Below are positions 1-64,000 of a stretch of DNA of 64,000 nt, one piece after another (position 1 is the stretch's first letter; the number at the start of each line of letters is the position of its first letter). Made by a program: the position numbers and the translations under genes. The notes under the pieces were generated by a model that saw only the letters and a program-made list of their open reading frames with translations, made no database searches and was not told the DNA's origin. The stretch is from contig VXCM01002851.1 of assembly GCA_014773175.1 (NCBI GenBank), forward strand, positions 20,289-84,288. The letters are read 5' to 3'. This DNA is from Lucifuga dentata. Lineage: Eukaryota; Chordata; Actinopteri; Ophidiiformes; Bythitidae.

Positions 1-530
1 GCCCAATAAATATTACCTGCACACGTTATGTTACTGACAAGTTTTTTTTCCAAAATATAAACTGTATTTTAGTTTTGTGTCATTTTGCCAAATCCCCAAA
101 TCTTTCAAAATCAAATATTTAAGTGATGCACCCAGCTTAAAATTCAGTGTTTCACCTGGTAACACTTGCATAAAAACTGTAGAAGGCACAACTGTTTTTT
201 ATTTATTTGTAAAAGCCGTCCTCTGGGACTACTATATTTCCTGGTGGACACATTTTCTTCCGTGAAGCTCCATGTTGGATCAGTTCAATAACATAAGTTA
301 GACAAAAAATAAGAATGACGTTTGGTTATCTGTGATGGATTATTTATCTCACGTTTCACGTCTCTACAGGTTGATTTTTATGTCATACTGAAATGAGCTG
401 AAACCAAAGGCAGTTTGGAAGGTAGGAAAAACTATTTTAATATCTACCGCTTCAGTAGTATATTGTGAAAAATTACAGGTTTTGTATTTATTGAGCTCAA
501 ATATGCAAAATCACCAGTAGGCTCCTTTAA
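1..530 (-). mobile_element. TTAA-flanked long-TIR MITE, left end cut by window
   Basis: Starts inside the element and ends GGCTCC-TTTAA at 530. It has the family's internal landmarks: ACTGACAA after the TIR, a GAAACCAAAGGCAG block, and a TTGAGCTCAAA...CACC end. It is an older subfamily copy. Confidence 0.7.
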
Positions 531-601
531 CCTTCCCTAATAGATGTTGAAGAGAGTATTTTGCTGTAGAGGACAGAAGTCCTTTAAAGACATCTTCTCA
601 C

Positions 602-1368
602 CGTCTCCTGTGACGTAATATCCCGGGAACTTCTTGAAGTAGGTGGTTTCAAACCTCTGGTGGTTTCCGTACACCGTCCTCATCACGCCGGGCCACGGCT
701 GTTTGAAGACCTGCAGAACAGCCAACGGACGCCACGAGTAAAACACGTCAACACGCGTCAGTAAATAAAATCAAGATCATTTCACGTCCACTGGATGTAA
801 ATCGTGTTGCTGACCAGGTATCCTTCACTCGGCCCCTCCAGCTCCTCTCCTGACTCATTCAAGATGGCCGGCACCACGCCAAAGAACGGGAACGTCTAGC
901 GGCAGGAAAGGACACGTTCAGGACATTTTGTTTTTGGTTTATTTGTTTATCAAAGCGTTAAATTTGATTTCTGTTGATGTATAACATGAAATGGGTCCTA
1001 CAGGAATCATAATTTTAATAGAGCTTTTTAATAGCTACAGATACCAGTCATTTGATTTGATCACCACTTATTTTTATGATCTGGTTTTTATTTTAACAGG
1101 AGGTTTTGAGTTAATATGAGATATTCATTCTTTACAGCAGTGATTATTGTTATTTCTACGTCTTTACTCACAGCAGATCCAGGCTTCATTGGAGTTGCTG
1201 CAGGCAGAGGAGTCAACACATGTCCTCCCTGAAAGACAAAGACGACACAAAACATTGTGATGGCACGAGATCTTTAAACTGTTTATCCACTAGGGGGCAG
1301 CAAAGCCCTTAATCTGGACCTACTTGCCCTGTGTGAGTATTAAAAAGGGCTTAAAACTGGAGAAATGT

Positions 1369-1402
<34 letters not shown>

Positions 1403-1605
1403 CATATATATATATATATATACGTATATATACATATATATACACATATACGTATATATACACGTATACGTATATGTATATATATATATACACGTATGTA
1501 TATATATATACATACGTATGTATATATATATATACATATATGTGTATATATATATATATACGTGTGTATATATATACATGTATATATATATATATATATA
1601 CATAC

Positions 1606-1636
<31 letters not shown>

Positions 1637-2133
1637 CATATACATATATACATATATACATATACATATATATACATATACATATACATATATATATATA
1701 TACACATATATATATAGAGACAGAGAGAGAGCCCAATAAATACATTATGGATGGATTATTTATCTCAAGCATATTTCAAGTCTCTACAAGGTAATTTTTA
1801 TTGTACTGGAATGAAATGAAATCAATGACAGTGTGGAAGGTCAGAAAAACTATCTGAAAGTGCTGTTCCTGTACTATGTTTTGGGAGACAGCAATGTAAA
1901 GTGTATGCGGATAGTATTTATTGGGCTCAAACATGCAAAAGCCACCCACCAGCATGGTCCTTTAAACTTTCTAGATAGCGTAATAAATATGACGAACCGT
2001 TTCTGTCTGCCAGAAAGTGTCCACGATGGGACATCTCTTCTCTCCCACCACGCTGTAGTACCAGTGCCACGCCTCCGGGTTAATGGGCTCTCCCACCGTC
2101 CCCAAAACCTTCAGCGAGTCTCGCTTATATCTG

Positions 2134-2182
<49 letters not shown>

Positions 2183-5113
2183 CATTAAACCCACTTCCTG
2201 CACTGATCATGATGCTACAGGCAAGGAGAGAAGAAACCATTAAGCTTAAAGGAGCATACCGGTGATTGTGCATGTTTGAGCCCAATATACTGTATACAAT
2301 CCAGGAACACGTCATGTACTGACAACCATTTCCTAAAATATATTACTTTAGCTGTAAATTTTACAATTGTTTTCCTACCTTCCAGACTGTCATTGGTTTC
2401 AGTTCATTCCAGTACGAAATAAAAATCAACTTTAAGAGACCTGAAACGTGCTAAGATGAATAATCCATCAGAGAGAAAAACAAGTCTATTAGGGTTTTTA
2501 TAACTTTATTTAACCGATCAAACACGGAGCTGCATGGAAGACGATGTATGTCTCCACCAGGAAATATAGCCCCAGGAGAAGATGGCTTTTACTCAGAGTT
2601 TAAAACCACTGTGCCTTCTACAATTGTATGGAAGTGTTAGAAGGTGAAACGTTGAATTTTAAGGCAAGTGTATCAGCTGAACATTTGATTTTGAAAGATT
2701 AGGGGATTTGTAAAAGAAATAACAGGGAAACTAAAATATGTTTTATGTTTTGAAAATTGATTGTCAGTAACATAACATGTATGCATGCAGGTTGTAAATA
2801 TTGAGCTCAAACACGCACAATTGCTGGAATGGTCCTTTAAACAATTAAAAACATGAAAACATGCAAAACCAGTAATAAGTGACATGACTGGAAGGTAGAA
2901 ATTATTGCTGCGTTTGTTTTGAACTTGAAACTCAGAATTTCAGACTTCTGACTGGGAAAAGTCAAAAAAAAAAAAACCTGGAATTAGGATTCTGAAAGTC
3001 AGACGAGGTTTTCCAACCCAAGTTCAGTGCTGACGTCATTTCAACATGGCTGCTCGCACCAGAAACATTAATTCTCTATTTTTAAATGAATGTTTAGATT
3101 TTTTTTTTTAAATCATTCAGACACATTATGCATGCAGACACATGAACAGGAAGCATGACACTGGTGATGCAGCAGCTGTTTGAAAAGCTAAAAAGCTCAT
3201 AAATGCTAAATAACAGCTTCTTTTCTTCCCACAGAGCAAACAAAAGTCAAGTTTTCATGTTGTCTCTCACTTCCTTTAGCTCAAACACACGGTGGTCATA
3301 CAAGATGAAATCCTACAGGAGTTCATATTTTAACTTACGAGGGGAAGAAACTCAGTACAGTATTTTTTATGTTCAGCAACTTTATTTTCCCTCATTTCAA
3401 CAGTTTGTAATTAAAATGCTGCCTTGACTTTGATTAGAAATACAGAGAGAGAACGTTTGTAAAACAAAACCACGACATAATGAAAACCAATCGAAACAGG
3501 AAGCGACTCACTTCTGCACCGGCTCGCTGCCGTACTTCATCAGCAGCCTGATGGCGGTGGGAGCCGTGTAGAATTTAGTCACATGGTATTTGTCCACAAT
3601 TTCCCACATGCGGCTCATATCCGGGTACGTGGGAAGTCCCTCAAACTGAAACATGAGCACACACACACGATAACTAATAAATCAATACACACAAGCAGCC
3701 AACAAAAGAGCGTTTAACGTCAGATCTGAACCGTTAAACCAAAGGACAGGAAGTCTGTCTGAACGTTTCACGCTGTAATTTACATTTTAAAGCTTAATGA
3801 GGAACTTGCAGTTAGCGATGAGTCTTTGGAGAAGGCTGGGCACCGTGAAAACCGTCCACTCACCAGCACGCTGGTGGCCCCGTTAGCCAGCGGGCCGTAG
3901 GTGATGTAGGAGTGACCGGTGATCCAGCCGATGTCCGCCGTGCACCAATAAACGTCGTCAGGCTGGTAGTCGAACACCAGCTTGAAGGTGGCGGCGGTGT
4001 ACAACATGTAGCCGCTGACCGTATGAAGAACGCCCTGAAGACCAAAGGGAGGAAGTGTTTGAGTTACGAAACAAAAAGGCTCTGACAGCGCATACCTCCG
4101 CCAAGGCCAACAAAATCTCCAATAAAAAAAAGTCAAACCGACTCCCGATTTTGACCTGCAAATTTAGATTTTTAAAGAAACCCACATATAAACCGATCCC
4201 CTGATGTTCCATCAATTTATTTATCTGTTTGTGTTTTTCTGAGAATTGTCATAGTATTCCTGTGATTTTCTGAAAATAATCAGCTGTTTACCGGTACCGG
4301 TAAACAGCTGATTACCGTAAGTGACAGTAGCTAACATTAAGTTTTCCAGACTCCTCTTCCTCGTCTGAATCGCATTGATGAAGGTAAGGAAAGCTTTACA
4401 AATGAGCTATAATTATCACAGCGCTTATTTAGCTTATTTAGTTGTGTAATTATGGTGAGTTTTTTTTTTCTTTCTTTTTTGTTAAGAATTTCACCCATTA
4501 CGTGTTTTCAGTAATTATCCTGTACCTGAGTCGATGAGGGTCTGTCTATGTGCTGGACATTCCTCCATACGGAGTTTTGGAATTCCTTCAGCCGACCCCC
4601 TGATGTTGTTCCATCAATTTATTTGTTTAGCAAATTACCTGTTTTTCTGGGTATTGTCATAATATTCCTCTGATTTTCTGAAAATAATCCACGTACCGGT
4701 AAACATGATATTTATTTCAGCAGCTGATTACTGTAACTGACCAATCACAGCAGAGCTTACTGGCCGCCGCTAAATGTGCTGAATAAGATGTTTAGTCAGG
4801 AAATATCTCATTCTAAGGTATGATTTAAACTATTTTCATGGGTGGTGGTAATAAGTAGTATTTCCACCCCTGGAAATTTTGTTCTCTGGGATCTGATTTG
4901 AATTTCTCGTGTATAAGCCAACCCCCGATTTGCGTTGTGAAATTTGGTGGAAAAAAACTCAGCTTATACTCGAGTATATACGGTAAATCAGCCCATTAGC
5001 TTTGATTTTATAGTGTTTCTATAAAGCTCCTGCTTCAGCTGCAGACCATCAGGAAGCTCCGGCCACATTATTACCAACTCTGGTTAACCCTCGGTGCTGC
5101 TCAACTGCTGCCA

Positions 5114-5160
<47 letters not shown>

Positions 5161-8100
5161 GCTAAAACCTTTTCTGGATCCAGAAATTGAACCAGATCAT
5201 CTCCAAAATTCAGTCACTTCTTTCTCTCGACGTTATTTATCTGCCCCCCAAAATATCAAACAAATCTGTAACGTTTCAAGTTATCAAACAAACAAACACT
5301 AGTGATCACATTAAAAAGCTGCGAAGGACCATTCAGTGTGTGTGTGTGTGTGTGTGTCTTGTACACTACCTTTGGTTTTCCAGTTGAGCCGCTGGTGTAA
5401 AGGATAAAAAGAGGATCTTCTGAGTCGCACCACACTGGTTCACACTCATCTGACACTCCTCGCACCAGAGTGTGCCAGCACAGGTCAACGTCCGGGTTCC
5501 ATGGGACCTGGAATTTAAAAAAAAAACAAAAAACACACACACATACGGACATGCAAATGAACAAACACGCATGCATGGATACGGATAGACATACAGGAGA
5601 ATGAACAAATTCATGCATACAAAACAAAGATGAAAAAAAAAGTAACAGCCAAAGTTAAAATCATTATTAATCAATGACTAAACTTTGGAACTCAGAAACA
5701 ACAAAAGTCAAAAATACAAGTGAGAGAAAGTTAGTTTGACAAAAAAAAGTCTTGTTAACTAGTTTGTAGGAAGTGCAAAAAAAGAAAATACATAAAACTA
5801 AGTGAAAACGTGAGTCAGAGAATAAGAACAAGAAAAATTACAAACATGAAAAGTTATTCTTCATCAGAACCGGGTCACTAATTATGTGAAATCAAACCTG
5901 AATAACGGAATAAAAGGAAAATGGTATTTTCATTAAAACGTGATGGGAGGTGAGAATGTGATTAAAAAAAAAAACAAAAAAAACAGAAAATCCTCAAACA
6001 GACAGAAAGATAAGAGATTTAGCTAATTTAATTATTCCAATTATCCGATTTTTTTGAACATCATATTAATATCTTTTTTTTAATGGCCCGTATCTGATCA
6101 GAATATATTATCAGACTAATACATTCTTGACTGACTAAATTGTTACCTATTAATCATTTAGACCTCTATAAAAATTATTAGTAAAATTTAAAAGCCAAAA
6201 CTTAAAGAAAATCTTTTCATACATAAATACTGACTCCATCATGCTTCCAGAGCCACAGAAAGAATTTATACATATAAATATGTATACAAGATAAAATGCA
6301 ATTATCCATGCCAAGGATCAAATCCTCACAAGCCTAGACCCCTGACCCCTGACCCCTACAACAGGCAATGTGTGAATACAGGAGAGAAGTGAACGTTTCC
6401 GTTAGTGAGAAGAACACAACGTCCTTTAGAGCAGCAGGTCGTGTTTGTCACCGCGTTCACCAAACATCAACTCAAAACACTCCGTCAGGAAGACCCGTGT
6501 GTGTTAACAAAATACACAAAGGCGCACAAAGACCAGTGTTACTCAGAATACACACAAAGAATTCACGTTTTATTCCAGCGACATATACAGTCCAGTCATG
6601 ATTTGAGAACAAGAGTTTTTGAGGGGAAAAAAACTTAATAATTTTTGTTCCACATTTGTATTAATTTTGTTTCCGCAGCAGCTCAAAATGTTATGAATGA
6701 TAACTTCAAAATCTTAGAATATGTTTTAATTCAAAATTTTAACATTTACTTCAGCGCTATGCAAAAGCGTTGATTTATGGACACCGTTGCAGTATGAATA
6801 AGAGAAGATTTTATTTTAGTGTTAATAAGAATCAACCTGATAAAAATGACAAATTACAACAAAATTACACTTATTAATGTCATTTATTTCTAGACTTTTT
6901 CCACGTCCTCAAATTGAGTCTGAACCGTCAAAGATCGCTGAAAATAAACTGCTGTTTGCTGGGCAAAAACAATATATCTGCAATAATACAGTTTTAAGAG
7001 ATTTCAAATGCCTGAAAGTCATTAATAGAAACATAAAAGTTTGGACTTTTCGTTTAATTTGATTTATTTATTTTACCCAACAGCAGCAATATGCAAATTC
7101 TGCTGTGGGTGAAATTCTCCTTTAAGAAGCAAAGCAAAGACGTTATGGGGTTAAACATGGGGAGAAGCTGATGAAATACCTGAGGAACAGGACGTGTTTT
7201 CTTTACTCTGCCTGTCTGTTTCTCCTGCTGAATGGAAGAAAAGAAGAGGAGGATGAGGAGGAAGGAGAAGTTACTGAGGGAAAGCGGTTATTAAAAAAAA
7301 AAACATATATATAGAACAAAAANGAGGATGAGGAGGAAGGAGAAGTTACTGAGGGAAAGCGGTTATTAAAAAAAAAAAACATATATATAGAACAAAAAGA
7401 AGAATGGAGTCCATAATGTCACATGAAGTCATAACGCTGAGACCTGGTTTAGGAGCTTTGCAAAGGAACTGATCATGTATGAACGTGTGATCATGTATGA
7501 ACTGTTGGCTGGCATGCAAACACAAACACACAGTTTTACCAAAAAAAAAAAAAAAAAAAAGATTCTGTAATTTAGACAAAGTCCAACTTTTCTGCATCAA
7601 AGCTAAAAGTGGTTTTGGAAAAATCCTAATTCTACTCCGTGTTACATGTAGATAAGAGATGTACACAATTAACCAATGATTTTTAATTAAAAACCATGTC
7701 AAAAAAAGAAGGACTAATGATCAAGGGTTCATTTAATAAACAGCAAAATGTCAGCACCAGGGTCGTATCGAGGATTTTTAAAAGACGGAGGTCATGAGAG
7801 TTCCTGGTGTTCGGCACGCCGCTGTAATGACTCAACTTCTCCACTAGATGGAGACATTTCATCCAGAGATAAACAGTAAAAATATACGTCTGCTCTGCTG
7901 AGAACTCCGTTTATGTAGCAGCAGAGAGAGAGACAGGAAGAGAGCAGTCTCTCTCTCTGATTTGATTCTAATGAATTTATTTAACTTTACCATGATACAT
8001 GTATCCCTCATGTATGCAGAAAAGTATTAATCTTCATATCCAGAATTTATAAGCAGAATTTAGAATTCAGAATGTGGACAGGAAATGAAATCACTCTGGA

Positions 8101-8620
8101 ATTTATATTTAACCACATGATAGTGAAAACAACGCTCCGTTTTTTTTAGTTTTTTTGTAGGACAAACGTGTGAGAAACAAATGAATCGTGATTTCTTGTG
8201 AAGAAAGTGAACTAATGTTAACTTAATATTTAACGAGATGAGGCTGTATGGTTAAATAATTCGTGGTTGTTTTTTATTCGTGGTTGTTTTTTTGTTCGTG
8301 GTTGGTTTTTTTTATTCGTGGTTGGTTTTTTGTTCGTGGTTGGTTTTTTTTATTCGTGGTTGGTTTTTATTCGTGGTTGTTTTTTTTTTTTATTCGTGGT
8401 TGGTTTTTATTCATGTTTGTTTTTTATTCGTGGTCGTTTTTTTGTTCGTGGTTGTTTTTTTGTTCGTGGTTTGTTTTTATTCGTGTTTGTTTTTTATTCG
8501 TGTTTGTTTTTTATTCTTGGTCGTTTTTTTTTATTCGTGGTTGGTTTTTATTCGTGTTCGTTTTTTGTTCATGGTTGTTTTTTTTTTCGTTTTTGTTTTT
8601 TATTCGTGGTTGTTTTTTAN

Positions 8621-8658
<38 letters not shown>

Positions 8659-11600
8659 TGGGTTTACCTGCAGGTCAGGACAGGGTCGTTTGGCTGGAGG
8701 AGACTGAGAGCCGAGGGGAGGCTCGTCTGTTTCCTTTGACAGGTGCTTCAGCATTATACACCTCTGGACTGGAAAACCCCTGCAGAGAAACGGAGAAACA
8801 CTTTAGAATCTATAAAAGAATCTTTTTAAGTTAAAAACCAGATAAAGAAATTCCCATAAATAAAAATTTCATGGTGGCACACCTTGGATCAAAATGGAGA
8901 GACGTTTAAACTGAGAGACTGAAACTTTGTTCATGTTATTTAGTTTAGTTTTCCCAACATAGTAAACTACTTCCTGTTTTGATTTTCTTTTTCTCTTTCC
9001 AGACATTTCTAACCAATGAGCAGAGAGAGTGTTGTCACGTGACTTTTACTGATATATTTTGGTTTGACTGGATGATATTTTCCTGTGTTAATCTGAATCA
9101 AACCAAGCAGCAAATACAGCACTGGAACGATTCTGTCTCTGATTCAGACCAAAGCAAACGATCTACAGATCTGAAAACATATTTTTAATTCCATCCATTT
9201 CTGCCTTAGTCTTATTACAAACAGATCTGAAGATAGCGTGCGTGTGTCAGAGCTTACTTGTCTTTGCATTTCTGCAGTGCATCGTCAGCGATGAGCTTCA
9301 GGTTGATCAGCTTATCTCCTCGATAGAAACCATCTGAGAGGGAGGGAGGGAGAGAGAGAGAGTGTGTTTTTACTGTGGTATGACATTGCATGCTTGAACA
9401 ATGATCAGTGTGCAGTTCCTTGCTAACCAGGCTCTGTATGTGCACTTCCTCAAGTAATGTTTCACCTTTGACCCCCGCAGTTCCATAAGCAGCTGATAAA
9501 CATCTCATAAATTTATCAAGTGAAACTGAATGAGACTCAGCAAAGATTTTTTCTCCGTTTCACGCTCTCATTACCATAAAACATCACGAGTCCACGACCA
9601 GACGAAGAATTACGATCTGCTTACAGGTGTGTGTGTGTGTGTACAGCGGAGATCAGACTTGAATTACCACTCTTGGCTCTGACTCCTGCAGCTCGTCTGA
9701 ACATTTCAGCTCCACGAGAAGCTAAAGATTCAGTTTCCTGCAGCAGCAGAAGTTCTGCTGAAGTGCCTTTGAGCAAGATGCTGAACCGCATTCTGCTCAG
9801 TCGTTGGAGGAGTAAATTATCATCTCAGATTTAATCTAGAAAAGACAGCTCATACCTCCAGGGGAATCAAAGTTATATTAATCATTAAAAAATTATTTGA
9901 ATTTTTTTTTGTTTTATCTGGACGAAAAAAATTTGTGAATTCTGAATGAATTGTGAAGATCTTAAAGCAAGTTTTTTTTTGTTTTTTTTTTAAAATCTCA
10001 ACAGGATTAATCATATAAAGGAGGAAGACGACGCCCACTTTCATTTTAGGAGAGGGGAGGAGTTTATTAACAGGAATTCTGTGCATTTTTATGATCTCCA
10101 CTTGATAATAAACAGGGATAATAACAGGGATATCGGGGCACAGTTTCACTTTCAGTTCAGAGGGTGGACGTCCCAACGAGTTTGAAGGAGGAATTTAACC
10201 CTGTGTAACCTGAACACAACACGCTGAATTTGTGTTACTGACCTGCGGTGATGAGCAGCGAACACTTAGAGTCTGTGATCCTCTCACACAGCGACTCCGC
10301 AGAAAAACCTGCAAACTGCACATTTACAACACAAACGTCAAAAAGCAGGAAGGAACTGAAAACACAAAACGACACCATCACAACTCAGAAAACTACACAC
10401 ACTTATAAAGGGAAAAATAACTCACAAAACCTAAAATCACTTTATTTGCATTAAAAATGTCCTATAATGCATAATATGAATGTACAGGCCAAACCACTGC
10501 TCTTATCTTTATTATCAACCAAACTAACCATCAATTAAAGGACCATACTGGTGACTTTGCATTTTACATTACTGCCAACCATTTTCCACTCCAGCTGTAA
10601 ATACTATAATTGTTTTTCCTACCTTCCAGACTGCCATTGGTTTCAGTTCATTCCAGTACAACATTAAAAATCAACTTGTAGAGATTTGAATCGTGCTGAG
10701 ATAAATAATCATCATTTCATGATGTTTAATAGATTTTTTTTGTCGATGTAAGTATTTAACAATGCAAAATGAAGCTGCATGGAAGAAAATGTATATCTCC
10801 ACCAGGGAAAGTAGTACCAGGAAAAGACGAGTTTTACAGAAAAATTAAAACAACCATGCCTTCATAAAAGTGCATATGTTAGCAGAAAAAATGTTGAACT
10901 TACTGTGTGTGTATCACCTGAACATTTAATTCTGAAAGATTAGATTTGAAAAAATAGCACAAAAAAACAAAAATACAGTTTTATTTGGAAAATGGTTGTT
11001 TTCAAAGAAACGTAACGTAACGTGTGCGTGTAGGTAGTATTTACTGGGCTCAAACATGTAAATAACCAAATGAACGGTATGGTCCTTTAACTGTGTACAC
11101 AGTATTTTATTTATGTTTGCCATTTATTCTGTATTTTCTGGCTCACCACGATAGAGTGCACGGCTCCGATGCGGACACACGCCAACATGGCTACCACCAA
11201 CTCCACCACCATGGGCATGTAAATGGACACGCGGTCTCCCTTCTTCATGCCTGCACACACACACATATACACAGTGAACACACACAATGAACACACACAT
11301 TTACCACTCGTATCATTTTTTAATCAATACAGCAAATAAAAAGCACAGCTAACGTATCAGCAGACAGAATAACGACTTAAAAGTGAAGCGAAGGAGCAAA
11401 TCTGACGGTCGAGACACAAATATTACCGTATATACTCCAGTATAAGCCTATATAACCTATATATATTATCGTATATACTCGAGTTTTTATTACCAAATTT
11501 CACAAAGCAATTTGGAGGTCGGCTTTTACATGAGAAATTCAGATTTGATCCCAGAGAAGGAAATTTCCAGGAGTAGAAATACTACCATTACCACTACCCA

Positions 11601-13020
11601 TGGAAAATAGTTTAATCATACCTTAGAATGATGTATTTCCTGACTAAACATCTTATCAGCAGATCTAGCAGCGGCCAGTAAGCTCTGCTGTGATTGGTCA
11701 GTTACGGTAATCAGCTGCTGAAATAAATATCATGTTAACCTGTGTTAGAGCCATTTCTTGGTTATCAAATGTTTAAAATATTTAATTTGGAAAAAGTGAA
11801 ATCAAATAAGTTATTATGTTTGAATATTTATATCTTAACTGATTGATTAGGTGATGATCGCTAGTGGCTGCTTCACGGAGGAGGAGGAGGAGGAGGAGGA
11901 GGAGTCTATTTATAGATGCTCAGCTGGAGGCGGAGCCAGTGTTTATGAGGAACGGGACANGAGGAGGAGGAGTCTATTTATAGATGCTCAGCTGGAGGCG
12001 GAGCCAGTGTTTATGAGGAACGGGACAGCGTATAGTTTTTGACCTCACTTCATGTCCTGTTTTGTTATTTTGATTTTGAAAATAAATAAGTTACGAAAAG
12101 AACAAGAGCTATCATTCTGGTGTGAGTCAGGAAGAGAAACCCCGTTAAAGCGGCGGAGTTTTAAAATAGCCGCCATAACCCGTACATGGATTATTTTCAG
12201 AAAATCATAGGAATACTATGACAATACTCAGGAAAACAGGTTAATTTACTAAACAAATAAATTGATGGAACAACATCAGGGCTTATAAACGGGTTTATAG
12301 GGGAATCAAAGAATAATTTAATAAGCTTCTAATTGTCGTACCCTGGGACTTGAGGACGTTGGCGAACTGACAGACTCTCTGCAGCAGCTCTCTGTAGGTC
12401 ACCGTCAGCTCATCGCCGGGCTCATTACCTTCCCTGAAATCAACAATAAACAACAAACAAAACCTGCATGATGAATAAATCCATAAACTCATAAAGCTCG
12501 TCTCGTCAAACATAACGAACGAGAACGTTTAGGTTCAACGCTTTCCTGTTGGCAGTCATGTAACGAGTGCAGTGTGTGTTGTATTTATTGGGCTCAAACA
12601 TGCTAAATCACCGGTATGCTCCTTTAAGGACTGTTTATGGACTGTTTAAACCCTCTTCCTGGTTTGGTGAAACTTTCAGCTCAGTTGTGAAACTCGACTC
12701 ATCTGAACTTTGACCTTTTTCACAACTGAAAAAAGGGGAAAATGTTTCTTCACACACACACACACACACACACACAGAGTGAAGCCTGTCTTCTGTTTCC
12801 TCTTTCCAAAGTTCCAAATTTCCAAAGTGAAATTTCTACATGAGCAACATGAAGTTTTTATTTTTTACCATCAACTGTTCCAATAAAGCAAAAAATTAGA
12901 TTAAGATTAAATAATAATTTATCAGCAGAAAGAAATAAAGAGGGAAAAAAACAAACAGGTGAGCAACATGTCACACACCTGGGAAGATTTTGGAGAAAAA
13001 AAACAAGTTTCAGAGTCAAC

Positions 13021-13051
<31 letters not shown>

Positions 13052-13118
13052 AAAAAACAAAAATCAACAAATTTAATAAGCACCAAATATGAAACTCTTG
13101 ACGCAAAGTGTGTGTTGT

Positions 13119-13161
<43 letters not shown>

Positions 13162-13325
13162 CTGTTCTGGTTCTCTGTTTCCGTCTAAAGTCGCCTTTCC
13201 TGTTTTTCTGACGGCTGCAGATTAAAACACAGATTTATGATCTGAGTTCGATCATCGACAAAATACAGATTTCACAATAACAGCAGCAACACACACACAC
13301 AATGCTTTCTCAATACTGGGTGTGG

Positions 13326-13356
<31 letters not shown>

Positions 13357-15326
13357 CAACTTTTGCCTGTGTGTTTGCATGTATTTCTGTGCCTGTGTGT
13401 GTGTGCCAGTGCATGTGTATGCCTGTATATTTGCGTGTGCGTCTGTGTGCATGTGCATGCCTATGTGTGTGTTGCTGAAGGAGAACAGATATGAAAGGTC
13501 TCTCTGACCTCTTTGGCCGCATGGAGCTGCATGGAGCCGCATGGAGCTGCATGGAGCCGCAGCACAGAATGACCTTCCTCACGTTTCTGATCTCAGCTTT
13601 GACTTCCTGCTGAAAACGCAGCAACACTACGGCGTCGTTTCCATGACGATGACTCACACACATTCTGCTCATTTTAGGCTTGGCTGCATTTCATAAAGAG
13701 TGTGGAAAAGAATTCAGACAATGTGAAGAGCATTAAAGGACTATACCGGTGGTTGTGCATGTTTGAGCCCAATAAATATAACATGCATACACGTTACGTT
13801 ACTGACAAACAATTTCACAAAACAGAAAACTGTGTTTTACTTTTCTGCTCAAGTAACAAACTCACCTTAGATGAAACGTCTCGCCTGCTGACATTACGCG
13901 TGACTGCAGAAAACACAGCATTTCTAATTATACTTAAAGCCATCTTCTCCAGATTTCCTGGTGGAGAAATGCATCGTCTTCCACGCCGCTCCGTGTCTGA
14001 TCCGTTTAAGTTACTTCAGATAAAAACTAACAGACGCCATGTTTGCTGTGATGGATTATCTCAGCACATTTCTAATCTCTACAAGTTAATTTTTATGTCA
14101 TACTGGAATGAACTGAAGCCATTGACAGCCTGGAAGGTAGGAAAAACAATTTAATATTTGCCACTAAAGTCATATATTTTGCTGGCCTTATGGACGTGAC
14201 TAAAATGGCCAAACCAAGGACGCCATACGCTTTTAAAAATGTTGCATTAACGTGACTTGTATGCAGGTAGTATTTACTGGGCTCAAACATGAAAAACCGC
14301 AGGTATGGTCCTTTAATTAGAGATAATTTAAGACATTTCCAGATGTTTTAAAGACGAGTGAAACATGAAAGCAAACTCAAAATCTAATCGTTTCTCATTT
14401 TAAATGTACAGTATATTTACTGTGTTTTTTAAAGTTATTTTTCTATAAGGGTTTAAAATGAACGTTTTAGATGAATTTATCTGTCAGATTATTTGAAGTT
14501 TCATGTGACTTTATGATTTATTTTGTGTCGTGATATTTTCTTCTGTTACATAACAACTGAAGCTGGAACAACAAACACGGACATGAAGGTCAACGCACAC
14601 GTCTCTCTGCCCGGCCAGACGATTTGGAACCGTTAAGAGCGATAATAGTCATACAAATATTTATAAACACACACGCCTATAAATACGGTTTAAATGTCAG
14701 TGTGTGTCGGAGGCTCAGAGGAAATCTCTCTCTGCTTCACCTCCAGTTTCTGTCCTGAAGTAGCAGCTTTAAAAGCGGTTCAGGAACTCAGGTTTTAATA
14801 AAAATGGCCGCGGTTCCTCGATACGAAGCGAAGGACGTTTCCTGAAAATTATCCGTGAAATAACCATTTCTGTATTTTTGGTGTATTTAGTCTTCATCTT
14901 TGCTGCTTTTCTCTCTTTCCAGAAATCAGTCAAACATAAACGACTTTACGTTAAGCTGCTGTGATGTTTCATGTCTTATTACCGCTAATGCTAACGACCC
15001 ATTTCCTGCTGTATTTCACATTAAAAGCATCACTTCCTGTGCACTACACATTTTATTTCCTCCAAACAAATCCTGAGGCGACACCAGCCGCTTACAACAG
15101 AAACAGCTTTACACGGATGTGACTTTAGGGAAGAAGAGGAAGCAGGAAGAGTGAGGGAAACATGAAAACGTGGCGGAGATGGAAAGAAAAATGGAGGAAA
15201 AAAGGAAAGGAGGATGAGGGGATGTGTGGAGAAAAAGAGAAACAAAGGAGAGAGGACGACTGCAGCTCCATTCATTCTGTCTGAGACCTGCTGCTTTACG
15301 CTGCTATTGTTTTCAGAGACGACCTC

Positions 15327-15363
<37 letters not shown>

Positions 15364-16874
15364 ACCAATAGAAAGCCACTTTGTCTCCCAGGTTCTTCTG
15401 GTGGACGTTGCGGTCCAGCACGTTGTAGCAGATGTTGGTGGCGGCGCCCTCCATGCACTTGATGAAGATTTCGCCTTTGGTCACGTCAAAGTTGTAGCGC
15501 AGCACGCGGCCCGTGTGTTTGCTCTTCCAGAAGAAATCTTTAGCGATGTCGCCCCAAAACTCTGCAAGAGCAGCAGAAAGACAGCCATCAGACACGGACG
15601 CAGCTTTTCCTGCGTCAGATTTATTCATCTAGCAGAGCATTTAAAAGGTTTTGAAAGAGACCGTAAATGAGTTTTGCACATATAATAATTATAATTATGC
15701 TATAATAAACGCAAAGATTAAGTTCATAAGATCTGAACACAAACCAACATGTTCATCATGTCTGAATGCAGCTAAGAAATGCACAACATGCAGACATGCA
15801 AAGCAGCACAACTGCTGTTACAACAGAGTGTTTGGTATGTGTGTGTGTGTGTGTGTGTGTGTGGGTGTTTGGGGGGGCAAATACACAACAATCACAGCAA
15901 TGTCAACAGTTCAACAAGCTATTTTCCTTTTTTCTTCTTCCCTCCTCACGCTGCATTTTATCCTTCTATTCCATCTTTATCACCTACCAATCTAACACAC
16001 ACACACACACACACACACACAAATATGCTTAGTCCACATAAGTCTAGACTGAACTGATGCAGTATTTTCTATCAGAGTTCCTCATATCTGCAGCACCTTA
16101 GCAACAAACTGCAAACATCAAAAAACAGGATTTAACAACTTTATTAATTAGTTTGCATTTATTTTTCTTTTTGTTATGCCTGCATTCTGTTTCTTTTTGT
16201 GGTATTATTCCATGGAAACCATTTTATAATTTTGTTAAAGAATATCTCCATAAACACAAGCTGTTCATGTTTTAAACCACAGATCTGCTGCAGACAGATC
16301 GTTATTAGGGTACATTTTTCTGTACTGATTAACTCAGACAATAAATCTGTAGATAATAAAACCCTGATCAGCTCAAGTCTGACCGATATGTATCTGCTGA
16401 TATTTGCTCATCACAGACGTTAGTATCCATGTCTACATGAGTAAATGTACATTAAAAAAACACCGCAGTACAGGCTACATTTTCATGTTATTTTACCTTT
16501 TGTTCAGGTTTTGTTATATTTAAATATAGTTAGTTTTTGCATCATTTCGTGGAACCCTGCTGAGATAAGAGCTGATGCGGATCTCAGACACGGATGTGGA
16601 CTTTGACTGAAGCATAAAGTAACTTTACAGGAAGGAATGTGGTTTGTTCCTGATGTCTTCATGTTTGATCTGTGATGTGTGTGAGGTTTATTCCTCTGAA
16701 GTCTTCCTGATCTGACTGAACGAGTTAAAACACAAAGAGACACTCACCATCTGGGTTTTCTATAGACTTCACGTACAGCTCTTTGTATCTGTCAAAGCTG
16801 GGGATGTGAGCCTCCTTCCTCCAGGATCCGGACCCACAGAACACGTCCTCCTTCGGCACTTTGTCGGGAATCAT
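602..16874 (-). CDS. acss2: acetyl-CoA synthetase 2, cytosolic/nuclear (3' end outside window)
   Basis: Ligates acetate to CoA with ATP via acetyl-AMP in cytosol and nucleus, supplying acetyl-CoA for lipid synthesis and histone acetylation. Coding exons, 5' to 3' on the minus strand: 16748-16874 (ATG at 16874, good Kozak), 15366-15561, 12342-12433, 11147-11250, 10243-10315, 9258-9333, 8668-8779, 5370-5507, 3864-4034, 3512-3645, 1998-2130, 1172-1228, 815-895, 602-710. They join in frame to 534 residues, compared with about 700 for the human protein. Visible motifs: EFWGDIAK near the N terminus; AMP-binding P-loop [11 protein letters not shown] around residue 296, split between exons 5370-5507 and 3864-4034; [23 protein letters not shown]; and GYYVTGDG at the last exon seen. 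The C-terminal swivel domain with its catalytic lysine lies beyond base 1. There is no mitochondrial presequence, which favours ACSS2 over ACSS1. Two donors are weak (GTTCGT after 15366 and 1998). Identity is near certain; exon edges are hand-called. Confidence 0.95.
1287..1300 (+). promoter_or_regulatory. CTCF-like motif (forward)
   Basis: CCACTAGGGGGCAG matches the vertebrate CTCF core consensus closely. It lies in an acss2 intron. Binding is not shown by sequence. Confidence 0.4.
1366..1718. repeat. alternating TA/CA/CG dinucleotide tract, about 350 bp
   Basis: Almost unbroken purine-pyrimidine alternation (TATATA, CATATA, CGTATA). It creates spurious Tyr/Ile-rich reading frames on both strands. 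It lies in an acss2 intron. Confidence 0.9.
1731..1965 (-). mobile_element. truncated TTAA MITE copy
   Basis: Begins with the CCCAATAAATAC part of the TIR, lacks the middle, and ends GGTCC-TTTAA at 1965. It sits between the TA-rich repeat and the acss2 exon 1998-2130. Confidence 0.6.
2131..2181. repeat. GA/CT microsatellite at an acss2 acceptor
   Basis: (GA)n on the plus strand, which on the acss2 sense strand is (CT)n and forms the pyrimidine tract before exon 1998-2130. Confidence 0.85.
2246..2840 (+). mobile_element. full TTAA MITE copy
   Basis: TTAA-AGGAGCATACC at the left and GGTCCT-TTAA at the right, with the CTTCCAGACTGTCATTGG internal block. It lies in an acss2 intron. Confidence 0.75.
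4200..4985. repeat. composite element with terminal TACCGTATATACTCG-type sequence
   Basis: Two partial copies of a sequence containing TGATGTTCCATCAATTTATTT, ending in CTCGAGTATATACGGTAA. The same family recurs inverted at about 11425-12290. The element lies in the acss2 intron between exons 5370-5507 and 3864-4034. Confidence 0.5.
4278..4313. repeat. 36-bp perfect palindrome
   Basis: AATCAGCTGTTTACCGGT followed by its exact reverse complement, centred on GGTACC at 4293-4298. It lies inside the composite repeat of the acss2 intron. Confidence 0.8.
8262..8650. repeat. T-rich minisatellite, units of about 18-22 bp
   Basis: Repeated TTTTTATTCGTGGTTG-type units with variants, ending in a long T run with N8620. 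It lies immediately downstream of acss2 exon 8668-8779. Confidence 0.85.
8930..9185. repeat. copy of the unclassified repeat seen at 54610
   Basis: Shares AAACTACTTCCTGTTT, CCAATGAGCAGAGAGAG, CACGTGACTTTTACTG and AGCAAACGATCTACAGATC with the 54610-55010 copy. It lies in an acss2 intron. Confidence 0.5.
10535..11090 (+). mobile_element. full TTAA MITE copy
   Basis: Bounded by TTAA-AGGACCATAC and GTATGGTCCT-TTAA. It lies just downstream of acss2 exon 11147-11250 in transcript order. Confidence 0.75.
11425..12290. repeat. second copy of the TACCGTATATACTC element, inverted
   Basis: Begins TATTACCGTATATACTCCAG and ends in AAATTGATGGAACAACATCAG, the reverse of the copy at 4200-4985. Contains a GAG-rich tract and the N11960 join with a 67-base exact tandem copy. 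Confidence 0.5.
12560..12627 (+). mobile_element. solo terminal fragment of TTAA MITE
   Basis: Only the terminal repeat (GGGCTCAAACATG...GGTATGCTCCTTTAA) remains. Confidence 0.5.
13021..13158. repeat. poly-A run and TG repeat
   Basis: About 28 A at 13021-13048, then (TG)n at about 13120-13158. A second (TG)n lies at 13320-13354. They lie in the long acss2 intron, which otherwise holds one MITE and no gene. Confidence 0.8.
13733..14316 (-). mobile_element. full TTAA MITE copy
   Basis: TTAA-AGGACTATACC to GGTATGGTCCT-TTAA. The internal block is in reverse orientation (GAACTGAAGCCATTGACAG). It lies in an acss2 intron. Confidence 0.75.
15331..15361. repeat. CA/TG repeat abutting an acss2 donor
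   Basis: On the sense strand (TG)n begins right after the weak GTTCGT donor of exon 15366-15561. Confidence 0.8.
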
Positions 16875-17249
16875 CTCTGGAACCTTAACTTCACACTTCT
16901 ACAGCTAAATTAGCAGATTAAAGTAACAAGAAGCGTTATGATGATGTACCGCAGCAGGGTGTGATCGATATGTCAGGATAATCGATATCAGAGCCGCAGG
17001 AGGACACAGATCCTGCAGACCCCCAACATGCAGCACAATGCAGGCTAGCTCGGTGCTTGCTAGCAGACCAGAAGTTCCAGTTCATTCAGACCTCCTTGTT
17101 TTAAAAGATGCTTTGGTCGCTTCTCTGTGCGTAAAAGCCACATCCAGAGCCTCTAAATGCAGAAAAGGAGTCCGGCCCGGGGTTCTTGCTGTTCGGACTG
17201 AACTTGTTTCCTCCTGTCGCGGAGTCCTGGAGGAGACGGGCTGAGTCCA

Positions 17250-17560
17250 GCTAAGCTAACAGGCTAAGCTAGCTCTGGCCAGAACAGGGTGAGGGAGAGC
17301 CAGATGCGCTTGCGCGCGGACACGAGGCCGTCCCGTCCCGTTAGTCTGGACTTTCCGGGTTTATCGCGTTAATTTAAAGTCTTTTTTCCAGTCAGCAGAG
17401 TGTTTTTCATGCTATGTAATCTGTTTCCGCGTTGAGACGCTTCCTTCTTTCTGCGCTTCACCGTTTTTTCCACTGACACGAAGAAGCGCGAGCGTTAGCA
17501 CTGAACTCTGTTTGGCCAGGAGCATCAGCCAATCAGATTTCACGGTGCATTCACGGGTCC
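17250..17560 (-). promoter_or_regulatory. acss2: probable acss2 promoter and 5' UTR region
   Basis: GC-richer stretch just upstream of the acss2 start exon. It holds an NRF1-like GCGC-rich core (ATGCGCTTGCGCGC, 17304-17317) and an NF-Y-type CCAATCAG at 17529-17536. The transcription start is not determinable from sequence alone. No convincing sterol-response element was seen, although ACSS2 is a known SREBP target in mammals. Confidence 0.4.
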
Positions 17561-18390
17561 CTTACAGAAGCTCCGACTTTTCAGTACCGGAGCCCAACTG
17601 ATACTGCATTTTTGATATCGAAATTTTACCCAAAAATCCATTAAAAGATCATCGATTTTACATATAAAATTTAGGATAATGGTGACAGGGGCATTAATTA
17701 ACATATGTATACAACAAATACTTCTATAGAGGGTATTTCCACCCTTTCATATATGTTTACTGTTGTGTTTATTGCTATTTACTTCATGAAGAATACTTCC
17801 TGCTTTACTTGACATTAATAACAAATGCAATACTACACTTTAACCGATACTGTAATTTTGTGGACCGATACTAATGCTGATATTTGTAAAAAAAAATATT
17901 ACTTTAGATTGCTTTGGGTTAATGTCATGGTTGGTCATCTTATTTTTTTCTCTTTTATAATGTTTTTATTTTTACTTTTTTAAATATCAGTTTGCCTTTT
18001 TATTACCTGATTCTATTTTCCACCTTTATACACTTTCTATCTGTAAATGTGCAGTAATTACAAGTACATGCAGGGGTATGCAGGTAAAGGGAAGAGTTTG
18101 CAACGTTAATATCATTGTTTTATAGTTTGGAATTGTCTTGGTAGAATAAATAATGTCAAAGTGAAGTTTACTGGAATAATTATATCTTAACAAGCAAATC
18201 TAAACCTGATAATTTTCTATTTTGATTCAGCAGTTATAGTTACACCAGGAACACACACACACAGAGACTTTCTTTCATCCCTTTATTGTTTCATCAGAGC
18301 TCTTTATTTCATCTCAGAGCATATTTCATTCTTGCCACATTATGACTTTGAGTCTGATCATGGAATTATCACATAAACAGCTACAGAAAA

Positions 18391-18420
18391 TGGATGGATG
18401 GATGGATGGATGGATGGATC
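18391..18420. repeat. GATG tetranucleotide repeat
   Basis: About seven ATGG units just downstream of the lectin stop codon, in its 3' UTR. Confidence 0.8.
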
Positions 18421-18435
18421 TCATGTTTAAGGAGA

Positions 18436-19173
18436 CTACTTAGACACCCAAATTGTCTCTCCTTCCTTCTCAAGAAGCAGGACTCCCTGGTTAGTCAAGG
18501 TGAGGCGCGTGTTTCCAGCGTGGCTGGTCGTCCAGGTGTCACTGGCCCACAGCGGTTTGTTATCTTTGTTGTAGATGACCAGGTTGTGGTCCGGCTGAAG
18601 AATGATTCGATAAGGGTTTCGACCATTGGTACCCGTTGCCCAGATGGGACCCCCGTTCACCACGTAGATGACAAAATTGCCATCTTCCTGTGGTGAATCA
18701 GTAAAATGCATGTTAACAGACAGAATGTAGTGACAGTAAACGCAACACAAAGGAAACTGAAAGAGAAAGAGAAATTGAGTTTTTGAGCTGCAAAAGTTAA
18801 TTTTACATTATTTTTAGCTGCATCTGTGACTTGAATTCGTTCATCAATACAAGTTCATCAAAAAAAAAAAGAAAAAGAAAAGCTGATTAATGACACAGAC
18901 TGAGGTTAGATTCAGATTACTGATGATACACATTTCCCTGATGGCCACAATGAAACCTACACACGACAATCTGAATCTGAAGTCTCTGACTTTATCCTGA
19001 TATGTGAGTTTCTACTGAAAATATGAAATCACATCATGTATTTATTATTTCTGCTTTGGTCCATGAAGAGATTTTTATATTCTCACCTGGAAGATGGCTT
19101 TGTACTTCCCGTTTTGACTGAGCAGGTAGTTTCCTTTACGGAGCTCCTGGTTTGTGCTGATGAAGTCATTCAT
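18436..19173 (-). CDS. monocot-type (bulb) mannose-binding lectin
   Basis: Small B-lectin-domain protein of the fish skin/gill mucus mannose-lectin type (pufflectin-like). Two coding exons: 19087-19173 (ATG at 19173) and 18436-18687 (TAG at 18436-18438), giving 112 residues, the size of one bulb-lectin domain. The mannose-site consensus QxDxNxVxY occurs twice: QEDGNFVIY, whose Q is the last codon of the first exon, and QPDHNLVIY. The third expected site is degenerate (TNQGVLLLE), so two of three sugar pockets are predicted. No signal peptide or membrane segment is visible, so any secretion would be unconventional. A 5' UTR exon ends at 19488 with donor GTGAGT. The acceptor before the ATG (19178) uses a run of about 31 T as its pyrimidine tract. 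AATAAA signals lie at 18282-18287 and 18303-18308 (minus strand). It sits alone between acss2 and mapre1. Confidence 0.88.
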
Positions 19174-19174
19174 G

Positions 19175-19214
<40 letters not shown>

Positions 19215-19487
19215 CAGAAGCTGCAGGAAGGCAAATGTCTCGTTGCTGACGGACTTTGACCTTTGCCCTCCTGCACACGATACTTTCGATACTTTTCTCA
19301 TTGTATTCATGAAATGTAAGTATTGTACATTACTTGTCTTGTTTACTGTTCTTGTACTGACTTGATTTGTCTGTATGTTTTTACACGATGCCTCAAGAAG
19401 GATTAATAGTTATATTGTGTTGTATTGTTTCCATAAACCAATTTACTCACAGGGCATATTAAAGCTAAAAAATGATTAGAGACTCAC

Positions 19488-19600
19488 CAGTTCCAGTTGG
19501 TGCTTCAGAAGGTGAAAAAGCTGAAATGCAGAGAAACGTGCTGCTTTTTGTCTCAGAGAGGATGCAGACTTCAGAATGTTTGTTTCACTTTCAAATTTAC
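19488..19600 (-). other. lectin gene 5' UTR exon (right end approximate)
   Basis: A GTGAGT donor on the minus strand directly after base 19488 pairs with the acceptor at 19178 in front of the lectin ATG. The transcription start cannot be fixed. A non-coding first exon fits the absence of an upstream in-frame ATG in the first coding exon. Confidence 0.45.
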
Positions 19601-19717
19601 TGTTAAACACACAGAAATAACTGTGACATAACAGCTTTTCCACACACAAGATCCTCCTTCATGTGACACACACACACAGGAAGTGTGGAGACGGAGCAGC
19701 AGGACGTTCAGAAATAT

Positions 19718-19990
19718 GGAAAGCCAAACGCACCAAAATTAAATATATAAAAACGATATCATGAAATAAACAATTCTATGCAAAAGTACCAATAAATTAT
19801 GAAATAATTTCATAAATCATTATTATCATGAAATCTTATTTCATAACAACTTTTATTTCATAATGCCCTGTTTTAAAATCTTTCTTATTTCACAATATGC
19901 AGTTGTTTCATAATTTATTGGTACTTTTGCATAGTTATTTATTTCATAATATCGTTTTTATGTATTTAATTTTGGCACGTTTGGCTTTCC
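19718..19990. mobile_element. palindromic MITE, 273 bp
   Basis: The ends GGAAAGCCAAACG and CGTTTGGCTTTCC are inverted repeats. Complementarity continues through the arms (AATTAAATA.ATAAAAACGATAT), with ATTTCATAA motifs repeated inside. It lies in the spacer beyond the lectin gene. Confidence 0.6.
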
Positions 19991-20156
19991 ATAAAGAAAA
20001 GTTCTGATTCAAAGGAATCTGTCATATTTTAAAGTTCTGATCGTTGTGACTGTTGTCAGTTTGTTGGTGTAACGTCGTGATTTTCTCCTTTTCTTTTGTC
20101 TTATTTGATCTTTTTTTATTTAAACTTTTTAAAAGTTCTGTCTTCATTTGATTGAG

Positions 20157-20157
<1 letters not shown>

Positions 20158-20199
<42 letters not shown>
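20158..20199. repeat. TC microsatellite
   Basis: About 20 TC units in the lectin-mapre1 spacer. Confidence 0.85.
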
Positions 20200-20201
<2 letters not shown>

Positions 20202-21069
20202 CCAATAAACAACAAATAAGGCCACATTTTTTTCCCTCCTAGATTCAACCAATTGTATGTTTATATTATTTTATTTCTATTATTTTTGTCTCTAAGGGTA
20301 GAACTTTTTTTTATTTTTAGTTTTTGAGACATTTTGTTTATCAGGAATTTTCTAGAACTAAGTAGAAATCCAAGAACTTTTTTAATTTTTTAAAAACAAA
20401 AGATTTTTTAAAAGATGTATTTTCCTGGAAATCTTTTTTTCTGAAATAAACAAAGCATTTTTCTAGACTTTCCTTGATTTTTTCCACCCTGAACTTTGCT
20501 CAGATTTATTGATTGATTTTTTCCCCCTAAATTCAAGAATTTTCTACAAACAATAAGAAAATATGCAAGTCTAGTAGAAATGTCCAGATCTTCAAATTTT
20601 TACAGTGCAGCTTTTCAGGTGACAAAAAAAAAAAAAAAAAAAAGAAAAGTTAAAAAATGACAAAAATGGCTTCAGAACAAACAACTTGAAGAAACAAACG
20701 CAGATTTGGAAATATGGTTTTATTGTTGTAAGAAACAATTCAGAAAATTGTATTTATCAGAGTCTAACAAATAAACACAAAAATCTCCAGCAGAAATACG
20801 AGACAGAAAGAAGCTCAGGTGGCGTTCGGCCTCACAGTGTATGAAAATATCGGCACTGATTGTTGAGAGGAAAAGGTCAAAGGTCAAACAAGCATCAGCG
20901 TGAACTTTAAAGCCATATTTCCCCTTTGAGCACACAGCGAACGCTCCAGGAACGCTCTAATCATCTCAGGATCTGCTGAGGAAATGTTTGGCTTTTCTTT
21001 CAAATCATCATTTTTAAGGCAAAATTAGTTTGGAGTCATGAAAAGTATATTAAAATACATCCTGCTGAT

Positions 21070-21446
21070 TACGATTTAAAACTTGCAGAGACTTGAAACG
21101 TGCTTGAAGTAAGTCAAGCTATTACTATTATTTTTTTTTTTTGTCAAAGTAAATTTATTTAACTGGTTCAACACGGAGCTGCAAAAAGAAAACGTACATC
21201 TCCATCAGGAATACGACTTTTAGAAAAGTGTTAGAAAGCAAAAAAAAAAAAAATAAATAATAATAATAATTTTAAGGTGTGTGTATCACCTGAGCGCTTA
21301 ATTTTGAAAGATTAATGAATTTGGCAAAATAACATAAAAATTAAAATAGTTTTACGTTTTGGAAAAATAGTTTGCAGTAACGTAACGTGTATGCAGGTCG
21401 TATTTGTTGGACTTAAACATGCAAAATCACCGATATGGTCCTTTAA
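21070..21446 (+). mobile_element. 5'-truncated TTAA MITE copy
   Basis: The right half is present, ending ATATGGTCCT-TTAA; the left TIR is missing. The start is approximate. An A run and TAA repeats interrupt it. Confidence 0.55.
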
Positions 21447-21512
21447 ATATAAACAGGGTAAAAACAAAAGGCTAATCTAGTCAATGTTAGTTGTGTCTCT
21501 GTTAACGTCTTA

Positions 21513-21559
21513 ATATCAGCTCCAAACTCTCCACGCCGTGGAGAGTTTGGAGCTGATAT
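21513..21559. repeat. perfect hairpin, 23-bp arms
   Basis: ATATCAGCTCCAAACTCTCC...G is followed, after a single unpaired C at 21536, by its exact reverse complement. It lies in intergenic DNA. Confidence 0.75.
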
Positions 21560-23119
21560 ATTTTTATATGGCGTGACAGAGGAGGCGTGGCTAAAATCAA
21601 CGTGGTGTGATGACACGGACATGTACCTTCGGGGGCGTGGCGTACATGGTGACGTCACAAACTGTCTCGCTGCGTGAGGTCTGAAGGGCAGCAACGTGAT
21701 TTTGGGTGAAATAAAAGGAAAGCGTGGCCTTCAAAACGAAAAATTCAGATTTAAGTTAACTCACAAATAATCTAATAACTCAAAAAAAAAAAAAAGNAAA
21801 AAAAAAAAAAAAGTGGATTTGGTGTTAAATTTCTCTTTAATGAGTTTAAACACGTCAAAGTCAATTAACTTTTTAAAATTTTCTCATTTTACATAACTGA
21901 CATGTTCAGCAAAACGACTGATATTAGTTATTTGCAATCAGAACAATAAATTGGGAAGGCAATATTATTGGCCGATATTTGCTGTCATAGATTATCGTGT
22001 AGCAGAGACGAGAAAATAAATTGTTAATAATGGATTTATTTCATTTTGTCTTTTATTATTGTATTTAGTCTTTTATCGTAGGTAGACCTGCTGGTTTTAT
22101 GATTGTAGGTAATATTTTGGAGTGATGCAGCTTATGAAGCATCAGGCGATCGACACCATTTTTGGTTCTTAACTGTTATTGATTATATATAATTGATACG
22201 TGATGCAGGTGCGATCAAAGACAATTTTCAACTATGATTGAAAACAAAATTGTTTTGAATTGTTTGGATGTTTACAGGCTGCAGTTTTACTTCATTTAAC
22301 TCTCATTTTAACACAGATGTTTTGTTCTGATTTATGATTTTATGCTATTTAATAATTTACTTTCTACTTTTGCTTATCTTTACTGTTATTGTGACTGATA
22401 TCAGCTGATATATTTGAGAATTTTTCTCATTTGCAAATATTTATATCGGCCTAAAAAAAAAAAAATCAGATATCAGTGTGACTCGATTACTTCAAAATAA
22501 ATAAACTGACATTTTTAGCATTTTTCTCTGATATCTTAAAAGAGAAATAATCCTGTTAATGTGAAGCTTTGGGAATTATTTTCACATTTTTATCACCGTA
22601 ATGTGTTTATAAATAAGATAAAAAAAAAAATCATACATACATTCTGGAAAATTGTGTTTTTGGAAATTATTCTGAGAGATGTGTTTAATTTGAGTCTTAT
22701 TGAAGGCAATGTTTAGAAACTTTTAGAAATACTAAATAACATGCGGGCACCATCTGATTATTTAGTGCAACATTCAGACTGCTAAAGGTTTTTTTTTTAA
22801 TCAAATGATGATAAAAACATGTAAATAATAAATATCTGCATTTCTGAAGCAAGTCAACTTGTTTGTCCAAAGAGGAAAATGTTCAAATCAGCATTTAAAT
22901 CACACAGATCTTTAATTTCTTTCTTGTGACACGAGTCAAATAATTTATCCGCCGTGGACAGAAACTCGCATTATTCATCAGAAACAAACCAAATTATTCT
23001 CCAGTAATGCTCAGATTCAGCCGCTAACTGATCAGAAACGCCGTGAAGCAGATTTCTGCTGCTTCGTTGCGTTTGATGGAAGACAGGAAGTCGCTGAAAC
23101 GTCCCGACGTCCAAAACAC

Positions 23120-24827
23120 CTCCAACGTGTTTATTTTCAGACCATCTTAAAAATCACCGTAACAGTACAAACATTCGCCAAAAGACAGCAGAGGAGAACA
23201 TAAAAGTAAAAAAAATAAAAATAAAAAAAGTTTTAGATGATTAAGGCCTTTTGATAAACACACACACACACCAATAATAACATTTTGTGGAAACGATAGA
23301 ATTCTCTGTCAAAAATGACATCTGAACAGTGGAAACGCTGCGCTCTGATCAGATCCACAATCATCAATATTGGTATTAAAACTGGTCAATAACCGGTGTG
23401 TGTGGAAATACAAAACACACGCATGTCGTTAGAGTGACTCAGAGGAAAACGCCTTCAAGTGCAGCGCGTTCAGAAATCCTCATCATCCTGTTTTCATCTG
23501 GAAATAAAGAGTATCAAACTTTGGGAATGAGGGCGGAAAAGTCAAAATGTCACGATTCCACCAGGCGACCTGCAGACACGCGGCGGCGTTAACGACGTCA
23601 CGTGACACGTTAACGATGTCACGTGACATTCTGACGAGCCGAATCTCAGCGTGTCCGCCAGGTGTCGGCGAGTCTTTTTAATGGCGACAGGCTGATTAAG
23701 GGCCACCGGTGTAAAGCATACATACACACGTTGATAAAGACAGAGTAAGCCACGCCCCCGGAACAAAGAGTGGCACGCTCTGTGGACACGGGATGCGGGG
23801 GCGGGGCGGGGGGGGNGGGGGGGGGGGAGCAACAGAAAACAACCAAAGAAGCCTGAAAGTGTTTCACCAGAAACACATTTCTGCTCACAAGTGTGTCCAA
23901 ACAGCTCAGCCAGCGCGAGAAAAACTCAAAGTAAACAGGAAACAAACGTACAAAACAAGTACACAAAACAAAAAAAAAAACAAAAAAAGAGAGGGGAAGT
24001 GAAATAAAACAGTAACATCATTCGTTAATCCTGATCTGATGGCAGACGACTGATCACTGGTGGAAAAAAAGGCCAAGAGGAGATCCAGACCTTGACTGCC
24101 GGTTTGTCCCAGACTAAAGCCACGCCCCCTCATGCCGCCCCGCGCTCAACATGTCGCTCCAAACGCCAAACGCCGCTTTCCCTCACCTCGTTCAGACACA
24201 CGTCCAGATGTTTCTCCATGCCTGCTGTGACGACGATGTTACATTAGCATCCCAACACGTAAAAGTTAATCTGGATGGAAATTTGGCAGCAGGAAGTGAG
24301 ATTTTGCGTGTGTGTGTGTGTAAAAAAAATTCATGAAACAACGGCAGCGACGTGAAACGAGAACGATGGACGGGTTTAGTTTGGGACAAATTGATTGGCT
24401 TAGACAGCGGCGGGTCTTCAGATGTTTTTTTTCTTCAGACTAATTTTAAACACACACGGACATGAATGAACAAACGAACATGCACGCACGCATACGCACA
24501 CGCACACACACACACAGAACATCACTTCATCACACTGAAGTCCATTTGAAAAAAACAGACATGCATATAAACCATCTGGTTTTGGGAAGGTGGGGGTCGG
24601 GGGTCAGGGGTCAGGCAGTGACCTACTGATTACTGATGATGTGTTTGAGGAACGTAGGAACTGAGCTGTACGGCAGTGAGCGCTACAGAGTCCGGTAGGT
24701 GAGGATCTGGGTTCAGGTGAGGTGGGGGGTAGGGGTGGGGTNAAGCGTGAGGCGAGAAACTGAGGCACAGACGAGCCGGGAGGATTGTGTCCGTAGAGCG
24801 GGAGGCGGAGCTGAACGCTGCGCAACA
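23120..24827 (-). other. mapre1: probable mapre1 3' UTR
   Basis: After the mapre1 stop (24828) there is no further coding sign. The first clear AATAAA on the minus strand that I see is at about 23130-23135. Mammalian MAPRE1 has a long 3' UTR, so about 1.7 kb is plausible. The stretch includes a G-rich run with N23816, CA repeats, and two GTCACGTGAC palindromes. The extent is inferred. Confidence 0.35.
23597..23627. promoter_or_regulatory. two GTCACGTGAC palindromes (E-box/CLEAR-like)
   Basis: GTCACGTGAC occurs at 23597-23606 and again at 23618-23627, inside two copies of a roughly 21-base unit beginning GTTAACGA. The motif is the symmetric form bound by USF/TFE bHLH-Zip factors. It is located in the probable mapre1 3' UTR, so relevance is uncertain. 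Confidence 0.35.
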
Positions 24828-27800
24828 TTAAAACTCCTCCTGCTCCTCAGCGTCCGGAATCACAAAACCGTCCTGAGGAGACAAAGACAAAAGACACAGG
24901 AAGTCAAATAACGCCGGACAGGAAACGCGTCTACTTTCTGATCTATGTTTGTACTGCTTCACAAATCTTTAACTTACAGCTACAACAAAAGAAGCTTTGA
25001 TGAAGGAAAAAAAAAAAGGAGAATAATCCTTTAAGGAAAAGATGATGATGATTGTGGTCCAGATGAAGCTCAGGAAAAACTCTGATTTTGTTATTTTGGA
25101 AAAGATTCGCTCTCATGGTGCAAACGAAGCAGAGCGACAGGAATCCCTTATTTCCTCCATTTAAGGAGGAAAACGCTGTTAACGCTGAGTCAGCAGCAGA
25201 TGAATCACTAAATAAACCACCTGCACACAACACACTTTCCCCGTCCTGACACACACACACACACACGCATGCACGCCTATAAATGCGGTGTAAATATCAG
25301 TGTTGCTGCTGGTGACTTCCTGTCGGAAATTGCTGGACGCTGTTGAAAAGACGAGAGTTTGCGCTTTCAGACGAGGCCTGAAGTCAATGTGAACATATGC
25401 TAAATGTTTACGTCTTAACGTGTAAAAGTGAAGTCTCCGTTCCTTAAATGATTAAAAGGATTGTGGGTATTTTTACTCTGACGATCTTCATCTCAAACAT
25501 CGTCCAGACCATTTGGCTTTCAGAATAAATGTATTATGAATGGATTTCTCTGTGTTTGACAGAAAGGGACAGGAACTCACGTCTGTGGCGTAGAGGATGT
25601 CGATGATCCTCTGCAGCGTGGGGTCGCCCTCGCCTTCCTTCTCCTGGCAAATCAGCTCAATGTTCCTCAGCTTTCCAAAATAAAAGTCCCTCTCCTTCTC
25701 CATGTCCTGAATGGTAGATTTCAGGATCTCCAGCTGAGAGAAGGATTGAGAAAACCACGTTTAGCGCTACAGGTGTAAATCTAATTACAGACTTATGTAG
25801 ACGTGATGGCTGCCATTAGAAAAAAATAAATTCTTAAAAAACATCATGAGTGCAATGCCTGATCAGTGTCTCAATAATTGTACAGAGCCACAAATACAAT
25901 GTACAATTATTATTACTAAAAAAATTGTTTTTTTTTTTGTGGGTGTGCATTTCCCTTTTTTTTTTGTCTTCGTACTGTACCCTTTATTGGTAAAGTCTTT
26001 TCTTTTGAATGCTTTTGCGGATGTGTTACTGGGCTGTGTAAATCCCTTTTTTTGTGTGTGTAAATTAATCCATATATACGCCTTGTGTCGGTTTCTGTGA
26101 AGAAATTCAATAAAATGAAAAAGAAAAAAAAATACTGTAGGGCAGTAATATGAACTTTTGTCACGTCAGCAGTGCAGCAACAAGCAGAAAAATGGCTGAA
26201 AGTTTGGAGGTGAAGCTGATGCAGCACGAACGGCTTCATGTTCCGTTTCTTTCACCTTTATAAAAGTAAAACTCTGATCTTCTCGACATCCTTCTGTTTC
26301 TGTTGAACAAAATCAGAAGTTTTTTTTTTGTTTTTTTTTTAGGTGCAATTTACATTTCAGCCATTACACTGCCCCCTAGTGGCTGTAATGTTTAATCATC
26401 CAGTGCAGGCATGGGCAAGTGGCGGCCCGTGGGCCAGATACGGCCCACACTTTTAATATATCAGGCCCTCAGATGACTTCTCAATTAATAAAAATGAAAA
26501 TCATAAAAGTGTTTTCCTGTGTTATTACTACTACCCATCAGCTCATTACTGATGCTGTATTTACTACCAGCCATTCCACCAATTCCATGCTAGCACAGCT
26601 TTCAGTGAGAGAATAAGATCAGGTCAGGTGTTGACAGGTATGTACTGAGTTCACAGTGATTTTGTTTTATTTAAATGTGTGGTTTTTTTGACTGTGAGAA
26701 TGAAATTTTATTGGCCCCCGTCCTCATCAAGTTCCCCATCCCTGATCCAGACTGACAAAGAACATTAAATTTGAGTATAATTCTGACTAAAACAACCACA
26801 AACAACATGTTCTTCTGTGCTGGTTTTGGACTGAAGCTGCCAACAAAAAGCGTGATAATATTCAAAATCCTTAAATACAATAATCTTCATTCCTAAATTT
26901 AGCAGATGATGAGTGTTTTTTTTTTAAGAGAAATGCATTCACATTGAGCAGCATTTAGACTGTTTTTCTGACCTCGCTGAGGAGCTCCGCCCTCTCCTCG
27001 TCGCCTCCTCCCACGCCTGGCCTCTTCGTGCTGCTGGGAGCGATCTTGGGCGCTACTTTGGCGACGGGTGGCCTCTGGGTAGCTGTGGAAAGAACAAACA
27101 GGGAGTCAATAACGCTCTTCAGACCAGGGAGCGTTTTCTCTCTCTCCACTGAGCAGGACGAGCGAGCAAATTTAACTGAAGATATCACACGAAATCATGT
27201 TTATCACAGTCAATCATTCATATCTCTGACTGGTTTATGTTCCAGGAACCATTCCATCATCTTCTTATTTAATTTATAATAGGTTTCTTAAATGAACTTC
27301 TGAAAAAAGCATTGTTGAATTCTAATAGATACCATTAGCTTGATATAAAATTCATACGCCATCATGTCAGACTTTGTCATGCATTTTCTAGCCTGACTCA
27401 TGCAGGATGTTTGACGCCGATATGAATATTTGAGAAAAAAAAGAAAAGAGGCATTTTTCACATAAACACATGACATAAAACATTTTTTTTTTTTTTTTTT
27501 TTNTTTTTTTTTTTTTTTTTTTACACTTAATTAAATATATACTGTATGAAAACTGAGTCAAGTCGACCGGATTCAAGTTTTTTAAATACATTTTTTAATA
27601 TATTTTTTTCTTTTATATAAAAACTTTAATCCAGTTGACTTGACTCAGTTTTCATACAGTATATCTACCCTCCTGGATTACTGAGAATCTTCATCAAAAC
27701 TATAATTAAATATACCATAATAAATATAAAAGTAGTGAATACAAAAACAAAAAACAATAAAGAGTGCGTTGAACTGCAGTCAAAAAAAGAAAAATAAAGG

Positions 27801-30800
27801 GTCAAATGTTCATAAACTGTAGCCAGCAAAATATTTCTATAATTTCCGTTTGCACGTTTTTGTGTAACTGCCAATATATATGCTGAGACGAGCCAGTATG
27901 ATTTATCCATGGTTTTGCTGCCTGTAGTCACATCATTTCTCTGACCTTGGCTGAGGACTTTGGTTTTGGGGCCTTTGCTGGGAACGGAGGTGGCAGAGTT
28001 GGGCGTGGGCATGGCGTCCTGGCCCTGCCGCGCCTCCACCGGGTCGTACTCCTTCCCGTCATAGTTGGCGTCAAAGAACTTCTTAAACCACTGAACAAAC
28101 TCAAAGTTATCTTGGAACTTCCCCTTCACCAGTTTGTCTACCGGAATGATCTGGAAGCAGAGGGAAGAGAATCAGGATGTCCTGCCTGCATTTATGATCA
28201 ATATTAACTTTGAGCGTCACCACGGAAACAAATCTGTTTATTGTTCTACGCAAGAAAAAAGAATCATCCCAAAGTTTAAAGACGATTACATTTCTGCTGC
28301 CAGAACAGTAACAGACTTTCCACAAAATTTTTCTTTGCTGCTTAAAAACACATGTATGTACAAAAACTTTATTTACACTGAATGAAATATGTCAAACTTC
28401 TGGAAGGCACCAGTCTTTAAAGGACCATGCAGGTGGTTTTGCGTGTGAGCCCAATATATACATCCCACAAACACGTTATGTTACTGCCAAACGTTTTCCA
28501 GAGCATGCTGCTGGAGCAGTAACCGAGCTTTTACTGAGAAATTAAAAACTCCCATCCCTTCTACATTCAGTCGAACGAGTTAGCAAGCAAAACATGAATT
28601 TTAAGGTGGTTTTATCACCTGATCATTTCATTTTAAAAGATTAGGGGATCTGGCAAAATAATAGGAAAATTTGGAAAATGGTTGTGAGTAACGTAACATG
28701 CGGATTGTATTTATTGGGCTGAAACATGCAAAAAAAAAATCACCGGTACAGTCCTTTAATGTTGTTTTCATGTGCAAGAGCTGTACTAAAACTTTGTCTC
28801 GTGACTAAACCTCCATCGTGTAAAAGTTCTCGTTTCTTTTATAAAACAGGGAACCAACACAGAGATCCTTCACTGATGCTGTTATCTAATACAACACGAT
28901 GTGATTCATTAATGTCTGATCTGTACAGGAAGACAGAAAATTCCAAAATGTCCTGAACGCATCACAGCAACATAAACATCATCACACTGACCCGAATGGA
29001 AGCAACAGAGAGAGAGAGAGAAAGAAAGAGAGGATCTGGAAAAGAAAGAGAAGAGAGGTCAGGTCAGGCAGCGGAGGAGAGCAGCATCATTACACACGCA
29101 CACGCACATGCACGCACACACACACGGGCACTAAGCCTGCCATTAAAAAGACGTTCATGTATCTTTAAAATGATCCTTTGGTTCGTTTATGTCAAATGAA
29201 AAAGGACAGAGCAGCAAAATAATAACGACTTAAAGAAAATGGAGGACAGGAAGTGAAACGGACCGTGACTAACTTCTAAAGTCTAACATCCTGCAAGCTG
29301 CTGCATGTCTGATTGAAAAACTAACATGGCTGCGGAGGATCTGCCCTGTCTTTCACCTTTGCTGGACTTTTTTTAAACGTTAAACTCAGTATGTTTACAC
29401 ACACATTAACTTAGATTAAGGCAATAAACCGATTTTTTCAAATGTCAAGTAAAAAGCATAATTAGACTGAAATCAGCATAAATCAGAGTAATCTTACTCT
29501 GAGAAACAGTATTTTTTCTGTCTGTATCATGATTAAAGCTATAATCCAAGTAAGACGTATACATGGACAGAATTAATAGAATTCTGTGGTTTGGTGAATA
29601 TACGTGATGCAAAGTATGAGGAGAATCTGACAGGTAATCGAGTTAAAATCACATAACCTTTATTCCGTTACAAGTTCAATCTAATTACAGTGTTTATGCG
29701 ATGTTTGAAAAAATAAATAAATGTTTTGCCTTATTCTGATATAATCATTTTTTTAAACATACATGTGAATTGTAGTTTTAGAAGCCGCAAGTAAAGTGGG
29801 TGTTGTCTGGAAGCGGCTTACTTTGTCGACGCCCATCTTTTTGAAGGCGGCCTGCAGGAGTTTGAAGTTCTGGATGTACTCATGTTCCAGCTTGGCACCA
29901 AATTTGATTTTCTTCAGAGGCACAGAGTTTGGGAAGAGCATATCCATGAACTGGCAGTACGCAGCACCTACATGACACACCAACAAAATACTGCATGTTA
30001 CAACAGGAAGTCAGGATATCTGCTGAAGGTTTTATTTTATCTGCTGCTGGATTCCTAAAAAAGAAGTTAAAATATACATATAGGAATCCAGATCATCTCT
30101 TCCCACATCTGATTCGCTAAATCAGTCGTGCTCAAGTGAAAATAACCAAGTAGCTCAGTTTATATTTTGGAAATACAATTACTGCCTTAAAGGACCATAA
30201 CACCCATTTTGCATGTTTGAGCTTAACATATTAAATTTTCATACATGTAACATTACTGACAATCATTTCCCAAAGCATACTACTGGAACGGTGAATTAAA
30301 AATGTTTTTCCTACCTTCCAGACCTCCATTGGTTTCAGTTCATTCTGCTATTAAAATCAACTTGTTGATACTGTAAACGTTCTTGGGATAGGTAATCCAT
30401 CATCACCAACAAGACGTGTATTCAGGTTTTTTTAGAAGTTATGTAATTTTAGTGTTTAAGCTCAATAAAAAGCGTGGAGTGAATGTATGCCTCCACCGGG
30501 GAATATAGTCCCAAAAGAAGACCTGCGTTTATGGAAAAATTTAAAGGACCGTGACTTCATAAGGCTGTGTAACTATTAGCAGGAGAAACATGGATTTTTA
30601 AGGTGGGTGTATCACTTGAATATTTGATTTTGAAAGATTAAGAGATTTAGCAAAATATCAGGAAAGCTGAAATACGGTTTTATCCTTTGGGAAATGATTG
30701 TCAGTAACATAACATGTATGAAAACTGAATATATTAGGCTCAAACATACAAAATGGATGGTATGTTCCTTTAAATTCTTCACTCAGTAACTGTAAAATAC

Positions 30801-32579
30801 AGAGAATCCAAGCTCTATATGCTAATAATTTCTCAATTATCTTTTGACTTAATTATGTTTTCATTTTGTGTTTGATGGTATAGAATTTTTTTTTCCCCCA
30901 AACAGAAACCAGTAGAAGTGAAGTAAATTGTTGAAGCGTGAGAAGCAGCTGAGGGACGGATCCTCAGCAGCTGTGCTGACATTCACGGCTCAGACACGCG
31001 GAAAGCCAGAGGATTTAGATATCAAACAGCAAGGATCCTCACCAGCATCAACGTCATGACAAAAACATAAAGACCGCTTCCTCTGGATTAGTATATTTCT
31101 TTGATCGTTCTGGAAACCCATCCACCAATCAGATCTGTTACTCAGCTATACAGTATGATAGTGAGTCTTACTGCCTTTGACCTAAGCGTGTTATGAACCC
31201 AGAAAGCTAACATGACGCGGCTAGGCTAATACGCTCACCTGCTCCGACCATTGTAGAATGTCGAGTTTGAGTTTATTTGGATCGTGACAATCGTAGCTTT
31301 CAAACCAATAGATTGCGTTGGAAATGCTGCAAAAGTAGTTTTCTGTGTTGCTCCGCCCATCTGCTGGCCAGTCATGGCTTAGAGGGTTAAAAAAAGATTA
31401 AGGATTATAATGTACTATTTTTCTTAAACTCCCATTCTTAAGTTCCCTCTGAAGCTCAGTGTGTAAAGCCACATTTTAGTGCGCCACATAAACTGTGGTG
31501 CGTGATAAAAACATTACATCATCTCAACATTTGAGGGGCATCAAGTGAAACATGATCTCATCCCATTTGTTCATGACCAAAGCCAAATATCTGCCCGTTA
31601 GCCTGGGTTAGCCTGCTACATCATGACAATGTTATCTGTAAACCTCCCCCAAACATATCTGCTTCCTGAGTCAAAGCAATATTTCTGAACTGTCAGTGAC
31701 CTCTGACCTTTGATCTCTGCTGCTTTCACATATTGGTGCTACTACAATGGGGGGAAAACTCAGTTCTGTAAATACAAATGAAACCGTAATAACCTAAACC
31801 ACAAAGTAGAATTGCAACCGAGACACACGACACCGAATCAACATCTATCAATAGTATTGTAGGATTCATCACAGGAAAATCTTCTGCTTCTACTCTCACG
31901 GTGCTGAAATACTCAGCAACAAAATATGTGTGTTGAAGTCACACAATCATGAAAAATCTCCCACCAGCACACACTCCTATCTGTATAACTGCACTATGTA
32001 CAGCACTATTTTACACATATTTACTCATAATCACATACATACATTCTCCTGCTGGTTTGGTTATAAACAGACTGCATACTTATACATTTTTAATTCTTAA
32101 TTTTGCTCTTATTGACTTATCCTTATTTGGTTTTATTTTATATATATATATATATATTTATACTGGGAACCTACCAGAAAAAGCTGTTGCACATGACAAA
32201 TAAAACTTTGAAACTTAATTTACCCAGTTTCTCTTGTTCTTATTCATATTTTGAAACCTTTGGAATGGTTTACTGTAATCCACTACTACTCTCCATAACT
32301 GCAGCACTGCTGTGCACACTGAGTGTAACATTAAAAAAAAGTGTAACATTTCATGTGTAGCATAAAAAAATGTTACAGAAATAAAGGACCAATCAAAATG
32401 AAGCTTTCAGGGCAGTTCAGGGCCTACGGGTTTGTCTTAACTGGATGCATTTCACTTTGACATGTTTAACACAAACCTGGACTATATTACACTATAAACC
32501 TGAAGGAAAATAATAAAAAGTACAATGTGACATTTTCCAGATATTCTATTTGGTTTTGTCCCTGCTGGTACTTACATAG

Positions 32580-32624
<45 letters not shown>

Positions 32625-32645
32625 TCTTACCTGAACACAACTGTN

Positions 32646-32690
<45 letters not shown>

Positions 32691-32817
32691 TCTTACCTGA
32701 ACACAACTGTTCTATCTTGGAGAAATTCATCTGTAGAGATTCGTTGATCCAGGCAAGCATGTCGTGACGACTTAAGTTGTCACTGGTCACTGAGGTTGAG
32801 TAAACGTTCACAGCCAT
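24828..32817 (-). CDS. mapre1: microtubule-associated protein RP/EB family member 1 (EB1)
   Basis: Plus-end tracking protein that binds growing microtubule tips and recruits SxIP and CAP-Gly partners. Coding exons: 32697-32817 (ATG at 32817), 29822-29967, 27946-28150, 26973-27082, 25581-25733, 24828-24872 (TAA). Total 780 bp, 259 residues (human 268). Residues about 14-130 form the calponin-homology domain ([39 protein letters not shown]). A Pro/Lys/Ser-rich linker follows, then the coiled coil and EB-homology domain with [15 protein letters not shown], and an acidic tail ending EEQEEF, the EEY/F motif read by CAP-Gly domains (Phe instead of human Tyr). A non-coding first exon ends at 34303 (donor GTACGT). 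The first coding exon's donor region is duplicated around N32645, an assembly artefact. It lies downstream of dnmt3b in the same orientation, as in mammals. Confidence 0.95.
26370..26382 (-). promoter_or_regulatory. CTCF-like motif (reverse)
   Basis: The minus strand reads CCACTAGGGGGCA, convergent with the forward motif at 1287. It lies in a mapre1 intron, next to a hAT MITE. Confidence 0.35.
26406..26744. mobile_element. hAT-type non-autonomous element
   Basis: Starts CAGGCATGGGCAAGTGGC and ends TTCCCCATCCCTG, typical hAT/Charlie-like termini. It is flanked by an imperfect 8-bp target duplication, ATCCAGTG (26398-26405) and ATCCAGAC (26745-26752). Length 339 bp. Confidence 0.6.
27537..27664. 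repeat. inverted repeat, about 40-bp arms
   Basis: ATATACTGTATGAAAACTGAG at the left is matched by CTCAGTTTTCATACAGTATAT at the right, and most of the next 20 bases also pair. The AT-rich loop is about 45 bases. It lies next to a T run with N27503 in a mapre1 intron, probably a small MITE. Confidence 0.55.
28417..28759 (+). mobile_element. internally deleted TTAA MITE copy
   Basis: Both ends are present (TTAA-AGGACCATGC and CAGTCCT-TTAA), but it is about 340 bp against about 590 bp for full copies. It lies in the mapre1 intron between exons 2 and 3. Confidence 0.7.
30187..30773 (+). mobile_element. full TTAA MITE copy, young subfamily
   Basis: TTAA at both ends, TIR AGGACCATAA...CATTTTGCATGTTTGAGC, and the CTTCCAGACCTCCATTGG block. 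It lies in mapre1 intron 1. Confidence 0.75.
32578..32712. repeat. TC/CA repeat duplicated around N32645
   Basis: The segment 32578-32644 is repeated exactly after the N. The mapre1 donor therefore appears twice; only the one after 32697 is contiguous with the exon. Confidence 0.75.
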
Positions 32818-34302
32818 TTTCGGTCACCTGGTGACACACAGTTGAAGGTTACACATTTTCATGCTCTTTTAGATGAAATAGAGAAGTGTTAAATCTGTGA
32901 AGCACAGACACTTTATGACTGTTAACAGCACAAACTCACGACTGAAACATACCGGCACAAATCCAGCATCTTAGATTCAGTTTGCCACCTTGGTTTTTGT
33001 CATTAAGCATTTTCAGTGTCCCACCTAAACAGTTTAGTCAACAACATAACCTATGCATATGTATTACATTAAACTGCTACAGTTATTTATGATCCGTGTG
33101 TAAGCATGAACAGCCATCAGAACATTTCTTTCACATTTTAAAGTCCATTTTCAGCTGTCTCATACATCTGTTTCTAATATTTTCATTCATTGTGTCACTG
33201 TTTGTGTTTAAGATGTCAAAAAAATTTAAGTACTTGATTAATGTTCTGCAGATGAATAATTTCAGAACTAAATTGTTATTCAGCTTAATCAAACTTTAGA
33301 CTGATCACACCCTGCTATGCTGCAGCTAAAACGATATCAGATAGGTATCATCACTCTTCTGAATTTATGATGTCGGTCCATTTTAGTTACGAAAATACTA
33401 CTAATACACCAACAGATAAAACTGGCAGATTAACGTAACGAATTACATTTGTTAAATGGCCTTAAAAAGCAACAGGCCCTCGGTTATAAACTTACAAGCT
33501 ATCGTTAGCACAACCTAGCTGCCAAGTGGTTAGCAACCTAACTTACTGTTTAATTAGAGACTGTGATAACTTCAGCGAGCTACATATAATCTGACAGCTG
33601 AGCAAGTTGACGATATTACTTGAAACAGAAGGAAATACAGCTAATATTAACAGCCATTACGTTGCTATTACCGGCTAAATAAACACCACCGATGATATAG
33701 ACTAACTAGTGACCGTGATAATTGGTGACTGTAGCGTGAATACGTTTTTGGTTGCTTGTAGTGACGGCAGAAATATTGTGCTGTCAAATTTTGCATGTAA
33801 ATTTGTTGTCAAAATGACCGTACAGATTCAACCAATTAAGTAAAGACCTTGCTCTTAATTGTCATCAATCGATTTTCATATGTATATACATTTTTTGTCT
33901 CTTTTATCTTGTGTTGCGAACAGCAAGGCATTCACGAAGACAAATGCTCTTTCCACCGGCGACTCAAGTCACCATTTAACATGGTCACTCATTACTCCAG
34001 GACACCGGCAAATGTGAGCTAATTTGTGACATTTCCCCGCCCTGAACTCAGCCAGCACTTTGTTAAATGAAGTTAACTTAAAATAAGACGAAACTCGGTC
34101 ATTCGTGTTGATGGCATTGAATTCGTTTGTGAATAATTACAGCAAACCCAGGTCTGGTCATTTTACACGGATAAAACACCGAACTTATCTCGGTTATGTT
34201 CTCCGTAGCAACATGCTAACCTCTAAGCTACCCGGGCTAAATTGTGTGAGCCAGCCGCCGGTTAAAATAAATGTTGCGGTATGGACGCACCTTTGAACGT
34301 AC

Positions 34303-34500
34303 CTTAGGTCGTTCAGCTTTCAGAGTTGTCAGGGTCGAATATTTACTTTTGTTGTGTAACTGTGTGTCATTAAAAGTCTAATCTGCGCTGTAGAGAATAT
34401 TTCCACTTCTGCTTTTTTCTTCTCCTCCTCTCAGCACTTCACGTTCACTCTACCGGCAGCGGAAGGAGCGATTTAGTGACGTCAACGGGTAACTCCTGTA
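34303..34500 (-). promoter_or_regulatory. mapre1: mapre1 5' UTR exon and promoter region
   Basis: A GTACGT donor after base 34303 ends a non-coding exon. It can be spliced to the acceptor at 32828 (CAG before GTGACCGAAAATGG). The pyrimidine/purine-rich sequence at 34400-34440 is the likely start region. The exact start site is unknown. Confidence 0.4.
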
Positions 34501-34759
34501 CGTAATGACGTCCAGATTTTTTTCTAATGAATTTACAGCATTTTTAGCTACGGTACGTTGAGAACAATTTAACTCCACTGCAACACGCACAAATATCACG
34601 TCGCAGGAAAAAATTGTATTGTTTTCAATTATGTCTGAATTCAAAGACCAAAATTTGCAATAAAAAAAAACCTTTTTGTGACTTTTGTCAGTTGTGTTGC
34701 AAGAAAAAGCTCCCATAGACAATAAAAAGTAGATCACAATTAGTAAATTAGAGAGAACA

Positions 34760-37509
34760 GCTTTATTTTCAAACATGTAATCATGAAAAATTTGTTCACT
34801 TAAAAAAAAATCATGAATACAAACAATATCTCATACAGTACAAAGGAAATGATCACAGGCACAGGAACTGTTACAGATGGGTACTTTTTTTTTATTTATC
34901 AGATCATACATTACTTTAACCTTCATATGCAAAATACAGCCCAGATTTCCCCCCCCCCCCNAAAAAAAAAAAAACTGTTCCTGTCACCTGTGTTCACATA
35001 CATTCATCAGTCAGGAAAGATCACAGTTATAACATACTGTGCTTTTCAAAGAAGAGATTAGATTTTAATTACTGTCCAAGGCAGCAGCATCCCTAGATAT
35101 CTTAAAACAAAACATCAAATATCACAAAATGATTTTATTGTTCATAAACACATATGCCGATAAAACAATGGTAAGACAATCATTTCATCAGTTATTCATG
35201 TAGTTTAACAGACATTTTCCCACAACATCTGGAATGAGTAGACATAAAACCTCAGTGTTTGTATGGGGAAGGACAATTATTTTGTTCATTTTTGCAGACT
35301 TTTTCGTGCTTGTATTAGTTTTTGTGACATGGAAATATGATAAAATTAATTTAAAATACTTATATGGATTTTCAGATTTCCAATTCAATTTTCTCAGACT
35401 TCAATTTACTCAGAAAAGAAGGTCGATGACATTAACAGCATCCATGAACGCCTTGGCTGCAATTTGTGAGTGTTCATTTAGAAATCAAATATAAGAAGAT
35501 ACAGGTCAAGCACAGTAAAAGTAAATCAAAGGGAAGGTGGTATGCTTTTTGTTATTTTCATGCAGCATGTACAGTTCGGCATTCTTATTTAGCACCAAAC
35601 ATACTCTGAAGGTGTTGATATCGTCACAGTTTTGTTGGAGTGAAAGTTTTATTGCACAATCACAGTCCAAAAACCTCATTATGCAAACATTACATTAAAA
35701 TCAAACTTTACCATTAAAATGTAAAACTACTTTGTCATGACAGAAAAAAATCCAGTTATCACATCACATCCAGTTATTTTCTACTTCCCCAAGTTTAAAG
35801 CAGAAAAAGGTATTAAAGGACCATACCAGCCATGATGTTGCATGTTTGAGCCTAATATATTCAATTTTCATACATGTTACGTTACTGACAATCATTTCCC
35901 AAAGGATAAAACCATATTTCAGCTTTCCTGATATTTTGCAAAATCTCTTAATCTTTCAAAATCAAATATTCAAGTGATACACCCACCTTAAAAATCCATG
36001 TTTCTCCTGCTAATAGTTACACAGCCTTATGAAGTCACGGTCCTTTAAATTTTTCCATAAACGCAGGTCTTCTTTTGGGACTATATTCCCCGGTGGAGGC
36101 ATACATTCACTCCACACTTTTTATTGTGCTTAAACGCTAAAATTACATAACTTCAAAAAAACCTGAATACACGTCTTGTTGGCGATGATGGATTACCTAT
36201 CCCAAGAACGTTTACAGTATCAACAAGTTGATTTTAATAGCAGAATGAACTGAAACCAATAGAGGTCTGGAAGGTAGGAAATACATTTTTAATTCACTGT
36301 TCCAGTAGTATGCTTTGGGAAATGATTGTCAGTAACGTTACGTGTATGAAAATTGAATATATTAGGCTCAAACATGCAAAAATGGCCGGTGTGGTCCTTT
36401 AACAAGATGGTCTAAACAGCTAAATGTGCATTTTATACGAGTTTGTGCAAGTCAGAATGTCATTATGGACAAGAACAATTTATCTTGTTATGACACAAAA
36501 AACATTACAGAGGAAAAGTCGCAGCTTCCAACATATTAAACACGATTAAAAATTTTCAAGTCATTCTGTTTTTCTTCTGGAGATAAACATTATTTCAATA
36601 TAAAATAAAGCAGCATCAACTCTCAGTTTTTGTGCGGCAAGTCTGAGAAACTTCACAAAAATATCATAATCAACAAAACTTGTAAGATTAAAAGAAAGAA
36701 AAAAGTCTCCAGCTACACATCATAGAAGAACCTTGATTAAAACAAACTATTAAAAAAAAAAAAAAAAAAAAANAAAAAAAAAAAAAAAAAAACTCCCTCT
36801 TTTTAACTGTCTCTGTTAGAGATGTTATATGATCTCAGGATAAATTGTTGACCAAAATGTTAATGTTCCTACTGGTACACATAACTGATATTTGATGATT
36901 TATGAGAAAATCAGTTGGATCAGACGTAAAATCATCAAATACACAGGAGTCTAAAAGAGTCTTAAAGCAGCATTAGATAGTTTGACCTTTATGGGTATTG
37001 TCCGGTACAAACTTTTCTCCCGTGTGAGCGAGCAGAGATCCATCAGGATCATCACTATAATTAATGTAATCATTAACATCAATTACTGCGCTGAAATGTG
37101 TCCACATTTGTTGGGAGAATTCATAACTGAGCAGCTGAATTTAAAAAAAAAACAGCAGGATTGGACATTATTACGTCTAACGTCTTTTTATAATTTTGCT
37201 TTTGGCTTTTATTTGCTCCCTAAAGAGCAGCACTGTAAAAAAAAAAAATATTAGGCAGGACAACAAATTTTTGCCTTGTACAAAATCTGGACATTTGTGA
37301 CAAACTTGCAAACCACAAATGACAGTAGAAAAAAGTAGAAACTTTGAAAGTAGAAACTTTGGCTGATTTTTCAGACGTTTTTAAAAGCCAAAACTGTCTT
37401 GTAAAGATTTTTTTTTTTTTTTTTTTTTTACAGTGCAGCATTTAGGTAGAAAATGAAAGAGAAGTTCATTGACAAGAAACATTATAAAAATTACTTTAGA
37501 CTCCAAACG

Positions 37510-37541
<32 letters not shown>

Positions 37542-37565
37542 CTACAAACCAAACCCAGCCTCCCT
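34760..37565 (-). other. dnmt3b 3' UTR / dnmt3b-mapre1 intergenic region
   Basis: No gene is seen. The nearest AATAAA on the minus strand after the dnmt3b stop is at about 37208-37213. Others lie further down, including one near 34762, about 300 bases before the mapre1 start region, so long and short 3' UTRs are possible. Contains poly-A runs with N34961 and N36773 and one full MITE at 35813-36402. Confidence 0.35.
35813..36402 (-). mobile_element. full TTAA MITE copy, young subfamily, reverse
   Basis: TTAA-AGGACCATACC to GGTGTGGTCCT-TTAA. The internal block reads GAACTGAAACCAATAGAGG, opposite to most copies. It lies between dnmt3b and mapre1. Confidence 0.75.
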
Positions 37566-40500
37566 TTATCTGTGCTGCTGCGGGTCGGGGGAGGCGGGGG
37601 CCGACAGGGAGCTGGACGAGCTGCAGTTTGTCGTCATCGGAGGAAGCTCCTCACAGGTGAAATAGTCCTTTAAAGGAGCGAACAAGTGACGGATGACAGG
37701 AACGCTCCACGCTTTACCCAGCACCTTCTGCCGCTGCTGCCGGTTCATGTTCCTCACGTCCGTGTAATGTTTGGGGAAACCAAAGATTCTGGAGAGGCGA
37801 GCAGAGGAAGCGGGTCAGAATCAGCCGTGCGGCCGCCGTTTTACGTTAACCTTGCGGATAACGACGCCTACCTCTCCAGCTCCGTGATCCACAGGATGTC
37901 CTCTTTGCCGTTCTGGATGACGGGCAGCTGGGAGTCGTCTTTGCCCTGTTTCAGAGAGTTTGGGTTGGTGGTGATCGTCCTCACCTTACACACCTGCAAC
38001 AAAACAAGCTAACCGTCATGGCGGCTCTGGCACATTTCCCACTCAGGTAACTAAACCGAGTCAAAGTAAAATAAATTTAATTAAGCAACGCTGCACTTTT
38101 AAAAGCATTTTCACAACTAGTTTTGTTGACGGTTGTTTCTGAAACCCTGCTGGTTCATGTTCCTCAGCTCAAACCAGCCGAACTTAAGTTTGGTTGGTTT
38201 GAGCAAATGCAAACACAGAAATTAAACTCAGGTTCGCACCAAAACAATTCTTATCAAACTATGGAGGACGTCATTTAGTCTACTGACTGCTGTAGAACCA
38301 CTATAACTGCTGTAAAGTTTGTTTTACATTAAAGCAGCGGTTCTCAAATCCAAATCTTAAAGGTCCACAAAGAAAATTTTCAGTAAGACAACTAAAAAGT
38401 TTGCGGGGGGNGGGGTCTCTGCTGCAGAGAAAGCAGAGAATTTTGACTTGTTGTGTTGCAGCGATGTCTCACAGATAATACACAAGTCTGGATCCAGATC
38501 AGAGTCCAGACTTTGAGGATGACTGCACTAGATGCTCATCAGATGTCCGCTACTTAAAACCATTCAACACGTGGAAAACATTACCACAGTTAAACACCTT
38601 AGATCAGCCACGGACACAGATGCTGTGAAACGGTCGTATCATATCAAACGTAACACGTCTTCTTCACATCATGTGAAGCAACATGTGGTTTTCCACACGT
38701 TGTCTTGAAGTCAGATTCAGCTTCTGCTGTCATAGTTTTCTGATTTATGGACAAACTTTTTCTGGTTTTGGTTTTCTTTCTCTAGCCTCCAAACGTTTCT
38801 GACCAATGAGCAGACAGTCTGTCCTCACATGACTTTTCCTGATACACAGTGTGGTCCAAAAGTCTGAGACCACTGTGAAAATACTTCTATTTTCCATTCT
38901 TTTTGAATTTAATACAAGATTTTTTTTATTCCAAATGATCATATCATCTTAACAATTAGAGTGAAAAGTTGAATCCTTGAAAAATGTCCATGAATGTCAG
39001 AATATCTTAGTATTTGGTACGAATGTCAGAATATCTTAGTATTTGGTACGAATGTCAGAATATCTTAGTATTGGTACGCCCCCCTTTAGCTTTAATAACA
39101 GCATCATGGACTCCACACGTCTGTAAAAACCTGATGAGCCAAGTTATCCAGCATGATGTGACGATGTTCCAAAGAGCTTCTTGTCATGTCAGACTTTGAT
39201 TATTTCCACATTTACATGGAAAACATCACAGATTTTACGTGTGGTCTCAGACTTTTGGACCCCTGGATTTCAATTTGATTGGATTTTTTTTTTTTTTTTT
39301 TTTTTTGACCAAACCAAAACAAATGCAACATTCTCATAATGTGTCTGATTCATCTCAGAGCAAACAGATGTGTGTAAGGATGATGCGTGAGGATGTGTTG
39401 AAGGTTTGAGGAGCAGCGTGAACCAACTCTGGCCTTTCTGCCGATCTCCAAACACTCCTGCAGACTCAGCTTGTCATTCTGGGAGGCTGTGATGGGCCTG
39501 AAGAGAAAGAAGCAAAGTCCATTTAACGCCACACGTGACTGTTCAATTTCATTCATATGTAAGAAGACTCTGATATCACACTTTACAGAAAGTACCACAA
39601 ATGGGGAGATTTTCAAACAATGAAAACTAAACTTTTATTTCATTTTCTGACAAACGCTGAGCTGAGAATTTAACTGTAATGTCTCAGAGGGAACCAAAAA
39701 CCAAAAGAAGTTTTTATTGAGCCTACTGAAGGATTAATCATTCCTCACCACATATTACACATAAAATCAATCTGACTTCTTTCAAGATTTTGCTCTTTTT
39801 CATCTTTTTTCTCTTTTTTTTCCTCTCTGACTGGGTTTCCATGCTGACAGGATCAAACCTCCTAATGTGCAGCTCATTAACAAATTGCTGAAACCTCCAT
39901 ATTTCATAACGTAAAGGAGAAAAAGTGAAGAAAAAACAAGGAATCTTCGTAAAAATAAAATAATAGCTCAAACTTCTGGGATGTCAAAAGAAGTATAAGC
40001 AAATTATTGTAGGTGATTTATGTAGGCTTTTTTTTTTTTTACTTTTCAGANGATTTATGTAGGCTTTTTTTTTTTTACTTTTCAGATGATTTACAGGTGA
40101 TTTCCATGTAAATAAAAACCAAAATGATTTCTGCAATCATTACTAATCACAGGAAGTCATATCAATCCTGAGTCTAAACTTCTTTAAAATTCATACCTGC
40201 TCATCCCTGGAATATTTCCCCAGAAGTAACGAGATCTGTGGGCGGGGCTAACTTTCACTGCATCCACCAGCACAGGATTACACTGCCAATCAGAAAGCAG
40301 CAAGAGACAAAATGAGGAAGAAAGGTGAGTGAAGAAAAAAGAAGAGAGGGAAAAGAGAAGAATAATAGAAAGAGGAGAGGGAAAACAGGAAGGGACAGAA
40401 AAAGGAGAGAAAAGAAAAAAAAGGCTTGAGGTGACGTTAACTTCCCAAAACAAAGAGAAAGAGGTGATGGTGGTTCTTGTGGACCTCGAGGAAGCGGCAG

Positions 40501-43500
40501 ATGTTGACTTTGTCGTGTGTGTTCATGAAGACCACGTTCTCAAACAGCCAGAAGAACGGCCTGGAGTCTTCTTCTTTGGGCTTCAGCAGGTGAAGGATGC
40601 GGTAAAACTCAAAGAACAGCCTGCCAGTGCCCTCTGCAGGAGGAAAGGTGAATTACAGCAGAGAGAAAGTTACTTCTGTACAACGCACATTAATAAGAGT
40701 TAAATAAAGGGAGCCAGTTATTTGTTTATATTTATTATTCAAACATTTCAAAAACCATGACTAAGCTAATAAATGCCAAGAAGGTTTTAGTTGTCTGGAG
40801 TTTAACCCTCTTGAGTCTCAAACATTTTTCTGGAAAATTCTTCATTCTTGAAAAAAAATGCAATCTGACAGAATTGAGCAAAAACGTTTAAAATAGATTA
40901 TTTTTTTAAAAATCGTCAATTTTCTACTTGATTCTAGAATTTTGTGGAAAATGAAGTAAAATCTTCAAAAATCAGCAGTGTGTCAATGTGATTTTAGACT
41001 CTAGACGGTTAACAATGTAATATAAAAAAATATTAATGGCAAAAAAAAAAAAAAAAANAAAAAAAAAAAAAAAAGAATTTAACATAATGTAGAACTTCAC
41101 ACAAAGTAAACAGGATATTAAAACTACATTTTAATGGAAATGGATTTAGGGGAGAATGAAGTGGAAGTTTGATGATTATTGTTAAACGTGCAGACTGAGA
41201 CACTTTTTGAAAAGATCAAAAGAATGCAAAAATGCTTTGAATTGTACTTTTGTATTTGTATTCTATTCACTGCAAGTTTTAAATACTTTTGTTTCATAAG
41301 ATACGTCATAATAGGAGGAGCAGTTGGTATTTAGTATTTATCAATATTTACTGCCTGTATGTACAGCAATTTTTTTCTCTTTCTGCCATCCTTTCATAGA
41401 AAGAAACAATGCAAGACTATGCATGTTGCAGTTCAAAACTAATAAACACATTGTTGAAAAAACCCCCTGACATTTGCATACCATAGAGGCCTTTTCTTAT
41501 TGGGTTGACGATGGAGAGGTCGTTACAGGGGCTGCCACCGATCAGCAGATCAAACGGACCCCACTGCTTCAGCTGAGCGGACAAAAAAACAAGTTTAATA
41601 ACGAGCCAAACCTGCAGCTTCTCAGTGCCAGAAAGATTTCAAACGAGGTTTAACGAAGGATCCAAAAACAACAATGCAGCTACAACACATACAGGAGCCC
41701 TTTAACCAGCAGAGGTCAAAGGTCATTGTCAGCTAATAAACACAGAAACAAAGACCAGCAGTTTGTGAACATACGTGGTGCTTGCTGATGAACCTGACGT
41801 CGTCGACCTGGACAATCTTTCCCTCGTGGTTGATGGTTGCCACGGCGATTGAATCCTCACAGATCTCAGAGGCGATGTATTTCTCCACTTTGAAACCAAG
41901 ATCCTTCAACACCAAGTAGCCTGGAAATCATACAAACCAAAAAAAAAGAATAATCTGTGAGAGACGCTGAGCTGTTGGAATGAGGTTGGTCTGGTCATCA
42001 GTCCTGCCGCTCTGCGTTCTGACCTGTTGCTATGCCATCAAACAGAGACAGAACTCGCAGCGGTCTGCGCTGGTTAGCCGGGATGGACGGGTAAACGCGG
42101 TGCGGCTCCTACAGGAACAACAACAAAAGTCACGAGTGAAATAGAAAAAAACAACAATTTATCATCTGTAGGAGCTATTCATAATTTTTATATTTATGCT
42201 TAATTGGTAGTAATCTAATTTGTTGATTTTTGATAGATATAGATTAAGATCTGCCTGTTGCATTATTTAATTAAGTTAATTAGGTATTTTGTTGATGCTT
42301 TTGTTTTGAAATCACTGGGCGTTACTTCAGGTGACAATGTATATGTACAGTGGGGTCCAAAAGTCTGAGACCACGTGTAAAATCCATGATGTTTTCCATG
42401 TAAATGTGGAAATAATCAGAAAGTCTGACATCACAAGAAACTCTTTGGAACATCATCACATCATGCTGGGATAACTTGGCTCATCAGGTTTTTACAGACG
42501 TGTGGAGNTGGAACATCATCACATCATGCTGGGATAACTTGGCTCATCAGGTTTTTACAGACGTGTGGAGTCCACAATGCTGTCATTAAAGCTAAAGATA
42601 CTAAGATATTCTGACATTCATGGACATTTTTCAAAGATTCAACATTTCAATCTAATTGTTAAGATGATATTATTATTTGTAATGAAAAATCTGATATTAA
42701 ATTCAAAAAGAATGCAAAATACAAGGATTTTCACAGTGGTCTCAGACTTTTGGACTCCACTGGTATGCAGGTACAGGACTCCCGGGTGTCTGGGAGGGTT
42801 TATGTATTTTTTTTATGAGAGCAAGGGTGGAGTGAGACATCTTCATTTGTCAGTTTGTTTGCTTTAAAATGGAAAAATAAACTTTCACAGACACACAAAG
42901 TTTTCCTGGGCAATGGACTTCTGTCTGCATAAGAAAGATTCCCAGTTACCTCAGTAGCATTCAAGTTAATTTTGTTTAAATGATTTGCAAAGATAAATCG
43001 CCACTGCAGCAACAATCTGATAAAAAAATAAAACATTTCCGATTGGTAAGTGTTTCGGATTGAGCTCAGAGAAATGACTGAAAAGGCCAAGTTCGTCTAT
43101 ATTTCGGAAACGGGATCAGATACTGTAAAAATAGCACATCCTGACAGATCAAACAGCATTTCGTTTTTGGCATCGTTATTAAAGGAGTGTTGATCACTCA
43201 CAAACTCCATGGCGCTGTTGTTGGCGAACAGCTCCTGAACTCGTACGCTCCAGTCCTCCCTGGGAACCAAAGCACCGTGGGGTTTGTGCGGCTGACACAG
43301 GTAGCAGATCCACGGGTCCTGGTCCTTCAATGAGTCAAACGTCCCCGAACCGACGAGGATGTTGAGGCAGTCCGCACAATACGATCTGCAAAGGTAAAGA
43401 GGACAGAGGAAGAGAGGGAAGGACATTACTGTTCATACCGATTTTAGGATGGAAGGCCACAGTATGGGGGTAATGGGGGTCTACGGCCGACGCCGTAACT

Positions 43501-46500
43501 CCACCAGACACGCCCACTTTGTGCAGATTGTTAAAGTGAGGAGGGTTGTAATTTTTCTCCCAAGCTTTCTTTGTTTTCTTTCTGTCACGGTATCCAACAC
43601 TCAAATTTGAAAGTGAAACAGTGCCTCATTATTCCTGTTTAGAATCAAGTGGAAATCACAGTAATTCAACGAAGAGTAGAATTCCATTTTCTCCGTTTAG
43701 ACGATTAACATCGGATTGATATTATAAAAAAAACAAAAACAAACAAACACGCACAACTAAAATTAATCTGTTCTGAACTTCAACATGTCTGGGTTTGACA
43801 TGGAGTTTACACTTCAGCTTTAAAGGACCATACCATCCATTTTGCATGTTTGAGCCTAATATATTCAATTTTCATACATGTAACGTTACTGACAATCATT
43901 TCCCAAAGCATACTACTGGAACGGTGAATTAAAAATGTTTTTCCTGCCTTCCAGACCTCCATTGGTTTCAGTTCATTCTGCTATTAAAATCAACTTGTTG
44001 ATACTGTAAACGTTCTTGGGATAGGTAATCCATCATCACCAACAAGACGTGTATTCAGGTTTTTTTAGAAGTTATGTAATTTTAGTGTTTAAGCTCAATA
44101 AAAAGCGTGGAGTGAATGTATGCCTCCACCGGGGAATATAGTCCCAAAAGAAGACCTGCGTTTATGGAAAAATTTAAAGGACCGTGACTTCATAAGGCTG
44201 TGTAACTATTAGCAGGAGAAACATGGATTTTTAAGGTGGGTGTATCACTTGAATATTTGATTTTGAAAGATTAAGAGATTTTGCAAAATATCAGGAAAGC
44301 TGAAATATAGTTTTATCCTTTGGGAAATGATTTTCAGTAACGTAACATGTATGAAAACTGAATATAGTAGGCTCAAACATGCAAAATGGGTGGTATGGTC
44401 CTTTAAAGCATCAGGTGATCAACAAACATCATCACCTTCCAGTCCAACAGTTTGAAAAGTTGACACTAAACAGCAGTGGGACGGAGCGGACAGACGGACC
44501 TGCAGCAGCTGTCGTTGCCACACAGGATGACTTCCAGGCCGTAGCAGCAGATGGTGCAGTACGACTGATATCCATCTTCATCATAACGATACAGAGTTTC
44601 TGTGAAGTTAACCTGCAGGAACACAAACAAGGACAGAAGCAGCCTTAAAGGGCCATGCTGGTGATTTTGCATGTTTAAGCCCAATAAATACTGTCAGCAT
44701 ACATGTTACATTACTGCAAACCTGTAATACTCTATCTTAGTTTTTATGTTATTTTGTAAATCCACTAATCTTTCAAAATAAAATGTTCAGGTGCAAAATG
44801 AAAACTTAAAACTCAATGTTTCACCTGCTAACACTTTTAATTACAGTTAAAAGCTGTCTTTTCCTGTGACTATACTTTCTGGCAGAGAAATACATTTTCT
44901 TCCGTGCAGCTACACGTTAGATCGGATAAATTAAGTAACTCTGACAAAAAAATTTAATAAACATCATATTCACTGCGATTGATTACTTATGTCTAGCATA
45001 TTTTAAAGGACCATACTACCAATTATGCATGTTTGAGCCTAATATATTCGATTTTCATACGTGTTGCATTACTGACAATCATTTCTCAAAGGATAAAACC
45101 GTATTTCAGCTTTCCTGATATTTTGCAAAATCTCTTAATCTTTCAAACTCAAATATTCAGGTGATACACCCACCTTAAAAATCCATGATTCTCCTGCTAA
45201 TAGTTACACAGCCTTATGAAGTCACGGTCCTTTAAGTTTTTCCACAAACGCAGGTCTTCTTTTGGGACTATATTCCCCGGTGGAGGCATGCATTCACTCC
45301 ACACTTTTTATTGCGCTTAAACACTAAAATTACATAACTTCTAAACAAACCTGAATACACGTCTTGTTGGTGATGATGAATTACCTATCCCAAGAACGTT
45401 TCAAAGGTAGGAAAAACATTTTTAATTCACTGTTCTAATAGTATGCTTTGGGAAATGATTGTCAGTAACATTACATGTATGAAAACTGAATATATGAGGC
45501 TCAAANATGCTTTGGGAAATGATTGTCAGTAACATTACATGTATGAAAACTGAATATATGAGGCTCAAACATCCAAAACGGCCAGTATGGGCCTTGAAAT
45601 CTGTACAAATTGACTTATGCGTGTATTGAAATGAACTGAAACCAATGGCATTCTGGAAGGTAGGAAAAACAATTCTAAAATGTATGTTTTGGAAAATGAT
45701 TGGCAGTAACGGAATGCCTACATTGGTAGTATCTAAAGGGCTCAAAAGTGCAAAATCACTGGTATTGTCCTTTAAGAGAACTTTTAGAGAGCAGATAAGA
45801 AAATTTATGGCTGAAGTGAGAAATGAAAGAAGTGTAATATTTTATTCATCTTTTTTTTTCTAAATTTCAGCAGAGTAACTCTTACGTATTCACACATCTC
45901 AGACACCAGAAAACATCAGGAAAGTTCTTATTTTCTTACTTTGCACTTAAAGCACAGGCTGCCTTCAAACAGAGGATGGAATATTTCAACCTCCTCAGTT
46001 CCGCAACACAAGCAGAATCCTGCAGATATAAAACAGAAAAGCACAAAGAGTAAGGAAAAAGAGTAAGTGAGCAGCTGTTTTTACATTCACACAGAAAATT
46101 TAAAACACATAAAGCATGACTCATGTAAATATAGTATTTTGACTATACTCTGTGGAATTAGAATTAATGACTTTAACTGCAGTAAGATTTGATGTACTGT
46201 AAATTTTCCTGGAAATATCACAATCAGTGAGTCAGTGAATGAAACAACAAGATGCTGCAGAATTCAGCACCAACAGAGCAAAGAAAAATTTGTCATAAAC
46301 ATCAGACAAAACAAAACACGCCATACAACCTTCAATGTCCAATTTGTTGTCCATGATCCTACGAATGGTGTCATCTGCAAGAAAATAAAACATTCATTAA
46401 AAATCTTTGATCAGAAACGAACTTAATACTTCTCAATAATCAACTCTAAAATAATTTTTTTTTTAAACATATATTGTCCATGTTCTTATTTTCATTTAGG

Positions 46501-49500
46501 GTTTATTTTGAAAGCTTTGCAATGCTTCAATGTGCAAAAAAAAAAAAAAAAAACCCAAAAATGTTGACCCATTTCTACTCTCCCATGTAGCAGCGCTGCT
46601 GTGCACACTGAGGGAAAACAGGGCATTTTAAGCCTGGTTTATGCTTAACGTGGATACAAAACAAACAGTCCGTAAGTCCTGGTTCTCACGCTTTCATGAT
46701 GGCTTCAAATGACAGACATGCACTTCACCTCTGGGAGTTTTGGTAGCACTGTAGGACAAAGCCACTATTAAAGGACCATACCACCCAATTTGCATGTTTT
46801 AGTCTAATATATTCAAGTTTCATACACGTAATGTTACTGACAATCATTTCCCAAAGCATACTGTTGGAACGGTGAATTAAAAATGTTTTTCCTACCTTCC
46901 AGACCTCCATTGGTTTCAGTTCATTCTGCTATTAAAATCAACTTGTTGATACTGTAAACGTTCTTGGGATAGGTAATCCATCATCACCAACAAGACGTGT
47001 ATTCAGGTTTTTTTAGAAGTTATGTAATTTTAGTGTTTAAGCTCAATAAAAAGCGTGGAGTGAATGTATGCCTCCACCGGGGAATATAGTCCCAAAAGAA
47101 GACCTGCGTTTATGGAAAAATTTAAAGGACCGTGACTTCATAAGGCTGTGTAACTATTAGCAGGAGAAACATGGATTTTTAAGGTGGGTGTATCACTTGA
47201 ATATTTGATTTTGAAAGATTAAGAGATTTAGCAAAATATCAGGAAAGCTGAAATACGGTTTTATCCTTTGGGAAATGATTGTCAGTAACGTAACATGTAT
47301 GAAAATTAAATATATTAGGCTCAAACATGTAAAATGGATGGTATAGTCTTTTAAACTCCCTGAACACAAAAACAAACCAAGCGGAAACAGAAGTAGTTTC
47401 TGGTTCAATTACCCCCAGAATAAATAGATAAATAAATAAATTTAAGAAATGGAGGCAGTGAAAAGTGAGCTGTTGTTGATTAAGAGATGGAATTTCTGTT
47501 AAGAACTTTTTGTCGTTTAGATCTTCTGCTTTGTACTTCCTTTTCCTCTGCACCGCTTCGCTTGGCCAATCATCGACGAAGTCACACAAACAATGCACGC
47601 ATCATTTCAAAATCCAAGCATTGCATGACCTCACAAGCGACTCTCCGATCCGCCTCCACCGCCAAATGTTTTACCCACAATCCCTCCGCATTTTCCATGC
47701 GCCCACTGCTGTGTCTATGTCTGCATTAAGCATAAACCAAGACTTACGTATGGCCCCTTATGGCCCAAATCCAAAAATCCTGCTCTGTTTTGTAATTTCT
47801 CATGTTGTATTTTCATATAGTTTAGTTTGAAGGCGGTTTGAGTCTTTCCTGGTAGATGAAAAGTCTGACCTGGTTATTTGACACGGTACCTCTTTGTTTC
47901 TGGTTGGGTTGTGTGTAAACGCTGGTTGACTCTTTGACTTTATTGTAGACTCTGGTGTACTCCCGCTTCCTCTGCGGCAGATAGTCTGGTGACGGATCGT
48001 CATCGAATCCACAAAACAGGCTGCTTTTTTTCCTTCCCCTCCCCCTCCCCCTTCCTTTCATTTTCTGCCATCCTCCTCCTCCTCTTTTCTCCACAAAGGC
48101 GACTGGGGAGAAGGCGGCTTCTTCCCAGTCGCCTTTTCCTTGTCCGCCTCCTTGTCTTCCTTTCATTTTCCCCCCCGTCTCCAGGCTGTTGCAGGACATT
48201 TCTACGATGTTATCTGGTAATTTCTTCAGAGAGATGGACACATTTTTCAGCTCATACATGACGCTACTCGAGCACGGAGCAGAGGTGGATTTCTGGAAGA
48301 GCTGCGTCTTCACCTTTGGCCTTTTCAACGTTACGGGAACACCTGGACACAGGACAATCAGAATCATGTCACAGTCAGACCTTTTCCATCTTTGCTGGTG
48401 CAAAACCCAAACTTCTTATTTTTTTCCTCTCTCAAATAGTAGCCAAGGCAAGTCTGTTCAAAGAGATAAAGATAAAAAAAACAATGTAGCTGTACTAAAG
48501 CTGAACATTTCCACAGGTTTGATTACATCCAAATGACACGTCATGAGAAAGTGTTGCTGAGTTTTTCCTTTTTAAACAGAAAACACTGTTCACACACTTT
48601 TATTTATTCTGACTCTGCTTTGCTTTAGGCTCTTAAGCATCTCTGAAATTCTGAGCATTTTCATCTTTGTATACCTGCCAATTTTTACCTGTTTATTATT
48701 TAAAGATGCTAAATAACCGTCACGTGTCCGTGTGTCATTATAAAGCAAATAATCTGAATTTTTATGTGCTGTATGAACTGATTTCAACAATACTAAACAT
48801 TAAAGGACCATACCACCCATTTTGCATGTTTGAGCCTAATATATTCAATTTTCATACATGTAACATTACTGACAATCATTTCCCAAAGCATACTACTGGA
48901 ACAGTATATAGGCTCAAACATGCAAAATGGCTAGTTATGGTCCTTCAATGGTCAAATGAAACGGTGCAAAAAAATAAAAGGAGGAGCTTGTCAGCTTTTT
49001 ATTGCATGTTATTCTCATTTGATTATAGCATATGTGGGCTTGATTAAATCTTCAGACTGTGTTTTGTAAAGCAATGTTTTGTTCTGGCTTCATAAACTTC
49101 TAACGACCACAACTCACACTGCTGTAAAGTGAGATGCTTCCATTTGTGGTAAATTCTATTGAAAAGAGGAGAGTTTGAGCTTTTAAAGGAGGTCTAATGT
49201 ATATGCTGAAGTCTACTGTCAACATGAACATGGTAAATGTTTACATGTTCGGTTTTACGTGTAGAAGTGATGTCGCCTGCAGTTTCAGCACCTTAATGGT
49301 TAAAGACATGAAGCTGCTGGTAATAAAATCAAACTCTTCCTGCTGATATTTCAAAAAAAAAAAAAAAAAAAAAAGAAAAAGTCTTGCAGGGAGGGAAAAC
49401 GATTCCGTACCGTTAGCAGAGGGTTTTGGTTTGAATCCGTCCGGTCCCATGGGCTGGAAGCCGCCGAAGGCCCAGTCCAACATCTGCTTCAGGAGCAACT

Positions 49501-52500
49501 CTCTGTCCACAGAAAACTGTTTCTTACAACGAGCAGCTGCATCCTGACACACACACACACACACACACAATTAGTGAGTCTATGTGATGCCTCCTTTTAA
49601 CTTGTTGTTTATATACAATGGGGTCCAGAAGTCTGAGACCACCATGAAAAAGCTTTTATTTTGCATTTTTTTTAAATTTCATCCAAGATTTTTCATTCCA
49701 AATGATATCATCTTACCAATTACAGTGAAAAGTTGAGTGTTTGAAAAATGTCCATGAACGTCAGAATATCTTAGTATCTTTAGCTTTAATGACAGCATCA
49801 CTCCAGCTACATGGACTCCATAAGTTTGTAAAAACCTGATGAGCCAAGTTATCCCGGCATGATGTGACCATGTTCCAAAGAGCTTCCTGTGATGTCAGAC
49901 TTTCTGATCATTTCCACATTTACATGGAAAACATCACAGATTTTACATGTGGTCTCAGACTTTTGGACCCCAATGTTTGTTAAAAAATACAGACACACAC
50001 GTACCTGCAGGGACAAGAAGATGGCGTCTTTGTAGGTGATGAGGGTGGCAAACGAGTTTGGGCAGAAACACTGGGCAAAGTGAGCGAATGGCTGGAGAAC
50101 CTGCAAGCTGATCTGCAACCGCAGCAAAGAGAGAAGAAGAACGAGACAACATGAGCGAGCTGTTGAGAAAACCGTTCTCGGGTTAGTTTCCTCCTGTTTA
50201 TGTAGATGCATCAATCCGAAAGCAGCAACTAACTTTCCTCTTCGCTCACAGGACTTTTTTTTTTTTTTTTGNTTTTTTTTTTTTTTTTGGTGGTACCCAG
50301 AACACGAACGGAGCTTTTATGTTTGCAGCTCCTCATACATGGAACTTTCTGCTAAAAGTTTTAAAATTACAGACTTTGGTTTCTGATGACAGATTTAAAG
50401 GTTTGCTGCAGGATCTTAATGTGTCATCGTTAAAATGTCAGTGTCATGAGGAATGTTCAGGGGTGTTTTCGGGAAATTATTTCTGCTGAAAGTTTGAATG
50501 TTAACACTTCATCAAATTACAGGGTATAAACAATTTTTGTGCTGCAATCATTTTATTTTACGTTTTATGTTATTTGTCTGTAACTTTTTATGTCATTGCT
50601 GCATATCTTTGGCCAGGACGCCCTTAAAAAAGAGCTATTTTAATCTCAATGAGGTTAAATAAAGGTTAAATAAAATAAAAAACAAATCTGTTGTCCTGCT
50701 TAAAAAGAAACAGGACTTAAAGGATCATATCAGCCATTTTGCATGTTTGAGCCTAATATATTCAATTTTCATACACGTAACGTTACTGACAATCATTTCC
50801 CAAAGCATACTACTGGAATGGTGAATTAAAAATGTTTTTCCTACCTTCCAGACCTCCATTGGTTTCAGTTCATTCTGCTATTAAAATCAACTTGTTGATA
50901 CTGTAAACGTTCTTGGGATAGGTAATCCATCATCACCAACAAGACGTGTATTCAGGTTTTTTTAGAAGTTATGTAATTTTAGTGTTTAAGCTCAATAAAA
51001 AGCGTGGAGTGAATGTATGCCTCCACCGGGGAATATAGTCCCAAAAGAAGACCTGCGTTTATGGAAAAATTTAAAGGACCGTGACTTCATAAGGCTGTGT
51101 AACTATTAGCAGGAGAAACATGGATTTTTAAGGTGGGTGTATCACTTGAATATTTGATTTTGAAAGATTAAGAGATTTAGCAAAATATCAGGAAAGCTGA
51201 AGTACGGTTTTATCCTTTGGGAAATGATTGTCAGTAACGTAACATGTATGAAAATTGAATATATTAGGCTCAAACATGCAAAATGGACGGTATGGTCCTT
51301 TAAAGAAAAACCTTCTCAGTGTAGGTCACAAACACGACATATCTATGCAGCTTCTGCTTCCGTTCATCAGGTGTGTTTGTGTCGTCCGTCTCACCTGAGA
51401 GCAGAGTCCCTGGCCGTACCACTCCACCGTCCTCCTGCCTGGAAGCTGCGTCTGTCCCGCACAGGGTCTGATGATGCCAGGCCAGAGAGGGAAGCCCTCC
51501 ACCTGACCCCACACCAGCTCCCCCTTCATGTCCTGTTTTCATTTAAATAAGAGGGTTTTTTTTTTTGTTTTTTTTTTTAATCTGGCCTCCTGTTCTACAC
51601 ATATTACAATTACTCATGCATTAGAATTTTTTTTTACCAGTAATCCTGTTGAGCTGCATGATGTGACTGTCAGAACATCAAAGTCATCTTCATCACTGTC
51701 CAGAATGCATATAGAATCTGGGTGCTGAGCGCTATAAACTGCAAAAGAAAAAAAAAAATAAAACTGTCAATAAGACACTGAATCTTCTGCATTTTTAATC
51801 CAGATTAATGGTTCATACATGTGTAAAGGCTCAGATTCAGTTCATTGCTAATGGAGCTGAACATAATTATATAATCTATTAGGGCTGAGGGAGTAAGTGA
51901 TTAAATCGTTAAAGGAGCTATTTTGCAGTAACGTTACGTGTTTGAAAATTTAACATATTAGGCTCAAGCATGCAAAATGGCTGGTATGGTCTTTTAAGTG
52001 ATAGACAGTAAATTCTTAAAACTGTTGCTTTTGTGTCACTAAAAAGTATGAGATCAGATCCAAACTCTCCATTTAAATAAACTTGATCAGTAACTCAAGA
52101 GACAAACATCACCCAGATTTCATACCGCTGAAATTTATTGTCAGACTGAAACAGATTTGTTACGGCGTTTTTCGTTAGTTTACAACTATACGTAAATACC
52201 ACAGTAACATCTCTATCAAGGCAAATGCTAAAGATGCAAGAAAAAGAGTTTATGAAGAGACAAAAAGCTTGTGATTCTATTTGCCCTTATTGACACAAAT
52301 CTGCCACTATGTTTTATGAATTACCCCCAACAGCCTAAGCATAATATTGTGAGCATTAATCAATAATTTAAAGTTTTATATGATATTATATTAAGCGGAT
52401 ATAGTATCTGTGGCTACTTTTCTGGTCTCAGACTGCTTCACTAGGTGATGCCGGTGTACATTAATCACAAAGAGCAGGTTTCTTACATTCTGGTTTGGCT

Positions 52501-55500
52501 TGTCTGATGCTCTGAGACGTCTTCCTTTCTTCTGTGACGTCGACCACATCTGAGAAAAATAAAAATTTAATTTTATTACTCATCAGTGTCGTTAAACACA
52601 ATATTATTCTGGAAAAATTGGTGCAGAGACATAACAGCTATATGCACATTAAGCGAGCTCGTGACCAGAAGGTCGCCAGTTTAATCCCTGGACTACCAGG
52701 AGGAATCTGGATGAGGGATTAGGTGAACTAGCAGCGAACTTCTCCTCAAAAACTACAGGTTAAAAAAAAAAAAAAAAANAAAAAAAAAAAAAAAACAACA
52801 ACAAACTAAGATTATACTCAGATTAAGACAACTTTTTTCCCCATAAGTCATGTAAATACCATAATTGGATTTAAACATGCATAAATCGGAGTAAAGTTAC
52901 CTAGATTATGCAAGTGTAAATTAATTTATTCAGGCATGTAAACGTTATAATCTCTCCTCATATGTGTCGTGTATCTACTGAAGCACAGAATCTGAATAAT
53001 TCCATCCATGTACAAGTTTTACTGGCATTTTTGCCATTATTGCCATACAGAAAAAACATCTGAGTATAATATGCACGTAGATGTATTGAGTGACGTACAG
53101 AAATACCAGTTGAGCTTCTGTTCTGGTGTTTTCACACATCGTTTAATCCTCTGGAGTCTCAAATCAATTTTTCAAGAATTTTCTCCATTTAAAAATCAAA
53201 AAAAATTCAGAGCTAAAAGAATTTAGCAAAAAAAAAAAAAAAAAAANAAAAAAAAAAAAAAAAAATCTAAAATCTAAAAAGTTGTCAATTTTCTACTTTT
53301 CTATAAGATTCTAGAAAGTAAAAGAAAGTCTCCAAAAAATCAGCAAACAATGTGTGAAAAGTGGCTTCAGACTGCAGAGGGTTAAAAGTTGCTAAGCTTC
53401 TGATTCCTATGATGGGAAAGTTAAACGAGGCCTGTTAAAACATTTTAGAGGGTTTTAATGAAATTTTTCTATAATAATTTGACAAAAAAAAAATTGCTTG
53501 TTAAATTAATGGTGTATCAAAGAAGCTAATAGAAAATAAAAGCATGCATCATGTAGAAAAAGGTACTTATAAAGTGAAATTTCTGTCCATAAGCCCTGTG
53601 CAGACCTGAGCGTGGATCTTACCAGAGGAGTTGTCCGTGTAGTCGGACTTATCCATCTTGTACCATGAAGGAGGAATCACTCGACCGGCGTTACCTTCAA
53701 AATCCTCATCATCCTCCGTAGAGCTTTCCTCCGTCTGCTCGTCTTTCTTGTCATAATAATGCAGGTAAACAGGCGTTTTTTGTCTGTGGATGTGATGTCT
53801 ACCCGCCTTACTGCCCACTTCCTGTCGGGCCGGAGCTTTGGGACACCCTGTCCAGTCTGAAATAGCCTCACAGCTGCTGGGAGACACCTTAAGACAGAGC
53901 AAATACAAACACATGTGCTGTAAATCTCTTTATGTCAACATCAACAACAGCTAACCAGAGGAATTTTCACTTCCTCGTTCACTGATGAAGATTCTGATGA
54001 AGCTTTGGTTGAGGAAAGGAAGATGCGTAGATGCATTGACTTGTAACTTAAAAGGGGAACTTTTACCCCAAAACCTCACAAAAACACAAGCTGGACAGTT
54101 TTGTGTCAGTTCTGAATGTTCTTTGTGTAATTTCATTAATCACGCAGCTTCCTGAGCAGCTTTACCTTAGCAAACACCTGCGACCTGTTCAGAGAGCTCG
54201 GCAGGGCCAGGAGGGTGACGAAGAGTCCACGCAGCACAGAGTCTGGTCTCATGCAGCGTAGCCTCTGCACAGACAAAACTGCTGTTAGAATATCTTCATC
54301 ATCATCAGATACATTTGTGTGAAAACAAAATGTGTCCCGTGTTTAATGAAGTCACAGTGACCAACTTCTCACAACTACCGTCAGTCTGCCCAAACGAAAT
54401 GTGGAGCGGTTTGTTTCTGGTCTGAACATGATCCACACTACTTCACACCAACTACAGATCAATATACTGATGTATTGATTGATTAGCAGCAGACATGCTA
54501 GTTGTGCATGATTAATGTTAATAAACTCCGCTTTTGATGATTAAATCTAACCTGACTGTTAAAGGTGGAAATACATCAATCTTAGCTAACACATGTTCAG
54601 ATGAACATGTCAAGGCAGCATGTCTTCTTCACATCATGTGAAGCAGCATGTGGTTTTCCACACGTTGTCTTGAAGTCAGATTCAGATTCTGCTGTCATAG
54701 TTTTGTTCTTTATGGATCAAATGATGCTATGACTAGGAAAGGATCCACATTCATCTTTATTCATCTGATTTACTTTGACACCATAGAAACTACTTCCTGT
54801 TTGGAGTTTCTTTCTCCACCCTCAGACATTTCTGACCAATGAGCAAAGAGAGAGTGTTATCACGTGACTTTTGCTGATATATTTTGGTTTGATTGGATTT
54901 TTTTTCTGTGTAAACCTGAACCAAACCAAACTGCAAATGCAGCATTATAACAATTCAGTCTCTGATTCAGACCAGAGCAAACGATCTACAGATCAGAAAA
55001 CACTCTAAAAATAGAATCTTACTCATTGAGTTTCACAGAGATTCATTCCAGTGACCAGAAGCCTCCGTCTCTAAACTCTTCAGGCTGTCTTGTCACTGTA
55101 CCTTTGCCCAGCAGCGAGCTCCTCCTCGTCCTCTTTTCTGCTCATCTCGTAATGTCTGAACCCACTGCAGGTACTCGTCCGTCAGCCTCCGTGTCTCTGC
55201 AGAGCCGGCCGCACACACACCCAGCTGCACACCCAACTTCTGCAGCACCTGTGTGTAGAACTTATTGAACTGAGAGGAAAAGACAGAAACCAAATAACGA
55301 TTAGATCAGCAGGAGTACGATACACACAATAGATTACGCATTACATTTCAAGCTAAGGCCAAATTGCTACACATTGTACACAGACAGTATATTGATAAAA
55401 GAAACTTCCCCAAGATCTTATTTCATACCATCAGACAAAATAAGCCATTTAAATTTACACAGAGCAAAACTTGGCACAATAACAGACAAAAAATTAAAAG

Positions 55501-55676
55501 CAGTAACTGAAATAAAGGTGTAGAAACTGATTTTGAAATCCTGCAATGTGATGTCGGTAGTGGCTGATTCTATAACAAAGTAATCAGAGAGGAGAAAATC
55601 TAATGTAAGTGAATCCTGTAGCATAATCCACTCAGCTCCATCTGTTCTGACTGTTTCACCAATATATCACTTTTTA

Positions 55677-55732
<56 letters not shown>

Positions 55733-58133
55733 TGCATGTGTTGAAACTTCGAGCTCAGTCAGAGCTGCATGTTTAAACTATGTGACTTTGATTGTTTGCA
55801 TACAGGATTTTCTTCATACTTTTTAATGGTGCAAACTTCAGTCAGACGTCTTCAAGCCTACAGAGTGAAGGGTTTGATGCTGAAAAGATTTTGGATGGAG
55901 TATAACTTTCAAACTCAGTCAGTATAAAATAAATAATTATCTTACACTTGTGTTGTCGGGCCGTTTCAGCATTGTGGCGATATCCCTCATCGACGTGTTT
56001 CCAAGCTGCTCAGGAACACTCTTTGCTAAACTCTCTAGTGCTGCTTTATAGAAAACCACGACGCCCTTCAGGAAGTCCAGCCGTTCCTCATGTCCCAATT
56101 CCATATCTGAGCTGGACAACAACAAGATCCGTGCACTGGAGCCGACTTCCATCTCTGAAGCAGGTAGCAGCTCCTCGTCATTGCTGAGGAGAATCAGGTC
56201 TCGCTTCCTGAGAAAGCGCTTAGCGATAGGAGGCCGGAGGAGGCTGGTGGCGTAGGAGTCAGCCAGCACGGAGGTCAGCTGGAGCTCTCCGGCCATGTCG
56301 GTCATGCCGCTCTGCTGCACTTCCTGGAGAACACGGATGGGCTCCAGAGTGTGACTCAAGAAAAGGAAGTGGAGTTTCACTTTGGGATCCATCAATTGAG
56401 CTGTAATGCGGTCGATGTCGTCAGCTCGGCACAGAGACTTGAAATACTCCACCAAGTCGCCCCAGCTGCTGGCCATCTTCTGCACTGTCTGGATAATGAA
56501 TAAACACTGTGTGGAGACAGGAAGGGAAGGGTCATAAGACGCAGCGAAAAAGTCTTTCACCTTCACGGCAGAGCAGGAGGAGCAGTGATGGTGGATGTCT
56601 CTAATTAGGTCGATCACATGACTAAAGGAGGCTGCGAGTCCGGCCTGGAGAACTCTTCCAGCAAGTCCAGTAAGGCCACAGAGTGACACCAACCAAGGGC
56701 TGAAAGCCTGAAGCTGAGATACAAACTCCCTGCTGGCCGCCTGGCGAGGAGAATCACAGTAAAACGCAGCAAGGTTGACCAGAGGAAGTCCACATTTCTT
56801 CAGCGTCTCAATCAGGATGTCTGCATCTGTGATCTGTGTGTCACAGTTCATTTTCTCTGTGGCGTCTGGATCTCCATCACCAGTGTCCACACTCATCTGC
56901 AGCGTGTCCAGCACTCGCACCACCTCCAGCCCTGAGTTTGGGTTAAAGTAGCCAATCAAAATAACACTCGTGTTCTGACCTCCACCCAACTCTACCTGCA
57001 TGTACAGGTAGAGGCAGTATGGCATGTGAGAACAGGCGACCACGATGTCCGCAGGGTGGTTCGGACCCAAGATGGCAGAAACTGAAGGACCTGAAACGTG
57101 GGAGTTTGACTTTGTGTCCATGTTAGCACAGAAGTATCTTCTGATAAAATGAGACAAAGTGTCGCTGCAGCTGAAACTCCCCTCTGACATTTCCATCTTA
57201 GCTGCTCCTCTTTCGTCCTCTGCCTCCTTTTTCTCCTCCACCTGCTGAGGTTCTTCTTTCATGGTCTCCATCTCGTGCTTCTTCTCTGCTTTCGGCTCCG
57301 TCATCACCTCCACCACATCGCCCTCCTCGTCAGATGTCAACACTATGACTTCTCCATTCCTATTCAAATGCTCCCTCGCTTTCTCTTTGCTTTCTGTCGT
57401 TTTGCTCTCCATCTTCAGAATGATTTCCAGTTTCTGACGAAGACTGTTGGAGGAATCGCTACCTGCAAAGAAAGAAAGAAAAAAATAAAAAAAACACAAG
57501 ACAATGAGCTCACTTACATCCACGTTTGCTTGTGGGACATTTATGTAACGTTTGTGTGATTTAAAGGACCATACCGACCATTTTGTATGTCTGAGTCAAA
57601 CATATTCAGTTTTCATACATGTTACGTTACTGACAATCATTTCCCAAAGCGTACTCCTGGAATGGTGAATTAAAAATGTTTTTCCTACCTTCCACACCTC
57701 CATTGATTTCAGTTCATTCTGCTATTAAAATCAACTTGTTGATACTTGTACTCAATACAACAGGACATGAATTCAGGTTTTTTTTTTTAGAAGTTACGTA
57801 ATTTTAGTGTTTAAGCACAATAAAAAGTGTGGAGTGAATGTATGCCTCCACCGGGGAATACAGTCCCAAAAGAAGACCTACGTTTATGGAAAAATTTAAA
57901 GGACCGTGACTTCATAAGGCTGTGTAACTATTAGCAGGAGAAACATGGATTTTTAAGGTGGGTGTATCACTGAATATTTGATTTTGAAAGATTAAGAGAG
58001 TTTGCAAAATATCAGGAAAGCTGAAATACGGTTTTATCCTTTGAGAAATGATTGTCAGTAACGTAACATGTATGAAAACTGAATACATTAGGCTCAAACA
58101 TGCAAAATGGATGGTATGGTCCTTTAACTTGTG

Positions 58134-58177
<44 letters not shown>

Positions 58178-59422
58178 CCCACCTGAGTTAGCAGGAACCA
58201 TGCTCTGTCCTCCTCTGGCCTCTAAGGCATGGTACTCCCTGCTGCTGTTGTTCTCGTCAAAGAAGAGCTTAAACCACTGCAGGAAGGTCAGAGACACCAC
58301 AGAGTTCCTCCTCATCAGCGCCTCAACGGGGATTTGCTGCACAAAGAACAGAGGTGCATTAAGGCGATAACTCTGAAGCCGTCTCTGATGTGAAGGAAGT
58401 AAACTTTGATTTGATGTTTAAAGCTCATAAAAATATTAACGCATCAGAAAATATTTTTCACCAAAATCAGACAAGATTCTCAAGAAATGAATAGCACTGG
58501 GAACGCTTCTAATATTCTGTCACATTTCTCTTTAATATGAAAGTGCAATAAAGCAATAAAATTAACTTGGTAATTTTATAATTTAACAACTATTGGACTG
58601 GGAGTAATATGTGGGTAAAACAGTGAAAACATTTCTGAGAGGTTGTAGCTGACAGAAACTTTACAGACATCAAAGCTGACACCAATATTAGACAATTTCT
58701 CATACATCATGTCTATTACTGATACTCATATGTAACTTTAAGAGAACTTTTGATCCTTAACAAAGAAGCATGTTTATCTTAATGTTCTTAGAACCAGAGG
58801 ACACTTTGACAGCACTCACTCGGGACACTCCCACTTTTCTGAAAGCAGCCTGCAGTAAACTGTAGTTGTGGATGATGTCCACCTGGTCTGTGCTTTGGAA
58901 TCGAACCCTGGATAACTCCAGTGACCTGGGAAACAACCAGTCCATCAACTGGCAGTATGCTGCACCTAAAAAGATATTCATATGCACACCAGCAAAAATA
59001 ATTTCTACATGCACGGTGGACACTGATTACAGAACATTTCATGCGTACAAATACTACCATATTAATAAATTCTTTGAAACTTTGTTCAGCAGTTAAATGA
59101 GCTAAACTGTGCGGGTATAAGTTCAAATTTGTTGTAATATATCTCATGTTAATACCACCAACTTATGATTTTTTTCTTTATTGCTTAATTTTGTTTAATC
59201 CATTGGTTAATTGTTTAGTGAACACCTCTTTAATCAATTATCCAATCATGCACATACTGCTCTACGCTGACTGACTGACACACACACACACACACACAGG
59301 TATGTACCTGTGGATACCTGCTCCACCTTGGTAAAGCCTGTCTGTAGAGTTTCATTGAGCCAAGCTAGCAGCTCATAGCGATTGTATGTCTGGCCCACAG
59401 GCAGGACGACATTTGCTGCCAT
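37566..59422 (-). CDS. dnmt3b: de novo DNA (cytosine-5) methyltransferase 3b, long chimeric form with CH domain
   Basis: Methylates CpG cytosines de novo in the nucleus. Coding exons: 59308-59422, 58820-58965, 58183-58336, 55946-57462, 55102-55269, 54166-54264, 53623-53887, 52487-52549, 51638-51738, 51395-51532, 50005-50112, 49411-49543, 47890-48342, 46330-46374, 45940-46019, 44500-44612, 43202-43385, 42024-42108, 41775-41920, 41482-41572, 40485-40633, 40197-40282, 39428-39497, 37872-37993, 37566-37788. All phases join: 4854 bp, 1617 residues. Order: EB1-like CH (1-138), acidic linker, hAT-like region (about 235-560), helical region, PWWP (880-958), Gly/Arg-rich linker, ADD zinc domain (about 1160-1290), methyltransferase (1295-1590). 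Catalytic motifs intact: [13 protein letters not shown] (Cys1387), FENVV, RYFWGN. After the usual DYF(A/T)CE end there is a Ser/Pro-rich tail of about 30 residues. Mammalian DNMT3B (about 850 aa) lacks the first 700 or so residues. Confidence 0.93.
38640..39365. repeat. copy of the unclassified repeat, split by a Tc1 MITE
   Basis: The left part (CTTCACATCATGTGAAGCAA to TTTCCTGATACA) and right part (TTGATTGG...CAGAGCAAACAGATG) flank the MITE at 38846-39263. A T run lies in the right part. Confidence 0.5.
38846..39263. mobile_element. Tc1-type MITE inserted in another repeat
   Basis: Ends are related to CAGTGTGGTCCAAAAGTCTG and its inverse (CAGACTTTTGGACCCC), about 415 bp. A 22-base unit (GAATGTCAGAATATCTTAGT) is tandemly triplicated at about 38994-39070. 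It interrupts the repeat copy at 38640-39360. Confidence 0.6.
42346..42765. mobile_element. Tc1-type MITE
   Basis: TA-CAGTGGGGTCCAAAAGTC at the left and GACTTTTGGACTCCACTG at the right, with TA nearby. N42508 lies inside, with an exact 62-base tandem copy on each side, an assembly artefact. It lies in a dnmt3b intron. Confidence 0.65.
43820..44406 (+). mobile_element. full TTAA MITE copy, young subfamily
   Basis: TTAA-AGGACCATACC to GGTATGGTCCT-TTAA, with TIRs of about 85 bp. It lies in a dnmt3b intron between the two main ADD exons. Confidence 0.8.
44645..45775 (-). mobile_element. older TTAA MITE copy split by a younger one
   Basis: The left end at 44645 (TTAA-AGGGCCATGC) and right end at 45772-45775 (GTCC-TTTAA) belong to the older subfamily. 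Its middle resumes at about 45600 after a complete younger copy. The GAACTGAAACCAATGGCATTCTGG block is in the right half. Confidence 0.65.
45003..45597 (-). mobile_element. younger TTAA MITE nested in the copy at 44645-45775
   Basis: TTAA-AGGACCATACTACC to GGGCCTTGA, reverse orientation, containing the N45506 join with a tandem repeat of about 60 bp. Insertion into the older element orders the two subfamilies in time. Confidence 0.65.
46768..47354 (+). mobile_element. full TTAA MITE copy, young subfamily
   Basis: TTAA-AGGACCATACC to GGTATAGTCTT-TTAA. It lies in the dnmt3b intron between the linker exon 47890-48342 and the first ADD exon. Confidence 0.75.
48800..48948. mobile_element. 149-bp deletion derivative of the TTAA MITE
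   Basis: The left TIR (TTAA-AGGACCATACC...CATACTACTGGAACAG) is joined almost directly to the end of the right TIR (TATAGGCTCAAACATGC...GGTCCTTCAA). It is nearly all inverted repeat. Confidence 0.7.
49616..49976. mobile_element. Tc1-type MITE
   Basis: The same family as the elements at 38846 and 42346: starts CAATGGGGTCCAGAAGTC and ends GACTTTTGGACCCCAATG. It lies in a dnmt3b intron. Confidence 0.6.
50290..50693 (+). mobile_element. LINE-like 3' tail
   Basis: Ends in CTCAATGAGG and tandem GGTTAAATAAA units, preceded by GGCCAGGACGCCC. This is a common arrangement at the 3' ends of fish non-LTR elements. No ORF remains. N50272 and T runs lie on the left. Confidence 0.4.
50717..51303 (+). mobile_element. 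full TTAA MITE copy, young subfamily
   Basis: TTAA-AGGATCATATC to GGTATGGTCCT-TTAA. It ends about 90 bases from the PWWP exon 51395-51532. Confidence 0.75.
51909..51997. mobile_element. 89-bp remnant of the TTAA MITE
   Basis: TTAA-AGGAGC is joined directly to the right terminal repeat ending GGTATGGTCTT-TTAA. Confidence 0.6.
52630..52794 (+). mobile_element. tRNA-derived SINE-like element
   Basis: Contains AGGTCGCCAGTTTAATCCC, resembling a pol III B box, followed by CTGGACTACCAGG and an A-rich tail carrying N52779. The tRNA-like head is degenerate. It lies in a dnmt3b intron. Confidence 0.4.
54610..55010. repeat. unclassified interspersed repeat, best copy
   Basis: About 400 bp that includes TTCTGACCAATGAGCA, CACGTGACTTTTGCTGATAT and TCAGACCAGAGCAAACGATC. 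Related copies lie at 8930-9185 and, split by a Tc1 MITE, at 38640-39360. No coding potential was recognised. Confidence 0.5.
55678..55730. repeat. (AT)n microsatellite
   Basis: About 26 AT units in the dnmt3b intron between exons 55946-57462 and 55102-55269. Confidence 0.9.
55946..57462 (-). other. dnmt3b: giant dnmt3b exon 4: acidic linker plus hAT-transposase-like domain
   Basis: One uninterrupted 1517-bp exon (residues 139-644). Residues 160-230 are Glu/Lys-rich. From about 235 the order of motifs resembles hAT/DUF4371-type RNase-H-fold proteins: an exposed strand with [11 protein letters not shown], an [13 protein letters not shown] helix, LAAFYCDSP (equivalent to the GxGxDGAS strand), [20 protein letters not shown] (equivalent to the Lk..p.li.vHC..H segment), and a [11 protein letters not shown]...[13 protein letters not shown] helical part. 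The acidic residue expected in the first strand and the CxxH element look lost, so it would be catalytically dead. This is pattern recognition without a profile search; a fold of another origin is possible. Confidence 0.5.
57561..58127 (+). mobile_element. full TTAA MITE copy between the CH and hAT-like exons of dnmt3b
   Basis: TTAA-AGGACCATACCGACC to GGTATGGTCCT-TTAA. It fills most of the intron between exons 58183-58336 and 55946-57462. Confidence 0.75.
58135..58176. repeat. CA/TG repeat after dnmt3b exon 3
   Basis: On the sense strand (TG)n follows the weak GTGGGG donor of exon 58183-58336. A similar repeat at 59279-59298 follows exon 1. Confidence 0.8.
58183..59422 (-). other. dnmt3b: EB1-type calponin-homology exons of dnmt3b (coding exons 1-3)
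   Basis: Exons 59308-59422, 58820-58965 and 58183-58336 encode residues 1-138. They align end to end with mapre1 coding exons 1-3: MAANV/MAVNV starts, [118 protein letters not shown], then EARGGQ..VPANS/EARQGQ..PTPNS beyond the CH fold. Exon 2 is 146 bp in both genes; intron phases are 1, 0 and 1 in both. About half the exon-2 residues are identical. ATG at 59422 follows acceptor TAG and GTGGGAG. Confidence 0.9.
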
Positions 59423-61118
59423 CTCCCACCTACACAAACAACATGCACATATATATTTATACACACACACGCACACACATTTTAATTTAGAAGACTCAAT
59501 CAACTTAGCAACAAATCAGGTTAGTTGTAAACAGAAATCTCATTCCTGAAATCTAAATAATTTCATCGTTTGACATGACAACATATTTAACAGCTACACA
59601 CACAACACTGTTACCCCTACATTTGTTTATTAACAGGTTATAGACTTTGTCGACTGTATTTATATTCCAGCAACTTTAACTAGTGTTTTTTTTCCAAACA
59701 AGAACTTTTCCAAAAAAGTTTAGTTACATTAAAATATTGTTTATTTTGATATAAATTACCAAAAGACATCTAATATGGGCTGATAAGAACCACACTTACT
59801 CTATACACATTCTCTCTTGGAAGGTTTTCCCCCGCAAACATGCTGCATTCACATCATGTGGGAAAATATAACATAAGAACTTCCAAAATGAAAGCAGCGT
59901 TCATCTAAACTGCTGGTGAAAAGCTGGCAGTTGTGGTTTGGTAGTAAACTCTGATTTGTTTAACTTCCTGAAGTCACCATGAAGGCACAAAAATAGTCAA
60001 GTGTATTCATGTGTTAATTTCTAATAAATGATATTCATAATGACCTGTGATCTTTTCCAATCAGTTTTTTGTTAAGACAAAATAGGACATTTAAATACAT
60101 CTCTTTGCTCTTTGGATTATGAGAATTTATGAAGGGCATTTGTCACAAATTAATTGGAAAAATAACCTACAATAAATCAATAATGAAAAAAACTCACTGG
60201 CTATATCAATTCCTGACTCTTATCAATCGATTTACGATTCACGTGAATGCATCACAGCGTAGCCTGGCTTTAACTGTCTTTACACCAATCAGAGAGGAGT
60301 GTCTCCCACTCTGACCAATAGAAACCGTGCATTCTGAGCAGATACGACAACACAAAGGAAATTTCAACCGGAAACTGATACTGGATCAGATTAAGTACCA
60401 TCTACACACGTGACCAAAATGTTGAATATATGATCTCAGATCTGCTGTTATGATCAGGTTAAACACGTTCTGTAGCCAACGTGCGACATTGGCTGCAGAA
60501 AAGCCATGTGTTGGATTTTAAAATCATGTTAGAAGGGACCGTGACTGGGAAATAAAGTATATCACAAACAGTGGATATAAAGAATCGCGAACTATTCTGT
60601 TAGCATCAGCCGCTAACCGAAATGAAGCATATTGTGTAACTACACAAAGTTTTTACATTAAAAAAAACTGGCTGGATGGATGCACTTATAAGAAAACGAG
60701 TTTGACAACAAAACCAGTAACTTTTATTTCACAGCGAAGTAGCGTTCGAGTAAGCATTTCCCCGAAAACGGCCAAAAGTTAAAAGAAACACAAACACGAT
60801 AAAATATCTTGTTTAAACGTTGCATAAGTTAACGAGTTAACGTTATCTGACAAACCATATTTTAACTTGTAAGAGCAAATAAAACGATCGTCTCAAACTT
60901 TCTACCAAAGGTTAGCCTAGCTTGCGCCGCTTTGCGCTATATCTGCGACTTCGCAAGATAAATTAAACACAGCGTAGCGAAACCATACCAAGCGCAATAT
61001 TTGGTTGCATAAACATATTTAGTTAAACAACTGAAAACAAATTCCCGCTAACTTTAATCGTAAACACTCAGCAAAAACAGAGAAAATACGACTGAAAACG
61101 AAGCGGCTGAAAACTCAC

Positions 61119-61260
61119 CCTTTCTGTTTGGTGCCCGGTCGGTATTTAAACTACAGACCTGGGAAATAGTCGAGCTAGCTCATCCAGGCTAATGGCGCTT
61201 CTCCCGCCACCGCAAAGAATTAACAGACGCCGCGAGCATGCCGCCGAATTTTATGCTGCT
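61119..61260 (-). promoter_or_regulatory. dnmt3b: dnmt3b non-coding first exon and promoter region
   Basis: A GTGAGT donor directly after base 61119 ends a probable 5' UTR exon that splices to the acceptor at 59430, seven bases before the ATG. Upstream sequence (about 61190-61220) has E2F-like GGCGC and TCCCGCC cores. The transcription start is not fixed. Confidence 0.35.
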
Positions 61261-61654
61261 AAAGCTTCAGCTAACAAAGCCTTAGTTCAAATGCATTAAT
61301 TACCACAACTAATCAGTTAAAGTGAAGCATTTTCATATTGCACATTTAAAACCACTTTAAGTGTCCAAATTAGCATTGTAAGCAAAAAGTTATAAAATAA
61401 AATGGGACATTGTTTTCCTTGTGTTTTGATATCACAATGGCTAATCTGGATTAGCCAAATTTCAGTCTAATTTAATTCAAATGGGCGACCTAACTTAAAC
61501 ATAAATGACTTGGATTTAACTAGGGTGTTTAATACTGCCATATTATTACCACAATAATATATGTGATACAGAAATTCAAAGTTAGTTAAAGCAATTTGGT
61601 GCATTTGTGCATTTAAACTTAACGTTACATTTAAATTGATTAAAAATCTACATT

Positions 61655-61995
61655 ATTCTACATCGTCCCCTCAAAACTCTCACACTTAAATCAATATTTC
61701 TAGGATTTATTGCTTGAACGGCCCTCTCTGTGTCATTGCCACAGCATCTATGGTGGGCTGGGTTGGTCTTAATGTAGCCACTCCATAACACAAATTTATG
61801 CATTATTAAATTAACTTCTGTTTTGGGTCCTTGTCTTGTTACTTCCATGACTGTTGCCCTGATGTCTCTGGTATAATTTCTGGATACAATTTTGGATTAA
61901 TTTTTCTCTCAGTAGCTTTAAGCAGCCAGGTCCTGAGGCAGCAAAACAGCACCAAACCATGATGTTAGGATTAGATTTTGGTTTCAATACCTTTG
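61655..61995 (-). pseudogene. decayed Tc1/mariner transposase fragment
   Basis: Minus-strand sequence gives IMVWCCFAASGPGCLKLL, close to the IMVWGCF.ASG.G block of Tc1-family DDE transposases. Further on, in shifted frames, come remnants resembling the final part of the catalytic domain (the ggagtggc...gatgctgtggca...agagagggc block). Frameshifts and stops make it non-functional. Its upstream part is interrupted by a T run with N62028. Confidence 0.6.
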
Positions 61996-63240
61996 CCTCC
62001 AAACATAGAGTTTTTTTTTTTTTTTTTNTTTTTTTTTTTTTTTCTGCCAGAAAGTTCAACCATTTTTCTTTAACTTTTTAAAAAATTCTTTCTGATATAA
62101 ATACACCAGTGCAATGACTACAAGTAATCCTCTCACCTAAGCCCTTGAGTTAAACAAGCTTCTATGTTACAGTACATGTAACATAGAAGCTTGGTGGCTT
62201 TACAGTCAGACCATGTATCTGTGATTTTAATTTAATGGATCATTGATGCAATAAAATACAGACCCACTCAACTTTTTTTTTTATTATTGTTGCTGGCAAA
62301 GGAATAAAATAAAATTATACCATTTATTCCAGCCAACCACTGGATGGCAACAATATACCATTTTAATAGTAAACTTAATAGAAATTGGAATATGAGCATC
62401 AATTCCTATCTACACCATAAACAAAAGCTATGTTTTCCAACAGCTTTGATGGCCTTATAACACACACAAAATTAAACACACAGCTGACTGGATGCATCAA
62501 TTACTTCATTAAGAACAATCCTCACAAAAGAAAACTTAATATTTGGAAGGAAACCTGCAGCTCATTTCATCCCAAAGCACCTGGGTAAAAGTTTGGTGGT
62601 GGTTTGATGGGTTTAACCAGGTAATCTCAGTAACGCTGTCCTGACACCAGCAGAACCATGCAGTGATGCAGATGCTTCACTACAGTACATCTGGGGTGTT
62701 TGGGTTATTTTTTGATGTTTCTGTCTCTATCATATAATAATACAGAAAACAGATAGCAACAAAAAAAAAAAAAAAAATTTTATTTAAAAAATATTTGTTA
62801 AACCAGAGAAATTAAAGTTAATAGAAATCTGTGCTTTAAAGGTACAAAGTTATTATCTGTTAGTATTTACAGAAACTTATACACTGCAGTTAAATTGAAT
62901 GAAATACCAGTTAAGATGAATACAAATAAATAAAACAGCAAAAAAATAAATATTAATAAACTGATTAAAGTTGGAAAAGATGAACACAATGATTCTTTTG
63001 GATTTCTTTACCACCAAACAAATTTGAAAGCTTTTCATCATAACATTAAGGAGTTTAAAGATTTTTATTTGAATATATTCCAAAGTTCCCCCTGCTGATG
63101 ATGCTGTACTGGGAAGGAGAGAGAAAAAAAGGAATTATGACATTTGGAAAATTTAATGAGACACAGCCTCATGTTAGACAAGGATCTTTGTCTGTTAACT
63201 TTCCAACAGAGAAACAGATTGTAAAAGGAGAAACAAATTA
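61996..63240. other. gene-free spacer between dnmt3b and the TNF-receptor-like gene
   Basis: AT-rich, with a T run (N62028), a 16-bp inverted repeat and further short-repeat DNA. A possible alternative terminal exon (63065-63112, after CTTCCCAG) is the only gene-like sign. Confidence 0.5.
62155..62193. repeat. inverted repeat, 16-bp arms
   Basis: CAAGCTTCTATGTTAC and GTAACATAGAAGCTTG are separated by seven bases. It lies near the Tc1 relic, possibly a terminal remnant. Confidence 0.6.
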
Positions 63241-63307
63241 CCTTTATTGGTTTTATTTGCATTTCTGAAAGCCAAAAGCAGGGGAGGTATTATAATGAGT
63301 CGGTTAG

Positions 63308-63555
63308 TCATCTTTGTTTTGTTGAGCACACTGGGGAGCAAAGAGAAAAAAAATATTTAACATGATGTATTAAACAGTAAGTAGATAAATAAGAGAAGGA
63401 TGTAAAATAAGCACTAACCTTTAATTACAATCAAAATTACAGTTAGTAACGACGGTAAAATAACAGAAAAGCAGTAATGATTTCTCGATGCATTTGCACA
63501 GATGACATCTTCCGTCAGGCTTCCCTCTGAAAACTTCACCTGCCCTTCTGTGCAA
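63308..63555 (-). CDS. C-terminal exons of a probable TNF-receptor-family membrane protein (5' part off the right edge)
   Basis: Two exons: 63419-63555 (acceptor CAG, donor GTTAGT) and 63308-63330 (TGA at 63308-63310). The larger encodes SCTEGQVKFSEGSLTEDVIC, resembling the end of a TNFR cysteine-rich repeat (CD40 and related receptors end in G-T-x-x-T-D-V-V-C). A hydrophobic span of about 20 residues follows at once (FSVILPSLLTVILIVI), then a short tail KVCSTKQR. An intracellular tail of about eight residues has no death domain or TRAF motif. Two AATAAA signals lie near 63243-63260. An alternative downstream exon could exist at about 63065-63112. The family call is tentative; the exon structure is better supported. 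Confidence 0.45.
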
Positions 63556-64000
63556 CTGTTGGAGAGAAAAATGGAAAACTGCTTTAGCGCTTTATTTCTG
63601 TTTGCAATCGAGACACTAAATGCCATCTTAATAAATTTAAAATATCAGCAGTGAGAAATGTCACGCACTCATTGTACTTACTGATCTACGTCATAATACA
63701 CACATTCTGCCTAAACTAAAGATACATAGTAAACGTACTTTTTCCTCGTCAATACTGAAAACATCATTTAGACATTCACAGTCTGGCTTTAAATTTAAGT
63801 GAACTTCTGATTTATGACTTAGGGTAAAAATAATTTTGATTATGTAAGAAAACGATTTGATAAAATGAAATAGCGAGTGTAACAGTAGATAAAGTAAATA
63901 AGCAGGTAAGAAGAGAAAAAGCAGGACTTAGTAAAAAAAATATAAAACTCATAAAACATGAATGAAAACATATCAAAAGACAAAACAGAGGAAGAAAAAA

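Follow-up and report, generated by a model that had tools for sequence, protein, structure and literature searches.

A gene of the dnmt3 family in the cavefish Lucifuga dentata (order Ophidiiformes) opens with exons that read like those of mapre1, the EB1 gene beside it, which raises the question of where the front half of this de novo DNA methyltransferase came from. Fishes are widely used in DNA methylation research. An N-terminal CH domain in fish Dnmt3ba and Dnmt3bb.2 has already been published (PMC6976628, PMC5513168, PMC5320511), and so has the gene order nol4lb-commd7-dnmt3bb.1-dnmt3bb.2-mapre1b (older names; PMC6976628, where dnmt3bb.2 is named dnmt3bbb); the available parts of these three papers name no EB origin, matching introns or transposase-derived domain. 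A literature search for dnmt3, CH domain and EB1 together, with a coverage that leaves most subscription journals outside, found no paper, and the matches to dnmt3b, dnmt3 or dnmt3ba combined with transposase were judged from title or start of abstract to be unrelated.

We conclude with high confidence that this gene combines an EB-type CH domain, a hAT-derived domain and DNMT3B. We further consider it quite probable that its front half is made of two foreign parts: first the 5' portion of an EB (MAPRE) gene, probably mapre1 copied in tandem, and then hAT.

Gene models and gene identity

Both gene models were built by hand on the minus strand of the window (the whole 64,000-nucleotide stretch of DNA analysed), using GT donors and AG acceptors (Table 1). 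The dnmt3 model runs from 59422 to 37566, a span of approximately 22 kb, and joins 25 exons into a frame of 1617 amino acids that is open to the stop. The mapre1 model, which comes second in minus-strand reading order, is likewise open to its stop, and its product matches L. dentata LDENG_00061170 with 100% identity across 259 residues. At window 32580-32700 the donor of mapre1 exon 1 is present twice around an N, and so is a GT/GA microsatellite, probably through assembly duplication.

Table 1. Coding features of dnmt3bb.2 and mapre1, in window positions.
Feature	Position	Length	Strand	Remarks
dnmt3bb.2 coding exon 1 (MAANV...)	59308..59422	115 bp	-	EB-type CH domain; phase 1 end; homologous to mapre1 exon 1
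dnmt3bb.2 coding exon 2	58820..58965	146 bp	-	CH domain; phase 0 end; homologous to mapre1 exon 2
dnmt3bb.2 coding exon 3	58183..58336	154 bp	-	CH domain end and EB-like linker; phase 1 end
dnmt3bb.2 coding exon 4	55946..57462	1517 bp	-	acidic linker, then predicted hAT-transposase-derived RNase H-like domain and helical insertion
dnmt3bb.2 coding exon 5	55102..55269		-	taken as C-terminal part of hAT-derived module, from P0208 model alignment to Hermes
dnmt3bb.2 coding exon 6	54166..54264		-	taken as C-terminal end of hAT-derived module (LLALP stretch), by likeness to relatives
dnmt3bb.2 coding exons 7-9	51638..53887		-	linker with acidic stretches
dnmt3bb.2 coding exons 10-12	49411..51532		-	PWWP region; PF00855 21.9 bits (cut-off 25.6)
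dnmt3bb.2 coding exons 13-17	43202..48342		-	basic linker and ADD zinc finger; PF17980, PF21255
dnmt3bb.2 coding exons 18-25	37566..42108		-	methyltransferase domain, SPCN motif; PF00145
mapre1 (EB1), 6 coding exons	24828..32817	259 aa	-	PF00307 and PF03271; proposed CH domain source
mapre1 coding exon 1	32817-32697	121 bp	-	phase 1 end
mapre1 coding exon 2	29967-29822	146 bp	-	phase 0 end
mapre1 coding exon 3	28150-27946	205 bp	-	phase 1 end

The rear part of the protein is an ordinary DNMT3B with a probable PWWP region and with ADD and methyltransferase regions. The ADD and C5-cytosine methylase profiles score above cut-off, and the PWWP match falls below its cut-off in the window protein, compared with 40.6 bits in gar. 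The best PDB match of the CH-bearing gar protein is DNMT3B at 910.7 bits, with DNMT3A near it at 901.7, so that the assignment to the B type depends mainly on gene order. It is the order published in the available text of PMC6976628 that identifies the window gene as dnmt3bb.2, making it the same gene as the CH-bearing one already described. Searching the window with three Dnmt3 proteins by tblastn yielded no further dnmt3 gene upstream of 59.5 kb; the position of dnmt3bb.1 may be outside the window.

Several other features of the region and of related proteins were recorded. Short, spliced-looking minus-strand exons with a transmembrane-like stretch occur at 63000-63600, upstream of dnmt3bb.2 and in the place where one might look for dnmt3bb.1. 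Exons resembling acss2, recognized by eye on the minus strand at ~3780-5654, fit the mapre1b-acss2 order given in the available part of PMC6976628, and an open frame on the same strand at 18436-18807 was named by eye as like a B-type mannose-binding (pufflectin-like) lectin. In the window protein the N-terminal motif of DNMT3 (RGxYGWESSLRQKP...FQAG), which precedes the PWWP region and is kept in Dnmt3ba-type relatives, was not seen; the corresponding profile, PF22855, gives weak matches in relatives. A dnmt3ba-type paralogue of L. dentata (P0281, LDENG_00205980) has kept CH domain, zinc finger and hAT module alike.

Likeness of the first three exons to mapre1

The sequence-only reading from which this work started had claimed that the first three exons of both genes match in order, in intron phase (1, 0, 1) and in a 146-bp exon 2, that both proteins start MA(A/V)NV, and that the likeness continues past the CH fold into the EB1 linker (EARxGQ...P.NS). 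Both models bear this out: the starts are MAANV in dnmt3 and MAVNV in mapre1, and the linker resemblance is as described, between a 13-residue and a 14-residue stretch. Aligned, the two proteins share 62 of 135 residue pairs (46%), with a score of 325; 1000 shuffles averaged 28 (sd 4.2, maximum 50). Introns 1 and 2 fall at identical aligned residues once a single 2-residue gap is allowed for (38.33 and 87.0 in dnmt3 against 40.33 and 89.0 in mapre1). The claim of a shared intron structure stands for these two; it fails for the third, the position of which is not common to both genes in L. dentata, exon 3 being 154 bp in one and 205 bp in the other. As judged by eye, both genes have a possible splice acceptor 7 or 10 bases ahead of the start codon. 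Given the two matching introns, the CH piece was most likely acquired as intron-bearing genomic DNA and not as a retrocopy.

The domain is EB-specific, as had been proposed: the PDB sequence matches are EB chains and CH folds from outside the EB family have much lower scores, which rules out a generic CH domain. The EB-type CH domain of the window protein is evident both in its sequence and in the fold of a relative's predicted model. The EB C-terminal domain (PF03271) is present in mapre1 and was not reported in the window Dnmt3 by Pfam search, hence we regard the latter as holding an EB-type domain without being an EB protein.

A repeat of ~600 bp is found in dnmt3 intron 3 (57561-58130) and mapre1 intron 2 (~30187-30776), the two copies matching at 89% identity over 594 bp, and was seen by eye in introns near 51300-50720, 47340-46780, 45760-45010 and 44410-43830. 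It resembles a family of short non-autonomous transposons, and the match between the loci was treated as unrelated and left out of the homology evidence.

A hAT-transposase-derived module behind the CH domain

Judged by predicted models, exons 4-6 encode a domesticated hAT transposase in which the catalytic acids are not conserved. The models display an RNase H-like core with an all-helical insertion, as in Hermes, with low Foldseek TM-scores, and the model of one relative (P0208) aligned to Hermes residues 142-609. No hAT Pfam match was reported at E values up to 1 or 10, a search in which HMMER filters may hide weak ones; the case for hAT is thus one of predicted folds. Two of the three acids of the catalytic triad were placed by eye, on strands 1 and 4. 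On strand 1 no column is acidic in all rows, the most acidic reaching 41 of 64 at residue 157, and the strand 4 site holds D in 28, E in 4 and N in 25 of the 64 rows, on which account the module is filed as hAT-derived and not as an active transposase. A C2H2-like zinc finger is found in 32 of 63 relatives; an N-terminal finger pattern is absent from window residues 101-880. The module thus resembles Hermes and other hAT transposases in its predicted core and insertion and, in the 32 of 63 relatives, in the finger, and differs from them in its non-conserved catalytic acids, the missing finger of the window protein, and its place as part of a host gene from sturgeons to percomorphs. Other hallmarks of the superfamily, terminal inverted repeats and an 8-bp target duplication, would hardly be expected to persist in a module this old.

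Genes in which a transposase domain is joined to a host regulatory protein are a known class of host-transposase fusion. The present gene differs in having a de novo DNA methyltransferase as the partner and a third part that comes from an EB gene. The idea of a simple mapre1-dnmt3b fusion therefore survives for its CH-EB portion and gives way, as a two-part scheme, to a three-part one with a hAT-derived module joined to the CH domain.

Distribution and age

In a database search, the CH domain of the window protein matched 78 proteins, all listed, and a search with the gar sequence added Amia, sturgeon, paddlefish and tarpon among the matches listed (120 of 155). All named matches in these lists (78 of 78; 120 of 155) are ray-finned fishes, with none from bichir, lobe-fins or sharks. 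CH trees were computed from 52, 48 and 30 rows. The 52-row tree places 27 Dnmt3 CH rows on one side of a branch with support 100/100; in the 48-row tree, rooted on yeast EBs, 21 Dnmt3 rows form one clade (100/100), within which sturgeon and paddlefish split from the other 19 (93/91). A single Dnmt3 CH clade that includes sturgeon and paddlefish is most simply read as having arisen once, before sturgeons branched off.

Source of the CH domain and alternative origins

That the CH exons belong to the dnmt3 transcript is indirectly supported by many gene models, by one relative (P0059) and by a cDNA. The opposite view, that they stand outside the real protein, as a relic that is not spliced in or through a merger made in annotation, has a precedent of sorts in Clarias magur, where one gene model runs from the CH-Dnmt3 into mapre1, but is highly improbable: 70 of the 78 matches have a CH as well as a methylase Pfam domain, and CH residues W23, N25, G41, C45, Q46, P53, N74 and W110 are identical in 27 of 27 Dnmt3 rows. 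P0059 holds a CH-to-methylase reading frame of 1582 codons in a contig of only 6159 bases, compared with a gene of ~22 kb here, which suggests a spliced transcript, although an intronless gene copy would also fit. Ricefield-eel dnmt3ba, according to the available text of PMC5320511, was reported as a CH-bearing cDNA encoding 1484 residues, against 825 in the plain Dnmt3b form of that fish. Liu et al. (2020) preferred to derive the CH-bearing dnmt3b from the second vertebrate genome duplication (VGD2) instead of a tandem duplication confined to one lineage, and in the tree in the available part of PMC6976628 gar dnmt3bb stands at the root of the teleost genes with a CH domain, separate from other dnmt3b. 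We think this unlikely, given that the named matches listed are all ray-finned and include no bichir, and that gar has two dnmt3b genes in tandem (PMC5513168, as far as available), an arrangement not expected of genome duplicates and better suited by local duplication.

As to which EB gene was copied, the adjacent mapre1 is probably the source. Gene location speaks for it: the CH-dnmt3 and mapre1 lie on equally long contigs in 21 of the 30 species with both matches, in a table copied by hand from listings that give one contig per protein cluster (20 of 25 in a smaller species set), and in Gymnothorax the two carry consecutive locus tags. A copy from the neighbour is thus favoured by location; phylogeny does not single out EB1, and the tests accept every placement compared. 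AU tests gave p values of 0.495 for EB1, 0.661 for EB2/3, 0.69 for a position outside vertebrate EBs and 0.684 for an EB1 clade that excludes Dnmt3; with slow rows (30-row set) the first three became 0.436, 0.361 and 0.366, and joining the Dnmt3 CH to ray-finned EB1 alone gave 0.523. An origin from mapre3, mapre2 or a pre-split EB, through a rearrangement that had nothing to do with today's neighbour, is accepted by the same tests and agrees with the higher EB3 scores of the window (129.2 bits against 121.9 for EB1) and gar (177.7 against 171.4) domains; paddlefish scores 188.4 with EB1 and 186.7 with EB3, and the nearest human EB by identity is EB1 in 13, EB3 in 11 and tied in 3 of 27 Dnmt3 rows. 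At eight positions that distinguish EB1 from EB2/3, EB1-type and EB2/3-type residues number 4/0 in sturgeon, 4/1 in paddlefish, 3/2 in gar and 2/1 in the window, which would weakly favour EB1, the positions being defined from a single EB2 and a single EB3 sequence and several perhaps being ancestral states. Set against these residues, the contig linkage and the published position of dnmt3bb.2 beside mapre1b (PMC6976628, available part), another EB source seems a less probable choice.

Microtubule-contact residues

The Dnmt3 domain shares with the CH domains of EB1/MAPRE1, Bim1 and Mal3 its fold, sequence, first two intron positions and MAVNV-like start. It differs from these proteins in lacking the EB C-terminal domain, in having a methyltransferase attached and in changes at most tested microtubule-contact residues. 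Four contact positions tested in Mal3 (PMC3368265, available part) were placed on EB1 by sequence alignment as H69, K76, K89 and Q102; His69 is found in 0, Lys76 in 2, Lys89 in 21 and Gln102 in 9 of 27 Dnmt3 rows, and the window has Val, Ser, Arg and Val. Sturgeon and paddlefish retain Lys76, Lys89 and Gln102, which suggests a gradual erosion of the microtubule surface. Continued microtubule binding, which would take Dnmt3b to the spindle or microtubule ends, is in keeping with the EB fold of the relative's predicted model, with the frequency of Lys89 and with the residues retained in sturgeon and paddlefish; we nevertheless doubt it, in view of the other three positions and the missing C-terminal domain.

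Proposed origin and potential roles

The most likely origin would be a tandem duplication of the dnmt3b-mapre1 unit in the stem of Actinopteri, with a hAT element situated between the second dnmt3b and the truncated copy of mapre1, all three then being joined by splicing. The CH fold, having drifted from microtubule-end tracking, may have been repurposed as a protein-binding docking surface, and the hAT module may serve in dimerisation and in contact with DNA or chromatin. A tentative working model has CH docking and hAT contact act together as a targeting front end for the methyltransferase. It is a good deal more speculative that the dead hAT module still recognises mobile-element DNA or chromatin and steers methylation there, with the CH domain as a second repurposed docking arm; if true, a fragment of a transposon would be directing an enzyme that silences transposons.

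The extra N-terminal part of the long fish Dnmt3b thereby gains a concrete origin, a likely date (before the sturgeon split) and roles that can be tested. The case seems to be one of an epigenetic writer remade out of a transposon and the cytoskeletal gene next to it.
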